Shown here: positions 1 to 64,000 of the stretch, piece after piece
How the letters are laid out: the number at the start of each line of letters is the position of its first letter
How positions within the stretch are numbered: position 1 is the first letter of the stretch
Source: Rhododendron vialii
Taxonomy: Eukaryota; Streptophyta; Magnoliopsida; Ericales; Ericaceae
Assembly: GCF_030253575.1 (NCBI RefSeq)
Contig: NC_080561.1
Location: 5,695,001 to 5,759,000, forward strand
Reading direction: 5' to 3'
Length of the DNA stretch: 64,000 nt
Position numbers and translations under genes: made by a program
The notes under the pieces: model-generated
What the model was told of the DNA's origin: nothing
What the model saw: only the letters and a program-made list of their open reading frames with translations
Databases searched by the model: none

Positions 1-902
1 TGGTTCTGACCTCTTCCTCGTCGACAGCAAGAGCAAGAGACGATTTCGACCCTAGAATACCTTTGGATGAGTCGTCATGGAGTTCCGTGGAACTTTGCGA
101 AAGACTCAAGGTTATCATATCAATTTCAAATTCAGTTGTTCTACTAACATCTTTACTTTTTCCTCTTTGTTAAACTTCATCTCATATCGAGTTGATTTTG
201 TTATGAAATTTTAAGATTTGGTATGCTCTGTCGAAGACCCTAGCTGAAAGGGCAGCATGGGAGTTCTGCAACGAGAACAAGATCGATTTAGTGACCGTTC
301 TCCCCTCATTTGTCGTCGGGCCTAGTTTGTCTCCTGAGTTATGCACTACTGCATCCGATGTCCTCGGCTTGCTTCAAGGTATCACAGTACATCCTAGTTA
401 ATTTGTTACCAATTTTGTACTAAGCCTTTTCACTATTTTGGTTTGTTTCTAACATGGTTGTGTTGCTTCAAATATAAAAAATAGGCAAGACCGCTAGCTT
501 TCAGTGGCACGGAAGGATGGGGTACGTGCACATTGACGATGTCGCCCGATGCCACATCCTTGTCTATGAGCACAAAAAAGCTCACGGACGGTACCTTTGC
601 AGCTCGATTGTTCTCGACAACAATGAGTTGGTCTCGATGCTGTCTGCCCGCTATCCGAACTTTCCTTTGCCCAAGAGGTTGGTGTTCCCGCCAAGCATGA
701 TGCATGTTTTTACAATGTGGTTCATGAGCTGATTTTTACAATGTGGGCTGTTTCCTGCAGGTTCGAGGCACTTGACAGGCCATACTATGAATGGAACACC
801 TCCAAGTTGACGAGTTTAGGATTCAAGTTCAAGTTGATCGAAGAGATGTTTGACGATTGCATTGCATCTTTAACGGCACAAGGACATCTTCGTTCGCCTT
901 AA
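1..902 (+). CDS. TKPR2: Tetraketide alpha-pyrone reductase 2-like (NAD(P)-dependent SDR), 3' part, 4 exons
   Basis: This is the C-terminal part of an extended short-chain dehydrogenase/reductase of the DFR/CCR-like group. Exons read 1-110, 216-378, 485-677 and 761-902; every junction is GT-AG and the frame is kept across all of them. The second exon opens with WYALSK, which holds the catalytic Tyr and Lys (YxxxK). It is followed by a proline-containing substrate-pocket stretch and GYVHIDDVAR. The tail, FKFKLIEEMFDDCIASL, is close to what I remember of Arabidopsis TKPR2 (CCRL6). TKPR2 reduces tetraketide alpha-pyrones in the tapetum on the way to sporopollenin. About 200 residues are visible; the Rossmann NAD(P)-binding N-terminus lies left of the window. 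No break is seen. Another CCR-like or DFR-like reductase is possible. Confidence 0.86.
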
Positions 903-1530
903 TTAAGCTAGAACTGGCTAGCTATATCATCATAACTATACTCCTTAGCTAAAATTTTACATTTTCGGATCTCGTACCTTTCCTTTGAGCTAGCCAATAT
1001 ATGGTTGGTGACAACTTCTACCTTCAGAGACATTAATTCATGCTATATGCCATGGAATGGCCATTAAGTATCTCACTCCGTATCTCAGAAAGTTTTTGTT
1101 TTACCATATTGATCCGTCAATAAAAGTTTTAAAGACTGTTTCGTACACATGTATGTTATTACACCGGCAGATATCAAATTTTATGAACAAAAATTGCATG
1201 CTATTGCTAACCTCAATTGTTACACAGCATGATCCGTTCCTGGACATTGTCTTACGAAATTAATCGAGGTGCATTGATCAATGCAAGTATGGAAAATTGA
1301 GACTTTCTTTGTTTGAGATTTTCTGACAAAGAAAGATGCAGGAGCAACAAAATCTAAGTAAATTAGTTTCACTGTCCACAGAATATGATCTGTTATTAGA
1401 CCTGGCACGATACATTGAATTCAACTTGAATATGTATGAGAGATTATTCAATGTTCTAGGCGATAATTTTTGGGACTAGTTCGTTACGTACCCATTTGAA
1501 AAAATTAATCAGTGCCCTATGCACGAGGTG
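903..1530. other. AT-rich intergenic sequence, no gene seen
   Basis: This is the 3' flank of the reductase gene. Short open frames exist but have no recognisable motif or codon bias. No clear repeat structure is visible up to the hAT element. Confidence 0.5.
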
Positions 1531-2070
1531 ATGGCACACAGGGGCGGCTCCAAGATTTAATTTAGCAGTGACAAAAATGTTCAGAAATTTTTACATACAA
1601 ATTTAACTATGTATACAATAGGGGATATTTATATTGGTTAAAAAATTTAATGGGCTTGCGTTATTTTTGTTTTGTGCAGTTATATTATCTGCTTACTCCA
1701 AAAAGTAAGGGAATTTTTACGTACTTTAGTTTTATGCAAATGATCCAGCGGGGACAAAATTTATATAAATACAATTTCAATACAGTTTTTGAATTTAGAG
1801 GATTCGCTTAAACCTCATTGACCCCATGCTAGAGCCGAATTTTGGGTTGGTGCTGTGCAGTCTAGTGCATAGCACTTTCAAGCCATCGGATCGTGCATCC
1901 GACGGCTCGGATCTCATCTTGGCAATCAACGATCGAAAGCCGTTCATTGCTAAGATGAGATTTGAACCGTCGGATGCACAATCCGACGACTCGGAAGTGC
2001 ACAGCACGGTGCTGTGCACACCACTGCACAACACCATCCCCAATTCGCTAGAGTTGCCCCTGATGTCACA
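1531..2070. mobile_element. Non-autonomous hAT element with 8-bp TSD
   Basis: The element spans 1539-2062. It starts CAGGGGCGGCTCCAAG and ends with the inverted GTTGCCCCTG. It is flanked by ATGGCACA (1531-1538) and ATGTCACA (2063-2070), an 8-bp duplication with one mismatch, which is the hAT signature. The left half is AT-rich filler; the right half is a long inverted repeat, listed separately. No transposase is encoded, so it would have needed one supplied in trans. A second element with similar ends lies at 8798-9212. Confidence 0.8.
1828..2053. repeat. Foldback inverted repeat inside the hAT element
   Basis: Two arms of about 110 bp are imperfect reverse complements. The left arm reads outward from CCGAATTTTGGGTTGGTGC and the right arm mirrors it. 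The arms contain GTGCTGTGCA, ATCCGACGG and, near the centre, ATCTCATCTTGGCAAT, which pairs with ATTGCTAAGATGAGAT. Short overlapping frames seen on both strands here come from this symmetry. It may be a nested foldback MITE. Confidence 0.75.
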
Positions 2071-3710
2071 GGAGCATTGATAAAATTTAGAATATAATAA
2101 CAAACTAGTTCCAAATATTACACGTGATGATACTTTGGAGCCACCGAATAATTTTCTAAATATAGTATTGGTCATTCGTTTTTGTACCAAAAATATAATT
2201 TATAAAACAGGGAATTAACAATTATCCCGAAGAATAGCAATTAAGTCCGAGATCATCCACGATCGAAGAGTAAAAAGTTAAGTTGCAATACGTTCAATTG
2301 ATTTGTAATTTAATTCAGAAAGTAAAGAGAAATTGGATTTTGATTTGGATTGATTAAACTAAAACTAAACTAGAAAGCAGATTAAAAGAGTTGTAAACTA
2401 ATTAAATGAGGGACTAGAGTTTCCGATTCAGTCGATCTTCCCTTGTAACGCAATTGTTTCGAAACCTAAGGTTCATATTCAACATTCAACCAGATCACCG
2501 TAGGGTAGCAATTTCTATCGATAATCCCCAAAAAGATAATCAAGATTCGTACTCCGTATAGGCTATCTCAACACGGCACAGATCGTCTCACTGGATTTAA
2601 ACACAGCACGACCCGTCTCACATTATATAGTCTATCTCAAAGCCTATCTCAGAACATTCAAAACCATTGTATGACAATGTTTGAAACCATAGATACAAAC
2701 ATAAAAGTGAAATCAGAAAAATAGTAATTATGAATCATCCAAAGTCATACAATTAATAGTTGAATAAAATTCCGAGAAATCTGAACAATCATATTACTTG
2801 GAGAAGCATCCTCGTCACCCTAGCTGGAGCGTTTAGCCGATCATGGAGTGTTGTGCGAAGTCGTGGCCACCGCCATGGCCTATTGCTGCATGGAAATGAG
2901 ATCTCTCAAAACAGAACTTGCTTCCTTTTATAGTTGTTGCTGTAAACCTCTTTGACCAGTAAAAGAGATTCACTGGGCCGCCATATATGCACGTGCAAAC
3001 AAAGGTTTGTTGGCCCATTTGTTTCTTTTAATTCAAATACCCAAATGGCCTTTCACTAGCAACACGTGGAAATTATTCCATCTCATTATTATGTTCCAAA
3101 ATATCCATCATGTAGGAATTTGATTAGGTGCTTCTCTCCTTCGTTCATCTAAACTTGGTCCTATCTCTTGATTAATATGATCGGCACTGTATAAAATTCT
3201 CCATTTAACTCCAAATGCCATCCAACAACTCCGTAGGTTCTAAAACACGAAAAACGAGTATCAAATCCCAAGTAATGCATTAAAAAGACATAAAAAACTT
3301 AAATTAGGGGGTAAATAGGCGTATTTACGCACCTATCAAGTAACAAACTAGTCCCAAAATTTACCCAAAAAACTCGCACATATCGGTTTTGAAATTCGGA
3401 TCAAAAGAAAGAAAAAAATCTGTTTTGAAATGTAACAAAGTAACAAACAAGTCCCACAACATCCCACAAATTAAAATGACACAGGTTCTGTACTAAGATC
3501 CATTTGGTGGTTCCTGGGTCACGTAGTGTCCAAACACCATTTTCACCATAAATTTATGAGGAGCTTCGGTCCCCAAGATTCTGTTGGGAAACAACCTCAA
3601 CCCTGCTCCCAGATCTCAGCCGCCAAACACCACACCACAGAAAAATGAAACCATGCATGTCTTTGAACTATTTGTAGAACCTTTTAGAGGATTCTGCTAT
3701 ATATGCTGAG
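2071..3710. other. Intergenic, probable old retroelement-derived sequence
   Basis: No gene is recognised. The stretch is AT-rich with degenerate repeats such as GGCTATCTCAACACGGCAC near 2563 and related 'ctatctca' phrases. It also has a segment ending GGCGTATTTACGCACC near 3318 that I associate with untranslated internal regions of plant LTR elements. No paired LTR or TSD was found, so the element type is left open. Confidence 0.3.
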
Positions 3711-3771
3711 CAATGTTTCAAAACCCGGACGGGTGGTTGACAGGTCAACCGGTCCGGTTTTTAAAACATTG
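3711..3771. repeat. Short palindromic element
   Basis: CAATGTTTCAAAACCCGGAC at the left is mirrored by GTCCGGTTTTTAAAACATTG at the right, with GGTTGAC/GTCAACC near the centre. This is a 60-bp hairpin of MITE type, without an identified TSD. Confidence 0.6.
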
Positions 3772-3837
3772 ATGCGGAGGGAAAAAGCACTCCAATCTAG
3801 AAACAAGTAACCAGAAAAGAAAGAGGTAAGAAAAGAG

Positions 3838-4169
3838 TCAAGAAGAAGTAGCCTGCTTCAGATAAGCTATGAGACCGGCACGCTCCTGTGGCTTCTTCAG
3901 TCCCGGAAAAACCATCTTGGTCCCAGGGATGTACTTCTTAGGGTTGTTCAAGTACTCGTACAACGTCTTCTCGTCCCAGATAACAGCCATGTTCTTGTTG
4001 GCAGCAGAATACGTGTACCCTGGAGCTGTTCCGGACCGTCTTCCGAAGAGGCCGTACAGATTTGGTCCTTGCTTGTGGTCGGCGCCTTTCTCGACGGTGT
4101 GGCACTGCGCGCACTTGATCTTGAAAATCTTCTCTCCTCTCTTAGGGTCTCCTGGGGGTGCTTCTCATT
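3838..4169 (-). pseudogene. Cytochrome c, intronless retrocopy, 5' end degraded
   Basis: On the minus strand one uninterrupted frame of about 107 codons encodes mitochondrial cytochrome c, the heme protein that carries electrons from complex III to complex IV. Visible are the heme attachment [15 protein letters not shown], the axial-ligand region [20 protein letters not shown] and a TGA stop at 3840-3838. The usual start (Met and the next few residues) is missing: upstream of EAPPGD the frame is shifted by about one base and meets stops. Plant cytochrome c genes, as I recall them, carry introns within this coding stretch and none is present here, so it is probably a retrocopy. No poly-A tail or TSD was found. 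Good conservation implies it is fairly young, or that a distant upstream exon supplies a start. Confidence 0.8.
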
Positions 4170-4223
4170 GATGTTCTACTCTACTCAGCTCCCTGTTCCA
4201 ATTTCTAAGCAACCGATCTCTTA

Positions 4224-4374
4224 AGAGCCGTTCGGCTAAATAAGTTAAATGACTTCTTTTTTTTTGTCTTTATTCATTTTTTTTTTGTATTTGTTTAAAA
4301 AAACTAACAAATACGAAAAAAATTAAATAATGACAAAAAAATAAGACAAGTGGCTTATTTAGCCAAACGACCCC
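4224..4374. mobile_element. Small hAT-type MITE
   Basis: The left end, AGAGCCGTTCGGCTAAATAAG, pairs with the right end, CTTATTTAGCCAAACGACCC. The middle is A/T runs that are also roughly complementary. The end sequence is typical of hAT MITEs in eudicots. No convincing 8-bp TSD is seen. Confidence 0.65.
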
Positions 4375-4534
4375 TTAGATGCTATCAACTTCTTTGGGAC
4401 CATTAATTTCATATCGAATTTTGCTCTGACTTTAAATTAGTCCCTTGCTAATGGACTGTAGGATTGATCTCCCAGAATCAATCAAGGTGTGTGTAAGCTA
4501 ATCTGATTATAAAATACAAGGCATTAGATCGATG

Positions 4535-4690
4535 CACGTGGTAGCTAATGGAGAACAAGATGTGCATGTAGAAATGATACATGCCACGTACGTTTGGTAG
4601 GTGTGACACGCAGTGCCACGTGTCAGCGCTTTCCCTGCCACGTGGCCTTCTCTAAACTTGGTTCCTCAAACTTCGTATAGTACTATAAAA
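4535..4690 (+). promoter_or_regulatory. Metallothionein promoter: three CACGTG boxes, RY-like motif, TATA box
   Basis: CACGTG cores lie at 4535-4540, 4617-4622 and 4639-4644. The last two sit in GCCACGTGTC and GCCACGTGGC, which are strong G-box/ABRE contexts. TGCATG at 4563-4568 is the RY-motif core. TATAAAA lies at 4684-4690, about 85 bp before the start codon. ABRE plus RY is the known layout of ABA/ABI3-controlled seed promoters, which fits a type 4 metallothionein. The regulatory role is inferred. Confidence 0.75.
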
Positions 4691-4772
4691 ACACCGCCCG
4701 CCGTTTGCTTAGGCTAGCTATGGAACAAACCACACCAACCGAGTAATTGAGAAGAAAGAAAGTAAGGATAGA

Positions 4773-4855
4773 ATGACAGACGCCAGGGGAAGCAGTGGTA
4801 TTTGCAGCGACAGTTGTGGCTGCCCTTCTCCGTGCCTCGGCGGCACGTCCTGCAG

Positions 4856-4891
<36 letters not shown>

Positions 4892-5430
4892 CGATTCCGA
4901 AGAGCAACGTTACGCACACAACTTTAAAACTGAACACAACTGTTTTCGAAACGGATCGTGCACACGGGTTCATATGTATCGAACAGTTTCGGATGCAGAG
5001 TTTGTGTGGATGAACTTTCTGTTTCAGGGTTGTGAATATATGTATGCAGAGTTTGTGTGGATGAACTTTCTGTTTCGGGGTTGTGAATATATGTATTTGT
5101 TTTTCATTTTTTTACCGATTTGTAATTTTGGGGTAGGAGCTTTTTCGGTATTAATTGTGTCGTGTGTACTCTTGAAAAGTGTCAATTTTTGTCTCTGCTT
5201 ATTTTCCCATGAAAACTCAGAACTCTGAAAATTTGCCGTCTGTCTCTCCTTGTGCATGCAGCTGCTATACTACAACCGGAATACCAAGCGCAAACGACCC
5301 GAACGTAGAGCACCAGAAATGCGCGTGCGGGGAGCATTGCGGGTGCAACCCTTGCACCTGCACCAAGAGAATGACCAACGCTTCCGGCTGCAACTGCGGC
5401 GACGGTTGCACCTGTGTTTCCTGTGCTTAA
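4773..5430 (+). CDS. MT4: Type 4 (seed, Ec-type) metallothionein, 2 exons
   Basis: Exon 1 is 4773-4855 and exon 2 is 5262-5430, joined across a GT-AG intron inside an AGC serine codon to give 83 residues. There are 17 cysteines in three clusters of 6, 6 and 5 (first at residue 11, last at 82) and two histidines (45 and 53), as in the plant Ec/type 4 family. Key motifs are CGCPSPC, CACGEHCGCNPC and CGDGCTCVSCA. The protein is cytosolic; in this family it binds zinc and stores it in maturing seeds. The start is the first ATG after the TATA box, and the N-terminus MTDARGSSG matches family length. Poly-A-like AATAAA repeats follow at 5472-5488. The intron holds a CT run directly at its donor and a 51-bp tandem duplication. 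Confidence 0.93.
4859..4887. repeat. (CT)n microsatellite at the metallothionein intron donor
   Basis: An uninterrupted CT run of about 14 units begins three bases after the donor GT of the intron. Its reverse complement gives spurious arginine/glutamate-rich frames. Confidence 0.95.
4993..5094. repeat. 51-bp tandem duplication in the metallothionein intron
   Basis: Two nearly identical 51-bp units start with ATGCAGAGTTTGTGTGGATG at 4993 and 5044. They differ at one visible base (CAGGG versus CGGGG). Confidence 0.93.
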
Positions 5431-6011
5431 AAACATGTGTTAGCGTTACATACATTGTGCATGTACCGGTATAAATAAATAAATAAAAAGTAGTGTGCAA
5501 GTAATTAATACTACTAATACCCTAATGAAAACAGGCTTAATTAGGTGTTTAGGCCTGTTGGCCTGTGTGTGTGGTGCTTTGGGACGTTTTAGCATCTTGT
5601 ATGTAAGGTGTGCTGGCTGTCGTCTGTGTTGTTTGTATTACAGCGTATAAATAAATGGGCGTTGTTGGTACGTTTATGTGACATTTCACTTGTGTGGGAG
5701 TGCATTTTGTGTAGTGTAAACTCTCTATTTTTTATCCTCATAATTTGAACAAAGGCAAGTAACGATATGATCGGATCAAATATCGTTTGGAAATTTAATG
5801 GATTTTAGAAAAACAAACTTGATTCTTGTAAAAAAAGAGTCGAAACACTGTACGAAATTCTGAACGAAATTCTGAACGTAGTTGTGTTTGGAATTGTTGG
5901 ATTCATGTAGGCTCACGTGCATTGAACAGTTATGGGCACACTTGTTTCTAGGGTTGTATTTGTGTTTGTAGGCAGGCCGGCCGAGGGGTAAGCCCCGCAA
6001 ATCCGCCGGCT
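5431..6011. other. 3' flank of the metallothionein gene
   Basis: It carries polyadenylation-like AATAAA motifs near 5475 and 5646 and GT-rich stretches typical of a plant 3' UTR and downstream region. No further gene is visible. Confidence 0.5.
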
Positions 6012-6145
6012 CGGGCAACCCCCGGCAAGGGGCAACAAAAAAAAAAAATTGTATATATATTAAAAAAAAATTGAAATCGGCGGGCAACCCCCAGCAAGGG
6101 GCAACAAAAAAAATTTGTATATATATTAAAAAAAAATTGAAATCC
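6012..6145. repeat. 69-bp tandem duplication
   Basis: CGGGCAACCCCCGGCAAGGG followed by A-runs and GTATATATATT is repeated from 6081 with a slightly shorter A-run. It is non-coding. Confidence 0.85.
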
Positions 6146-6950
6146 AACAAAAAAAAATGTAGGGAAATAATCCATTTTTTTTTTTACAAATTCAAAAAAA
6201 AAATTGTAAAGATGTATAGTTTCTAATAAAATTATGATACTTGAAAAAATTAGGAGGGCAAACAAAGAGTTTTCTATGCCTGGGGTAAATAAGAGAGAAA
6301 ATTAAAAGGGCAAAAATTAAGAAGGCAAATTAAAAGGACATTATATACCAGATATAAGAAGAAGAAAAAAGAAAAGGGACGTGAAATGGGAATCAGAAGG
6401 GATGAGACTTCATTTATCCCAAATTTTTCATACCTCATTCAAACCTAATTTTCAAGAAGAAAAAAATATCCAAGTCGTTGACGCCAATCAAAGAGCCAAG
6501 AGCAAGAGGCAAGAACATATTCAACTTCAATTTGCCTACGCCGAGTTGCCTGCCGATCAAAGTCTTCTCAGTTCTCATCTCGCCTTAGACCCTCGCCCCT
6601 CGGTAGTAACGACTAAAGAGTCTAAGACTCCAACAGTAAGTGAACTTCACTTCTTTCTTCTTGATTTGAATAATAATTGAATCTTTTATTTATTCTTTGA
6701 TTTTTTTGTTCGGTTGAATTGGTTAGTGGAGGAGGAGTGGAGACTAAATTAATATAAAAATGGTAGTGGGGCATCAATGCATAATAAATTCATAGGGATT
6801 GTGAGTGTTTTTTTTTTCCATACCTATTTATGCATAATAAATTCAGAGCATAAGTATAAAATGTGACGGCCTTTTTTTAGTCTCATAGTTGGACTGATTT
6901 AGTGGTTTGGTAATTAGTAGGATTAAAGATTACTTGTATTGGATTTTTGA
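6146..6950. other. A-rich intergenic sequence upstream of the hAT transposase remnant
   Basis: Long A/T homopolymers. One open frame at 6381-6680 shows no recognisable family. It could be the 5' leader of the hAT transposase remnant that follows. Confidence 0.35.
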
Positions 6951-6953
6951 TTG

Positions 6954-7905
6954 ATGAGGTGTACTAATATAGGTACCATGACGAACAACGAGAATGACAA
7001 GAATAGAGTGAGAGTGCACAAACAAAAATCTAGGTCTCAAAATAGAAAAGTGAGGCAACGAAAGGATGGAATAGAAAAATCACTAGTGGGTTCAATATCT
7101 AGTCTCTTTAATGCGAAAAAACAAAAATCTCTTCTTTCAAGTCAAGTTGAAGAAGCAAGTGATGAAGAATTTGGGGAGGATGATGTGAATAATGATCTTA
7201 GAGATAAAGGTGTTGATGAAGAAGCTAGTGGCGCAAATACGGGTGACGTTCATGAGGAACCTATTAGTGAAGATGTTGATGTAGCAAATGAAGAATTTAG
7301 AGAGGGGCATAATGAAGGCCCTACTCCTATGAATGAAAATGTTGGGGATGAAGAACGAGAGTATGCTTGACCTTGAGAAAGATGTTGATGTGAACTACGA
7401 TCCGGGATTGTGGAGAAGTATTAATGATTCTAAGAGGATAATGTTAGTTCTACGAGGTCCAATTAAGATCGTAAGAGAGAATGATGCATTTCTAAAAGAA
7501 GGTACTCGTGGGAGACACTTTTCTTTCCATCTTTACATTTGTGATCTTCCAAATGGTGAGAAGCAAGAAAGGAAGTGGCTTGTGTATTCAAATGAGTTGA
7601 ACAAGGTCTTTTGTACATTTTTGTTGCAAGTTATTCAAGCATAAAACAATGACAACTAGTTTGGCCGGAGAGGGAACTAGTGATTGGCATAACCTTCAAT
7701 TCCTACAAAGCTAAGATACAATGAAAGGAATGTAGAACATATCACCAATGTCGTGAGGTGGGTGAACTTGCAAAAGGGACTTCAACAAAAAGCAACAATT
7801 GACAAGAAAATGGAAGATCTAATCGACAAAGAGAGAGTTCGTTGGAAGATGATACTACTTCGAATAATTGGGGTTGTTATTGTTATTGTAAGTTTTTTTT
7901 TCTTG
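6954..7905 (+). pseudogene. hAT transposase (TTF-type zinc finger class), N-terminal part, frameshifted
   Basis: The 5' part of a plant hAT transposase of the 'zinc finger MYM-type/TTF' group. An ATG at 6954 opens a basic then acidic N-terminal region (about 130 residues, ending near 7370). In an overlapping frame from about 7372 comes the conserved YDPGLW, GPI, GRHFS and NGEKQERKWLVYS block that leads into the TTF zinc finger. A one-base shift near 7615 splits the Cys-Cys-Lys part of the finger, and another stop follows near 7712. The block then resumes at 7720-7905 with HITNVV, IDKKMEDLIDKE and LLRIIG, where the protein normally enters its RNase H-like core. The core, dimerisation domain and DDE residues are absent, so the copy is truncated and inactive. 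No matching terminal repeats were identified. Confidence 0.8.
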
Positions 7906-8428
7906 TATGGTTTTTTTTTTATATACTTAAAATACTAAGCGGGTAACCAAGCTTGAGATCGGGCTTGGCCAAGCCAAATGTCGGAGCCGGCACTGTTTGT
8001 AGGGTTGCTCGTTCTTTTCTATGCGATGAAATTGGAAACAACTTTCACACTTATTATAAGTCCAATTCAACCACTCGCTCATTAGGAGTAGAAACAATCT
8101 CAAACAATCCCATTAATCGATATTACCGTATTGTCCGTTTGATGCATGGAATGAGACATTGAGAATTTTTTTTCCCTATTTTCTTGTATGTCAATGGGTT
8201 GTCATGTATGGTTTTTGAAATTTATTCTATTTTCTTTCAAAAAAAATTGAGCAAAATTCTACAACAATAAAAAACAAAACAAAAGATGAAAAAGAAGATG
8301 ATAGGTTTCATTTGTTATGTTTGTTTTAATAGAGCAATGAATAAAAGTAAAAAATTGAGGGAATTTTATGTAAGAGAGAGTTAAGAGGAGAGTTTAATTT
8401 TATTTTAGGTAACTATATTCTTACTCGT
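7906..8428. other. AT-rich sequence after the hAT remnant
   Basis: No gene recognised. One 69-codon frame near 7953 has no motif. It may be a degenerate remainder of the same transposon. Confidence 0.3.
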
Positions 8429-8589
8429 TAAGGCTCGTAAACAAATTCGAGTATTTCGACTTGAACTTAGGTAAGTTCGGCTTGTCAAATTTTCATTAAA
8501 GTCGAGTTCGTCTCGAGCTCGTTTTAAAATTTAATAAACAAATTTAAACATTCTAAAGCTTGGCTTGATTCAGCTCGGTTGCAGCCTTA
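8429..8589. mobile_element. 'GAGCTCG'-family hAT-type MITE
   Basis: The ends TAAGGCTCGTAAAC and GGTTGCAGCCTTA are imperfect inverted repeats. The interior has GAGTTCGTCTCGAGCTCG, the subterminal phrase also seen in the element at 35709-36537. No TSD resolved. Confidence 0.55.
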
Positions 8590-8789
8590 GTTTTAGACTA
8601 TTTGAAAGGGGAGATTTTTGTAATTTTTTGGATCAAGCGATAGTAGAATACAAGTATAAGAATAAGAAATATTTACGTATGTCTTGGATTTTAAGTATCC
8701 TAAACTTTTTATTTTTGACCCTCAACAAATTTTTTTAAACTCAACTCGAGTGTGTCTTGGATTCACATGCAACTCATCGAATTGGGGCT

Positions 8790-9220
8790 CTTTGAGTCAG
8801 GGGGCTGAGCTATGTTGGGGCCTGGGTTCCTGGCTCCCCAAATGTCTGAGTTTTAAAATTTTATTTTTTATATACTTGAACTTGAATATTATTGATAATT
8901 ATTCGTAAATAATTACTTATAATCTTAATGATTGTGGTTTGATTTGATAAGAAATTAGTTATTTTACATTTTTATTTTTAAATTTCTTTCATAAATAAAA
9001 AATAAGCACGTGGCAATTGAAGTCGTCTAAAGAAAAAAAAAATGATTGGTATATTTTAACTGCATTAGGCTAGAATTATTTTAATGTATAAATGTAATGT
9101 ATTGAAAAACAAAAATCTAATGATACAATAAATATATGTTCCGATAAAAAAAAAAATACTGTATGTCTATTAAGCTGGCATTTCCGGGTTTAAAATCCTG
9201 GCTCCGCCACTGCTTTGAGC
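8790..9220. mobile_element. Non-autonomous hAT element with 8-bp TSD
   Basis: The element is 8798-9212, beginning CAGGGGGCTGAGC and ending GGCTCCGCCACTG. It is flanked by CTTTGAGT (8790-8797) and CTTTGAGC (9213-9220), 7 of 8 identical. The AT-rich interior has no coding. Its ends resemble those of the element at 1539-2062, so both may have been mobilised by one transposase family. Confidence 0.78.
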
Positions 9221-9327
9221 GTAATTGTTTCTAGAGTCCGAGCCTATGACACCCAAACTACACCGATCCAACTTTGGATCAAACATTATTTCCCTCGTCA
9301 AAACAAGGCAATCGATCTGCTTTTGCT

Positions 9328-9675
9328 AAATCACCCGTTAATAACGGCAGTAAAGGAAGAATTACTTTACGCGTCCACATCCATTTTCCAGATGAGAGAA
9401 TGATTTGTTTCGTAAAATGAAAAATAAATACTTAAAAAATAATAACTTGAATGGAATGTCGCCTAAATCATCCATTAATACCGACAGTAAAAGAAGAAAT
9501 TACTATACGCGTCCACATTCACTTTGTGAGAGAATCACTTGTCTTGTAAAATAAGAAATAAATACTTAAAAAAAAAAAACTTTAACGAAACAGGCCTAAA
9601 TCACCCATTAATTACGGCAGTAAAAGGAAGAAATTACTGTACACGTCCACATCCACTTTCCCCAAATCGCACGTT
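9328..9675. repeat. Three tandem units of about 135 bp
   Basis: Units start with AAATCACCCGTTAATA at 9328 and near-identical sequence at 9465 and 9598. They share GGCAGTAAAAGGAAGAAATT and ACGCGTCCACATCC. Spacings are 137 and 133 bp and the third unit is partial. Non-coding. Confidence 0.85.
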
Positions 9676-9916
9676 CAAAGCTAATGGATCAGATCGATCA
9701 GACTTTCAGTAGAAGCTCGAGGTTAGTTTTCAATGAAATTTGAATTTAGTAAAGTTTAAAGAAAGACTGGCCGTCGGAAACCCCCCAAGCACGGCGCACA
9801 TGTCAATTAGACCCAAAGCTAATTGGGTCTCGATCAGCTCGTATACCGCAGAAATGGTCTTGTGGACGGCTAAAATGATCGCTATGGCAGAAATGGTCCC
9901 GTGGACGGTACGGCGA

Positions 9917-10085
9917 TTGAAGATGGTTTCCATCAATAAATTCATGAGAAAATGTTCTCTATTAATAAGTTGTTTAGCTTTGGACGGCGGGAAAATAGTC
10001 TCTATCAATAAATTCATGAGAAAATGTTCTCTATTAATAAGTTTTTAGCGTGTTGGACGGCGAGAAAATGGTCTCTATATTATTG
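9917..10085. repeat. Tandem units of about 72 bp
   Basis: ATCAATAAATTCATGAGAAA and the following TGTTCTCTATTAATAAGTT recur at 9932 and 10004, with a partial third unit from about 10071. Each is preceded by a GGACGGCG-like phrase. Confidence 0.85.
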
Positions 10086-11104
10086 AGGTGTGTAGTAGAA
10101 AATGGTTTCTATCGATACTTTTCTACAGGGAAAACACGCGCGATGAGTGCGCAAGTCGAAAATTTTGCATTTTTTGTCAAAATTCGAACAAACAACCAAT
10201 AAGCAGGAAGCTATTGTGCGTATTCTGTCAGAATTTGGCTTGTGCATGCTTCGTGTGTCCCCGGCCTCTGGTGCAAATATTAAATGTGATGTGGACTTAC
10301 AAAGAAGATGGTGAAGAACTCAAATTTAGTCTTTCATGGGACTTCGGGGCAATCCAATACAAACTCCATATATGGTTTCTCCTAATTTAAAAATACAACA
10401 ATTGTTAGATTGGCAAAATTAAAGGCACTGGTTAAAGAAATAAGCATATCAAAATGCAGAAAAAACAAAGTAATGAGACGGAACGTGACGTGGGGTGGGT
10501 AGTTATTGGGTTGGTTATTATTTGGTGTTGGTTTGTCTATATTATTACACCCCTCTAGTTAAGTCCTTCTGTTAGGTCATTTAAGCTCAAGTCCTTTGTT
10601 CTTTTGTGTACGTTTTTGGAAATGAAAATACACCACAGGGTTCAAAAAAAAGAAGACACCAAAGAGATGCTCTGCGTTTATATAATAGAGATAGATAGAT
10701 AGATGTATACGTAAGGAGGTTTGAACACTCTGCGCTGTAAGACAAAATAGACCCAAATTAAGCTAAACAAAATAAACGTATTATAGTTTATATATATGAG
10801 TAAGCCATGCGACAGTGAACTGTGACATCTTCTCCCAATAACATGCAGTCAAATTCAACAAATCTTGAAAAATGCAGGAACTCCCTCCTCCCTACTATTA
10901 AGGTCAAATTTGAATTATTTTCTTTTCTCTCTTTCCACTCATTACTCTTAAAAACCTCCATCAAAACTCAAATCAAAGGTTCGGTCCATTAATGGAGGTG
11001 CAATGGGATTCTTTTGTAGATGGTTGTCTGGTGGTGAAGACAACGACATGTGACGCAGTTGTGAATTTGCCTATCTACATATTGTAAATTATTCAATGTT
11101 TTTA
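10086..11104. other. Intergenic sequence, no gene seen
   Basis: The 100-codon frame at 10088-10390 has no family features. A short GATA microsatellite lies near 10688-10702. An A-run after a GT-rich stretch near 10645 might be a retroposon tail, but no SINE boxes were confirmed. Confidence 0.4.
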
Positions 11105-11212
11105 GAGCACCGCCATGTGGTCCCAAACTCTTTTTTCACTACACATTTGTGTGATTCTCACCATAAAATTTGTGATAGAGAAGAGTTTGGGACACCGTCA
11201 CATGACGCCTCT
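11105..11212. mobile_element. Short MITE with inverted ends
   Basis: GAGCACCGCCATG followed by TCCCAAACTCTT is mirrored by AAGAGTTTGGGACACC and CATGACGCCTCT. The related sequence at 12670-12815 shares ACACAAATGT and a CACGTGGCGGTACTCTAAAA end, in the opposite orientation. Confidence 0.55.
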
Positions 11213-11760
11213 TATTATGCCCCATAAAAAAAATTAATTGATTGAATAACTAACAAATAGTTAATCGAGTTAACTTGGTTGTAAAAATATAAGTAGAATA
11301 AATCACTGTACTGTGCAGTGGCAACACCATGGTAATCGTAGTGCCATCGTAGGATTTAGAAAACCGGACGTACCGGCGGGGGCCTCCAACACATCAAATA
11401 AATTAACATAACATACATACATGTTTTCTAAAAAAAAAGTACCTGTAAAAAGAATCTGGTATGTCCCACCGGTACCAACCGGTATGGGTTCGGTATTCTT
11501 TGAGCCGAAATCAAATTGTAATTTTTAGATGAATAAATTTTCTTAAAAACAGAACGTGCGGTCGACCGATATTGGCTGGTACAAGATTCGAATCATTGGT
11601 TACTAAGAAATTAACACTCAAAACTTAACGCGAGGATGTACCTTACTATGGATGCATGTTGTGTGGGGGCTCATGTTCATGAAAAACTTCTAAGATTTCT
11701 GTCTTTTTTTCTTTTTTTTTTCCCCAATCGTCAATAGGTTACTTTTATTGCTGCATCAAA
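11213..11760. other. Intergenic sequence
   Basis: No gene. Contains scattered ACCGG/CCGGT phrases (11360-11500) that look like a decayed inverted-repeat element. Confidence 0.35.
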
Positions 11761-11764
11761 GAAA

Positions 11765-12408
11765 CATCGGGGAGGCTACTCTAAAAACCCAACTTAGGTA
11801 ATCCAGTAGCCAAGTTATAGAGATCTCCAGAGATATGACATATTTGGCTAAATCATTACCCACCCTATTACAATTATGAGGAACGAAATTAAAAGAACAA
11901 GAATTAAAACGACTAACAAAAAAATAAAGTGTCTCTAATAATGTCTTTCAAACAAGCTTTTATCTGACTTTTCTCCTGCAACATATTGATCATAGTCTGT
12001 GCATCTCCTTCCATATAGTATGAGCAGTCATACGAACAGATGGGATTGTCTAGCGCAATGCAAATTCCTTCCGCCTCCACCATTTCTGCTGATCCCCGCC
12101 TTAGAATAGGAACAGCCATAGCACCCATATATAACATCTCCCACATAATTCCGAAAGACCACCCTCACACCCCCTTGACGAGATCCCGAATCGAAAGCTC
12201 CGTCAACATTATCGACGAGGAACCCACTTCCATTTCCTCTGTCTTCTCTCCGGATGTCTTTAGCCGTCTTTATTGATGATCGATCCACTGTCAATCCCAA
12301 ACAAAATATGGAAACACCACAAGATCCAACTCCTTCGTCCAACTCTCCATGTTCTGTCCATTTTCGTTGATCATCTCTGTACGTAGTTTTTGGTGCGTGT
12401 ACATCCAA
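11765..12408 (-). pseudogene. LINE-type RNase H domain (RVT_3), frameshifted
   Basis: Minus-strand coding for the RNase H-like domain found at the C-terminus of plant non-LTR retrotransposon polyproteins and related 'ribonuclease H protein' genes. In order: a DNVDGAFDSGSRQGG strand with the first acidic residue, an AEMVEAEGICIAL helix with the second, YYMEGDAQTMINML with the third, and in a further frame RVGNDLAKY, the usual final motif. The blocks lie in different frames, with shifts near 12110 and 11915, so the unit is dead. Reverse transcriptase and endonuclease parts are not found next to it. It is a 5'-truncated LINE or a captured scrap. Confidence 0.78.
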
Positions 12409-12599
12409 AGTTTTTCTGAAACGTGTTTGTTTTTTTATTACCAGAACAAATTTTAGTCAAATGACGTGTACTGTCTGCATAAATTATTATCCGAGCTTTT
12501 TATATTAAAAATATGGGTTGTTAATTGGCAGAGTAGGGTAACAGTTGTTTCTCTTTAATTTTCTTGTGGAGTAAAATACCACTATACATTTTTTAAGAC

Positions 12600-12830
12600 T
12601 AGGCTCTATTTATTAGTAAACCACCACACCCCCCACCTCCAAAAAAAAATAAAAATAAAAAACCCCTCATCCCGAAGTACAGGCACGTGGCGCTTCATGG
12701 GTTTTTTCCACCACACGTACATTTGTGTGAAAGTCACATACTTGGTGGTGAAACCTATACAAATATGAGATGGAGAAGACCTTGCACGAATACCACGTGG
12801 CGGTACTCTAAAAGCAAATAATAGGTTTTC
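12600..12830. mobile_element. Degenerate MITE related to the one at 11105-11212
   Basis: It holds GGCACGTGGCGCTTC, ACATTTGTGTGAAAGTCAC and CACGTGGCGGTACTC. These match, in reverse orientation, the terminal and central phrases of the 11.1-kb element. Borders are uncertain. Confidence 0.45.
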
Positions 12831-12872
12831 CACCACCCTTTGAATTCAATTTATGGCCGCAAGTGGCATTAA

Positions 12873-13050
12873 TTTTTGTAGGTTAGTGATTTTGGCACTC
12901 CCCATGCAAATTGTTAACAGGAAAATCAATATAGGGTGATTTTCGTACTTCCCAAATTGTTAATTTTTGAGAAGTGCGAAATCAGTATGGGTTGATTTTG
13001 AGAGTGTGGTTAATATTTTGGAGAGTGCCAAAATCACTCCCTTTTTCGTA
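12873..13050. mobile_element. MITE with ends GTGATTTTGGCACTCC
   Basis: The element is 12881-13041. AGTGATTTTGGCACTCC at the left is mirrored by GGAGAGTGCCAAAATCACTC at the right. Flanks TTTTTGTA and TTTTTCGTA may be an 8-9 bp TSD with an indel, which would suggest a Mutator-type origin. The middle is also roughly palindromic. Confidence 0.7.
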
Positions 13051-13413
13051 ATGCCTTTCTTAATTTCCGACATTTTTTTTGAAATGATATAAGTAAAACA
13101 ATATCCTACGGGTACAAGCATAACTGCATAAACCAATTTACTATTTATAATTCAAAAAACGTCGTAATGCTCCAGTATTTTAAAAAATTAATGGATCCAA
13201 TAAATCTAAATTATCCAAGAAAAAGAAACCTGTGTAGTCAAACAAAACTTTGTAGGAGGACTATAATTTACTAATCACACGTTATGGGTCGCTGTAGTCA
13301 AACAAAACTTTTTAGAATTATATGTGTATAGATCTAACAAAAATAAGAAAAATTACCTTTGACTGTTTAAAAATACTAGACCAAAAATTTAGAGAAAACG
13401 GCGGAACTTGTAA
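13051..13413. other. AT-rich intergenic spacer between MITEs
   Basis: No gene or clear repeat beyond a short duplicated phrase, GTAGTCAAACAAAACTTT, at about 13236 and 13293. Confidence 0.45.
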
Positions 13414-14099
13414 ATGAAAGAAGGGAAAATTTCAAAATGGCACCTGAACTTTGCGCCAAATGTCACAGAGACACCTGAACTTAAGTTTATTTCAATTAAA
13501 CACCTGTACGAACAAAATCTCCAAATTTAGACACCTGAACTTAAGTTTATTTCAATTAAACACATGTACTAACAAAATTCCCAAATTTAGACCCCCGCTG
13601 TTATACTCTGTCTCAAAAATTGCTGGCATGACATCTCCAACCTGTTTAAGTTGCCTCATTGCACATGTTTCCAATAGAGGACGATTCACCCAAGCGAAAC
13701 CATCATTAGAAGTCTGCTGAGCAAAAAGAAGAACTAGGTTTGGGCAAAAAAATATGGTTTGGAGGGAAAATGACCTTAACCTAATTGATTTCCCTCCATT
13801 TCTCTCTCCAGAAGTCTGCCTATGGTTCCACCATCTCCCTCACTTCAACCCTAGACCTGAAGTCTGCCTATGAGTTACGCTTGGGTGCATCATCCCTTGT
13901 TGGACATATGTGCAATGGGGCAACTTAAACGGATTGGAGATGCCATGTTAGCAATTTTTGGGATGGAGTATAACGGCAGGGGTTTAAATTTGGAGATTTT
14001 GTTAGTACAGATGTTTAATTGAATAAACTTAAGTTCAAATGTCTCTGTGATATTTGGTGCAAAATTCAGGTGTCTTTTTGAAATTTTTCCATGAAAGAA
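13414..14099. mobile_element. Mutator-like foldback element with exact 9-bp TSD
   Basis: The element is 13423-14090. Its termini GGGAAAATTTCAAAATGG and GAAATTTTTCC open inverted arms of roughly 270 bp that mirror each other through CACAGAGACACCTGAACTTA, CAAAATCTCCAAATTTA, GTTATACTC and CATTGCACATGT. ATGAAAGAA flanks both sides exactly (13414-13422 and 14091-14099). The left arm carries an internal 60-bp tandem duplication (13471-13590). Long arms, 9-bp TSD and no transposase make it a non-autonomous TIR-MULE. Small frames on both strands are products of the symmetry. Confidence 0.86.
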
Positions 14100-14103
14100 A
14101 GAC

Positions 14104-14436
14104 GTTACGGCCACCTCACAAGTCCACCACATGCTTATGTGGGGATCATTTCGGACCTTACAAAAAATACAGAAAAATACTCATAAATTTTAAAATATTT
14201 TTTTGAGGCCCTGTAAAAAAAACAGTTCAATTCAATATCAATAGATATGTTTTCTGAATTCATAGGGGTGAAACTAAATAGTCCCTACGAATTCAGAAAA
14301 CATACCTACTAGTATCCAATTGAACTAATTTTTTATGAAGCTTCGCAAAATAATATTTTAAAATTTATAACTATTTTCTATATTTTTATTGGACCCAAAG
14401 TAGGCTCCACGTAAGCAGTGGACTTGTGCGGTAACA
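14104..14436. mobile_element. Foldback MITE
   Basis: Left arm starting GTTACGG pairs with right arm ending GGTAAC. Inside are CACAAGTCCAC, TAAATTTTAAAATAT and ATGTTTTCTGAATTC, each mirrored in the opposite arm. No TSD resolved. It abuts the 13.4-14.1 kb element, with four bases between the neighbour's TSD and this arm. Confidence 0.72.
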
Positions 14437-15256
14437 ATAGACTTACTATAATTAATGTAAATGTAGACTTTTATGTAAATGAAATGAAAATTTCTTTGGA
14501 ATGGACAGGATGCATATCCGTGCTATACACAGTAACCTTGATTGAATACATTTAAAAACTTTTGGACTAGACCACATTGATGTGAGTCACTTATAATTGA
14601 ATACTATTACAGTACGAAAGTCGCTACGTTTAATTTTTTTATCGGAACACATATAACTTAGTAATGATGGATTTTAGTGGGTTTGATCTAATATTTATGA
14701 TTCATTTTTTTCAAAATAAAAAGTGTTAAGTGCTTAATCCTACCAAACTGTTGTGTGATACATTTATTTTACTTAACGAGCTCTATAAATTGAACGTTTT
14801 TACTCATCGAAACGAGAGTGGAGCAAACCGCGATCCCAGTGGTCCCTCTGACAGACGTATATACAAGTACAAACACTCGTCTGTTGACCAAAACTCCTCC
14901 TTTTTATTCATTACAGTATAAAATACAAAAAATGAAATTTCACCAAAATTTCCAGAGCATGACTGGGTCTTCTCCATTACCATTCGTCACTGCTGATGAT
15001 ACAGTGCTCCATAGCAACCCACCATGGGAGCAGGGTCAATAGTCAGAATTCTTCGGTCAATGAAAAAGTCAAATAAATGCAATTAATGGGGAAAAGAAGA
15101 GGAAGACGAAGGTGAAGACGGACGACTTCTTTGCGTGGTTGAGACGATCCTTAAGCGTCTCAAGATTGAACGCCCCACAAAACCCATCTTCTCCTTCCCT
15201 CTCTCTTTTTTCCACGCGTATAGGAGAACTCTGCCCATCTCTCTCTTGGTGCTCAG

Positions 15257-15260
<4 letters not shown>
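14437..15260 (+). other. Upstream region of the PIX13-like kinase gene
   Basis: No coding is recognised. The last part, read on the plus strand, is pyrimidine-rich (CTCTCTTTTTTCC, CCATCTCTCTCTTGG), as in plant 5' UTRs and core promoters. The transcription start cannot be set from the sequence alone. Confidence 0.4.

Positions 15261-15261
<1 letters not shown>

Positions 15262-15329
<68 letters not shown>
15262..15329. repeat. (GA)34 microsatellite in the kinase 5' UTR
   Basis: A perfect run of about 34 GA units ends 27 bp before the start codon. GA-rich 5' leaders are bound by plant BPC/GAGA factors, so a regulatory role is possible but only inferred. Confidence 0.95.
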
Positions 15330-15337
<8 letters not shown>

Positions 15338-15356
15338 GCGAGCGAGCGAGCTTGAA

Positions 15357-18300
15357 ATGGGGCTTTGCTGGGGTTCTCCTTCCAATAACCAAACCCCTAG
15401 TACTACTGGTCATTTTAGTACTTCAGGTACTCCCCTATTGATCCGGTTGGATTACTTTATGAATTGTACTTTGCTTTAGTCTTGTTTTAATTGATTATGC
15501 TTGTAGAGAAAATCTTTTTTACGGAGTTGCCGTAAACAAGTGTTCATGGCACTCACGGGCAAGATGAAACTTTTTCGGGGAGAGTTAATTGTGACTGGTC
15601 ATAATTGAAAGCGAATCTCAATTATTGATTACGCGAATAGACGACTGAGATTACGCCGCTATGTGAATAGGTTGTTTACGGAGCTTCCATGAAAAAGACT
15701 CTCTCTATGGTTGTATTGATTCTGTTGTACTGTACCCATTTGTCTACCCGGCTCAAATCCTGCCCAATTTTGTCTGCACCGATGCATTTTCGGTGATTGC
15801 GTGAGAATGATGATTCTCACGTGATCGAATAATTGAGGATGCACTGGAACAGCAGTGCTGACAAAATTGACTAATCACATTAGTTTGCATTCTTGTTTTT
15901 TAAGTAACTCGGCTGTCCTGGTCAGCTTATGCGCACCTTGATTAATCCTTGCATTATGTGTATAGCGGGAATCAGCCTCTCCCATAGTTTGCTGTGAGAG
16001 GGAGCCTTGCGCGTATTTGTTTAGTCCTACCCATTTGTCTACTCATCTCAAAATCCTACCCAATTTTGTTTGCACCAATGTTCGAGTGCGTTTTCGGTGA
16101 TCGCGTGAGAGTCTTGAGGGATGAGAAGATTCACGCGTGATCTAATAATCAAGGATGCGCTTGAACACCGGTACAGACAAAACTGGGTACAAAGTATCTG
16201 ACAGGTTGTTTTACTGAGTTTCAATAGACCATATTGTGGAATATTAGTATATTTCTTTACTTTCTTGTGTGGGTTATATGCTGGTCTTTAAATTATATAT
16301 CAGTAGCTACTAAATTTCACTTGGTTCATTTTGTTACTTCCATTGTGATTGGTGTTCAAAAGATTGTCCTTGACTTCAATTCTCGTTTTGTTTCTGAAGA
16401 ATCAATCATTAGTTTTCCTTCCTTCTGTTTTCAAAAAACCAAATCATGTTGGTTCGCATTCTTTCTTTCTTTTTGATGACTCAGATGTCCAGGCCAGCTT
16501 ACATGCACCTTGACTAATCCTCGCATTCCGTGTACAGTGGGAATCAGCCTCTCCCACAGTTTTCTGTGAGAGGGAGCCTTGCGCGTATTTGTTTAATCCT
16601 ACATTAGTTTGTTTGGTTTTGTATTTTCCTTCAAAGAATTTGTTTAGTACTTAAGTTTCTTCATCACAAGATTTGTGTACAAGCTCGGGATGATTAGTCA
16701 AGTGGATCTTTCATTTGAGAATCCAATCAAGAGTAGGATAGCATGCATAATGGAGCTGGATTACTTTTTATTTTCCTTGTGTCCTTACATGGTTGTATAC
16801 AGCAGGAGGAATATCTCAGACAACCGGAAACACTACATCCTCAATTGGAAGCAACATATCGAGGAACAGCCGGTTCTCAGCAGCGAGTGGCAATGATGAG
16901 GCATATCCCGGTGGGCAGATTTTACCCGACTCGAATTTAAGGATCTTCAGTTTTTTAGAATTGAAGACTGCCACCAGAAATTTCAGGGTCGATACGGTGT
17001 TGGGAGAAGGAGGTTTTGGCAAAGTTTACAAGGGTTGGCTTGAGGAGAAGGTCACATCAAAGAGCGGTAGTGGTTCAGTTGTTGCTGTCAAGAAGTTGGA
17101 CTCCGAGAGCATGCAAGGATTCGACGAGTGGCAGGTAAGACCAATATGGGCTGAATTATTGCCTTTCACTTCAGCTCCTTGTTAATTACCTGCTTTGATA
17201 CTTGGAAAGTGTACTTGTGCTTAATCTCTTTGTCATTCGAGGCTGGGATTTTGTGTGACTAATTTGTGTAAACAATACTTGTTCTGAAATGGCCTTCAGA
17301 TATGAGTATGACTGCTTTACAGGATTCTTTTCTATCATGTGCGCATCATAAAGCAATATTTAAAGAACATTAGGTCTTCCGTTGGACGAAGTTATTAGGT
17401 TGGCTTGAGGTTAAGACTTGTTGTGCCTATAGAACTCTCTGAACATCGATGACTTGCTTTGTAGAGGGATGGAAAGGCTTTTAGTGCAGAAACCATAGGA
17501 GTGCCCGGAATTGTTATTGGAACCGATGTAGCTAATTGTTTCCTACCTTCCTGGCATTGCAACCCACTTGGATGGAAGTTATTGGAATGTGTATGGTTTG
17601 GAACTGGAATAGATTTGTTATTCTTAGAAACTATAAATTGGACGATATCCTAGCTCCGACTTTTGTATGAGACTAAGCTTTGTACTTTTCCCTGTTTGTT
17701 TTTGGAGATGTATGTTAAACTTTGACCTGACTCATTTTCTCAATTATATTTCAGATAACTAATCATTTCACAAATTGCTCTCTTTATTAATGTCTTCTGA
17801 ATGCCATCTGCTTACCTGTTTGTTCACTGATTGTGCAGTCTGAGGTCCATTTCTTAGGAAGGCTTTCTCATCCTAACCTTGTCAAGCTATTGGGATACTG
17901 TTGGGAAGACAATGAGCTACTCCTTGTGTATGAATTCATGCAAAAGGGCAGCTTGGAAAACCACCTTTTTGGAAGTAAGAGCTAATGGATGTCATTTATG
18001 AAAAATTTATGCAAGATATGCTAGCATTTGCGATGTGCGAATTGATTGTCTTCTGCTCATTAACCTAATTATTTCGGCTTACATTAAATTTTATGCTTTG
18101 GTTTTTTTTAGGGGGCTCTGCTGTTCTGCCACTTCCATGGGACATACGGCTTAAGATATTAATAGGAGCAGCTCAAGGTCTCGCGTTTTTGCACACATCA
18201 GAGAAACAAGTGATCTACAGAGATTTTAAGGCCTCAAATATATTGCTTGATGGGGTAAGTTTCACAATCAACTAATTAGCACCAGGTGACATACAAAGGA

Positions 18301-19464
18301 ATGCAAATGTATTTCATGGTTGAACATTATTCTTTCCTTCTACGAAGGTTATGTGAACTTCTGCCAGACTCTCCCTGTGTGGTGGATATGCATCCAAACA
18401 TGTCCTATTACGTTTAACCTATTTTCAGAACGAGAAATGCTTTGAGTAATTGCAAGATGGTGGCCATATTTACAGACACACACACACACACACATGGGGA
18501 AAAAAAGGAAAAAAAAACATGCATGTTTGAAAACAGTAACTATGGAATTATGGAAGCAATTAAAATTGCACCCATCTACCAGGAAAAAAACCCTCTCTTG
18601 CTTGGCTTGTTTTTATCATGTCGATGGAAGAAATAGGGGATGGTAGCAATATGGTTCATGTATATCTGAATATTTTTTAAAAGTGAAGCATGATCTCTAA
18701 TACTTGGTCTGACACAGTGTTTCTTTTGGCAGTGTTACAACGCCAAAATATCGGACTTTGGTTTGGCTAAATTGGGTCCCTCAGCTAGCAAATCACACAT
18801 TACAACACGGGTCATGGGCACATCAGGCTATGCAGCTCCAGAGTATGTTGCCACAGGTAATCCCCTCAACCTTTTCAGATCTTCAATTTCTGAGGCTGAA
18901 CAATCACTGGAGTCAAGCTATTGAAATAATCATGCTTCAGAGCCACTTGAACTATACCCACATAACTTCAGTGTCTCGTACTAATATTACTCGTCTGGTT
19001 AACCAGGGCACTTGTATGTGAAGAGCGACGTGTATGGTTTTGGTGTTGTGTTGATCGAGATGCTAACAGGACTACGAGCAGTTGATCCAACCCGTCCTGG
19101 TGGGAGATTAAATCTTGTTGACTGGATCAAACCACATTTATCGGACAGAAGGAAGTTGAAGCAGGTAATGGACTCCCAGTTGCAAGGAAAATATCCTTCC
19201 AAAGCAGCTCTTCAAATAGCTCAGCTTGCCCTAAAATGTATTGAACCTGAACAAAAGACGAGGCCATCGATGAAAGTAGTAGTGGAGACGCTGCAACATC
19301 TTGTAGAAAACGATGAGAAGCCTAAAGAGCCTAGAGTTCATCCCAGAAATCGTACTAGTTCTCATCACCCTCGCGGTCCACAGCAGCCTTTGCACCATCG
19401 ATCTCCACTTCACCCGAGGCACCACGACCACCAGTCCTATCAACTCCCTCCACCCGCACGGTAG
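15357..19464 (+). CDS. PIX13: Receptor-like cytoplasmic kinase VII, PIX13-like, 6 exons
   Basis: Exons 15357-15426, 16803-17134, 17839-17974, 18112-18254, 18733-18856 and 19007-19464 join in frame with GT-AG junctions to give 420 residues, the usual length for PIX13/PBL kinases. The N-terminus MGLCWGSPS has Gly2 for N-myristoylation and Cys4 for palmitoylation, so it is likely held at the plasma membrane. Kinase features: GEGGFG loop at 91-96, VAVKK with catalytic Lys120, Glu136 in helix C, YRDFKASN with Asp217 (non-RD: Tyr replaces His), DFG 235-237 and APE 262-264. The basic, His/Pro-rich tail ends PPPAR. The protein probably relays signals from receptor kinases. Identification rests on the N-terminus and exon pattern resembling Arabidopsis At2g17220. 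A rearranged second copy lies at 45.1-48.3 kb. Confidence 0.92.
15727..16605. repeat. Duplicated blocks in kinase intron 1
   Basis: CCCATTTGTCTAC and CCCAATTTTGTCTGCACC with following GATCGCGTGAGA-like sequence occur at about 15735 and 16030. A block with GAATCAGCCTCTCCCA, TGTGAGAGGGAGCCTTGCGC and GTATTTGTTTA occurs at about 15970 and 16542. CTCTCCCA and TGTGAGAG form a small hairpin. It looks like overlapping segmental duplications within the intron. Confidence 0.75.
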
Positions 19465-20650
19465 CTTTGGTACACCACTTTCCACGAGGGCTGAGCAGGT
19501 TGTGATGAATCTGCGTACGAAGATACGGAAATTGTAATGAGTTTTGCTGTTCTAGTGGTGCTATGTTATTAGAAGAAAAGAATGTAAGGAATCGAGATGT
19601 AATTATTTTTGTTGGTCTCTTGACTAGTGCTTGATAACATGTCAACACGGCCATTATATGTACACCAGGAAGAAACAATTTCTGTTTTGTTTAGGTGTTC
19701 AACAATCATATGATAACGTGCGTTGTTGCAACGTTATGCATTGAAATTTATTTGAAATGAAGATTGCCATTCAATCTATGAAATGAGGATAATAGTTGTT
19801 AGTGTTTTGTCAATCACTAGAGCAGCTATTTTGTTATTGTAGTTTATGTCTCGAGAGTGAAATTGCTGCGATATTTCAACATTAACGCTAGCAATGCATA
19901 GCTGCGGTGGATTTTCAAAGTAAAGAAGTTCAGTGTTCTTATAATTTGGCAGATCATGCAGTTTATCCTGTGTCAACGATAATAGAATTCGTCTGAGTTC
20001 AAGAAATGTGAAACAAATCTGTTGGCTCGATTGTAAGTTTGACAAATTGTCTCCTCCCATCTTCTTCATCTCTACCAACTCGACCCCACAGCATCGACCG
20101 TCATCCTCCTTTTGGGGTTGATTCCCCGAAATTTTACAACAATAAATCTGTGTATAAGTATCAATATGTACAGGCATGTGCGTTTGGGATTTTGCAGAGA
20201 ACCAAATACAATTTCAGGCTGTGCCCAACTCATACAAATGCGTGAGTGCGAGTGAAAGCGTCCCGGGAGGGTGCGAGCGTGAAATTGCCTTTTGAAGTTA
20301 CTAAAATTCACAAGAAGAAGGATTGAAACCAAAACGTCAAAAGAAGAAAAACATTAACAAGGATGCCTACCCAATTTAATTTGCGCTACTGTGAGACCTA
20401 AATCACACAACAGGCGTAGCATCTGTTTTAGCAAAAGACGGATAAAAACTGGTGAAAATAGAAAAATGTTGATTGGCAGTGGGGTTGATTGGAAACATAA
20501 AGCGCAAGAAACTAAAGAATAATGTACTACTTATTACTGCATAAATTGTCTCCTTTTTTCCCCTGAACACAACCAAGTTTATACTTTCTCATGAAACTGA
20601 TTATCTAAAAACTGAATTTCATACTTATCCTTACTTTTCATTTACTTATT
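16840..20650. repeat. Segmental duplication, copy A (intact kinase gene)
   Basis: Exon 2 to about 1.2 kb past the stop codon, introns included, is closely repeated at 45404-49400. A further block at 21090-21220 (TTCTTATGCTCTGATCAAGG, CCTGCATTTGTAGCTGTTGCC) reappears at 53010-53090. The duplication was therefore longer and copy B has since been split by insertions. Confidence 0.9.
18475..18494. repeat. (CA)n run in kinase intron 4
   Basis: A short CA microsatellite, also present but shorter in the duplicate at about 47349. Confidence 0.85.
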
Positions 20651-21545
20651 CCTTATACAACAATAACAATAGAACTTATGTAGTCACCAATCATTGAAGG
20701 TATGAGTGGGGAAAGATTGGAAACAGACCTAACCTTTTGACAATATGCACAAAATGCTGCTTTCAGGATACTACTGAAACAGTGACCCCCTCCCATACCT
20801 GTTTTGCTACGGAACCATGCCTCAAAATCAAATCCAAATGGCATTGGAGAAGACAGGCCTAGAGACCCAATTCAATTTCTGTGCACATTGCCATGCTCCC
20901 TACTTATTCCTAATAAAGTTCTTGAAGAAAAACTTTTTTATGGCGCTCAATCACGCACGTTCAAATGTGTTTTGGACGGTCCGGATTTTGAAAAAATTAT
21001 TCGCTGGAAGAGTTTAACTCTTCGCGTGAATAGTTTTTTTTTTAAATTATGACCATTGATTGCCAAAACGGACGGCTGAGATTGCAAGGAGCTGTGAACC
21101 AAACTTATAAATACTGTAACAGATTTACCCACAAATTTCTTATGCTCTGATCAAGGACACTCTCTGGGCAAAAATTCTTTACCATTCCTGCATTTGTAGC
21201 TGTTGCCTTGTTCACTTTGGTCTTGATACATGGATGAAAGGTTCTTTTGCAAATCAACGATGATGAGGTTGGAACACGGGTAGTTAAGGCAATCACGACA
21301 AAGTTAATTTGATTGGAATAAGACGGATAAGATGAATCAAGGTGAGCTGTATGGTTACCTCCATCGAGCCCTCGTCTCTTTGCTTTCCGTAGTGCAGAGT
21401 GGTATTTGAATTTTTTAGCATTGGCCATTGAATTTGATGCTATTTTGATTTTTGAGTGCAGGCAGCCGCGCTGCACTAAGCAATGAACATGAATTTGGGC
21501 AGTACCAGTGGCAAAACATGTGAGCGAATTTAGCAACAATGGAGG
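19465..21545. other. 3' flank of the kinase gene up to the retrotransposon
   Basis: No gene recognised. The first 1.2 kb belongs to the segmental duplication. A hairpin (TTCGCTGGAAGAG with CTCTTCGCGTGAA) lies at about 20999-21030. The 180-codon minus-strand frame at 21105-21647 runs across the retrotransposon border and is rejected as coding. Confidence 0.5.
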
Positions 21546-21550
21546 GTAAG

Positions 21551-22257
21551 TGTTTGTACCACAATTAAGATTTCCATTTTCACCCGTCGATCTGGCGACA
21601 CGTGGCAAGGGTAAATATGGGCAAGTAGGAGGATAGAATGGACTCACCTTAATAATTTAAAATCGATGGTGAAACTACAAAAAGTCTTGTCCGTCGATTG
21701 GTCTACACATGGCGTATTCCGAGGGCCCTTTGATCCGTCGATCAGGTGACAGGTGTCAAAAGGAATTAGATCCCATGATCCCACGATTGAAGAAGATGGT
21801 AACCGCAATTAACAAGGCAATTTTCTCAACGTGGGCATGATCGGCAGTTGGAGGAAGTGCTTAATCAGAATTCGAGGAAGTTTTTCAACTGCTACTTTGG
21901 GGGGAAGATTTGAATTCAAATGTAGGAAGGCCTATTTAAGAACAAGTTAGTAGCAGTTTCAGGGACACACAAACAACGCCAATCAGGCCTTTATCTTTTC
22001 TTTTCTAGGAGTAGAATTAACTTGTAATTGTTCACTCAATCATCTCGATTGGTTGTTCTTCTACTTTGAGGGTTAATAAAGTCTATTTTGTTAATCTTCT
22101 TCCATACTTCATTTACTTCATTGTTTGTTTCCAAAGAAGTCCTGAAATACGGCAAGGAACCAAACTCCACTTTTCACATCCACATTCCAGCAAGCTTACG
22201 ATACAATTTCCCGTCGATTCTCCGTCGATTGGAAAGAAAACAAGAATTTTGGTAACA
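21551..22257 (+). repeat. 5' LTR of the Tat element
   Basis: 707 bp, TG...CA. CCTATTTAAGAACAAG at about 21931 is a plausible TATA region, with AATAAA at about 22075. Contains several TCCGTCGAT phrases. Confidence 0.95.
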
Positions 22258-22303
22258 ATTTTGGCGCTGGAAGGAGGGCTCGTTACTAATTTGGAAGTGA
22301 GCA

Positions 22304-25060
22304 GTGGCACCAAAGACTAGGAATCAATTGCCAACAGATGGCAACAATGACAACAATTCTGCTAATATTAATGGTGGAAGTGATGCAAATGGAATCAATG
22401 TTGTGAATCCGGACCAGAGGAGTTCAGAACGGAGCCAACCAAATGGTCCAGAAATCGAATCATGTGACTTGATCCAAAGATTTGCAAGAGTTTTGAATGA
22501 TCCAGAAAGTGAGGTAGCCAAAACTTTGATGGCTATGTTTAAGGCAGCAGTGGCACAAAATCAACCAACGGTGGAAGTCCCGATTAATGTAAACGTTAAC
22601 CCTGGACAGACCAATTGATATACCAACTGTAACAATGAAGTACCTTCTACGCAGGTATTTGATAATCCAACTTTTGAAACTGTTTTTACTGGAATGAATA
22701 GAGTTCCAAATAATATTGGTAACGGTCAAAATCAGAGCTTTTATCAAAGTATACCAACTACTGTCCCTATGGGAACAGAAACTGGAAATATTGGAAATAA
22801 TGCCCATGGAGGGCAAAATGTTTATGCAAATATTTTTAGGAATGATAACAGGAATATCCCAAGTACGGCTAATGGTGATCCAAATCTTTATGGGTATGAT
22901 CCACCAAACATAAGAAGACAAGATTATCCATATGGGCATGATATTAGACCCGAAGCCCTTGTTCCTCCAAATCAGACTGGAAGAATACAGGAGCCTTATT
23001 TAAGGGCTCAACTCACGAATATTATGCAAGATATGTATGGTCCTGGATTACGGAGAATTGAAAAACATATGTTTAGAAAACCGTATCCAAATTGGGTTGA
23101 TAATGTGCCTTTTCCTAGACATTATAGAATTCCAGATTTAGTTCTTTTTAATGGAGAGGAAAATCAGTCGACCATCGAACATGTTGGGAGATTTTGCCTA
23201 CAAATAGGTGAAGCAGATTTGGATGAGGCTTTAAAATTAAAGCTGTTTCCTCATTCTCTTACTAGAACTGTTTTTTCTTGGTTCATTAGTTTGCCTCCAA
23301 ATTCTGTTCATTCTTGGAGAGAAATGGAAGAACAGTTTCATACTCAATTCTTTAGGCATACACCAGAAATTTCAGTAGCAGACTTGGCTAAAATCAAACA
23401 AAAGCCTTCAGAGTCTGTTGAACAATATATGAACAGATTCAAAAAGATCAGGAATCAGTGTCATTTTTATATCCCTGAATCTGAAATAGTGAAGATAGCC
23501 CAGAAAGGGTTAGATTATGACTTTAAGAAACATTTTACTGGGACTGAATTCAGAGATTTATTTAATTTTACTTCCAAAGCCATAGGATATGAGGCTATTC
23601 TTATGGAAGGGGAATACAGGAAAAGTAAATCACTTGGTACATATTACCAAGATATAGAAGGTGATGTAGATATTGATGTTGCCCAAGTGATTAGAAAAGC
23701 ACCAATTGTTTGTGATACTTTAACAAAGGCTGAGAAGCCTGTGAATATGCCTTCATCTCATTCAAACAGGAGAAATCAGGCAAATTTTAGACAATACTCA
23801 TTTGATTTGTCCAAGGCTGATCAACTATTTGATGAACTAATTAATCAAAAGTTCTTAACTTTATCACCAGGGCTTATGATTCCTCCTGAAAAGGATAGAA
23901 AAGGAAAAGAGTACTGTAAGTGGCATAATTCTTTTAGACACAATACTAACAATTGTGTTACATTTCGAAATTGTGTGCAGGACCTAATCCAGAAGGGCCT
24001 GTTCCAGTATGCTAAGGGAAACAAAGAAGTGATGGGTATTGATATTGATCCTTTTCCTTTGGTGGAAGTCAATATGGTGACAGCCAGATTGAAGAAAGGG
24101 AAAATGGCATCTCAAATTGAAAGAAGGATTCAAGAAGAAGAAAAAATTATGGAAGAAGATGAGGAAGTTCAAGTGAGGCAGAAATTTAAGAATTATTTCT
24201 GTTTGAGATGTGTTGAGGAGATCAAGAAAGGGGAAGAGATGATTGCAGAAAAAGAGTACAATGGTACCTATGCTAAAGGTTCCATTAGATTCAATACTAT
24301 GGGAAGTAGTGATTTGCAGATTTATGTAGGACCAAAGTTGATTTTTGAAGGTGAAGACCCTGGAATTTTCATACCTTCTGAATCACTCAAATGGTATGGG
24401 GAAGATGATGGACCATTCCTGTTTAAAAGATATCCTGTGATTCCAGCACTACTTGGAAAGCCAGATGCAAGCCTAATATACCCACCTTCATTTATGAATG
24501 GGAGGGGAAGAGGTTTTTACCCAAGAGGTGTAAGATCAAGGGGAAGAATGCCTTTTGTCAGGGGTGGATATCAAGGAAGGATGGTGATTCCACCAAATAT
24601 CGAACATCATGGGTGGGATACAGTGAGACATCCTAAATTCCCAAGTGTAAGGGAATTTGAGCCCATTACCAACACTCAGAAAAGAAGGTTACAAAGGAAG
24701 ATTTCAGAAAGAGAAAGAAGAGACCAACAGATAATGATGGATTCAACACAATGGCCAGAAATAAAGGCCAGACCAGTTCTAAATCAGGCAGCCCCTATGG
24801 TTTGGACTAGGGAGTCAACTATACCAGTTTCAACAGTGCCTAAACAGAAAGCAAAGGAGGTAGAAAAACTTGTGGGGCAAGCAATCAAACCAGCCATTAC
24901 TCAAAGGCTTGGGGGGCAAAGCTCAAGTTCTTCCCCTACTCTGTCAATTAGGGAGCAAAAGGCAGAATTCAAGAAGAGCTTAAAGAAGAAAATAGAAGAA
25001 TTTCAACAAGTATTGTTAGAAGATGATGATCTTTTTTGTCAGTTAATAGTTCAGATATGA
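22304..25060 (+). pseudogene. gag of the Tat retrotransposon
   Basis: One frame encodes about 918 codons of capsid-type gag with a single TGA at 22616-22618. The expected initiator position (before APKTRNQ) reads GTG, so no ATG is available there. The retrotransposon gag domain lies around 23120-23540 (RIPDLVLFNGEE, FSWFISLPPNSVHSW, EEQFHTQFF, ESVEQYMNRFKKIR). A zinc-knuckle-like C..WH...H.....C motif follows near 23920. The C-terminus is Lys/Glu-rich with a Gly/Arg patch (GRGRGFYPRG, about 24499). In the family, gag forms the virus-like particle and packages element RNA. The frame ends at 25060, where protease coding opens in another frame. Confidence 0.9.
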
Positions 25061-26016
25061 TGAAAGAAGATTTCAAAGATGACAAGAATGAAGTGGACTC
25101 TCAAAAGTCTACCACCTTTGGTCAAGCACTGGATACAATCCAATTCGGGTCAGTTTCCCATACTAGAATTCATTGCAATATGATGTTAGTTTTGCCAAAA
25201 AAATTTCAGGCAAAACCTAATCAGCCCACAAGTTTAGAAGGGGATGTTGAAGACAAAACAGATGCTATAGTGAAGATAAATGAGCAAGAAGAAGATTTAA
25301 AAAAGAAGTCCATTCAAATTGAGAAAGATACAAGAGGAAAAGATGTGGTTGTCTTGAGGGCTCCTGAAAATGCCTTGGTCAGGCATTTAAAGCCATTATA
25401 TATTATGGTTCACATTAATGGGCAGCCTATTAATAAGGTTTTGATTGATAATGGAGCTATAGTAAACATCTTACCTTCGAAAATGATGAAGACTTTGAAC
25501 AAAAATGAGTCAGATCTGATCCCAACAGAAGTGACAGTTGGAAATTTTGCAGGAGGATGTTCACCTGCTAAAGGTGTGATTTCTTTGCAATTACAAATTG
25601 GAAACAGAAAGATGAACACTACTTTCTTTGTTATTGATTCTTCATCCAATTATAATGCCTTGTTAGGCAGAGATTGGATTCATATAAACGGGTGTGTTCC
25701 CTCTTCTTTACATCAGGCATTAATATTTCTGAAACAAGGAGAGGATAAAGATATCGACGGAATGGAAATTTTCTGGGCAGACAAACATCCATTTAAAGCA
25801 GATACCAACAACGTGGAAGCAGGTCTATATGATGAAGACTTATGGCCAGTCAAGGTTGAGGGTTCAGAAGTGAAATCGATAGGGATAAGCATTACTGAAA
25901 GCCAATTCTCTAAATACATTACAGATGGTTTTAAGGAAATAAGTGGAGATTTTGTTAGACCTAACATAATACTAAGGTCTAGTGGTTCTAAATCAAAAGT
26001 TTCCCATGATCAGTGA
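25036..26016 (+). pseudogene. Protease region of the Tat retrotransposon
   Basis: This frame overlaps the end of gag by 25 bp. It contains a retropepsin-like domain: PLYIMVHINGQPI, active-site LIDNGAIVNILP (Asn in place of the usual Ser/Thr after Asp) and ALLGRDWIH near its end. The frame then closes at 26016, and the RT-bearing frame opens at about 25982, so an additional shift separates protease from RT. Whether the gag-protease overlap is a programmed frameshift or a mutation cannot be told from one copy. Confidence 0.85.
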
Positions 26017-29000
26017 CTATCTGAGCCATGTGAATGAAGAGTTAGCTACTTTAAAAGCTACTTTTAAGAGATTATTTTCTTTCATTGTATCTAGGAAATT
26101 AGAGGCTGATGAGCCTATTTCTTGTAATTGGGCAGACTGTGTAGTTGATGATAGTCCTTTGACTGTTAAGGAATTGACTATGGAAGATCTTAAGGCTGCT
26201 CCTGCTAAACTTGATGATTATAAAGCAGAAGTAAAAGATCCATTAGAGGATTTTAATGTAGGAACAGAGGAAGATCCTAAAATTCTTCATGTATGTGCTG
26301 CTTTACCTGATGAAATGAAGGATCGTTTGAAGTACTTATTGTCTGAATTCAAAGATTGTTTTGCTTGGGATTATCCTGATATGCCTGGTTTGAATAGATC
26401 ACTAGTTGAACACAAAATTTCTATTAAAGAGGACTTTGTTCCATATCAATAAATTCCAAGACAGATGACACCTGAAGTTCAAAAAGAAGGAAAGAAAGAA
26501 ATGGAACGATTGTTTAAGGCCAAATTTATTAGGCCTGTTAAATATGTTGAATGGATTTCAAATATTGTTCTTGTAATTAAGAAAAATGGTAAGGTGAGAA
26601 TATGCATTGATTTTAGAAATTTAAACACAGCATCACCAAAAAATGAGTATCACATGCCTATTGTAGACCATTTAGTGGATGCAACCGCAGGCCATCAATT
26701 TCTTTCTTTTATGGCTGGTTATTCTGGGTATAACCAGATATTTATTGCAGAAGAAGATACACACAAAACTGCATTTAGATGTCCAGGATAGATTGGATTG
26801 TTTGAATGGATTGTTATGACATTTGGATTAAAAAATGCAGGGGCGACTTATCAGAGAACAATGAATGTGATTTTTCATGACCTAATTGGAAGGTTTATGG
26901 AAGTTTACATTGATGACATAGTAGTAAAGTCACACACATTTGATGAGCATATAGACTATTTAAGGCAAGTCTTGATGAGGATGAGACAGTACAAGTTGAA
27001 AATGAATGCAATGAAATGCGCTTTTGGAGTTACTGCTGAAAACTTTTTGGGATTTCTGGTTCATAAGAAAGGAATTGAGATTGATAAAGATAAGGCCAAA
27101 GCTATAATAGAAGCACAGCCTCCCACAAATAAACAAGAACTCCAACAGTTTTTGGGACAGGTAAACTTTCTCAGGAGATTTATCTCCAATTTATCTGGAA
27201 AAACTCTTGCTTTTTCCCCACTTTTAAAGTTAAAATCTCAAAAAGATTTCAAATGGGAAAAAGAACATCAGAAGGCTTTTGAATTTTTAAAGCAATCATT
27301 GGTAAGGCCTCCTGTTATGATGCCACCAATAACTGGAAAACCTTTGAAATTGTATATCTTAGCAGGACACCAGTCGATTGGTTGTCTTTTGGCTCAAGAT
27401 AATGAAAATGGTCATGAACAAGCCATGTATTATCTTAGTAGGAGATTAAATGAATGTGAGATAAAATATAAGCCTATTGAGAAGCTATGCTTAACATTAT
27501 ACTTTTCTGCCATCAAGCTAAGATGTTACATGTTACCATCGACGGTACATGTAATTGCACAAACGGATGTCATTAAATATATGTTAACAAGGCCCATATT
27601 AAGAGGCAAACAAGGAAAATGGTTGTTATCTCTAATAGAGTATGATTTACAGTACGTGCCTCAAAAGGCAGTAAAAGGGCAAGCTTTAGCTGACTTCGTA
27701 GCTAATCATCCTAACATATTAATGGAAAAGGATGAATTTGAGATACATATGATTGAAATAAAACCATGGAAATTGTCATTTGATGGTTCTAAAACTGACA
27801 GAGGAGTTGGAGCAGGTGTAGTTTTTACATCTCCAAAAGGGGAATTCTTACAGTTTTCTCTTCAGTTAGATGAAAACAGAATTTTGACCAACAATCAAGC
27901 TGAGTATGAAGCTTTAATTATTGGTTTAGAGATTGCAAAAGAATTGAATATTAGGTATTTAAATGTTGCGGGGGATTCACAGTTGGTGATTCGACAGATA
28001 ACAGGGGAATATAAGTGTAATCATCCCTTATTAGAATTACAACTGCAGAAAGTTAAAATTCTTGTAGAATATTTTGATGAAGTGCATTTGCAACATGTCT
28101 ATAGATTGGAGAATAGTGATGCCAATCAGATGGCACAAATTGCTTCTGGAATTAGGATCCCAGAAGGACAGAATGAAAAATTAATAAAAGTCCAGAAGAG
28201 ATTCTTGCCTTTCTCTATTGAAAGAGATAGCAAAGATTTTGATGTTATGGAAATAAGCTTGGTTGATGATTGGAGAGTTCCAATAAGGAGATTCTTAGAA
28301 AATCCAAAGGAAAAGACAGACAGAAATATAAAGCAAATGGCCATCAACTATGTTTTAATGGGCAATGATTTGTTTAGAAAATCTTCAGATGAAGTATTAT
28401 TGTTGTGTATTGCAAAATTCCAAACAATGACAGTTATGGGAGAAGTTCATGAGGGGACTTGTGGTTCCCATCAATCTAGAGAGAAAATGAAATGGTTGCT
28501 TAAAAGATATGGCTATTATTGGCCAACAATAAGGAAAGATTGTATCTCTTATGCTAAGGGATGTCAAAAATGTCAACAATATGGTCCCATTCAAAGGGTT
28601 CCAGCTTTTCCTTTACAATCGATTGTTAAACCATGGCCTTTCAGGGGGTGGGCAATTGATATGATTGGAGAGATAATTCCTCACTCTTCTCAACAACACG
28701 AATATGTAATGGTAGCTACGGATTATTTTACGAAATGGACAGAAGCCATCCCATTAAAGAGTGCGGCACAGAATGATTTCATTGAAGAGTATATTTTCTG
28801 TCGATTTGGTATTCCTGAAACAATTACGGTTGACCAAGCATCTGTGTTTAACGGTCACGAAGTAATGACTTATGTTAATTCATATGGAGTAAAAATCTTG
28901 AATTCTTCTCCTTATTATGCCCAAGCAAATGGGCAAGTGGAATCTACTAATAAAATTATCAAGAATACTCTATCTAAAATGATAACTGACAATCCAAGAG

Positions 29001-29527
29001 AATGGCATAACCTACTGCCAAGAGTGTTATGAGCTTATAGGACTTCAAAAAGGGAAAGCACAAGAGCTACACCATATGAGTTGGTATATGGCCAAGCTGC
29101 AGTATTACCCGTTGAGGTTAATATTACATCTCACAGGGTTGCTAGGCATTATGGCTCAAATAATGTGGATTTCGAGGAAGTAATGTATCAAGAGTTAGAT
29201 GGACTAGAAGAATCTAGAATAGATGCTTTGAATAATATACAAGCACAAAAGAAAAATCTAGAGAGAGTTTATAATAAAAGAGTTCATGAAAAATCATTTG
29301 CAGAAGGTGATTTGGTTTGGAAGGCAATTTTGCCCTTAGATAAGAAAAAGAAAAGATATTTCGGTAAATGGTCTCCAAATTGGGAGGGACCATTTCGTGT
29401 ATTAAAAGTACTAAGAGGTGGTGCTTATCAGTTAGAATCTGTTCTTGGAAATGTTCATGAAAGAACAATCAATGGGAAGTATTTAAAGGCATATTTTCCA
29501 TCTCCTTGGGAGTTAATCGACGGATAA
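25982..29527 (+). pseudogene. RT - RNase H - archaeal-type RNase H - integrase of the Tat retrotransposon
   Basis: A single frame is broken by stops at 26450-26452 (TAA), 26789-26791 (TAG) and 29030-29032 (TGA). RT covers about 26460-27160 with RICIDFRNLN and YIDDIVVKS. The motif that normally carries the first catalytic Asp reads FMAGYSGYNQ, so that Asp is replaced by Ala. RNase H follows to about 27720. A second RNase H is at 27760-28150 (LSFDGS, NNQAEYEAL, VAGDSQLV, DANQMA). Integrase at 28430-29100 has HEGTCGSHQ...CQKCQQYG zinc-binding residues and intact DDE-type residues (WAIDMIGE, TVDQASVFNG, NGQVESTNK). A GPY-like tail (NWEGPFRVLKVL) closes it. The stops and the RT change leave this copy unable to move itself. 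Confidence 0.93.
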
Positions 29528-29717
29528 AAGCATTAATCGACGGACAGGTAATTCACATCTAAAAAGATCATCATTAAAAGCCTATAAACTTAGGCTTACT
29601 GTTCATTCAACATAAAGCAAGAGACATTTCCTGCTTACAAAAAGAGGAAAAAACATGATATTTCCTATTTTAGAAAGGAAACAGAACGTAGATAAAATTT
29701 GACTAATGCCTATTAAT
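29528..29717. other. Spacer between pol and the antisense frames
   Basis: Short non-coding junction with TTAATCGACGGA repeated; contains the convergent ends of the sense pol frame and the antisense frame. Confidence 0.5.
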
Positions 29718-30863
29718 TTAGGCATTGACAGGCACAACAGGGTTACCATCAGCATCAATTCGGATGATTTCAAAATAGTGTGGGAAACTCCAAGTAACAA
29801 AAACATGAAATTTTTCCCAAGCATAGGTCAGGAATGCATGCTCTTTGTCCCTAGCCATTGCCTTTGCATCCATCTTTATCTTCTTATCTACTAATGGCCT
29901 CATGGCCATTACACTCTTTTCAGCTTGAGCCAAGAGATGAGCTCTCTTGTGGTTTTTCTTTTGAAGCCAGTTCCGATGTTTCTTGAACAGAGTTTTTGAG
30001 GAATTCGGTGGTAGCTCCCAATTGGAGTGGTTTAGGTCTAACACTTTGCTATGAAGTTTAACTACTTTTTCATGTTGAACTTCATAATCAACCCAAAAGG
30101 GATCATAGTAAGCAGCAATGCTGGTCTTCATCCAAAGCCTTATAAGAGGCAGTGCAGATTTAAACCCATGAAGGTGGGTAGTAATGAGGCTGCTCTCGTA
30201 AAATTGGAGGGTTTCACATGCCCACAAGAAGTTCAGATATGGGACATGTTCTTCCAGAATGTGAATATTTAGAAAGGCAAAAGCAGCCAGGAGTTCTTTG
30301 GCTGTATTTTCATCAGAATCCCTGTAAATTGAATACCCTACATGGGCTTGAGATAGTGGGGGGTTGTACCTCAAATTCTCCAATTCTTGAAACCAATCAG
30401 GGTTTTCAGGTAGGGGAGAGATGTCAGGTTGATCATCAGAAAAGCCATCAGGAAAACATGGATTTCTCACCATTTCTTTCCAATAAGCTTGTTGATTTTT
30501 TGCCCTCTAGAAAAGGGATTCGTGATTCTCCAAGCTTGGCTTGCCGCCTGCCTCTGCCAGTTGAAATGGCATTGGCCTATATGGCATGGAAAGTAGTGAA
30601 TCCAGTAACATTGCCAGTGGTTCTTCTCTGACCCAGGGAAATTGATAGCTGACTTTGACGTGCGAGCGTCGAATACTTGAATTGGGATACAGAGGAGGAT
30701 TCTCCATTCTGACGATTACCCTTTCATTGGGTGGCTTAATACTCCAACTGGATGGAGGGTTAGAAGGCAAAGGATCATCCCAGCCAGAAATGGCTGCAAT
30801 AGGAGAAAATGGCCGATCGACAGAATCAAAAGAAGGCGAGGGGGTGTTTAGATCGATGTCCAT
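29718..30863 (-). pseudogene. Antisense ORF 2 of the Tat element, function unknown
   Basis: Starts at an ATG (30863-30861, MDIDLNTPSPSF) and runs 382 codons to 29718 with one in-frame stop at 30507-30509. I do not recognise a family. The first 120 residues are proline/serine-rich and probably disordered. The rest is helical with aromatic residues (SIYRDSDENTAKELLAAFAF, WACETLQFYESSL) followed by a Lys/His-rich stretch (KKHRNWLQKKNHKRAHLLAQ). It lies downstream of the plant-mobile-domain frame on the same strand and could be a second protein of one antisense transcript. It is conserved enough as an ORF to look like former coding rather than chance. Confidence 0.6.
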
Positions 30864-30896
30864 GGTGCCAATTTGACTATGAGCAGAACAAATCAC

Positions 30897-31460
30897 GAAA
30901 AAGATGAGAAGTCAATTGAGAATACAAGGATCGATATGCAACCATCCCATAAAAGTCCAATTTATAAAGAAAAAATTAGCAACGGTTCAGTTTCTGAGCA
31001 GTTAATCAAAGCAGTTATTATGCATGATTATCTCCACTAACAGGAAGTGGAGGAGAAGACGGTTGGTGTCTCCCATGGGATGCCATTGGTTTATCCCATC
31101 GGTAAAGAAGGAAATAATTAGCCACGATTTATATCCATTACCAAGGAACGGAATAATTGGTTAATGGTTTCGTGATTTCCTATGAATTGACCTTATCAGT
31201 GGGTTTGTTTCAAATACAAAAGAAGTAAGCAAGCAGGGGTTGATTTGCCCTATCGATTCTGGATAAGAGCCGTTTAGAGGTGCGTGTAATTTTGAGAAAT
31301 GCAAGAATAGGATAAGCATACTCAGAATTAGTACAAGTGTTTTAAGACCAAAAACCATAAAAGCCTGAAAGGAAGGCTAAACAATGCAAAAAGTAAAGAA
31401 TACAACAAATAGATGCCTGGAATACATAGGCCAAAGTTATAGTTGTAGTATACAGACTAA
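30897..31460. other. Spacer between the two antisense ORFs
   Basis: AT-rich, no coding seen on either strand; would hold the 3' end of antisense ORF 1 and the promoter or leader of ORF 2. Confidence 0.4.
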
Positions 31461-34400
31461 TTATTGGTTCTTGAGCTTAACCTCCAAGAACAACCTGGAA
31501 AAATAACTCCACTTGCTGTTTGTAGCATTGTACTTTTCCTGATATTTCAAAAAGTCGGTGTTGGCCATTGTGATAATAGCCTTAGTTCCTTGCTCATCAC
31601 AGGATAGCTTGGATAATTTTTGACTGATCAACTCTTTTCGTGCTAATAAAATTCTTTGTTGGTCATCAAGTTGACTCAAACGGGCAAGAAGGGCAGCCTT
31701 CTCATTTTCAATTTGCTGCAATTCATCCTTCAGTTGATATATATTGTTCCCCATTGTATCCAAACTGTTTGAAATGGCTGCAAATTGATTGAGAGTATCC
31801 TGTTTGCTCTTCATCTCTTTCTGACAGTAGGCTGCTACTGTCAAACTCTCATTTACAATTGAGCCAAATTCTTCAAGCTTGATTTGCTCAGACAGTGGGA
31901 AAACTTTCTTGGATATCAGACGGTTCATACAGCTAGAAAAAGCTGCAGAATGATCAATGGCAATTTCCAATAATGGAAGTTCAAGCAGCTCAAAAAAGGT
32001 TTTCATTTCATCTTTTGTCTCCTCACTAAGCTCAGAGGATGGTGGAGAAGTCAGAGATTCAGAAAACTCGGAAATGGACTTTGAATAGAATTCAAAATAT
32101 TTCTTAGTCCTAGTCAGCATAAGGTCCAAGTCAGAATTTGGTGAATTGGTTGGCAATTCAGTATCAGCCCCATCGGCAGATGAAGGAGAAACCATTGGAG
32201 TAGTGGGGTTGATGATCAAATCTAGGGTATGGATTTCCCCTTCAGTCTACTGTTGCTCTGAGAATTCAGTAGCCTCAATCAATGGTTCCACAGGCTCCGA
32301 CATCAATTCTCCTTGAATAGGAGAATGAATTCCTGATTGTTCAACAAGAGGTTCCAACACTCTTTTTCCTTGGGCAGGAGAATGGATCTCTGGTTGCTCG
32401 TTATTAAAAGTCCTTTGTTCTACGAGGGGATCAACTTCCAGAGTCATAGGAGAGTTAGGTACTGAACTCAAAATGAGCTCAGTAATTGGATCAAATGGTA
32501 AAACCTCTGGAAAAGCTGATTTGTTGCCCATGTCAGAAATTTTGACCCCATCGTCCGAAATTGGTGCTGGACATTTTAAAGGTGAAGGGCATTAAATAGA
32601 AGGTCAAGTTGATTGACAGAAGAGGAATTGACAGGGGTTAATAGGTTTATAATCAAACCTTCATCTTTATCACCTTCGTCGTCTGATTGAGGTGCCAGCT
32701 GTAGTCTCCTCCTTGTTTTCTAGAGGTGAAAGGAAAAGAAATGAATCAATAAAGGATTGATACATGATATCTAAAGTCCAAAATTAGCAAAAATATGAGA
32801 TTCTTACCCTTTTAAATGTCACCAGTGTCTCTGAGTCTTCAGCTATTTCTGGCAGACTCGTCCGTCGATCAGGTAAGTTGAGACCTTTCATGGCATCCGC
32901 CATAAGTGGGAGATCTCGCAATGTACTCTGGACTTGTGAAGTCCTGTTTCTTTTCTTGGAGGGAAGTGAAATCTCGGGTTGCTTCCCCTTATCTTGACTT
33001 TTTGGACCTCTTGGTTTTGAGACAGGGGCCTTTTTAGGAACTGAAATCATGAGAAATAGTTAATAAGGATGAAACCTCATGACTATAAAATAAAGGAAGA
33101 GGATTTCATAAAGGATACCTGACGAGGAATCTTCAGGATCAAGTCTCAAAAGACAGTTGCTCAATTCTTTGTTGAAAATAGTGGGCTTGATGCAATCCCA
33201 AAACAGTTTGAATTCTGAGGTGAGAGAAGGTTCGGCCACAAAACTCGCAAGTTGGAAACTGGCCTTGATACCTTGAAATTGACCAATCAGCTCTGTAATC
33301 AGGGAAGTTTGGGTCACAATTGGCCTTGTTTTGGCGAAATCCTTGATCCTTGGATGAGTGTGAGGGACAGGGATCCCTTGTGACAAACCAAACTGTCTAG
33401 CACACTGATTTGGCATGTAGACTTCGAAACTGCAGTTGGAAAAACGTGTAGTTGATGGGGAGAATCCTATCGACAGGAACCTTGATATCAAGATACTAGC
33501 CCAAAATTCATTGACCACTTGAGCTGGAACTAAAAATTTGAGGATAGGTTCTATCCTTCGCGATGCCGAGTAACGGCAGTCCTTAAAAGGGAGCCAATTA
33601 GGGAACTCTTCAAGAACAGGGCTATAAAAAGCTTTGAAATACCTTTTAAAGGATGAGTCCTCATGTTTGGGTTCATGGGCTAAAAAGTATTCTGCATAGC
33701 TCAAGCATTCACCCCCATCTTTCCTCTTCGGAAAATAACTTGTGGGTTTAAGAAATGGAAAATAGGCATACAGCCATGCTTGGAGAATCCAATAAGGACC
33801 ACCACAATTACTGGTGATTTTATTTTGTGTGAATGTCCACAATCCTTTATACAATGTCCCTAATACAAAGGGAGATAATGCAAGCTTTGCATCTTGAGCT
33901 AAGCAAATGGCCAAGCGAATATATTCCTTGGTAATCTTCAAACCGGACACACATAGCACATATTTGCTGAGCCAATACAAGTAAAATGCTACTTTTTCAG
34001 TAAATGATGGCTCTCTGAGATCAGAAGTGCAAAAAAAGGGATATAAAATGTGCATAACTCCAATAGTTATCAGCAAAGGCCTCAAACGGTGGATCACAAG
34101 GGCGATGATCCAAGGCAGCATTAACTTCTGCACCTATACTCGATAGGCCAGTCAGATGAGCGATGTCCAAAACGGTGAGACTCATGGGGCCATGTGGAAA
34201 AACAAAGGTGTTGGATGAAACAGACCAAAAACAAGCAGCAGCAGCAATCAAATTAGGGTTAAATTCAAAGGCCTGTGTAGATAGGTCTATGGTTTCATAA
34301 ATTCCCATAGCATGCCACGAGAGATGTAGGTATCCCTTCATACGATTAACCCACTTTATCCAAGATGGAAATACAGAGGGCCATGATCGGATTGTTCCTC

Positions 34401-34734
34401 TGGTATTCCAACCAGTACGATGGAGACCTGGGAGCGAGAGGAGTAAGGGCTCGTCGAAATTTACCAGATAATATGTCGGTAGTGAATCAGGGGAGTTTGG
34501 AGAATAAATTGGACCCAATATAAATTTAGAGGGACAACAGACTACATGAATAAAATAAAGAGATAACTGAGGTGCCTCCCTTAGGCATTGAGGGTACCTT
34601 GGGAGATAGGTCTCTGTTGGGGTTTCAGTTTCCCAAGAGCTCGATTCTTTCTTCTGGGTTGACCGAGGAGTCAACGACTTGGAAGAAGCTTTAGAGACCA
34701 TTGCTTTGCTCTGAGGAGCTTTCTTGGGCGCCAT
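31461..34734 (-). pseudogene. Antisense plant mobile domain (PMD) gene inside the Tat element, spliced, decayed
   Basis: Starts at ATG 34734 (MAPKKAPQSKAMVS, basic, possible nuclear signal). The PMD (PF10536-type, as in MAIN/MAIL proteins) covers about 34630-33120, with MSLTVLDIAHLTGLSS and GGPYWILQAWLYAYF typical of the family. Two introns have canonical GT-AG ends and keep the frame: 33041-33118 and 32720-32807. After them come a Lys/Arg-rich and acidic linker, then Glu/Pro repeats (EPLVEQ), then a coiled coil of about 100 residues (32030-31560, QLKDELQQIENEKAALLARL) to the stop at 31461. Breaks: a one-base shift in a run of seven A near 34030, a shift near 32580, and a TAG at 32247-32249. 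The element function of PMD is unknown; nuclear or silencing-related roles are known for the cellular relatives. Confidence 0.8.
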
Positions 34735-34897
34735 CGATTCTGAGGTTGATGGTTTGTAATGGTGCCCTAATTTTTATAAACGAAAAGATATATATACGTT
34801 GGAAGAGCCCCATGTGGTAATCACGCCTTTTGGAAAAGGCAAAGGAATTATTTGTTCGAGTTAAATGATTTTTAACTTAAACAAATAAGGGGGGCAT

Positions 34898-35604
34898 TGT
34901 TTGTACCACAATTAAGATTTCCATTTTCACCCATCGATCTGGCGACACGTGGCAAGGGTAAATATGGGCAAGTAGGAGGATAGAATGGACTCACCTTAAT
35001 AATTTAGAATCGATGGTGAAACTACAAAAAGTCTTGTCCGTCGATTGGCCTACACATGGCGTATTCCGAGGGCCCTTTGATCCGTCGATCAGGTGACAGG
35101 TGTCAAAAGGAATTAGATCCCATGATCCCACGATTGAAGAAGATGGTAACCGCAATTAACAAGGCAATTTTCTCAACGTGGGCATGATCAACAGTTGGAG
35201 GAAGTGCTTAATCAGAATTCGAGGAAGTTTTTCAACTGCTACTTTGGGGGGAAGATTTGAATTCAAATGTAGGAAGGCCTATTTAAGAACAAGTTAGTAG
35301 CAGTTTCAGGGACATACAAACAACGCCAATCAGGCCTTTATCTTTTCTTTTCTAGGAGTAGAATTAACTTGTAATTGTTCACTCAATCATCTCGATTGGT
35401 TGTTCTTCTACTTTGAGGGTTAATAAAGTCCATTTTGTTAATCTTCTTCCATACTTCATCCACTTCATTGTTTGTTTGCAAAGAAGTCCTGAAATACGGC
35501 AAGGAACCAAACTCCACTTTTCACATCCACATTCCAGCAAGCTTACGATACAATTTCCCGTCGATTCTCCGTCGATTGGAAAGAAAACAAGAATTTTGGT
35601 AACA
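34898..35604 (+). repeat. 3' LTR of the Tat element
   Basis: 707 bp, same ends as the 5' LTR, followed by the GTAAG duplication. Confidence 0.95.
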
Positions 35605-35708
35605 GTAAGGAGCTCGAAATCCTTTTTATTTATTTTCTCTTCACAGTTCTTATACAATGGGTAGCTTTTGTTACGTTGAACTAGGTTTTGATAGTCGATG
35701 TATGGCCA

Positions 35709-36537
35709 CTGCAAACGTGTCGAGCCGAGCCGAGTTTTGTCGAGCTCGAGCTCAATTTGTTTACTAAACGAGCTAAGAGCTCGGCTCGAATCGAGTCCTT
35801 ATCGAGCCGAGCTTAGCCATTGATATAGAACACGCGAATGCCCAATTTCATAACCAGCTAGACCGTGTCAAGCCTCGAAATTCCAAACAGTGTTTAATTT
35901 CAGATTATTCAATTTAGGAAAATTTGGACCTGTTCAGAATGGGCCCAAACTTGATGGGTTGACTTATTTTCGCACTGCGGTCAAGATCCACCACCCTAAG
36001 TTCTGGGCTCCAGTGTTTTTCGGCCTAATTCTTTTGCTTAAGCCTTCAATTTATATTTTTTGCTGTTTTAGAAAAGTTTTGTTTCATTAATAACTCTTAA
36101 ACCGTAATTTGTTATTAGTTGGTTTTTTTTGGGAAAGTTCTATTTTTCTTTCCCGTTATCAATTTTAGGAAAAGCCAAATTTTTTGAGACTTTTTATTTG
36201 TTGAATTTATTTTTAGGGTTTCTAGGGTTTCGAGCCTATAAAAGGATTGTAACCTCATGTTTTGCCTCAGTTTTTTCTATCAATAATATTTCAAAACTTC
36301 ATTCTCTTCTTGTGTGCAAAAACAACTCGTGGATTCGAGTTCCTATCACGTTTGGATTAGTACACTAACTAGTCTATTTGTGAATTCCGCTACATCAGTC
36401 ATTTATTAAACGAGCCTCTTTAATCGAGTCGAGCTTTTATCGAATGAGCCAAGCTCCACTTGGCCCGTTTAAACGAGCCGAAAACTTGAGCTGAGCAAAG
36501 CCGAACTCACGAGCTACTTGGTTCATTTGCAGCCCTG
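35709..36537. mobile_element. 'GAGCTCG' hAT-type MITE, split by a solo LTR
   Basis: The left end, CTGCAAACGTGTCGAGCCG, and the right end, TTCATTTGCAGCCCTG, are imperfect inverted repeats. Subterminal stretches are full of GAGCTCG/CGAGCC motifs. Without the inserted LTR (35821-36397 plus one TSD copy) the element would be about 250 bp. No outer TSD was resolved. It is related to the 8429-8589 element. Confidence 0.6.
35816..36402 (+). mobile_element. Solo LTR, same family as the element at 53.1-55.2 kb
   Basis: 577 bp (35821-36397), starting TGATATAGAACACGCGAATG and ending GTGAATTCCGCTACATCA, flanked by GCCAT and GTCAT (4 of 5). Its 3' 80 bp matches the reverse complement of the LTR at 53092-53519 (CTCGTGGATTCGAGTTC, GATTAGTAC, GAATTCCGCT). 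TATAAAAGG at about 36237 is a good core promoter. Loss of the internal region and second LTR suggests LTR-LTR recombination. Confidence 0.75.
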
Positions 36538-37579
36538 GACTTTTGGTTATACCCCCACCAATTTGGCGAGATCTTTTCTGTAACGACTTGAATTTTTGAC
36601 CCAATTTTTTTTCCTAAATATAATATTATTAGAATTATTTTCTTTAATGCAATTCTTTTTTTTAAAATACAATTATGCATGCAATATATACATGCATTCT
36701 TTTTAAATTTTTCCTACACACAAATTACATGCATGTACAAATACAAACTCCTTCCATCTCTCCCTCTCCTACTCAGTCTCTACTTCCTCCCTGACCATAT
36801 ATTTGTCCCTATCTCGTTCCATCTCAAAGCCCAATAGGTAGAGTTTTTATTAAATTCAATTTCATCACCCTCTTCAAAATTCTCCAATAAATACCCCATC
36901 ACTCCGACCCTAGGGCATACCACAATATTCCCCACGCCCCACCAGTTCAGAAGAGAGAGAAAAACAGAAGAAAACGGAGCTCCAATCTATGGAGTTTTAG
37001 AGAGAGAAAGTAAGAGAGAGAAAAGTGAGTTTGTGTCCAAAAACCAACCGAAACCCATATTGACCGTCCCAAACTTTTTCCCCAATCCCAAGCATCCCTA
37101 AACATCATCCAATTCGGACTCAAGGTCTCCCGATCGAAGAAACCGAAGTCACCTTCTCAAAAAATTCAAGTTTCGTTTTTGATTCAATTCGATCCAATCG
37201 AGGTATTATAATCCTATCCAACCTCTTCTGCAAGTATATTAAGTGGTTATATGCTTAACCCATTGTCCCGAACAAAAAAATATAGTTCACTGTGCGTTTT
37301 CTGCCGTATTCAACAATTTGATATTATTTTTGAGTCCGACACTTTAATTGTAATTATTTACAAATAAAATGACCTTTATGATATTTATTTTACAATCTTT
37401 CTGATATTAATATTATGAAAAACTACTTAATTGATATTATTTTCTTACAGTATAATACCATATTAGTATAAAACGTATTAATTATATCAATTTAATTTAT
37501 CTGGTAGATTGAGTTGATTAATAAAAGTTTTTAAATTAATAATACTCTTATTTAGTAATTTAAAATGTTTTGAAACAAC

Positions 37580-37899
37580 TTGCGACCTCTCAAACAGCGT
37601 TTTTGACACTCGGACTATTTTTTCTAGACTTTTCACACCTCAAAGATCATAACTTGTTAAGATCATATTTTATTTATTTAATTAATTATTTATTAGTTAT
37701 CTATCAAAGTTTACATACGAAAAATCTTTGCGACCTTCCAAACAACGTTTTAACACCCAAACTATTTTTTTCTAGACTTTTTGCATCTCAAAGATAATAT
37801 CTTGTTAATTTAGTATTTTTTTATTGAATTTATTATTTATTGTTATTTCTATAGTATTTCCAATCAAAATTACTTTACGACCTTATAAACCTTATTATT
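37580..37899. repeat. Degenerate tandem units of about 148 bp in the outer LTR
   Basis: Units begin with TTGCGACC at 37580 and 37728 and TTACGACC at 37875. They share TTTTTCTAGACTTTT, CTCAAAGAT and ATAACTTGTTAA-like phrases. A divergent further unit is seen beyond the nested LTR at about 41854. Confidence 0.7.
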
Positions 37900-40800
37900 T
37901 GTCACGCCCTCGATTTTCAACTAAAATAATAATACATTTTCTACAAATAAAAGTCTCTCTCTCAACTATATATACCCTTAAATGTCATGCCAACCAAAGC
38001 AAGGAACCAAAGCTATTCTCTCTAATTTTTTTTTTTACATAAAGTCTCCCAAACGTTTACAATTAAATGGGTTTCATAATAGTCAAGGAGAAGAGTTTAT
38101 ACATGGCTTTACAAATATTCTAATCAAAAGGGCACAACCTTCAATTGGGAGCAAAGTACACAACATGAATTGGACTAGCTGATGAACACTTCCTTAATGA
38201 TACCAATGAAGCTCTCACGAGACATCTCAATGTGCACTCCATGCAATCCAAGCTAAGTGTCATGACGAGTACCTGAAAGGATAGGGTGAGCTACACTAGC
38301 TCGTAGAGATATCCATACCTAAATTACATGCAGAAGTGAAGACAGATCACAAGGGAAAACATTTTCCAAAAGCATACTTGTTTTGTCAAAAGTGAAGCTC
38401 AAAATGTCATACTCACGCTGGAAAATATTTAACTCCATTTCTCAAACACCAACACTCTCACCCACTCACACCAATACTCTTAAAAATCTCAGCTTACCGT
38501 TACAACGTTATCCAAATCAATCCTTGCTTTTTCATTTCCATTTCAATGACCTAAAGATTAATCTTAGCTCTTTAACGAAGTGTTTTCACTTTCTTTTCTC
38601 ATACAACTAGCCAACCTCACCCCAAAATATACATGCTAGGCATGTGGAGTTAGAACATAAGGTAAGCAATAACAAGTCAAACAATATCGCACCTCAACAA
38701 CAACGAAACTCAACCGTCAACCTCAAATCAATCTTCAAATCTCAAGTTTAACATCTAGTAAAAATCTCTTCACAATAAGATGTCTTTTATGAAACTCTCG
38801 CAATGCATAGCACCACAAGGTACCAAATATGCATTCACACATAACAAGTTGACCACCACATATCAGGAAAACAAGCCACAATGATTTGGAGGTCTAAAAG
38901 AAGGAATGTAAAACATGTATTGACATACTAGACAATCCAAGTTACCAACTCAAACTGACATTTCAATCTTAGTATGATGCTAAATACTATGAAGATTCTC
39001 CGTTTTCACTGTCACATGTTTCGATTTCATTTCCGGGCATTAAGGACCCCGTGCGTCCTATGTCCATTCCGGCATCACACCTTTCGGTGGATCCATGCCT
39101 TTCTTGTGCACTTCCGGGCATTAGGGACCCCGTGCGTCTACTAAAATCCTTTCATTCAGTTCCGGGCTTTTAGGACCCCCGTGCGTCCACAAAAATCCTT
39201 TCATTCAATTCCGGGCTTTAAGGACCCCCGTACGTCCACTAAAATCCTTTTGATTCAATTCCGGGCTTTTAGGACCCCCGTGCGTCCACTAAAATCCTTT
39301 CATTCAATTCCGGGCTTCAAGGACCCCCGTGCGTCCACTAAAATCCTTTTGATTCAATTCCGGGCTTTTAGGACCCCCGTGCGTCCACTAAAATCCTTTC
39401 ATTCAATTCCGGGCTTTAAGGACCCCCGTGCGTCCACTAAAATCCTTTTGATTCAGTTCCGGGCCCGTGCGTCCACTAAAATCCTTTCGATTCAGTTCCG
39501 GGCTTTAAGGACCCCCGTGCGTCCACTAAAATCCTTTCGATTCAATTCCGGGCTTTTAGGACCCCCGTGCGTCCACTAAAATCCTTTCATTCAATTCCGG
39601 GCTTTAAGGACCCCCGTGCGTCCACTAAAATCCTTTCGATTCAATTCCGGGCTTTAAGGACCCCCGTGCGTCCACTAAAATCCTTTTGATTCAGTTCCGG
39701 GCTTTTAGGACCCCCGTGCGTCCACTAAAATCCTTTCGATTCAATTCCGGGCTTTAAGGACCCCCGTGCGTCCACTAAAATCCTTTTGATTCAGTTCCGG
39801 GCTTTTAGGACCCCCGTGCGTCCACTAAAATCCTTTTGATTCACATCTCATATTACCACCTAATGGACCCCCTTTGTGACATCTCCATTAAGAGTCTAAT
39901 TTGCAAATACTTATAAAGATCCTCATCTTTGTAGTACCCATCAGTGCTTAACAACCATGCACTCATGCCAAGTGATTCACCAAATCCTGTTTAACTCACT
40001 GCAAGTATCCCGCTAGCCCAAAGACTCAATCTCATGGAAAGACATCGAATAATTTACACATCGCGTCAAACATTCTACAACTTAATTTATCATCGATCGT
40101 ATCATCCATCTAATCCATTTTCTATTCCAATCGTTTACAAGTATTTTAACCCTTATGCTCACTAATTCTCATATCCCAATAATTAATCATCTAGATCGAC
40201 TCATCATATCCCCCACATATCCAATAGGTGAAATTAATCATTCACACTTGAAGTTCTGACTATATCCGATCAAATAACATAAATTTAAGAACGACATTTA
40301 AACCATTGAAAAGTAGGCTTCTCCTTTGAATCCATAGATCATACATCAAAAACGGAGTTCGGGTAACTTAACTACGGCCTTTCAATTATAGCTCCAACAT
40401 AACAGTAAAAACTGGTACAAAGGCAGAATTTAGGTCAACTTTGGATGCAAATCTGTTATCGCTCGGACATACCCATGATGCATGGGATGTATCGTTGGAA
40501 AGCTCTATGTGTCTAGTTTCTACCAAAACAAACGGTGTGTCGTTTCGGGTCCCGAGCTAGGAGTTATGGCCATTTTACCTAAGTCCGCCGGTGCTGTCAG
40601 ATTCTACGCGGGAATAAGTAAAATTGATTGAAAAATCATAACTCTTTCATCTTAAACCCAAAAATAGTGAAACCAAAGCCAAAAGTTGCACCACGACAAG
40701 CCCTACACTCAGTAAAAATCCCAGGTTCAGAAACGAGAGGAGATTAACCCAACAATCAAAAGAAAAACAGTTTCGCAACCATTTTCGCACCTATCAACCA

Positions 40801-41710
40801 ACCCAGCTTTAGAAATTCACCAAAAATTGTATACTTAACCAAATTAATTGATTCCAACGCCAATCTCTTCTTAACTTAAATATGCACATCCTGTAAAAGA
40901 CCCAAAGCCACCCAAAATGTTCGTCATGCCCAGAAAGTTAAAAGAAGACAGCCACGCACAGATTCGCACATCCAGCAAACAGCCAGTATTCAAAAATTCA
41001 TAACTAATTGTGTGATTATCGGTTTTGCATGATCTTGGTACCGAAATCTTCGTATTGAAACGTACTTTAACAGTTATGAAGATACCAAAAATTAATTCCT
41101 AGCAGAAAGGCCCCAAAAAGACAGATTACCAGAACCCACGAAATTTTCAGCATACACTAGATTTATTCAAGACTCAAAATAGATGATCAAACTTAATCCT
41201 TGCACATCAAACCAACACTTAACACATATAAAGAAGGCAGGAGATCCCTACCTCAAGTATCAAGACCAAGCTTTGAGCTCAAACCAAACCCTAGCCTCCA
41301 AATCCGAAATATGCCTCCACCGAGCTCTTCCCACGCGATCCGAGGGCCGAGGATGAAGAGATGTGCGTGGGTTTTCAAGGATTGATGGTGGAGTAGCAAG
41401 AATTTGGTTGAGGGAGTGAGAGAGGAGACCGAGAGAAAGGGAGAGGAGGGAGAGAGAGCTTCGGCTAAAAAAAAGAAAAGGGGAAAGTGAAGTGTTCTCT
41501 TGGTGTATTGATACATATAGCCCTAATGCACTAACACCCCTCTATTCAACAAACATCACATTATAACCCCCAACTCATACACCCTCACACATTAACAACA
41601 ACATTTTGTTCAAATCTTAAATTCATATATATATACATTTTATTTTTATAGACCAATTGCATTATAAATACCAAAAATTAAATGATGAAATTACGGGTCT
41701 CTACATTATT
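37895..41710 (-). mobile_element. Nested long solo LTR (3.8 kb, minus strand), TSD TTATT
   Basis: The element is 37900-41705. Read on the minus strand it begins TGTAGAGACCCGTAATTTC and ends ATCGAGGGCGTGACA. TTATT flanks both sides (37895-37899 and 41706-41710). A minus-strand TATA-like GGCTATATGTATC lies near 41513 and is followed by a CT-rich leader, as in an LTR promoter. The interior has no coding and carries the 49-bp tandem array. It is interpreted as a solo LTR; a non-autonomous element without coding is the alternative. Confidence 0.75.
39034..39843. repeat. Tandem array, about 16 units of 49-50 bp
   Basis: The unit reads CCGGGCTTTAAGGACCCCC, GTGCGTCCACTAAAATCC, TTTTGATTCAATT. Spacings alternate 49 and 50 bp because TTTCATT and TTTTGATT variants alternate. 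One unit near 39461 is shortened, and the first two units are divergent and further apart. The in-frame repeated peptide on the plus strand is a by-product of period and frame. No spacers vary, so it is not a CRISPR array. Confidence 0.93.
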
Positions 41711-43062
41711 AATACCCGGGTAATTTTATTTAGACTCCTTACATTCCGAAAATGAAATTTTGTTAATCTCAATATATTTTAAGTAGCAAACTATTTATTA
41801 TCTATTTACTTAACTTTCGGCCACTTTATTGAACGTCTTCATTAAAATTAATTCCGCAACCCTCCGAACCCAACTTTTGACACTCAACCAGTTGCATAGG
41901 ACCTTTAGGACTCTTATTAAGGTCATATTAATTATTCTAATATTTTTACCTATTAATGTATTTAATTAGTTTTTAATCAATCTAATTACTTAGAAATAAT
42001 TAATGAGAGCCGAGAAATTTTTTTTTTAAATTCTTTTAAAAAAAGTTCTTACTTATTATCATTTTGGCCACACAAGATTAAGGGCAACGGCCCATTCATA
42101 AAGTTGCGTGATTACGTTACTTACTGATTGTTTTGTTTATTATTTGATTAATTGTATGTTGCATCACTGCTTGATTGAATGCTAGATTGGACCCTAGAGA
42201 CATGGGATGGTATGCGAATAGAATTCACCTAGACGATGCTAGGTAATGGATGAATTGGAAAGTTTTATTTTTAGATTGCCGGCAGGCTTAATTTTGAGAT
42301 ATGATGGGATTTATGATGAGATTGAAACTGGCGAGTATCCAGTGATGAATTGATAGACTGACGTGTGTCTAGTGATGATTGTGAAGTGATTTGTGAAGTG
42401 GTATATAAGATAGGCGAATCCTAGTTGTAATTCAGGCATGATAAGCTTTTCCCTTGTTGTAGTTATTGAGGTGCACATTCGGTATATAACTTAGGTGTAT
42501 CTGCGACATCAAAGGGAAGTGACCTCATGAGACCGAGCATGGCTAGCGGTTGGGGGAGGAAAGATCTCGCGGAGAGATCTTAGATTTCATATTAGAATAA
42601 TGAATAGTAATAATTGGTGTTTGTAAATTCTTATTCTGCTTTTCGCATCTTTATTATCCTATTACTTGCTAGCTGTAAAGTAAGAGGGGTGGTTAGGTTG
42701 GATTATTCTACTGAGTGATTTATCACTCACGGATACGTCTGTATCCTAGTAAATCGTTTGCTTCAGTGATCAATTTGCCAGTGGGCGCAGAATTCAATGG
42801 AGAGGATTCAAAGATGTTGCAGTTCAACACGGAAAGAATATCAGGAACGAAGATCAAGTATGTTTCGGATTTGTATCAAGCCTAGAGTCAGCTCTGAAGT
42901 TAATGTATTTTGAATCAGTAAATTTATCTTGTGACTGTAATAGCTAAACTTTATTTTGGAAAATTATATTTATTTAGCAAATTTTCTTAAGATTTTATTT
43001 TATATTGCTTTCGAAAAATTGGGGCGTTACATTTTCAATTCTCGTTTTTGCTGCGACGTTGA

Positions 43063-43450
43063 TTAGAGCATGTACACCAATAGGTAGCTAAACTACCTTG
43101 TGAATAGTTCACAATTTTAATTTGTCTATCAATTTTTTCTTTTACAACTACACCAACACTATCTATTGTACCTAACACCTATTAAAATATACATTTTTCA
43201 CTCTTTTTCTTTATCTTTTATTTTTAAACTAAAAACCCCACAAATCAAGAACAGAGAGGGAGGAGTGAGAGAAAGAAACAATAAAATAAAGGCTGACTTT
43301 TGAACAGTACTTAGTTAAAAGTACCTAATTACTATTCATAAATCCTTTTTACTTCCCTTTTTACATCAACTGGTGCAGCCTACTTTTTGTGTTTTTTCTC
43401 TCCAAAATAGCTTAAAAGCCTTTTTAGCTCAACTGATGCACTTGCTCTTA
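43063..43450. mobile_element. Tourist-like (PIF/Harbinger) MITE, TSD TTA
   Basis: The element is 43066-43447. GAGCATGTACACCAATAGGT at the left is mirrored by AGCTCAACTGATGCACTTGC at the right. TTA flanks both ends. A 3-bp TTA duplication and ends starting GAGCA fit PIF/Harbinger MITEs. Confidence 0.72.
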
Positions 43451-43556
43451 GGATTTAAAATTCCCACAAAGCACACAATCACACATCAACGAGATATACG
43501 TGGTTTTTCAAATTGGGGCACTCCAGGGAGGGGTAGAAAAATTTGTACTATCAGTT

Positions 43557-43856
43557 GATTACAAATCACGCACTCACTTTAGTGTGTGTAGGACCCATCT
43601 TTTATGTGAGTGTGTGTTCAGGTGTGGTGCTAACAGAGTTGGAGTTTCCCCAAAATCTGATATACTACTACTCCCGCCCTCCCAAAATCTTGTCCAGTCC
43701 GCAGATGATTACAAATCACGCACTCACTTTAATGTGTGCAGGACCCACCTTTTATGTGAGTGTGTGTTCAGGTGTGGTGCTAACAGAGTTGGAGTTTCCC
43801 CAAAATCTGATATACTGCTACTCCCTCCCTTCCAAAATCTTGTCCGGTCCGCAAAA
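43557..43856. repeat. 150-bp tandem duplication
   Basis: Two units begin GATTACAAATCACGCACTCA at 43557 and 43707 and are over 90% identical. It produces parallel open frames that are not genes. Confidence 0.93.
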
Positions 43857-44499
43857 CGGAGTGATAAAAATAATGCAATTTTTTTAAGAAAAAATTCAAA
43901 TTTTTTTCACAAATTAAAAATACTCATCGATATCTAGTAAGTTGTTAAAAAACTTTTGATTTTTTCTTGCAAAAATTGTATTATTTTTAACATTCTGTTT
44001 TGCATACCAGATAAACATTTTGAAACAGGGGAGTACAAACATGGAACCAGAGGTCTGGCTTGGGTGTCTTTTGGATCATGTCCCACCATGTCTGGACAAG
44101 GGCAGAAGGAGTGGGAGACAAGTGTAGGCAGTCAGTGGCTCCTAAATTTTGTTGGGATAGTATAATTTTTATTTTACTTTTACTCATTTAACTCCACTTC
44201 AAAATTCATTTATGCCCTAACACATTAAGAGTTTTGTACTTGCGAAAAAGAGGGGTCAAAATATAATATCTACCCACAAAATTTCCAAATTCATTTTTGC
44301 CCCAACCTATATAAAGGTTTTCTGCTATGAAGATTGTAAAGAGTAGGTTTTGAAATCGTAGGTATGATCAATGAATGCAAGATAGTTTGGTTGAATATAT
44401 AGAGAGAGATATTTTTGAAACCATCACAAACAAGACTATCATCATCGTTTTTAAAGTATGAAAAGTCATCGAGGTTAATTGTAGATTGAAACTACATTT

Positions 44500-44502
<3 letters not shown>
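43857..44502. other. AT-rich intergenic sequence
   Basis: No gene or transposon end recognised. Confidence 0.4.

Positions 44503-44579
<77 letters not shown>
44503..44579. repeat. (TA)n microsatellite
   Basis: A perfect TA run of about 38 units. Confidence 0.95.
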
Positions 44580-44586
<7 letters not shown>

Positions 44587-44879
44587 CACACTTTTTGATT
44601 AACTTGTTAATCTAATTTTTTTGCAATTAACAACTAGAAAAAGTGAATCATAATAATTCACATTTTTGACTCCACTTATCAAAAATCTTGATTCCGCCCA
44701 TGTCTGGAGCAGAACTGTTGTCCTTAAGTAATAAGTCTTCGTCTTCTTTGCCCACCCTCGAAATGGTTCAACTTTTTTCATCAGCAATCTCCTCCTCTCT
44801 CCTTTTCTTCACTATGATCATTCCCAAAATCTCTCAATAGTTCCAATTCACATCACAACGTAGTCTTGTCCTATAGGCT

Positions 44880-45085
44880 AAACAGGGCATCAAAGAGGAC
44901 AAACTTGATCAACTTATTGACCCCAGTTTGAGGGACCAAATCTCGGAAAATTGTCTGAAAGTGTTTGCGGAAGTTGCTAATAGTAAATGCTTAGATAGTC
45001 TTCCAAAGGGACGGCCTACAACGGCTGATGGGGTGGTGAGACTCGAGTACGCATTGGCTTCGGAGAGGGCTGTGGACGAGCAGTT
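44880..45085 (+). pseudogene. C-terminal kinase fragment of a CrRLK1L (FERONIA/MEDOS-like) receptor kinase
   Basis: The reading [53 protein letters not shown] is the end of the kinase C-lobe of malectin-like receptor kinases. It holds the conserved D-L-I-D-P and R-P-T motifs and the following L-E-Y-A-L helix. One extra residue splits the usual Ala-x-Lys-Cys-Leu. Nothing of the rest of the gene lies upstream. It sits directly ahead of the duplicated PIX13-like kinase but in a different reading frame from the chimeric ORF. The relative at 62.8-64 kb has not yet reached this region when the window ends, so direct comparison is not possible here. Confidence 0.8.
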
Positions 45086-45105
45086 TGGTGAGAACGCGCA
45101 AAGGG

Positions 45106-48100
45106 ATGATACTCTTGCACGAGGCGATGCTCCTTTCGTCCTCCACTAAATTTCTAGCTAAAGGCGCTCATATCAAGTTAGCTAGGCAAAGGTGCCTCCG
45201 CGAGGTGATGCTCCTTCCTCCTCCACCGCCAAAGGGAAACGTTAGCAAGGTGTTTCAGAGGATTATTAAATTTCTAGCTAAAGGTGCTCATATCAAGTTG
45301 AAAAAAAGAAAGGTATATGATTCCAATGGTGAACAATCACTTTCGGCTGTTAGTTCCAGCCGTTCAATATTGCAGTGGAAAAATGTCACTCTTCAATTCC
45401 GTCGTTTCTCAGTTGGAGGCAAAATCTCTAGGAACTTCTCGTCCTCTGTTACAGTTGGAAGCAAAATCCCTAGGAACTTCTCGTCCTCGGCTGCAAGTGG
45501 CGGCAATGAGGCATATCCCGGTGGGCAGATCTTACCCACCCTGAATTTAAGGGTCTTCAGTTTTTCAGAATTAAAGACTGCCACCAGAAATTTCAGGGTC
45601 AATACGATGTTGGGAGAAGGAGGTTTTGGTAAAGTTTACAAGGGTTGGCTCAAGGAGAAGGCCACGTCAAAGAACGGTAGAGGTTCAGCTGTTGCCATCA
45701 AGAAGTTGGACACCGAGAGCATGCAAGGATTCGACGAGTGGCAGGTAATTCGGCTAAGACCAATACGGGCTGAATGATTTCCCAAAGATATCTGAACTTG
45801 CCTTTCACTTCAGCTCCTTGTTATTTACCTATTTGGCTTTGATACTTGGAAAGTGTACTTGTGCTTAATCTCTATGTCATTCGAGGCTGGGATTTTATGT
45901 GTAAACAATACTTGTTCCTGAAATGGCCTTCAGATATAAGTATGACTGCTTCACAGGATTCTTTTTTCATTACGTGTGCATCATAAAGCAATATCTAATG
46001 AACATTAGGTCTTCTGTTGGATGAAGTTATTAGGTTGGCTAGAGGTTAAGCCTAATTGTGCCTATAGAACTCTCTGACATGACTTGCTTTTTAGAGGGAT
46101 GGAAAGACTTTTTAGTACAGAAACCATAGGAGTGGCCGTGTAAGTGCAGGTTTGGTTTGGTTCACAACATGAAGTACTAATCACCCTTTTATCACCCATC
46201 TGTCTCAACAAAGGAAAAACAGAAACTGGTCTTGGTTCGCAGGGGGAGGCAGGAAGGGGGATTCTTTTGTTCAGAAATTTGGGTATTGTGTATTTCTTAA
46301 CGAAACGATTTGTTCTGTACAATGCTTGTCATGAAAAAGTGGTTGTGTAGTGTTTGTTATGAAAAGGTGGGTGCCCGGAATTGTTATTGTAACCGATGTA
46401 GCTAATTGTTTCCTACCTTCCTGGCATCTGCAACCACTTGAATGGAAGATATTGGAATGTGTATGGTTTGGAACTGGAATAGATTTGTTATTCTTAGAAA
46501 CTATAAATTGGACGATATCCTAGCTCCTAGTTTTGAATGAGACTGAGCATTGTACTTTTCCATGTTTGTTTTTGGAGATGTATGTTAAACTTTGACCTGA
46601 CTCATTTTCTCAATTATATTTCGGATAACTAATCATTTCACAAATTGCTCTCTTTATTAATGTCTTCTGAATGCCATCTGCTTACCTGTTTGTTCACTGA
46701 TTGTGCAGTCTGAGGTCCATTTCATAGGAAGGCTTTCTCATCCTAACCTTGTTAAGCTATTGGGATACTGTTGGGAAAACAATGAGCTACTCCTTGTGTA
46801 TGAATTCATGCAAAAGGGCAGCTTGGAAAACCACCTTTTTGGAAGTAAGAGCTAATGGATGTCATTTATGAAACTATTTATGCAAGATATGCTAGCATTT
46901 GCGATGTGTGAATTGATTGTCTTCTGCTCATTAACCTAATTCATTCGGCTTACATTATGTTTTATGCTTTGGTTTTTTCTAGGGGGCTCTGCTGTTCACC
47001 CTCTTCCATGGGACATACGGCTTAAGATATTAATAGGAGCAGCACAAGGTCTCACGTTTTTGCACACATCAGAGGAACAAGTGATGTATAGAGATTTTAA
47101 GGCCGCGAATATATTGCTAGATAGGGTAAGTTTCACAATCAACTGATTAGCACCAGGTGACATACAAAGGAATGCAAATGTATTTCATGGTTGAACATTA
47201 TTCTTTCCTTCTACGAAGGTTACGTGATAACTTCTGCCAGACTCTCCCTGTGTGGTGGATATGCATCCAAACATGTCCTATTACCTTTAACCTATTTTCA
47301 GAACGAGTAATGCTTTAAGTAATTGCAAGATGGTGGCTGTATTTTCAGACACACACACACACACATGGGGAAAAAAAGGAAAAAAAACATGCATGTTTGA
47401 AAACAGTAACTATGGAATTATGGAAGCACTTAAAATTGCACCCATCTACAGGGAAAAAAAAAACCCTCTTGCTTGGCTTGTTTTTATCTTGTCGATGGAT
47501 GAAATATGGGATGGTAGCAATATGGTTCATGTATATCTGAATATTTTCGGAAAGTGAAGCATGATCTCTTATACTTGGTCTGACACAGTTTTTCTTTTGG
47601 CAGTGTTACAATGCCAAAATCTCGGGCTTTGGTTTGGCTAAATTGGGTCCCTCTAGCAAATCACACATTGTAACACGGGTTATGGGCTCATCTGGCTATG
47701 CAGCTCCAGAGTATGTTGCCACAGGTAATCCCCTCAACCTTTTCAGATCTACAATTTCTGACGCCGAACAATCGCTGGAGTCAAGCTTTTGAAATAATCA
47801 TGCTTCAGAGCCAGTTGAACTATACCCACATAACTTCAGTGTCTCGTACTAATATTACTCGTCTGGTTAACCAGGGCAGTTGTATTTGAAGAGCGACGTG
47901 TATGGTTTTGGTGTTGTGTTGATTGAGATGCTAACAGGACTACGAGCAGTTGATCTAAACCGTCCCTATGGGAGACTAAATCTTTTTGACTGGATCAAAC
48001 CATATTTATCTGACGGATGGAAGTTGAAGCAAGTAATGGACTCCCAGCTGCAAGGAAAATATCCTTCCAAAGCAGCTCTTCAAATAGCCCAGCTTGCCCT

Positions 48101-48332
48101 AAAATGTATTGAACGTGAAAAAAAGACGAGGTCATCGATGAAAGTAGTAGTGGAGACGCTGCAACATCTTGTAGAAAACGATGAGAAGCCTAAAGAGCCT
48201 AGAGTTCATCCCAGAAATCGTACTAGTTCTCATCACCCTTGCTGTCCACAGCAGCCTTTGCACCATCGATCTCCACTTCACCCAAGGCACCACGACCACC
48301 AGTCCTATCAATTCCCTCCACCCGCACGGTAG
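45106..48332 (+). CDS. Chimeric PIX13-like kinase copy lacking the DFG aspartate, 5 exons
   Basis: Exons 45106-45744, 46709-46844, 46983-47125, 47604-47724 and 47875-48332 join in frame for 498 residues. From about residue 100 on this is a copy of the PIX13-like gene, with glycine loop GEGGFG, VAIKK (Lys199), YRDFKAAN (Asp296) and the same tail. Two things differ. Exon 1 with the myristoylation site is gone, replaced by a new 5' ORF with repeated [11 protein letters not shown] and a 42-bp duplication (GGAAGCAAAATCCCTAGGAA-like). The Mg-binding DFG reads GFG at 314-316. All splice sites are intact and there is no stop, so a pseudokinase is possible. It may equally be a young pseudogene; expression cannot be judged. 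The ATG at 45106 is the first in frame. Confidence 0.7.
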
Positions 48333-49400
48333 CTTTGGTACACCACTTCCCACGAGGGCTGAGCAGGTTGTGATGAATCTGCGTACGAAGATTCTATCGA
48401 TATCAAACTGCCCCTCTCTCTTCTGCTACGGAAATTGTAATGATTTTTGCTGTTCTAGTGGTGCTATGTTCTTAGAAGAAAAGAATGTAAGGAATTGAGA
48501 TGTAATTATTTTTGTTGGTCTCTTGACTAGTGCTTGATAACATGTCAACACGGCAATTATATGTACACCAGGAAGAAACAATTTCTGTTTTGTTTAGGTG
48601 TTCAACAATCATATGATAACGTGCGTTGTTGCAACGTTATGCATTGAAATTTATTTGAAATGAAGATTGCCATTCAATCTGTGAAATTGGGATAATACTT
48701 GTTAGTGTTCTGTATTGTAGTCGAGAAATGTGAAACAAATCTGTTGGCTCGATTGTAAGTTTGACAAATTGTCTCCTCCCATCTTCTTCATCTCTACCAA
48801 TTCGACCTCACAGCATCGACTGTCATCCTCCTTCTGGGGTTGATTCCACGAAATTTTATGACGATTAATGTGTATAAGTATCGGTATGTACAGGAGTGTG
48901 CGTTTGGGATTTTGGTTCCCAAATACAATTTCAGGCTGTGCCCAATTCATATAAATGCGCGAGTGCGAGTGAAAGCATTTCGGGAGGGTATGAGCGTGAA
49001 ATTGCCTTCCAAAGTCACTAAAATTCACGAGAAGAAGGATTGAGACCAAAAACGTCAAAAAAAGGAAAAACATTAACAAGAATGCCTACCCAATTTGTGC
49101 TACTGTGAGACCTAAATCACATAACAGGCGTAGCATAAGTTTTAGCAAAAGATTGATAAAAAATGGTGAAAAGAGAAAAAATGTTGATTGGTAGTGCCGA
49201 CTGTGCCGTAGTAGGGTTGATTGTAAACATAAAGCGCAATAAACTGCAGAATAATGTACAACTCATTACTGCATAAATTTTGTCTCCTTTTTTCCTTGGA
49301 ACACAACGAAGTTTAGACTTTCTCATGAAACTGATTATCTGAAAACTGAAATTCAGACTTATCCTTACTTTTCATTTACTTATTCCGAATAAAGTTGTTA
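45404..49400. repeat. Segmental duplication, copy B
   Basis: Matches 16840-20650 through exons, introns and 3' flank. Copy B has about 240 bp more in intron 2 (46133-46372). It also has about 30 bp near 48391-48425 absent from copy A, and lacks part of the 3' flank (after 48718). The duplication resumes beyond the insertions at about 52855-53090. Confidence 0.9.
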
Positions 49401-49429
49401 TATTTCATCAAGTATATAAAACTAATTGG

Positions 49430-49723
49430 GTGAAGTACGGATACCCTCCCTGTGGCAGATAAACTTTTTGAGTTTTGGTTTGACTTTCTTTGACAGATAA
49501 CCTCTCTGAGTTTTGTCGATGACCAATTTGCCTCCTTATGGTTTTAAAGTAAAGTGCTACCATCACTTTTTCCATCCAAACTAACGCAAGGCGTAAAACT
49601 CACTCCTACTGTGAGAGTGGGAATGAAAAAACATAAATAAATAGAGGTAGAGTTTTGTGTAAGATGAGAACACTACCCTTTTCTATCATCTTCTCCAACA
49701 AATTAGAACACACAAAAAACCAA
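49430..49723. mobile_element. Possible Mutator-like terminal fragment
   Basis: GGGTGAAGTACGGATACCC followed by repeated CTTTTTGAGTTTTGGTTTGA and CCTCTCTGAGTTTTG resembles the long terminal repeats of plant TIR-MULEs. No partner end is found in the window, so it would be a solo end. Confidence 0.35.
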
Positions 49724-51211
49724 CCACAGACTAAGGGTCATAATTTAACCCGAAGGTCCGCCTGACCCGCTGGGCTTTTACCCTGCTCGAGTCCGTCCAA
49801 CGGGCGGGTTAGCCCAGCCCGTAGTTTTCAATGGGCGTGCTTGGGCCTTAGTATTTTTGCTTGACCCACCCGTGAGACCCGCCCGCGAGGTTCGCTTATT
49901 ATACTAATTTATTATACTTCACTTTAGTCCACTACCATCAACTATACTAATTTTTTTATGCTCCACTAAGCAAATAAAGAAAAGAAGTTCACTTACCAAG
50001 AAAGAGAACAAAAGTCTGGTCTTGAAAGACCTAAAGAGGAGCGTGGGGTGCTTTATGCATTTGTGGTTGGCCATAGAAGCCTTGTCGGCTAGAGTTCTTT
50101 TTATGCTCCTAATGCTATAATATATATTATATACATACAATATAATGTGTATGACTGTATTGAGAGGCGGGTGCTAATATTATATACATTTTTTTATCGT
50201 ACTAATATAATGTACATTTTTTTTTGTGAGGCCTGGCCCGTGAGCCCATCCAAACTTTGGCCCGCCAGCACGGCAATTGGGCTAGCCCATGGGTGGGCTT
50301 GGGCTTCAACTTAAGAAACACAGCCCGGCCCGCAAAAAGAAAAAAGCATGCTCAGCCCAGGCCACAGACAGGCTTGAGTGGTGACTTGGCGGCTATGAAG
50401 CACGGATACTCCGCAACTAGTCACGTACGAGTATCGGATACGCGAGGGATACAGACACGCGTCCGATACGCGCCCGATACGCCCCGATACGTATCGGATA
50501 CGGCAAATAAGTATCCTGCATTTAAATTAAATATTTTTTTATTTCGGATACGTGGGGGATACGGCAGGATACGTTTAGGATACGGCAGGGGTTAAAATGA
50601 ATTTTTTTAAAGAATCAAGTACAAATTAAAAGGAAAAAATTGTAATAATAGCATCACTAAAAATATAAAATTTAGAAAATTATGCACATCGATAGATCAT
50701 TCCATGAACCGGTCGATATTTTCCTACCCTAGATCGCTTGAACCTTTGATCACAAGGTTCTCTCTCTGTTTTACTGGTGTGGATTTCTATTGTTTACATT
50801 ATATAATAAATTATATCTAATACATACACTGGTACATAGATATGTATATATATGAAGTATATTATATGCATACCGATTAGTCTATTGCCTACTAACTTGT
50901 ATTTTTTTTTTTTTTTTACAAATTTTAATCTTTTGGATGATAAGTTCCTACTCTTTTGAGATTGACATGTACTTCATGCTTGGTATTAGCAATTCAACTA
51001 CTCTTTTATTTCTTATGACTTCACTTTTATGCCTAGGAGACTAATAATTATAAAAATGTATAATTTATACAGCCGTATCCCCGAAGTATCTGTATCCTAT
51101 TTTTTTAGGTTTTGACGTATCGCCGTATCCGTATCGTGTCATATCCGTATCTATGCTTCATAGCTTGGCGGACTGGATCTGCCCGGCCCGATGATGACCC
51201 TAACCACAGAC
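49724..51211. mobile_element. Non-autonomous hAT element (outer), exact 8-bp TSD CCACAGAC
   Basis: The element is 49732-51203. It starts TAAGGGTCATAATTTAACCC and ends GATGATGACCCTAA. CCACAGAC lies at 49724-49731 and 51204-51211. Both ends are rich in GCCCG/CGGGC motifs that pair with each other. A second hAT element sits inside it. No transposase is seen. Confidence 0.83.
50385..51171. mobile_element. Non-autonomous hAT element (inner), exact 8-bp TSD CTTGGCGG
   Basis: The element is 50393-51163. CTATGAAGCACGGATAC at the left is mirrored by GTATCTATGCTTCATAG. CTTGGCGG flanks both ends exactly. Subterminal regions carry many GGATACG/CGTATCC repeats (at least ten), as expected for transposase-binding sites. 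The middle is AT-rich. It landed in the outer hAT element, so it is the younger of the two. Confidence 0.88.
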
Positions 51212-51362
51212 CAACCCTAGCCACCGACACCCCATGAACCCCTAGCCACCGCTGCCGCCCATCACGGCGGCCACCGAGAACCTTTTTCATTTTCTGGTCT
51301 ATTATATCATCTCTCTACAATATATATCCAAGAAAATCAAACATGGTTATCAGCAATGATAA

Positions 51363-51772
51363 TATCAAAATGAGCTGTGCTATCCACACAAATTTCTGTG
51401 CACAGATTGTGCACAGATTTCAATGTAGGATCCGTAGTGGGTCCCACATAAATAATCCGAGCCGTTCATTAAATGTAAAATATTTTTTCAAGTGTCCATG
51501 CAAAAAATCAACTCAATCCGATATATATAGATGCTCGATTCAATCATCTAACCTTTCATTCAGATTTCAGAATAATGAAAAGTTAAATGATTGGATCGAG
51601 AGCCTATAGGTATCGGATTGAGTTAATTTTTTGTGGAGACCTTTGAAAAAATATTTTACATTTAATGAGCGGTTCGGATCATTTATGTAGGACCCATAAT
51701 GGACTCTATATAATAATCTGTGCATGATATGTGTATGAAAAGTCTGTGTCAATAGACTTTCTGTATCAAAAT
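51363..51772. mobile_element. Mutator-type MITE with 9-bp TSD TATCAAAAT
   Basis: The element is 51372-51763. Both arms, about 180 bp each, mirror one another through GTGGGTCCCACATAAAT, CATTAAATGTAAAATATTTT and CAACTCAATCCGATA. TATCAAAAT occurs at 51363-51371 and 51764-51772 exactly. Outermost ends match less well (GAGCTGTGCTATCCAC against CTGTGTCAATAGACTTTCTG). Confidence 0.82.
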
Positions 51773-51778
51773 ACCATA

Positions 51779-52175
51779 ATTTCAGTTTTACCCGTCGCTG
51801 ACCTTTCCAATCTCTTCGCCGCTCAACTGGGTGTCCCCCTTTCCGACTCGGAGCTCTGGGAAACCGCCTACGAAGTTCTTGTCAGATCCTGCCAGAGTAT
51901 CGACGGGAAGCCACCCACTTACATCTCTCAGTCGCAGAGGATGTCGCCGGCGCCGGAGAGGTCGTTGTCGATGATCGTGGACATCGACGACGGCAAGCAA
52001 CGTGAAGAAGTCCTTTGGGTTGGGGAAATCGTCGTCAACAATAAAAAGGGTCAGGATGCCGCGGCGAGCTCGGTTAAGGCAAAGAGACAGTGACAGTTGG
52101 TGATCTGGTGAGGAAATCGTCGTCGTCGTCGAAAAAGTTCAGGATCCGACTTCACGTTCATAATTACATGCTAGT
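51779..52175 (+). pseudogene. Fragment of a plant unc-13 homologue (MUN/DUF810 family)
   Basis: The frame reads VADLSNLFAAQLGVPLSDSE, LWETAYEVLVRSCQ and GKPPTYISQS, resembling the early part of Arabidopsis unc-13-like proteins of the PATROL1-related group, which work in vesicle tethering. The frame ends at a stop at 52091-52093. In the next frame TVTVGDLVRKSS follows, which matches the family's V-T-V-G-E-L-M motif. So a one-base shift broke it, and a skip of the usual linker is also visible. The rest of the protein (about 1,000 residues in the family) is absent. It begins immediately after the Mutator-type MITE. Confidence 0.65.
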
Positions 52176-53091
52176 TAGTTTGTGTTGATAATTAGAGTTT
52201 TGATATGAGAATTCGAAGCAGAATTGATCCTCTTTGCTTTCTTGCTTAGTGATTATCATATTACCAAGACTTAATAAATTGAGCTTATAATTTCGTTTTT
52301 GGTGGTATGGACTGAAATCTATCGAAAATGATTTCTATTCATTGGCAAAATGACGTACTTTTGATAATTAATACTCTGTACTCGTCAAGAATAAGCTAAG
52401 AGCATTTGTTAATGTTGAAAATATTTTTAACAAATATTAATTATCAAAACACATCATTCGCAATTATTTTCCCTTATTCATTTCATTTGATTTACCGTGT
52501 GTGATTTCATAAAAATCACACCAAAAAATATTGGAATTGTTTTTTTGGTAATTAACGTTCTCTGTGCAAGAAGAGAGAGGAGACATAGTTGCCCTTGTAA
52601 CTTATCCAAAGAAAGTGTACAGTAGTATTAGAGTCATTTAACATTTTATGTTAACCGGGTTAGGAATGCACTTTACTCCAAAATCACAAAGAGGCCACTT
52701 GGTCATTAGTTCCAAACCGGTAATCCGTACTTTGCCCAAGCTAATTTATTTAACTTCATGTATTTTCTTGCGACTTTCATTGTAAACCAAACTTATAATT
52801 TTATAAATACTGTATTTTTAACAGTTTACGTACAAATTTCTTAAAACTGACTTTCGGACTTATCCTTACTTTTCATTTACTTATTCCTAATAAAGTTGTT
52901 ATGTTTCAAGTATATAAAGCTAATTTATTTAACTACATTTATTTTCTTGCGACTTTCATTGTAAACCAAACTTATAAATACTGTATTTTTAACAGATTTA
53001 CCTACAAATTTCTTATGCTCTAATCAAGGACACTCTCCGGGCAAAAATTATTTACCATTCCTGCATTTGTAGCTGTTGCCTTCTTCACTTT
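52176..53091. other. AT-rich sequence, end of segmental copy B
   Basis: Contains a 179-bp-offset tandem duplication: AGCTAATTTATTTAACT at 52739 and 52918, with CTTGCGACTTTCATTGTAAA and ATACTGTATTTTTAACAG in both. The final 80 bp matches 21130-21215 of copy A. No gene. Confidence 0.6.
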
Positions 53092-55162
53092 TGACGCAGC
53101 GGAATTCACGAAGAGATTAGTTATGTACTAATCAAAACGAGATAGAACTCGAATCCACGAGCAAATCTTGCGCACAAGAAAGAAATAGAGAATTTCTGCA
53201 ATATTATTGATTAAAAACTTTAAAAGTTTTATAATTAAATAGGTTATAACCCTTTTTATAAGACCATAACCCTAGAAATCCTACTGTAAAATAAATCTTA
53301 AATCATGCCAAAATAAGCGGCATTAAAGAAAATATATTTCCTAATAATTAAAATAAAATCATAATTCTTGCAGACCAAGAATCCTAATAAAGGTAGAAAT
53401 CAATATCAAATTGAATACGGAAAATTAATAATTCTAACCTAAACGAAAATATTCCTACTCAAAATCTTATTCTGAAACAATAAAAATAAAATACCAAAAT
53501 TCTCCATTCTTGTTCTACATCAGTCTCCTTTTCTTCAAAAGAACTTGCCCTCAAGGTCTCATCAGAAATTTGCCATTTTCCATTCCAAAAAAATAGATAT
53601 TTGAAATATTTTAGCCTCTTGCTTGTCTTCCAAAAGAAATTTTGAAAGAAGTATACTAGCCAATATAGTTTTTCTGCATAGTTCAACTGATTGACAATAT
53701 CTAATATATGAGAATTGAGAGCAAACTCAAACTGCTCCAGCCCAAGAAAATCAACAATTTGAACTTCATTCTGAAATTGCAGTTTCTTTTGAGTTTGATC
53801 CATTTTAAAATTGGTTGGTAGATCAAGTACACATGATGTCGCGTGAAGAGCATTGGTATTATCTTCATCACTAGGACAAGTAATACCTCCACGTGGTTCA
53901 CAAAGCTCAATATTGAGGGTGGTATTAACGTGCTGAGAAATTATATGCACCAATTCATGACTTTTCTCTCCCTTCGGTTCTTGTACTTGGTACGATATTG
54001 CGATATCTTCATCCTCGCTTACAATTACCTCATTGGTTGCACCTCCATCTCGATCAAATTGTTGTTCGAGCATATTGGCACTCGGACATTCCTCCCACCA
54101 GCTTCTTCATCTCCAGCTTCTTCTTCATCACCAAGTTCAAGCCGATCTCCTTCCTCTTCTGCGACCTCATATCCATCATAATAGCTGAAACGTGGTGAAT
54201 CTGTGATTGAAAGATCTTTATCGGTTTATTGACCTTCAAAGCTTGATCGACTCGAGCCCAACAGTCTCAGTGATGTGTCCCTTGAGTTTTCAGTAGCTGC
54301 AACAGTGTAATTTTTATTACTTGGAAAAGAATAAGACACAAGTCAAAATTATCTCGTTACAATCGCTTGGACTCAAGATTTCTTTGGTACTCTTCATACA
54401 ACATCTGACCATGATGCGATTGAAAAAATCTATCACTCATCAATCGTCTCATCTTTAGCCCAGCCCTCACTTGCTGTTTATACTAGCACCTCCGATTAGA
54501 TTGCAATTGCTCCCACCATCTAGAAGCATAGCCTTGTAATTTACGAGCCACATATCTAACTTCCTTTTCTTTCGGAATTCCCATATACTCAAGAAATTTT
54601 GTCAACTTTACGAAACCAATAAATTAAATTCTCAAGATGACAATACCCATTAAAACTAGGAATTATTGGTTGTATCTGAAAAGTTAAAAAGTCGTCATTT
54701 GTGCGATAAAACCCTTCAAACCTTGAATGTCGCTTCTTCGACTGATATCCATAATAATCTTCAAATAACTCGTCTTCAGATTCATCATCACTATCAAGTT
54801 GATAATAAGAACATCCTCCAGAGACGTTTTGGTTAATAGGTTGGTTGCGGGCAAATCCCTCAACGCGGTTTCTATCAACTGTATGTTTAACAGATTGACC
54901 ATGGGCAAATCCCTTGGCATGAGTCCTGTTAAATCCTTCCCTACGATCATCGTCAATAGGGTTTGTGTATCTTCCACGGACGAATGCCATCAAACCAGGA
55001 AAAAGTGTGGCTTTGATACCACTTGACGCAGCGGAATTCACGAAGAGATTAGTTGCATACTAATCAAAACGAGATAGAACTCGAATCCACAAGCAAATCT
55101 TGTGCACAAGAAAGAAATAGAGAATCTCTGCAATATTATTGATTAAAAGCTTTAAAAGTTTT
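53092..55162 (-). mobile_element. Truncated Ty3/gypsy LTR retrotransposon, minus strand
   Basis: The complete 3' LTR is 53092-53519: on the minus strand TGTAGAACAAGAATGG...GCTGCGTCA, 428 bp. Only the last 139 bp of the 5' LTR remain (55024-55162). Two bases inside it lies TGGTATCAAAGCC (55021-55009), complementary to initiator tRNA-Met, the standard primer. A purine tract, GAAGAAAAGGAGACTGA, precedes the 3' LTR. Only about 1.5 kb of gag-like sequence lies between; protease, RT and integrase have been deleted. The left edge cuts segmental copy B at TGTTGCCTTCTTCACTT. Confidence 0.85.
53520..55015 (-). pseudogene. gag remnant of the minus-strand Ty3/gypsy element
   Basis: Minus-strand frames give IIPSFNGYCHLENLIYWFRK, the start of a retrotransposon gag domain, at about 54660-54600, preceded by an Arg/Asp-rich N-terminus. 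Downstream come degenerate fragments in several frames, including a 204-codon frame at 53459-54073 with no known domain. The gag is shifted and stopped repeatedly, and the region joining it to the missing pol has been deleted. Confidence 0.65.
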
Positions 55163-55435
55163 AGGAAAATTTTCAAAATAGCACCTGACCTTTCGCACAA
55201 ATCACATACAGGCACCTGATCTTTTAAAATTATCAAAAAAACACCTGACCTATTTAAAAACCCATCAATTTTACACCCGCCGTTAACTTCCCATCCAAAA
55301 CAAACGGAAATGTTGAAAATGTGCATTTTGGCACGAATATTGGCAAAACAAGAATAAGGCTCATTTTGGCAAAACACAATATTATACTCATAAACAAGAT
55401 TAAGGCTCGATTTGGCTTTAAAAGTCAATTAATAA
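55163..55435. mobile_element. Mutator-like terminal fragment, family of the 13.4-kb element
   Basis: GGAAAATTTTCAAAATAGCACCTGACC, with repeated CACCTGA and CACCCGCCGTTAAC phrases, resembles the terminal arm of the 13423-14090 element. It interrupts the 5' LTR of the gypsy remnant at 55162. No opposite end or TSD is seen. Confidence 0.5.
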
Positions 55436-55688
55436 CTTAGTTTTTGTCTTTATTCAAAAGAAAAAAAAAACGCATTTGTTAGTTTAAAGCTTGACAAAAA
55501 GCATAGAATAGTCATGGGTAGGCGTGAAAAGTGACAAGTCATGGGTATTTAATTCTAACTCTACCATTATTCCTATGAGTTCTAATTCATAAATTCTAAG
55601 GTGAGGTTAAAACTGAAAAGTACCGCACTAATGCATGCTTTCTCGTGTTCTTCTTCTTCTTAAAAATGTTTTGAAATATATGGGGGAT
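55436..55688. other. Probable 3' internal end of a truncated copia-type element
   Basis: AT-rich sequence ending in a purine tract, ATATATGGGGGAT, directly before the LTR that starts at 55689. No coding. Confidence 0.4.
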
Positions 55689-56377
55689 TGTTGTATATTT
55701 AGTATACAAGAATATTTCAAAACACTTTTTGGGCCATATATTTTTATTTGGGCTTTGGGTAATTATATGTGTTCTTAAAATTAGGCCCATGTGTAATTGG
55801 ATTTAGTTTTTATTCGAACCCACAAAAAATTGTTTTAGCCCAAAACAATTTTACTGTTACTAGCCGTTGGGCATTTGCCCGTTGGTTTTCCGTTGGGCAG
55901 TCTTGCCCGTTAACACCATCAGTTTCTAGCTGTTAACAGCTAGCACTTGAAGACTTGGTCAAACTAAAAAATCTATATATACACATATGTCTTCCTCCTC
56001 CTCCATAATTTTCTTTGACTACTACTGTCAAATTCTCTCTCTCAAGAAAAAACAGATTACTCCCAACCAAAATTCTTTCCTTTCTTTTCAAAGCTCTTGT
56101 GTTGTGTGTTCTAAAAAGAGGAACCATCAAAGAGAGGTTGTTCAATCCTCATCCAACTAGTGCGAGTTAGGAGGAGAAGGCTATATAGTTAAATCCTGGG
56201 AGGTTGCGTGCCACGAGCCCTACGCACCGAGTCATTGGCTCCGAGGGGGTGCGAATCAACCTTTAAGGACAACGCCATCGGCGTGCTCTATAGCTCGGTG
56301 AGATTGTTCTTTGATTTACTTTATTGGATATTTTAATTTGCTAGAAATTGTGCATTATACTACTAATTTTTCCAACA
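55689..56377 (+). mobile_element. Copia-type 3' LTR joined to the receptor kinase gene
   Basis: 689 bp, from TGTTGTATATTTAGTATAC to TTTTTCCAACA. A TATA-like CTATATATACAC lies at about 55972, followed by a CT-rich leader. The purine tract on its left and the direct fusion to receptor kinase coding on its right indicate a 3' LTR. The partner LTR is missing, so no TSD can be checked. Its orientation would let it promote transcription into the kinase gene. Confidence 0.65.
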
Positions 56378-57089
56378 CCAACTACATCACTTCTTTACAC
56401 GGTTCAAAGAGCAAATTGATCAGCTCAAAATCAACTGACCAGCCCCTCCCCTACTATCAAATCCCTTACACGACCGCCCGACTCTCCCGTTGGCCTTTCG
56501 CCTACACATTCCGAGTCACTCCGGGTCAGAAATTTATTCGTCTCCATTTCTATCCAGCTTCGTACCGGGGTGGTTTCAAAAGGTCCAAGGCACTCTTTAC
56601 TGTCAAAGTTGGTCCTTATACCCTTCTTAGCAACTTCAGTGCCTCCCTTACGGCTGATGCTTTGAGCCTACAATGTCTTGTTAAAGAGTATTGTGTGGAC
56701 GTGGAAGAAGATCAACCGTTAATCATAACATTCATCCCATCACGAAGTGGTAATTCTGATGAGATGTACGCTTTTGTCAATGGGATTGAAATCATCTCAA
56801 TACCAGCTGCACTTTATCGTACTCGTGAGGGTACTTCAGCTGCACAGATTGTTGGGAAGAGTGATCGGTTTACTGTAGATAAGAGCTTTGCTCTGGAGAA
56901 GGTACACCGGTTAAATGTTGGTGGAATCTCCATTTCATCTACAGAAGATACGCCTATGTTTAGGGATTGGTATGAGGACTCGAATTATCTGTTAGAAAAA
57001 TCAAGTGTCAAGCCAGTTACTACCACAATTCGAATCAAATACACCAGTATACCACCATACACTGCTCCTCAAAAAGTTTACCAAACATC
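56378..57089 (+). pseudogene. CrRLK1L receptor kinase, first part: malectin-like ectodomain, 5' end lost
   Basis: About 237 codons of a malectin-like extracellular domain of the FERONIA/MEDOS family: YYQIPYTTARLSRWPFAYTF, FIRLHFYPASY, YTLLSNFSASLTADAL and YAFVNGIEIISIPAALY. The family's signal peptide and first 40-60 residues are missing; the frame begins at the LTR boundary without an ATG. The frame is otherwise open and stops only inside the inserted element (57114). It resumes at 62803. In the family this domain perceives cell-wall or peptide signals at the plasma membrane. Confidence 0.87.
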
Positions 57090-60000
57090 TGTTGGAATAT
57101 TTTTAATAAAATAAATATTAGTATTAACTCCTCACCTTTAGTGTTTTACCGTTACAATATTAATGTAGTATTGAAATATCGGTTACAAAATAAAGAGTAT
57201 TTATGCTCTATCATTATCTCTATATTAATGGTTATTACTCCTATATATATGTGTATCTCATATAAGGGAATTGAGAGAAAAAATAGAAAAGACAAAAACT
57301 CATGTTCTTAGAGATGTACAAAAAGAGAGATACAAATATGTTTGTATGAAAGTTCACATTCTATTTTCTATATTTTCTATGTTGATTGGACAACTCGGTT
57401 TGTGACTCGTTCAAACCTCTCGGTGGTCGTGAACATCGGATGAGGAATGCTTGTGAGCGCTTGGGTTTAATCTTGGGGCTAGTACACTCCGGTGGAACCT
57501 TCACGAGGGGAGAAATATTAGCCTTAAGACAGTGACTACATGACTCTCAATCTCACAGGCAACATCTTTCTTACTCTTAATATTTTCATATTGTCATATT
57601 TCTAACTTCTTGTATTTCCATACATTATGTGCTCTATTTATTCTTGTGAAAAATAATATTTGTGAATAAAATCCAAACAGTTTAAGGCTAATATTATATT
57701 TACCCTCGATGAATTAGGAAATTGATATTGTGTATCTATTGAGCTTAACGTCCTTAACCAAATAGCCAAATGAAATATTGTATCTATTGTTATATCTATT
57801 TGCTTAAAAGCTCGATCAAATGGTTGTTCTTGCAAAATTTTACTTTAAGGACACGGTGGTGGAATCTTATAATACACATGTCCATTGTGTAGCCATTAAA
57901 GATATGAATCCATTGTTATTATTAACCTCAATTCATGACCAAATATTCTAAGCCACTAGAATTCGGTGCCTCTCTTTATTTATTGGGAGTAGTAAATTTG
58001 TGATTAATAGCTATAGGCACCGAGATGATAATCAACTCACTTAAGTTTCGGTTACTACAGTGAAAGTTAAGGTCTAGGCTCTTGAATAGTTATAATGACT
58101 TCCGTTTTGTTTAGAACATGATTTACAGTTATTGCACTACTACAACTCATTGTTTGGACAGTTACTTTTTGACAATTCTTGACATGTGCTTTATGGTACA
58201 TTTATGAGACATTCATACATTCTAATCAATTTTTGCATGTGAGCAAAGGTGATTCACATTCACATGATATTTGCTAATGGCATTATCTCATTGTTGCATA
58301 TACTGTGGTGATCCATTTAGTGTGAAAAAAAATAAAAAAATGACAACTTATTAATACAAGAGTTTGGTTGGTTTCATTTTTGCATTATACTATTTCATCG
58401 ATATCCTAAGGGTGGAACAAAAGGAAAATAAAACAGAGATATTTGTTTTTCCTTTCCTTGGATGGAAAAAAGCTTTGTTGGAAACTAAACGGTTAATAAG
58501 CTCAGTTTGTATATTGTTAACAGTATCTTCTTCACAAAGTTATATTGAGAACGTTACTTTGTTATTACTAGTATGATCAGATAGTTCTAGTGGGAAAGTT
58601 GGATTTTCACATTTAAAAAAGAAAGGAGGATTTTGTCTTCTCTAGTACAATACCAACCTTTTAAACAAAGTTTGAGAGTAAATAAAAGGTGGCCTAATAA
58701 TGTTTCGGAAAAAAAAACCTCGGAATAGTTTTGGATTTCACTTGATTTCCGTGGAAGAAGAAACATTGGTTCTACTTTTCCAGTAGACAGATTTATTTAG
58801 AAGTGTTGCTAAAACTCTAGAAAATTTGTCAAGTTTCTTGTCTTTGTTCAAACACATTGGTTATAGTTACAGCATTTATTTTGGGATTGCAATATAATTT
58901 GTGTATGTAGTGCATGATTGAAGTTGGTTCATACTTAATAGGAGAGGAAAACGTTTCACCTGAAATGTCTAAGTGTGATTTTGTTAATAAATTTTGACAC
59001 CTTCAATATCAACATATATACATAAGAGTAACTGACAAGACCTCTTTTATATATTATAAATGAATGCGGTGATAATTGGCGTATAATTATTGCATATTGT
59101 GACGGTTACAAACATAAGATTGATGATCGTAAAATGCATGATTAATGCTATGTGATTATATTTATGTGATTGGATTTTCTTGGAAAAAAGGAGAAAAAAA
59201 AAATAGCTTGTGTATTTTGTTTTATTAAAAAAAAGAGAGGTTCAATTCCTTAGATCTAGATTTGGACTTATTTTTTGTTGGTGGAAGTATTTGGTGATTG
59301 ATTTTACAGGTTGGAGCCGTGAAATTACTGTTTGATATCTTTAGAGTGTGGTTATTTTGTAGCTCATGGGTTATCAACTTATCATGATTGTAAGTAAAAG
59401 GTTTTGTGTACTTTATATTGCAAGTATCTATGCATACACCATGAGATTTTGATTGGCTTTGTACGGAGAAATGATTGGCTATTCATTTTCCCGTGTAGTA
59501 ACTGCCCTATTTAATTGTCTTAATGGTCACCATTGTTTTTAGCGGATTTACAAGTGTCATTGTGGGAGTACTAGTAACTGTTAGTGGCTTTGAAAGGAAA
59601 AAAAACCCCCACTTAATTCGGCTCTTCTTCTAAGGAAGACAAAAGGTTTTATTCTAAAAGATCACGTAAATTGCACGGTTAAAGGTTGGCATAACTATTT
59701 TGCATATGGGTTGTGAATACTTATGTGGCATTCTTTGGGATTTTATCACTTTAGTGCCCAGTTTCTAACAATAGTCTTCACGGTTTTGATCGGTTAGAAC
59801 CCAGTGGGGGGAAATTATTATGGTGGTTACTTGTAGAAGTATGGCCAAGGTTTTTGTGTTCGATCACCATCAATGGGTTAAAACTATTGCTTTGTGAATG
59901 GTTGTTTGAAATCCACATTGTAATAAGCATATGTACGCGGGTATTTTTCCAAGTCTTGTGCTGGATTTGGTTTCCCAATTCGGTGGAAAAAATTTATGTC

Positions 60001-62802
60001 TATAGATGATCTCTTTACGGAAAAAATAAATGTCATGTTCAATTTTTTCGTTATCAAGTCTATTATCATATTTCATGACCCTTTTGTTGCCATGAGTAAT
60101 GTGTTTTGTTTGGGTAGATATTTGTAAACTTGGTTTTTCAAAAGGTTTTTGTTTTGGAATAGGTGACTAGTTTTCAAATATTGTTTTGTAGAAAGGCAAA
60201 AAAAATTACAACCATGGCTATCAGGATTAAGCTTTGTTAATAGATGATTGATTTTGGTTGCTACCTCAATAATGAGATTTTAAACCATGGTTATAAATGC
60301 TCGTATTATTTTGTGACCGTTTGTGAGCATATGTTTAAATTGCTTTTTAATAAGGCAGTGTATTTTCTATCATATTTACTAGTATGAGTCTCATTGGTTT
60401 CATTGGAGTTTTGAAACTTGTGGGGGATGGTCAAACTTAATTATTTTGTGTAAGTTTCAAAACTTATTATATGAATTTATTGATTCTTAAAACCATTGTA
60501 TACGTTCTCGAAATAATATTTCAGTATTCAAGTTTTCCCTTTAACAAAAGCTAGTTGTATACCTATGAATGGAAATGTGAGGGTTATTTATAAATAAAAA
60601 TGGGTTCTGTATTCTTGGTGAATTTGTGTAATGTTATAAAGCTCTCAACAATGTTTGGGCATTTGAGGGGAAAAAAAAAGGGGGGGAAGAAATAAAGCGA
60701 ATAAAGGGATTTTTATCTTTGAAAATGTTTTTAATGTCCTAGGTGGAGAATTGATCAAGGGTTTTTATCACTTAAAAGGTTTCAAATGTTTTAGTTTTGA
60801 GGCTTTAAAAAGGTTTTCCTTGGACAATATTTATGTAATGATTTGGGAACATGCATTTTCAAGATTTATAACATCAAGAAGAGTCATATCTCTTTCGATT
60901 AAGTTGAGTTTTACTCACCATCTATGGAGGAGTACTCTGAGTAACGTGCATCAAAATCCTTTTGTTGATGATGCATATTTTTGTAATAAAATAAGTGGTT
61001 AGTTAATCCAATTTCATTTGTGAAATAAGAAATTTCCAGTTGCATAGGATACAACTCCTATGAGAGTTTTATTGGAGGTGTATTGGCCAAATTCTTTAAA
61101 GGTACGCAATACTTTCTTTAATATGCATGCTACGTGGGTATTAAAATTATAAGTATATTGCTAGTATTTTGTGGGGGCATATTAATTTTGATAGATTGTG
61201 AATTTTGTTTATAAGATTAGCAACCAGTTTGATTACTCATATCAACTTGCCCTTGCTTTATTCCTTTTAAGGAAAATAGATAATGCATGTGGGGTTTCTA
61301 ATTTTTGTGAATATTGGTTGGATATTTCTTACTGAGAAATTCATAATACTAATTTTTGTGTTGGCGAGTTGTGTTTGAAATTTATACAGGTGCGTTTTGT
61401 AAGCCAACAAGACGAAGTTTGAAATTTGCACCATTATAAGGAGAATAAAGGCTTGAGAAGCCAAAGCATGCATGCAAAGTAAAAAAAAATTTGAGGCATT
61501 TATTGAACTCCCAAGAGGAGTTGTTGCCTCTGGACTAGCACGAGGCTAGATCCTAAAAATTGTCGAGGGGAATGAGCAAAGCCTATAGGAAGTCACCTAG
61601 GGAGGTAACCCAATCTCTGTGACTGGAGATCCCATGAAGGAGATTCAATGGGTAAAAACAATCCATATTGCGTGACTTGATATCAGCACTAAAAAAAGTA
61701 TGAGACACCATATAGAGTTCTCTTGCTCATTCCTAAGGCACAGTGCTAAAGAAGTGAGAGGTTGAGGATGAGTTTTAACTCTTAATGAATCCAAGGCGAG
61801 GATTCTCTCGCAAGGCACATTCCGTCACTGTACCCTTGGAGGATTCACCTAAGTGGGAGTTGTCGTGAGGCCGCGACTATGAGGCTTGGGCTAGCCTATA
61901 GAAATTCCCATGAGAATCAAGATCGAGTGCATGGCCATTAATAGCACTAACCCGCGAATGAAAGTCCAATACCGGTACTGTGTGTGTGATATGTTGAACT
62001 CTGACTCAAAGGGTCTAGTTCAAGACATAGTTCACTATGATCTTTCAGAGGTAAACTATTAACACTAAGTGAGGTTCAAGTCCGGAAGACACCTTCACCT
62101 ATTGCACAGTATATAGTTGCCCAATTTTGTGTTTAGTATGTATTTTCAAAGTCATGTGATTTTAAAAGTCAAACTATAAAATATTTATTTTATTAAAAGT
62201 GGGGGATTGTTGGAATATTTTTAATAAAATAAATATTAGTATTAACTCCTCACCTTTAGTGTTTTACCGTTACAATATTAATGTAGTATTGAAATATCGG
62301 TTACAAAATAAAGAGTATTTATGCTCTATCATTATCTCTATATTAATGGTTATTACTCCTATATATATGTGTATCTCATATAAGGGAATTGAGAGAAAAA
62401 ATAGAAAAGACAAAAACTCATGTTCTTAGAGATGTACAAAAAGAGAGATACAAATATGTTTGTATGAAAGTTCACATTCTATTTTCTATATTTTCTATGT
62501 TGATTGGGCAACTCGGTTTGTGACTCGTTCAAACCTCTCGGTGGTCGTGAACATCGGATGAGGAATGCTTGTGAGCGCTTGGGTTTAATCTTGGGGCTAG
62601 TACACTCCGGTGGAACCTTCACGAGGGGAGAAATATTAGCCTTAAGACAGTGACTATATGACTCTCAATCTCACAGGCAACATCTTTCTTACTCTTAATA
62701 TTTTCATATTGTCATATTTCTAACTTCTTGTATTTCCATACATTATGTGCTCTATTTATTCTTGTGAAAAATAATATTTGTGAATAAAATCCAAACAACA
62801 TC
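57085..62802 (+). mobile_element. Young LTR retrotransposon without recognisable coding (5,708 bp), TSD ACATC, inserted in the receptor kinase gene
   Basis: The element is 57090-62797 with 590-bp LTRs (57090-57679 and 62208-62797) starting TGTTGGAATATTTTTAAT and ending AATCCAAACA. ACATC flanks both sides (57085-57089 and 62798-62802). The LTRs differ at two sites by eye (GGACAACT/GGGCAACT and CTACATG/CTATATG). A purine tract, AAAAGTGGGGGAT, precedes the 3' LTR. The 4.5-kb interior shows no gag or pol. A canonical initiator-Met primer site is not evident after the 5' LTR. It is best described as a LARD-like non-autonomous element, copia-like in its ends. Confidence 0.93.
57680..62207. other. 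Interior of the LARD-like element
   Basis: AT-rich, TTGT-rich sequence with stop codons in every frame. Largest frames are under 100 codons and show no retroelement motif. The last 700 bp (61500-62200) are less AT-rich and hold phrases such as GGAGGATTCACCTAAGTGGG that look like old copia 3' coding or leader sequence. No gene. Confidence 0.7.
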
Positions 62803-64000
62803 TTGGTCAATGGTTCCGAACAAGCAAGCGAACAAGACCGAATTCAATTTTACATGGAGATTACCAGTGGATTTGGGATTTCGGTACCTGCTTAGATTGC
62901 ATTTCTGTGAGCTTGAATATGAGGTAAAAGAGAGTGGCTGGAGGGAGTTTAGTATCTTTGTTAATGAACAGGTTGTTGAGGCTAAAGGTGACCTTGTCAA
63001 ATGGAGTGGGGGAAATGGGGTTGCGGTGTACAAAGACTATGTGGTGATGATGGAAGGAGATAGGATTGAGGGCAAGCAAGATTTGCTTATAGCACTGAGC
63101 CCTCACAACCATGGATGGACGGAACCAATTGATGCAACTCTAAAGGGGATAGAGGTATTCAAGTTGAGCAACCCCGACAAAAATCTTGCTGGGGTGAACC
63201 CAGTGCTGCTAGCACGTGCTTCGACATCTCCAAAGCCCAAGAAGTTGGTGTTTGCTACTGGAGGAAATGCCATTGCAACAGGTGTAGTAATTTTACTCAC
63301 TGTGTTGAATATCATTGTTTACCAATTGCGTAGTTTAGGTGAAAATAGTGCGGGGAGAAATCTCTCTTCGTCAACATCGGAGGGGTTGTGCCGTCGTTTT
63401 ACACTTGCTGAGCTCATGTCAGCGACCAATAACTTCGATGATGAATTGGTCATTGGAAGTGGTGGATTTGGTAAGGTCTACAAAGCGCTTATTGATGATG
63501 GCGCAACAACGGTTGCCTTAAAGCGGTGTAAATTGAAGTCTCAAGGGGCAAAAGAGTTTTGGACAGAAATCGAGATGCTTTCCAAGCTTCGACATACGCA
63601 TCTCGTAAGTCTTTTAGGCTATTGCGATGAAAGCAATGAGATGATCCTTGTTTATGAGTTTATGGAGCATGGTACACTTGCCGATCATCTCTACAAAACA
63701 AAAACCAGCGGTGATGGTATCTTTGACCATATGTCATGGGAGCAAAGGCTCAACATTTGTATAGGTGCTGCTCGTGGATTGGATTATCTCCATACAGGTA
63801 TTCGTCACGGTATAATACACCGAGATGTGAAGACCACAAACATCCTATTGGACAAGGATTGGATAGCTAAGATTTCAGATTTTGGGTTGTGTAAACTGGG
63901 CTCAACAAGCCATTCCCACACGCACGTTAGCACAGATGTTAAAGGCTCATTTGGGTATTTCGATCCCGAGTATTTCTTGACCCGTAGGCTAACTAAGAAG
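62803..64000 (+). pseudogene. CrRLK1L receptor kinase, second part: end of ectodomain, TM segment, kinase (continues past window)
   Basis: Open for about 399 codons to the window edge, in frame with 56378-57089 once the insertion and one TSD copy are set aside. In order: the second malectin-like stretch (FRYLLRLHFCELEYEV), NHGWTEPIDATLKGIEVF, a hydrophobic membrane segment near 63254-63330 (AIATGVVILLTVLNIIVY), then the kinase with [15 protein letters not shown] (Lys), EIEMLSKLRHTHLVSLLGYC, IIHRDVKTTNILLD, SDFGLCKLG and a GSFGYFDPEYF activation-segment end. All catalytic residues seen so far are present and no stop occurs. Sequence resembles MEDOS/FERONIA kinases. It is classed as a pseudogene because the locus lacks its 5' end and is split by an insertion. 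Only a 3' transcript from the LTR could express it. Confidence 0.88.

Follow-up and report, generated by a model that had tools for sequence, protein, structure and literature searches.

Two putative antisense genes under purifying selection, one with three predicted introns, in a Tat-lineage retrotransposon family of Rhododendron vialii

Reverse transcription of an RNA copy normally removes introns, and this locus raises the question of whether a retrotransposon can own a gene that keeps them. The window, a stretch of 64,000 nucleotides of Rhododendron vialii contig NC_080561.1, contains a 14-kb Tat-type Ty3/gypsy element, within which a preliminary description had proposed a spliced antisense gene for a plant mobile domain (PMD) and a second antisense ORF. 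Comparison of genomic copies points to a likely answer: a Tat-lineage family with antisense genes, three introns in gene 1 and purifying selection on the encoded proteins. The frame of the element is as follows.

21551-22257, plus strand: 5′ LTR, 707 bp (self-BLAST against 34898-35604; TSD)
22301-29527, plus strand: gag-pol (gag, protease, RT, RNase H, second RNase H, integrase), in seven sense ORF pieces
34898-35604, plus strand: 3′ LTR, 707 bp (self-BLAST; TSD)

The two LTRs differ at 10 of 707 positions (98.586% identity in self-BLAST), the TSD GTAAG lies on either flank, and gag-pol is interrupted by stops in frame and, at two points, by overlapping frames; the window copy is one recent insertion, now broken. 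The Pfam scan covered three of the seven sense gag-pol pieces and placed RT_RNaseH at 183-284, RVT_3 at 330-449 and Integrase_H2C2 at 547-598 of one ORF. The second RNase H thus follows the first and precedes integrase, the arrangement (aRH) by which PMC6317226 defines the Tat clade. Downstream of integrase, as far as the 3′ LTR, it is the minus strand that holds the long frames, as had been described, the longest having 357 codons versus 147 on the plus strand, and none of 500 dinucleotide shuffles of this region reached 262. Under codon usage trained on gag-pol, the antisense frames scored above other minus-strand frames, but not above all plus-strand frames, and this test was given no weight.

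Gene 1 (34734-31461, minus strand) is predicted to encode, in four exons separated by three introns, a PMD followed by a basic region and then by a coiled coil.

33119-34734, minus strand: exon 1, ATG 34734 and PMD (PF10536; ATG in 24 of 26 copies reaching it)
33041-33118, minus strand: intron 1, 78 bp, GT..AG (canonical in 24 of 27 copies)
32808-33040, minus strand: exon 2, lysine/arginine-rich region (gene model, copy alignment)
32720-32807, minus strand: intron 2, 88 bp, GT..AG (canonical in 28 of 28 copies)
32659-32719, minus strand: exon 3, 61 bp (length constant across all 28 aligned copies)
32567-32658, minus strand: intron 3, 92 bp, GT..AG (canonical in 25 of 28 copies)
31461-32566, minus strand: exon 4, coding for a fast-evolving linker and then for a coiled coil (gene model, heptad score)

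The PMD assignment made in the preliminary description was borne out: in frame from ATG 34734, a 5′ piece (E 1.5e-12, 47.8 bits) and a 3′ piece (E 1.2e-25, 90.9 bits) both exceeded the PF10536 gathering score of 34.9 bits. The coiled-coil-like stretch described behind it was likewise recovered, with a heptad score, a home-made measure, above all 300 shuffles. The two introns originally claimed have GT..AG ends and preserve the reading frame; their number was wrong, since reaching the coiled-coil exon requires intron 3, failing which a stop follows 29 codons past exon 3. Scans of viral contigs with pieces of the PMD, ORF2 and pol gave no matches, nor did PDB sequence searches with pieces of the PMD and ORF2, and AlphaFold2 run without an alignment returned useless models (mean pLDDT 39.0 and 35.3).

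Within gene 1, 123 frame-bridging GT-AG pairs were candidates, and introns 1-3 had the top three scores under the splice weights used. Their raw scores were 7.6, 3.8 and 3.8; control strands scored equally or higher, the maximum being 8.7 on the strand opposite gag-pol, and the splice score was therefore rejected as stand-alone proof of introns. Each intron contains stops in all three frames. The T fraction of intron 1 (0.474) was equalled by 4 of 3793 exon windows and that of intron 2 (0.477) by 0 of 3753; that of intron 3 was unremarkable, being equalled by 304 of 3737.

The copy alignment comprised 28 of the 36 eORF matches in the host genome, eight being left out. The intron interval was retained in 27/27, 28/28 and 28/28 copies covering introns 1, 2 and 3, respectively, which fits the argument for intron persistence made in the preliminary description. 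Intron lengths ranged over 74-92, 77-90 and 83-137 bp, and the splice dinucleotides were broken in three copies at intron 1 and in three at intron 3. Genome probes found no intronless copies at junctions 1 and 3, but their mismatch limit took in only 3 of 27 and 6 of 28, respectively, of the copies known. The window copy is not intact, contrary to what had been implied, and carries a frame change within 34021-34133, where two overlapping frames of exon 1 meet, an in-frame TAG at 32247-32249 in exon 4 and another TAG in ORF2. These lesions are not a family property, because under the three-intron model gene 1 is unbroken in 4 of the 26 copies reaching its start codon (1002-1003 aa) and ORF2 stays open as far as the alignment extends in 11 of the 22 reaching its own.

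ORF2 and the candidate promoter motifs of both genes lie at these positions.

29718-30863, minus strand: ORF2 (gene 2), 382 codons including one in-frame TAG at 30507-30509 (frame translation)
30959-30967, minus strand: TATA-like TTATAAATT, 96 bp ahead of the ATG of ORF2 (weakly suggestive of a promoter of its own)
34788-34797, minus strand: TATA-like run, 54-63 bp ahead of the ATG of gene 1 (weakly suggestive of a promoter)

The length of 382 codons given earlier for ORF2 holds only if the TAG is ignored; the absence of a recognised family stands, the best Pfam match to the read-through being at E 0.073. The ORF2 ATG is kept in 22 of 22 copies. In a count drawing on 43 of 92 ORF2 rows, a convergent ORF2 lay at most 2.5 kb downstream of pol in 35 of 40 pol copies; among the other five are three incomplete pol matches, and C9:27630690, which has the eORF region further off. 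Neither the ORF-less copies nor the neutral decay named in advance as contrary evidence were thus seen. Two distant ORF2 homologues (45% and 37% identical) had no PMD gene within about 5 kb, so gene 1 and ORF2 need not travel together. At the ORF2 TATA-like site, TTATA[AC]AT is present in every one of the 24 aligned copies that span the site, and the 9-mer itself occurs in the window at chance frequency (3 occurrences versus 3.05 expected). The core TATATAT upstream of the gene 1 ATG was present in all eight copies examined.

For the analysis of selection, variants found in at least three copies were counted as shared, and those in exactly two copies as neither shared nor singleton. The N/S counts omit codons within positions 34020-34133, codons split by introns, codons at which a stop is the commonest form, codons represented in fewer than 15 copies (fewer than 10 in the 21-copy analysis) and variants with more than one change. 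On shared variants in 21 copies, two of which cover integrase only partly, omega-like values were 0.09 for the integrase benchmark, 0.10 for the PMD, 0.14 for ORF2, 0.20 for the coiled coil, 0.29 for exon 2 and 0.61 for the linker. Across the analyses the values for ORF2 were 0.14-0.15 and those for the coiled coil 0.20-0.23, whereas the linker was weakly constrained (0.46-0.85, with 0.70 in the 28-copy alignment); those for the PMD, coil and ORF2 stayed at or below 0.31 throughout kappa 2-8 and cut-offs of 2, 3 and 5. By these substitution patterns the PMD is selected about as strongly as integrase, and the coiled coil and ORF2 somewhat more weakly. Singletons gave 0.45-1.07, which is nearer neutral without being fully neutral and makes them an imperfect control. 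Gene 1 showed shared N:S of 255:470 with 0 stops versus 354:171 with 27 stops among singletons, and ORF2 53:130 with 0 stops versus 105:60 with 4 stops (Fisher, p 7e-29 and 8e-11; the gene 1 test used 248:458 and 342:166, exon 3 excluded). Values were 1.8-3.1 in the two other minus-strand frames and 1.0-1.2 in the spacer; the plus-strand frame whose third codon positions coincide was also low (0.31 and 0.25), with 14 and 9 stops among its shared variants. In the 3′ part of the PMD, shared variants occupied 58% of third, 11% of first and 7% of second positions, and introns and spacer were variable at 36-52% of sites. Shared gaps of a length not divisible by three numbered two in ORF2 and one in the exons of gene 1. 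The gene structure is conserved over the copies, and purifying selection was strong in their ancestral lineage; the start codons, introns, two ORFs and selection that the preliminary description had proposed to check in other copies all held up.

These data are best explained by a Tat-lineage Ty3/gypsy family that would carry a pair of antisense accessory genes in the stretch from pol to the 3′ LTR, both of them probably needed by the element rather than junk. The unbroken gene 1 product would have about 1000 aa, its PMD being followed by a basic stretch, then a fast-evolving linker and finally a coiled coil, and gene 2 would be a single-exon protein of about 380 aa. Minus-strand transcription would start from promoters just upstream of each ATG and be followed by splicing, and the proteins may be nuclear regulators of transcription or chromatin of the element itself. 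The introns would outlast replication because the genomic RNA would be the sense strand, in which the introns of gene 1 are not splice substrates. A regulatory role of the antisense proteins is suggested by analogy and held tentatively; rather more doubtful is the fuller proposal that a multi-intron antisense PMD-coiled-coil protein and its partner form an anti-silencing or chromatin-control module whose antisense orientation lets introns persist.

HBZ of HTLV-1 is likewise an antisense accessory gene within an LTR element and likewise spliced, with introns that outlast the sense RNA cycle, but it is retroviral, encodes a bZIP protein unrelated to the PMD and has its promoter inside the 3′ LTR. 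Closer in position are the aORF-3R of Retand, Grande and RIRE2 (PMC11963269, PMC7264820), antisense ORFs between pol and the 3′ LTR, of which there can be more than one; Smc-type matches are reported for some of their proteins, and an own promoter and a nuclear protein for Grande gene23. Those carry Transposase_28 (97% of Retand clusters), whereas a PMD is found here, and neither "intron" nor "mobile domain" turned up in a word search of the two texts. The antisense pieces scanned gave no match at E ≤10 to PF04195, the Retand criterion, in a search in which HMMER filters drop most weak matches. Ogre, also of the Tat clade, encodes a PMD in an extra ORF, as here, in 57% of elements according to PMC6317226; its GAG-PROT and RT ORFs are separated by a region averaging 274 bp, unlike those of the window copy, whose frames overlap at 25976-26016. 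Ikeda et al. (PMC5418596) describe Gypsy-only PMD clades as PMD-A; MAIN/MAIL proteins (PMD-C) have the domain in common but are host genes, and Arabidopsis MAIN, MAIL1 and PP7L act in transposon silencing and gene regulation (PMC5418596, PMC7156037). Both features, antisense ORFs of Tat elements and PMDs borne by gypsy elements, are therefore already published, which narrows the unfamiliarity claimed for the arrangement; what is new is the predicted intron-bearing antisense PMD gene under selection. A 2020 review calls for antisense and spliced transcripts to be examined (PMC7264820).

Among rival accounts, a single capture of a host PMD gene, carried as passive cargo with frames open merely because insertions are young, has a source at hand in the at least 136 PF10536 matches of the host genome, some of which are two exons of one gene. 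It is nonetheless very improbable: passive cargo should show shared N/S near 1, and 0.10-0.23 was observed for the PMD, coil and ORF2. The tree within the genome comprised 28 loci (30 taken of the 136 matches, two pieces below 150 aa dropped); the element PMD is at most 27% identical to these and forms a long separate branch with support 1.0, which argues against recent capture from any of them. There is even less to be said for selection on an antisense RNA or cis-acting element rather than on proteins, since constraint tracks codon positions and no stop is shared by three or more copies, although retrotransposon antisense transcripts can work via dsRNA (Vicient and Casacuberta, PMC7264820).

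The chance is equally slight that the three gaps are decayed or frameshifted stretches between separate ORFs. Frame-bridging GT-AG pairs are indeed common in the window, with controls outscoring all three introns, yet both splice dinucleotides are kept in most copies, the sequence between them is as variable as third positions, and gap lengths shift out of frame in a family in which four of 26 copies are fully open under the three-intron model. A special form of the preferred explanation, argued by analogy, has the element PMD protein interfere with MAIN/MAIL1-type PMD complexes and thereby counter host silencing. The silencing function of the Arabidopsis proteins would suit this, as would the PMD being, together with ORF2, the most constrained antisense part; it is unlikely all the same, the element PMD being far removed from the PMD loci it was compared with, and identical facts suiting a self-activator or self-repressor.

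Each of the 28 aligned copies retains the introns it covers while the exons stay selected. If the preferred explanation of antisense accessory genes is true, antisense orientation would let a retroelement own spliceosomal introns and maintain them through many retrotransposition cycles, and intron retention in retroelements becomes testable. Extra ORFs of uncertain relevance would become accessory genes needed by the element, which would possess its own selected form of a domain that hosts use, in MAIN/MAIL, for transposon silencing.

The two antisense genes of this retrotransposon family have a structure that is conserved across genomic copies, and both are under purifying selection. Their arrangement in the window is as follows.

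21551-35604, the element, bounded by 707-bp LTRs and by a 5-bp duplication (GTAAG) on both sides
34734-31461, minus strand, gene 1, four exons, encoding a plant mobile domain (PMD)
30863-29718, minus strand, ORF2, a single frame with one in-frame TAG

The LTRs differ at 10 positions over 707 bp (98.6% identity), which at plant substitution rates of 0.7-1.3e-8 per site per year dates the insertion to about 0.5-1 million years ago. The sense strand, three of whose seven pieces were scanned, codes for gag, protease, RT, two RNase H domains and integrase, and is interrupted by several in-frame stops in the window copy. The second RNase H sits between the first and integrase, an order that PMC6317226 assigns to the Tat clade of angiosperms (Ogre or Retand), and we therefore place the element there. 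The PMD points to Ogre and the antisense position to Retand; the antisense pieces gave no match to Transposase_28. The element lies between directly duplicated stretches (16842-20652 and 45452-49386, 84-97% identical), whose ORFs resemble a receptor-like kinase. The window also contains a tandem array with a unit of ~50 bp (39092-39935) and a pair of 590-bp direct repeats (57090-57679 and 62208-62797, 99.66% identity) that may be the LTRs of a younger element; a plus-strand ORF of 270 codons (56302-57114) terminates at the upstream repeat.

The frame starting at ATG 34734 encodes, within one exon, the PMD that the preliminary description had recognized, with PF10536 scores of 47.8 bits for the 5′ part and 90.9 bits for the 3′ part. 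A search of the gene region, using splice-site weights, returned 123 frame-bridging GT-AG pairs, and the three best-scoring, 33118-33041 (intron 1), 32658-32567 (intron 3) and 32807-32720 (intron 2), join the exons into a single frame. Introns 1 and 2 had been proposed previously, whereas intron 3 had been missed. All three contain stops in every frame; T content exceeds that of 3789/3793 exon windows for intron 1 and 3753/3753 for intron 2, but only 3433/3737 for intron 3. Splicing is unproven by the window alone, because control strands reach raw splice scores equal to or above these. The PMD is followed by a basic stretch, a linker and the coiled coil expected from the preliminary description, whose heptad score was matched by 0 of 300 shuffles. 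In the window copy, the PMD frame shifts within 34021-34133 and exon 4 is interrupted by an in-frame stop.

The antisense region has at least 36 matches in the host genome, counting the window copy, of which 28 were aligned. The features singled out earlier for comparison proved to be conserved, as did intron 3: both splice dinucleotides are canonical in 24/27 (intron 1), 28/28 (intron 2) and 25/28 (intron 3) copies, and the start codons are kept in 24/26 (gene 1) and 22/22 (ORF2). The three introns measure 74-92, 77-90 and 83-137 bp, respectively, and every aligned copy covering the introns retains them, though identity to the window drops to 83.8%. The three-intron model is open to a single terminal stop (1002-1003 aa) in 4 of the 26 copies reaching the start, and ORF2 is open to the limit of the aligned stretch in 11/22. 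Genome probes at junctions 1 and 3 found no intronless copies, which is weak evidence on intron persistence, because only 3/27 and 6/28 known copies fall within the probe mismatch limit.

Selection was assessed from codon variants that differ by a single change from the most frequent codon; those shared by at least three copies should mirror the lineage as it was before insertion, and singletons mostly the decay that followed. Shared variants gave N:S of 255:470 with 0 stops in gene 1 and 53:130 with 0 stops in ORF2, singletons 354:171 with 27 stops and 105:60 with 4 stops. Shared omega-like values were 0.18 and 0.08 for the 5′ and 3′ parts of the PMD, 0.32 for exon 2, 0.24 for exon 3, 0.70 for the linker, 0.23 for the coil, and 0.22 and 0.12 for ORF2, against 0.56-1.03 on singletons. 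Variable sites make up 36-52% of introns and intergenic spacer, similar to third positions (35-60%). Values were 1.8-3.1 in the other two minus frames and 1.0-1.2 in the spacer; the plus frame whose third positions coincide gave 0.31 and 0.25, yet carries 14 and 9 stops in shared variants. In a benchmark of 21 copies, two of which span integrase only partly, the PMD (0.10) and ORF2 (0.14) compare with integrase at 0.09, indicating the purifying selection for which a test had been suggested earlier; exon 2 gave 0.29, the linker 0.61, the coil 0.20 and singletons 0.45-1.07. PMD, coil and ORF2 stayed at or below 0.31 at kappa 2, 4 and 8 and minor counts of 2, 3 and 5; the loosest cut-off let in a single stop in each.

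ORF2 had been described as a 382-codon frame of no recognized family; it indeed matches no Pfam family (best E 0.073), but in the window copy the frame is broken by its TAG. A PDB sequence search with a 262-aa piece found no relative, and the same piece has 92 host-genome matches, from 100% down to ~31% identity. A convergent ORF2 lies within 2.5 kb of pol in 35/40 pol copies. Two distant homologue loci, L072 and L073 (45% and 37% identical), have no detectable PMD gene in ~5 kb upstream, so ORF2 may be a family of its own.

PF10536 has at least 136 matches in the host genome. PMD loci cluster at C6:40.93-41.15 Mb and at C9:3.83-3.91 Mb; in most of them the open frame is complete or nearly so, and they are perhaps host genes. 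None of the 28 other PMD loci in the comparison exceeds 27% identity to the family PMD, which stands on a long branch of its own; this remoteness would fit the Gypsy-only PMD-A clades described in PMC5418596. PMDs in gypsy elements have been on record since 2011 (as cited in PMC5418596 and PMC9289625), and PMC11963269 and PMC7264820 already report antisense ORFs of Retand-type elements and call for a search for spliced antisense transcripts. Among the records listed from the open-access literature, which excludes the key 2011 paper, none describes an intron-bearing antisense PMD gene or selection on one; this is not proof of absence.

TATA-like motifs are conserved in 24/24 copies for ORF2 and 8/8 for gene 1, the ORF2 motif occurring at chance frequency in the window. 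Gene 1 and ORF2 would be transcribed from the minus strand and the gene 1 transcript spliced; the introns would survive retrotransposition because reverse transcription uses sense RNA as template. The presence of introns suggests that gene 1 entered as DNA or gained them later, rather than through mRNA capture. The antisense products may be nuclear proteins with a regulatory role.
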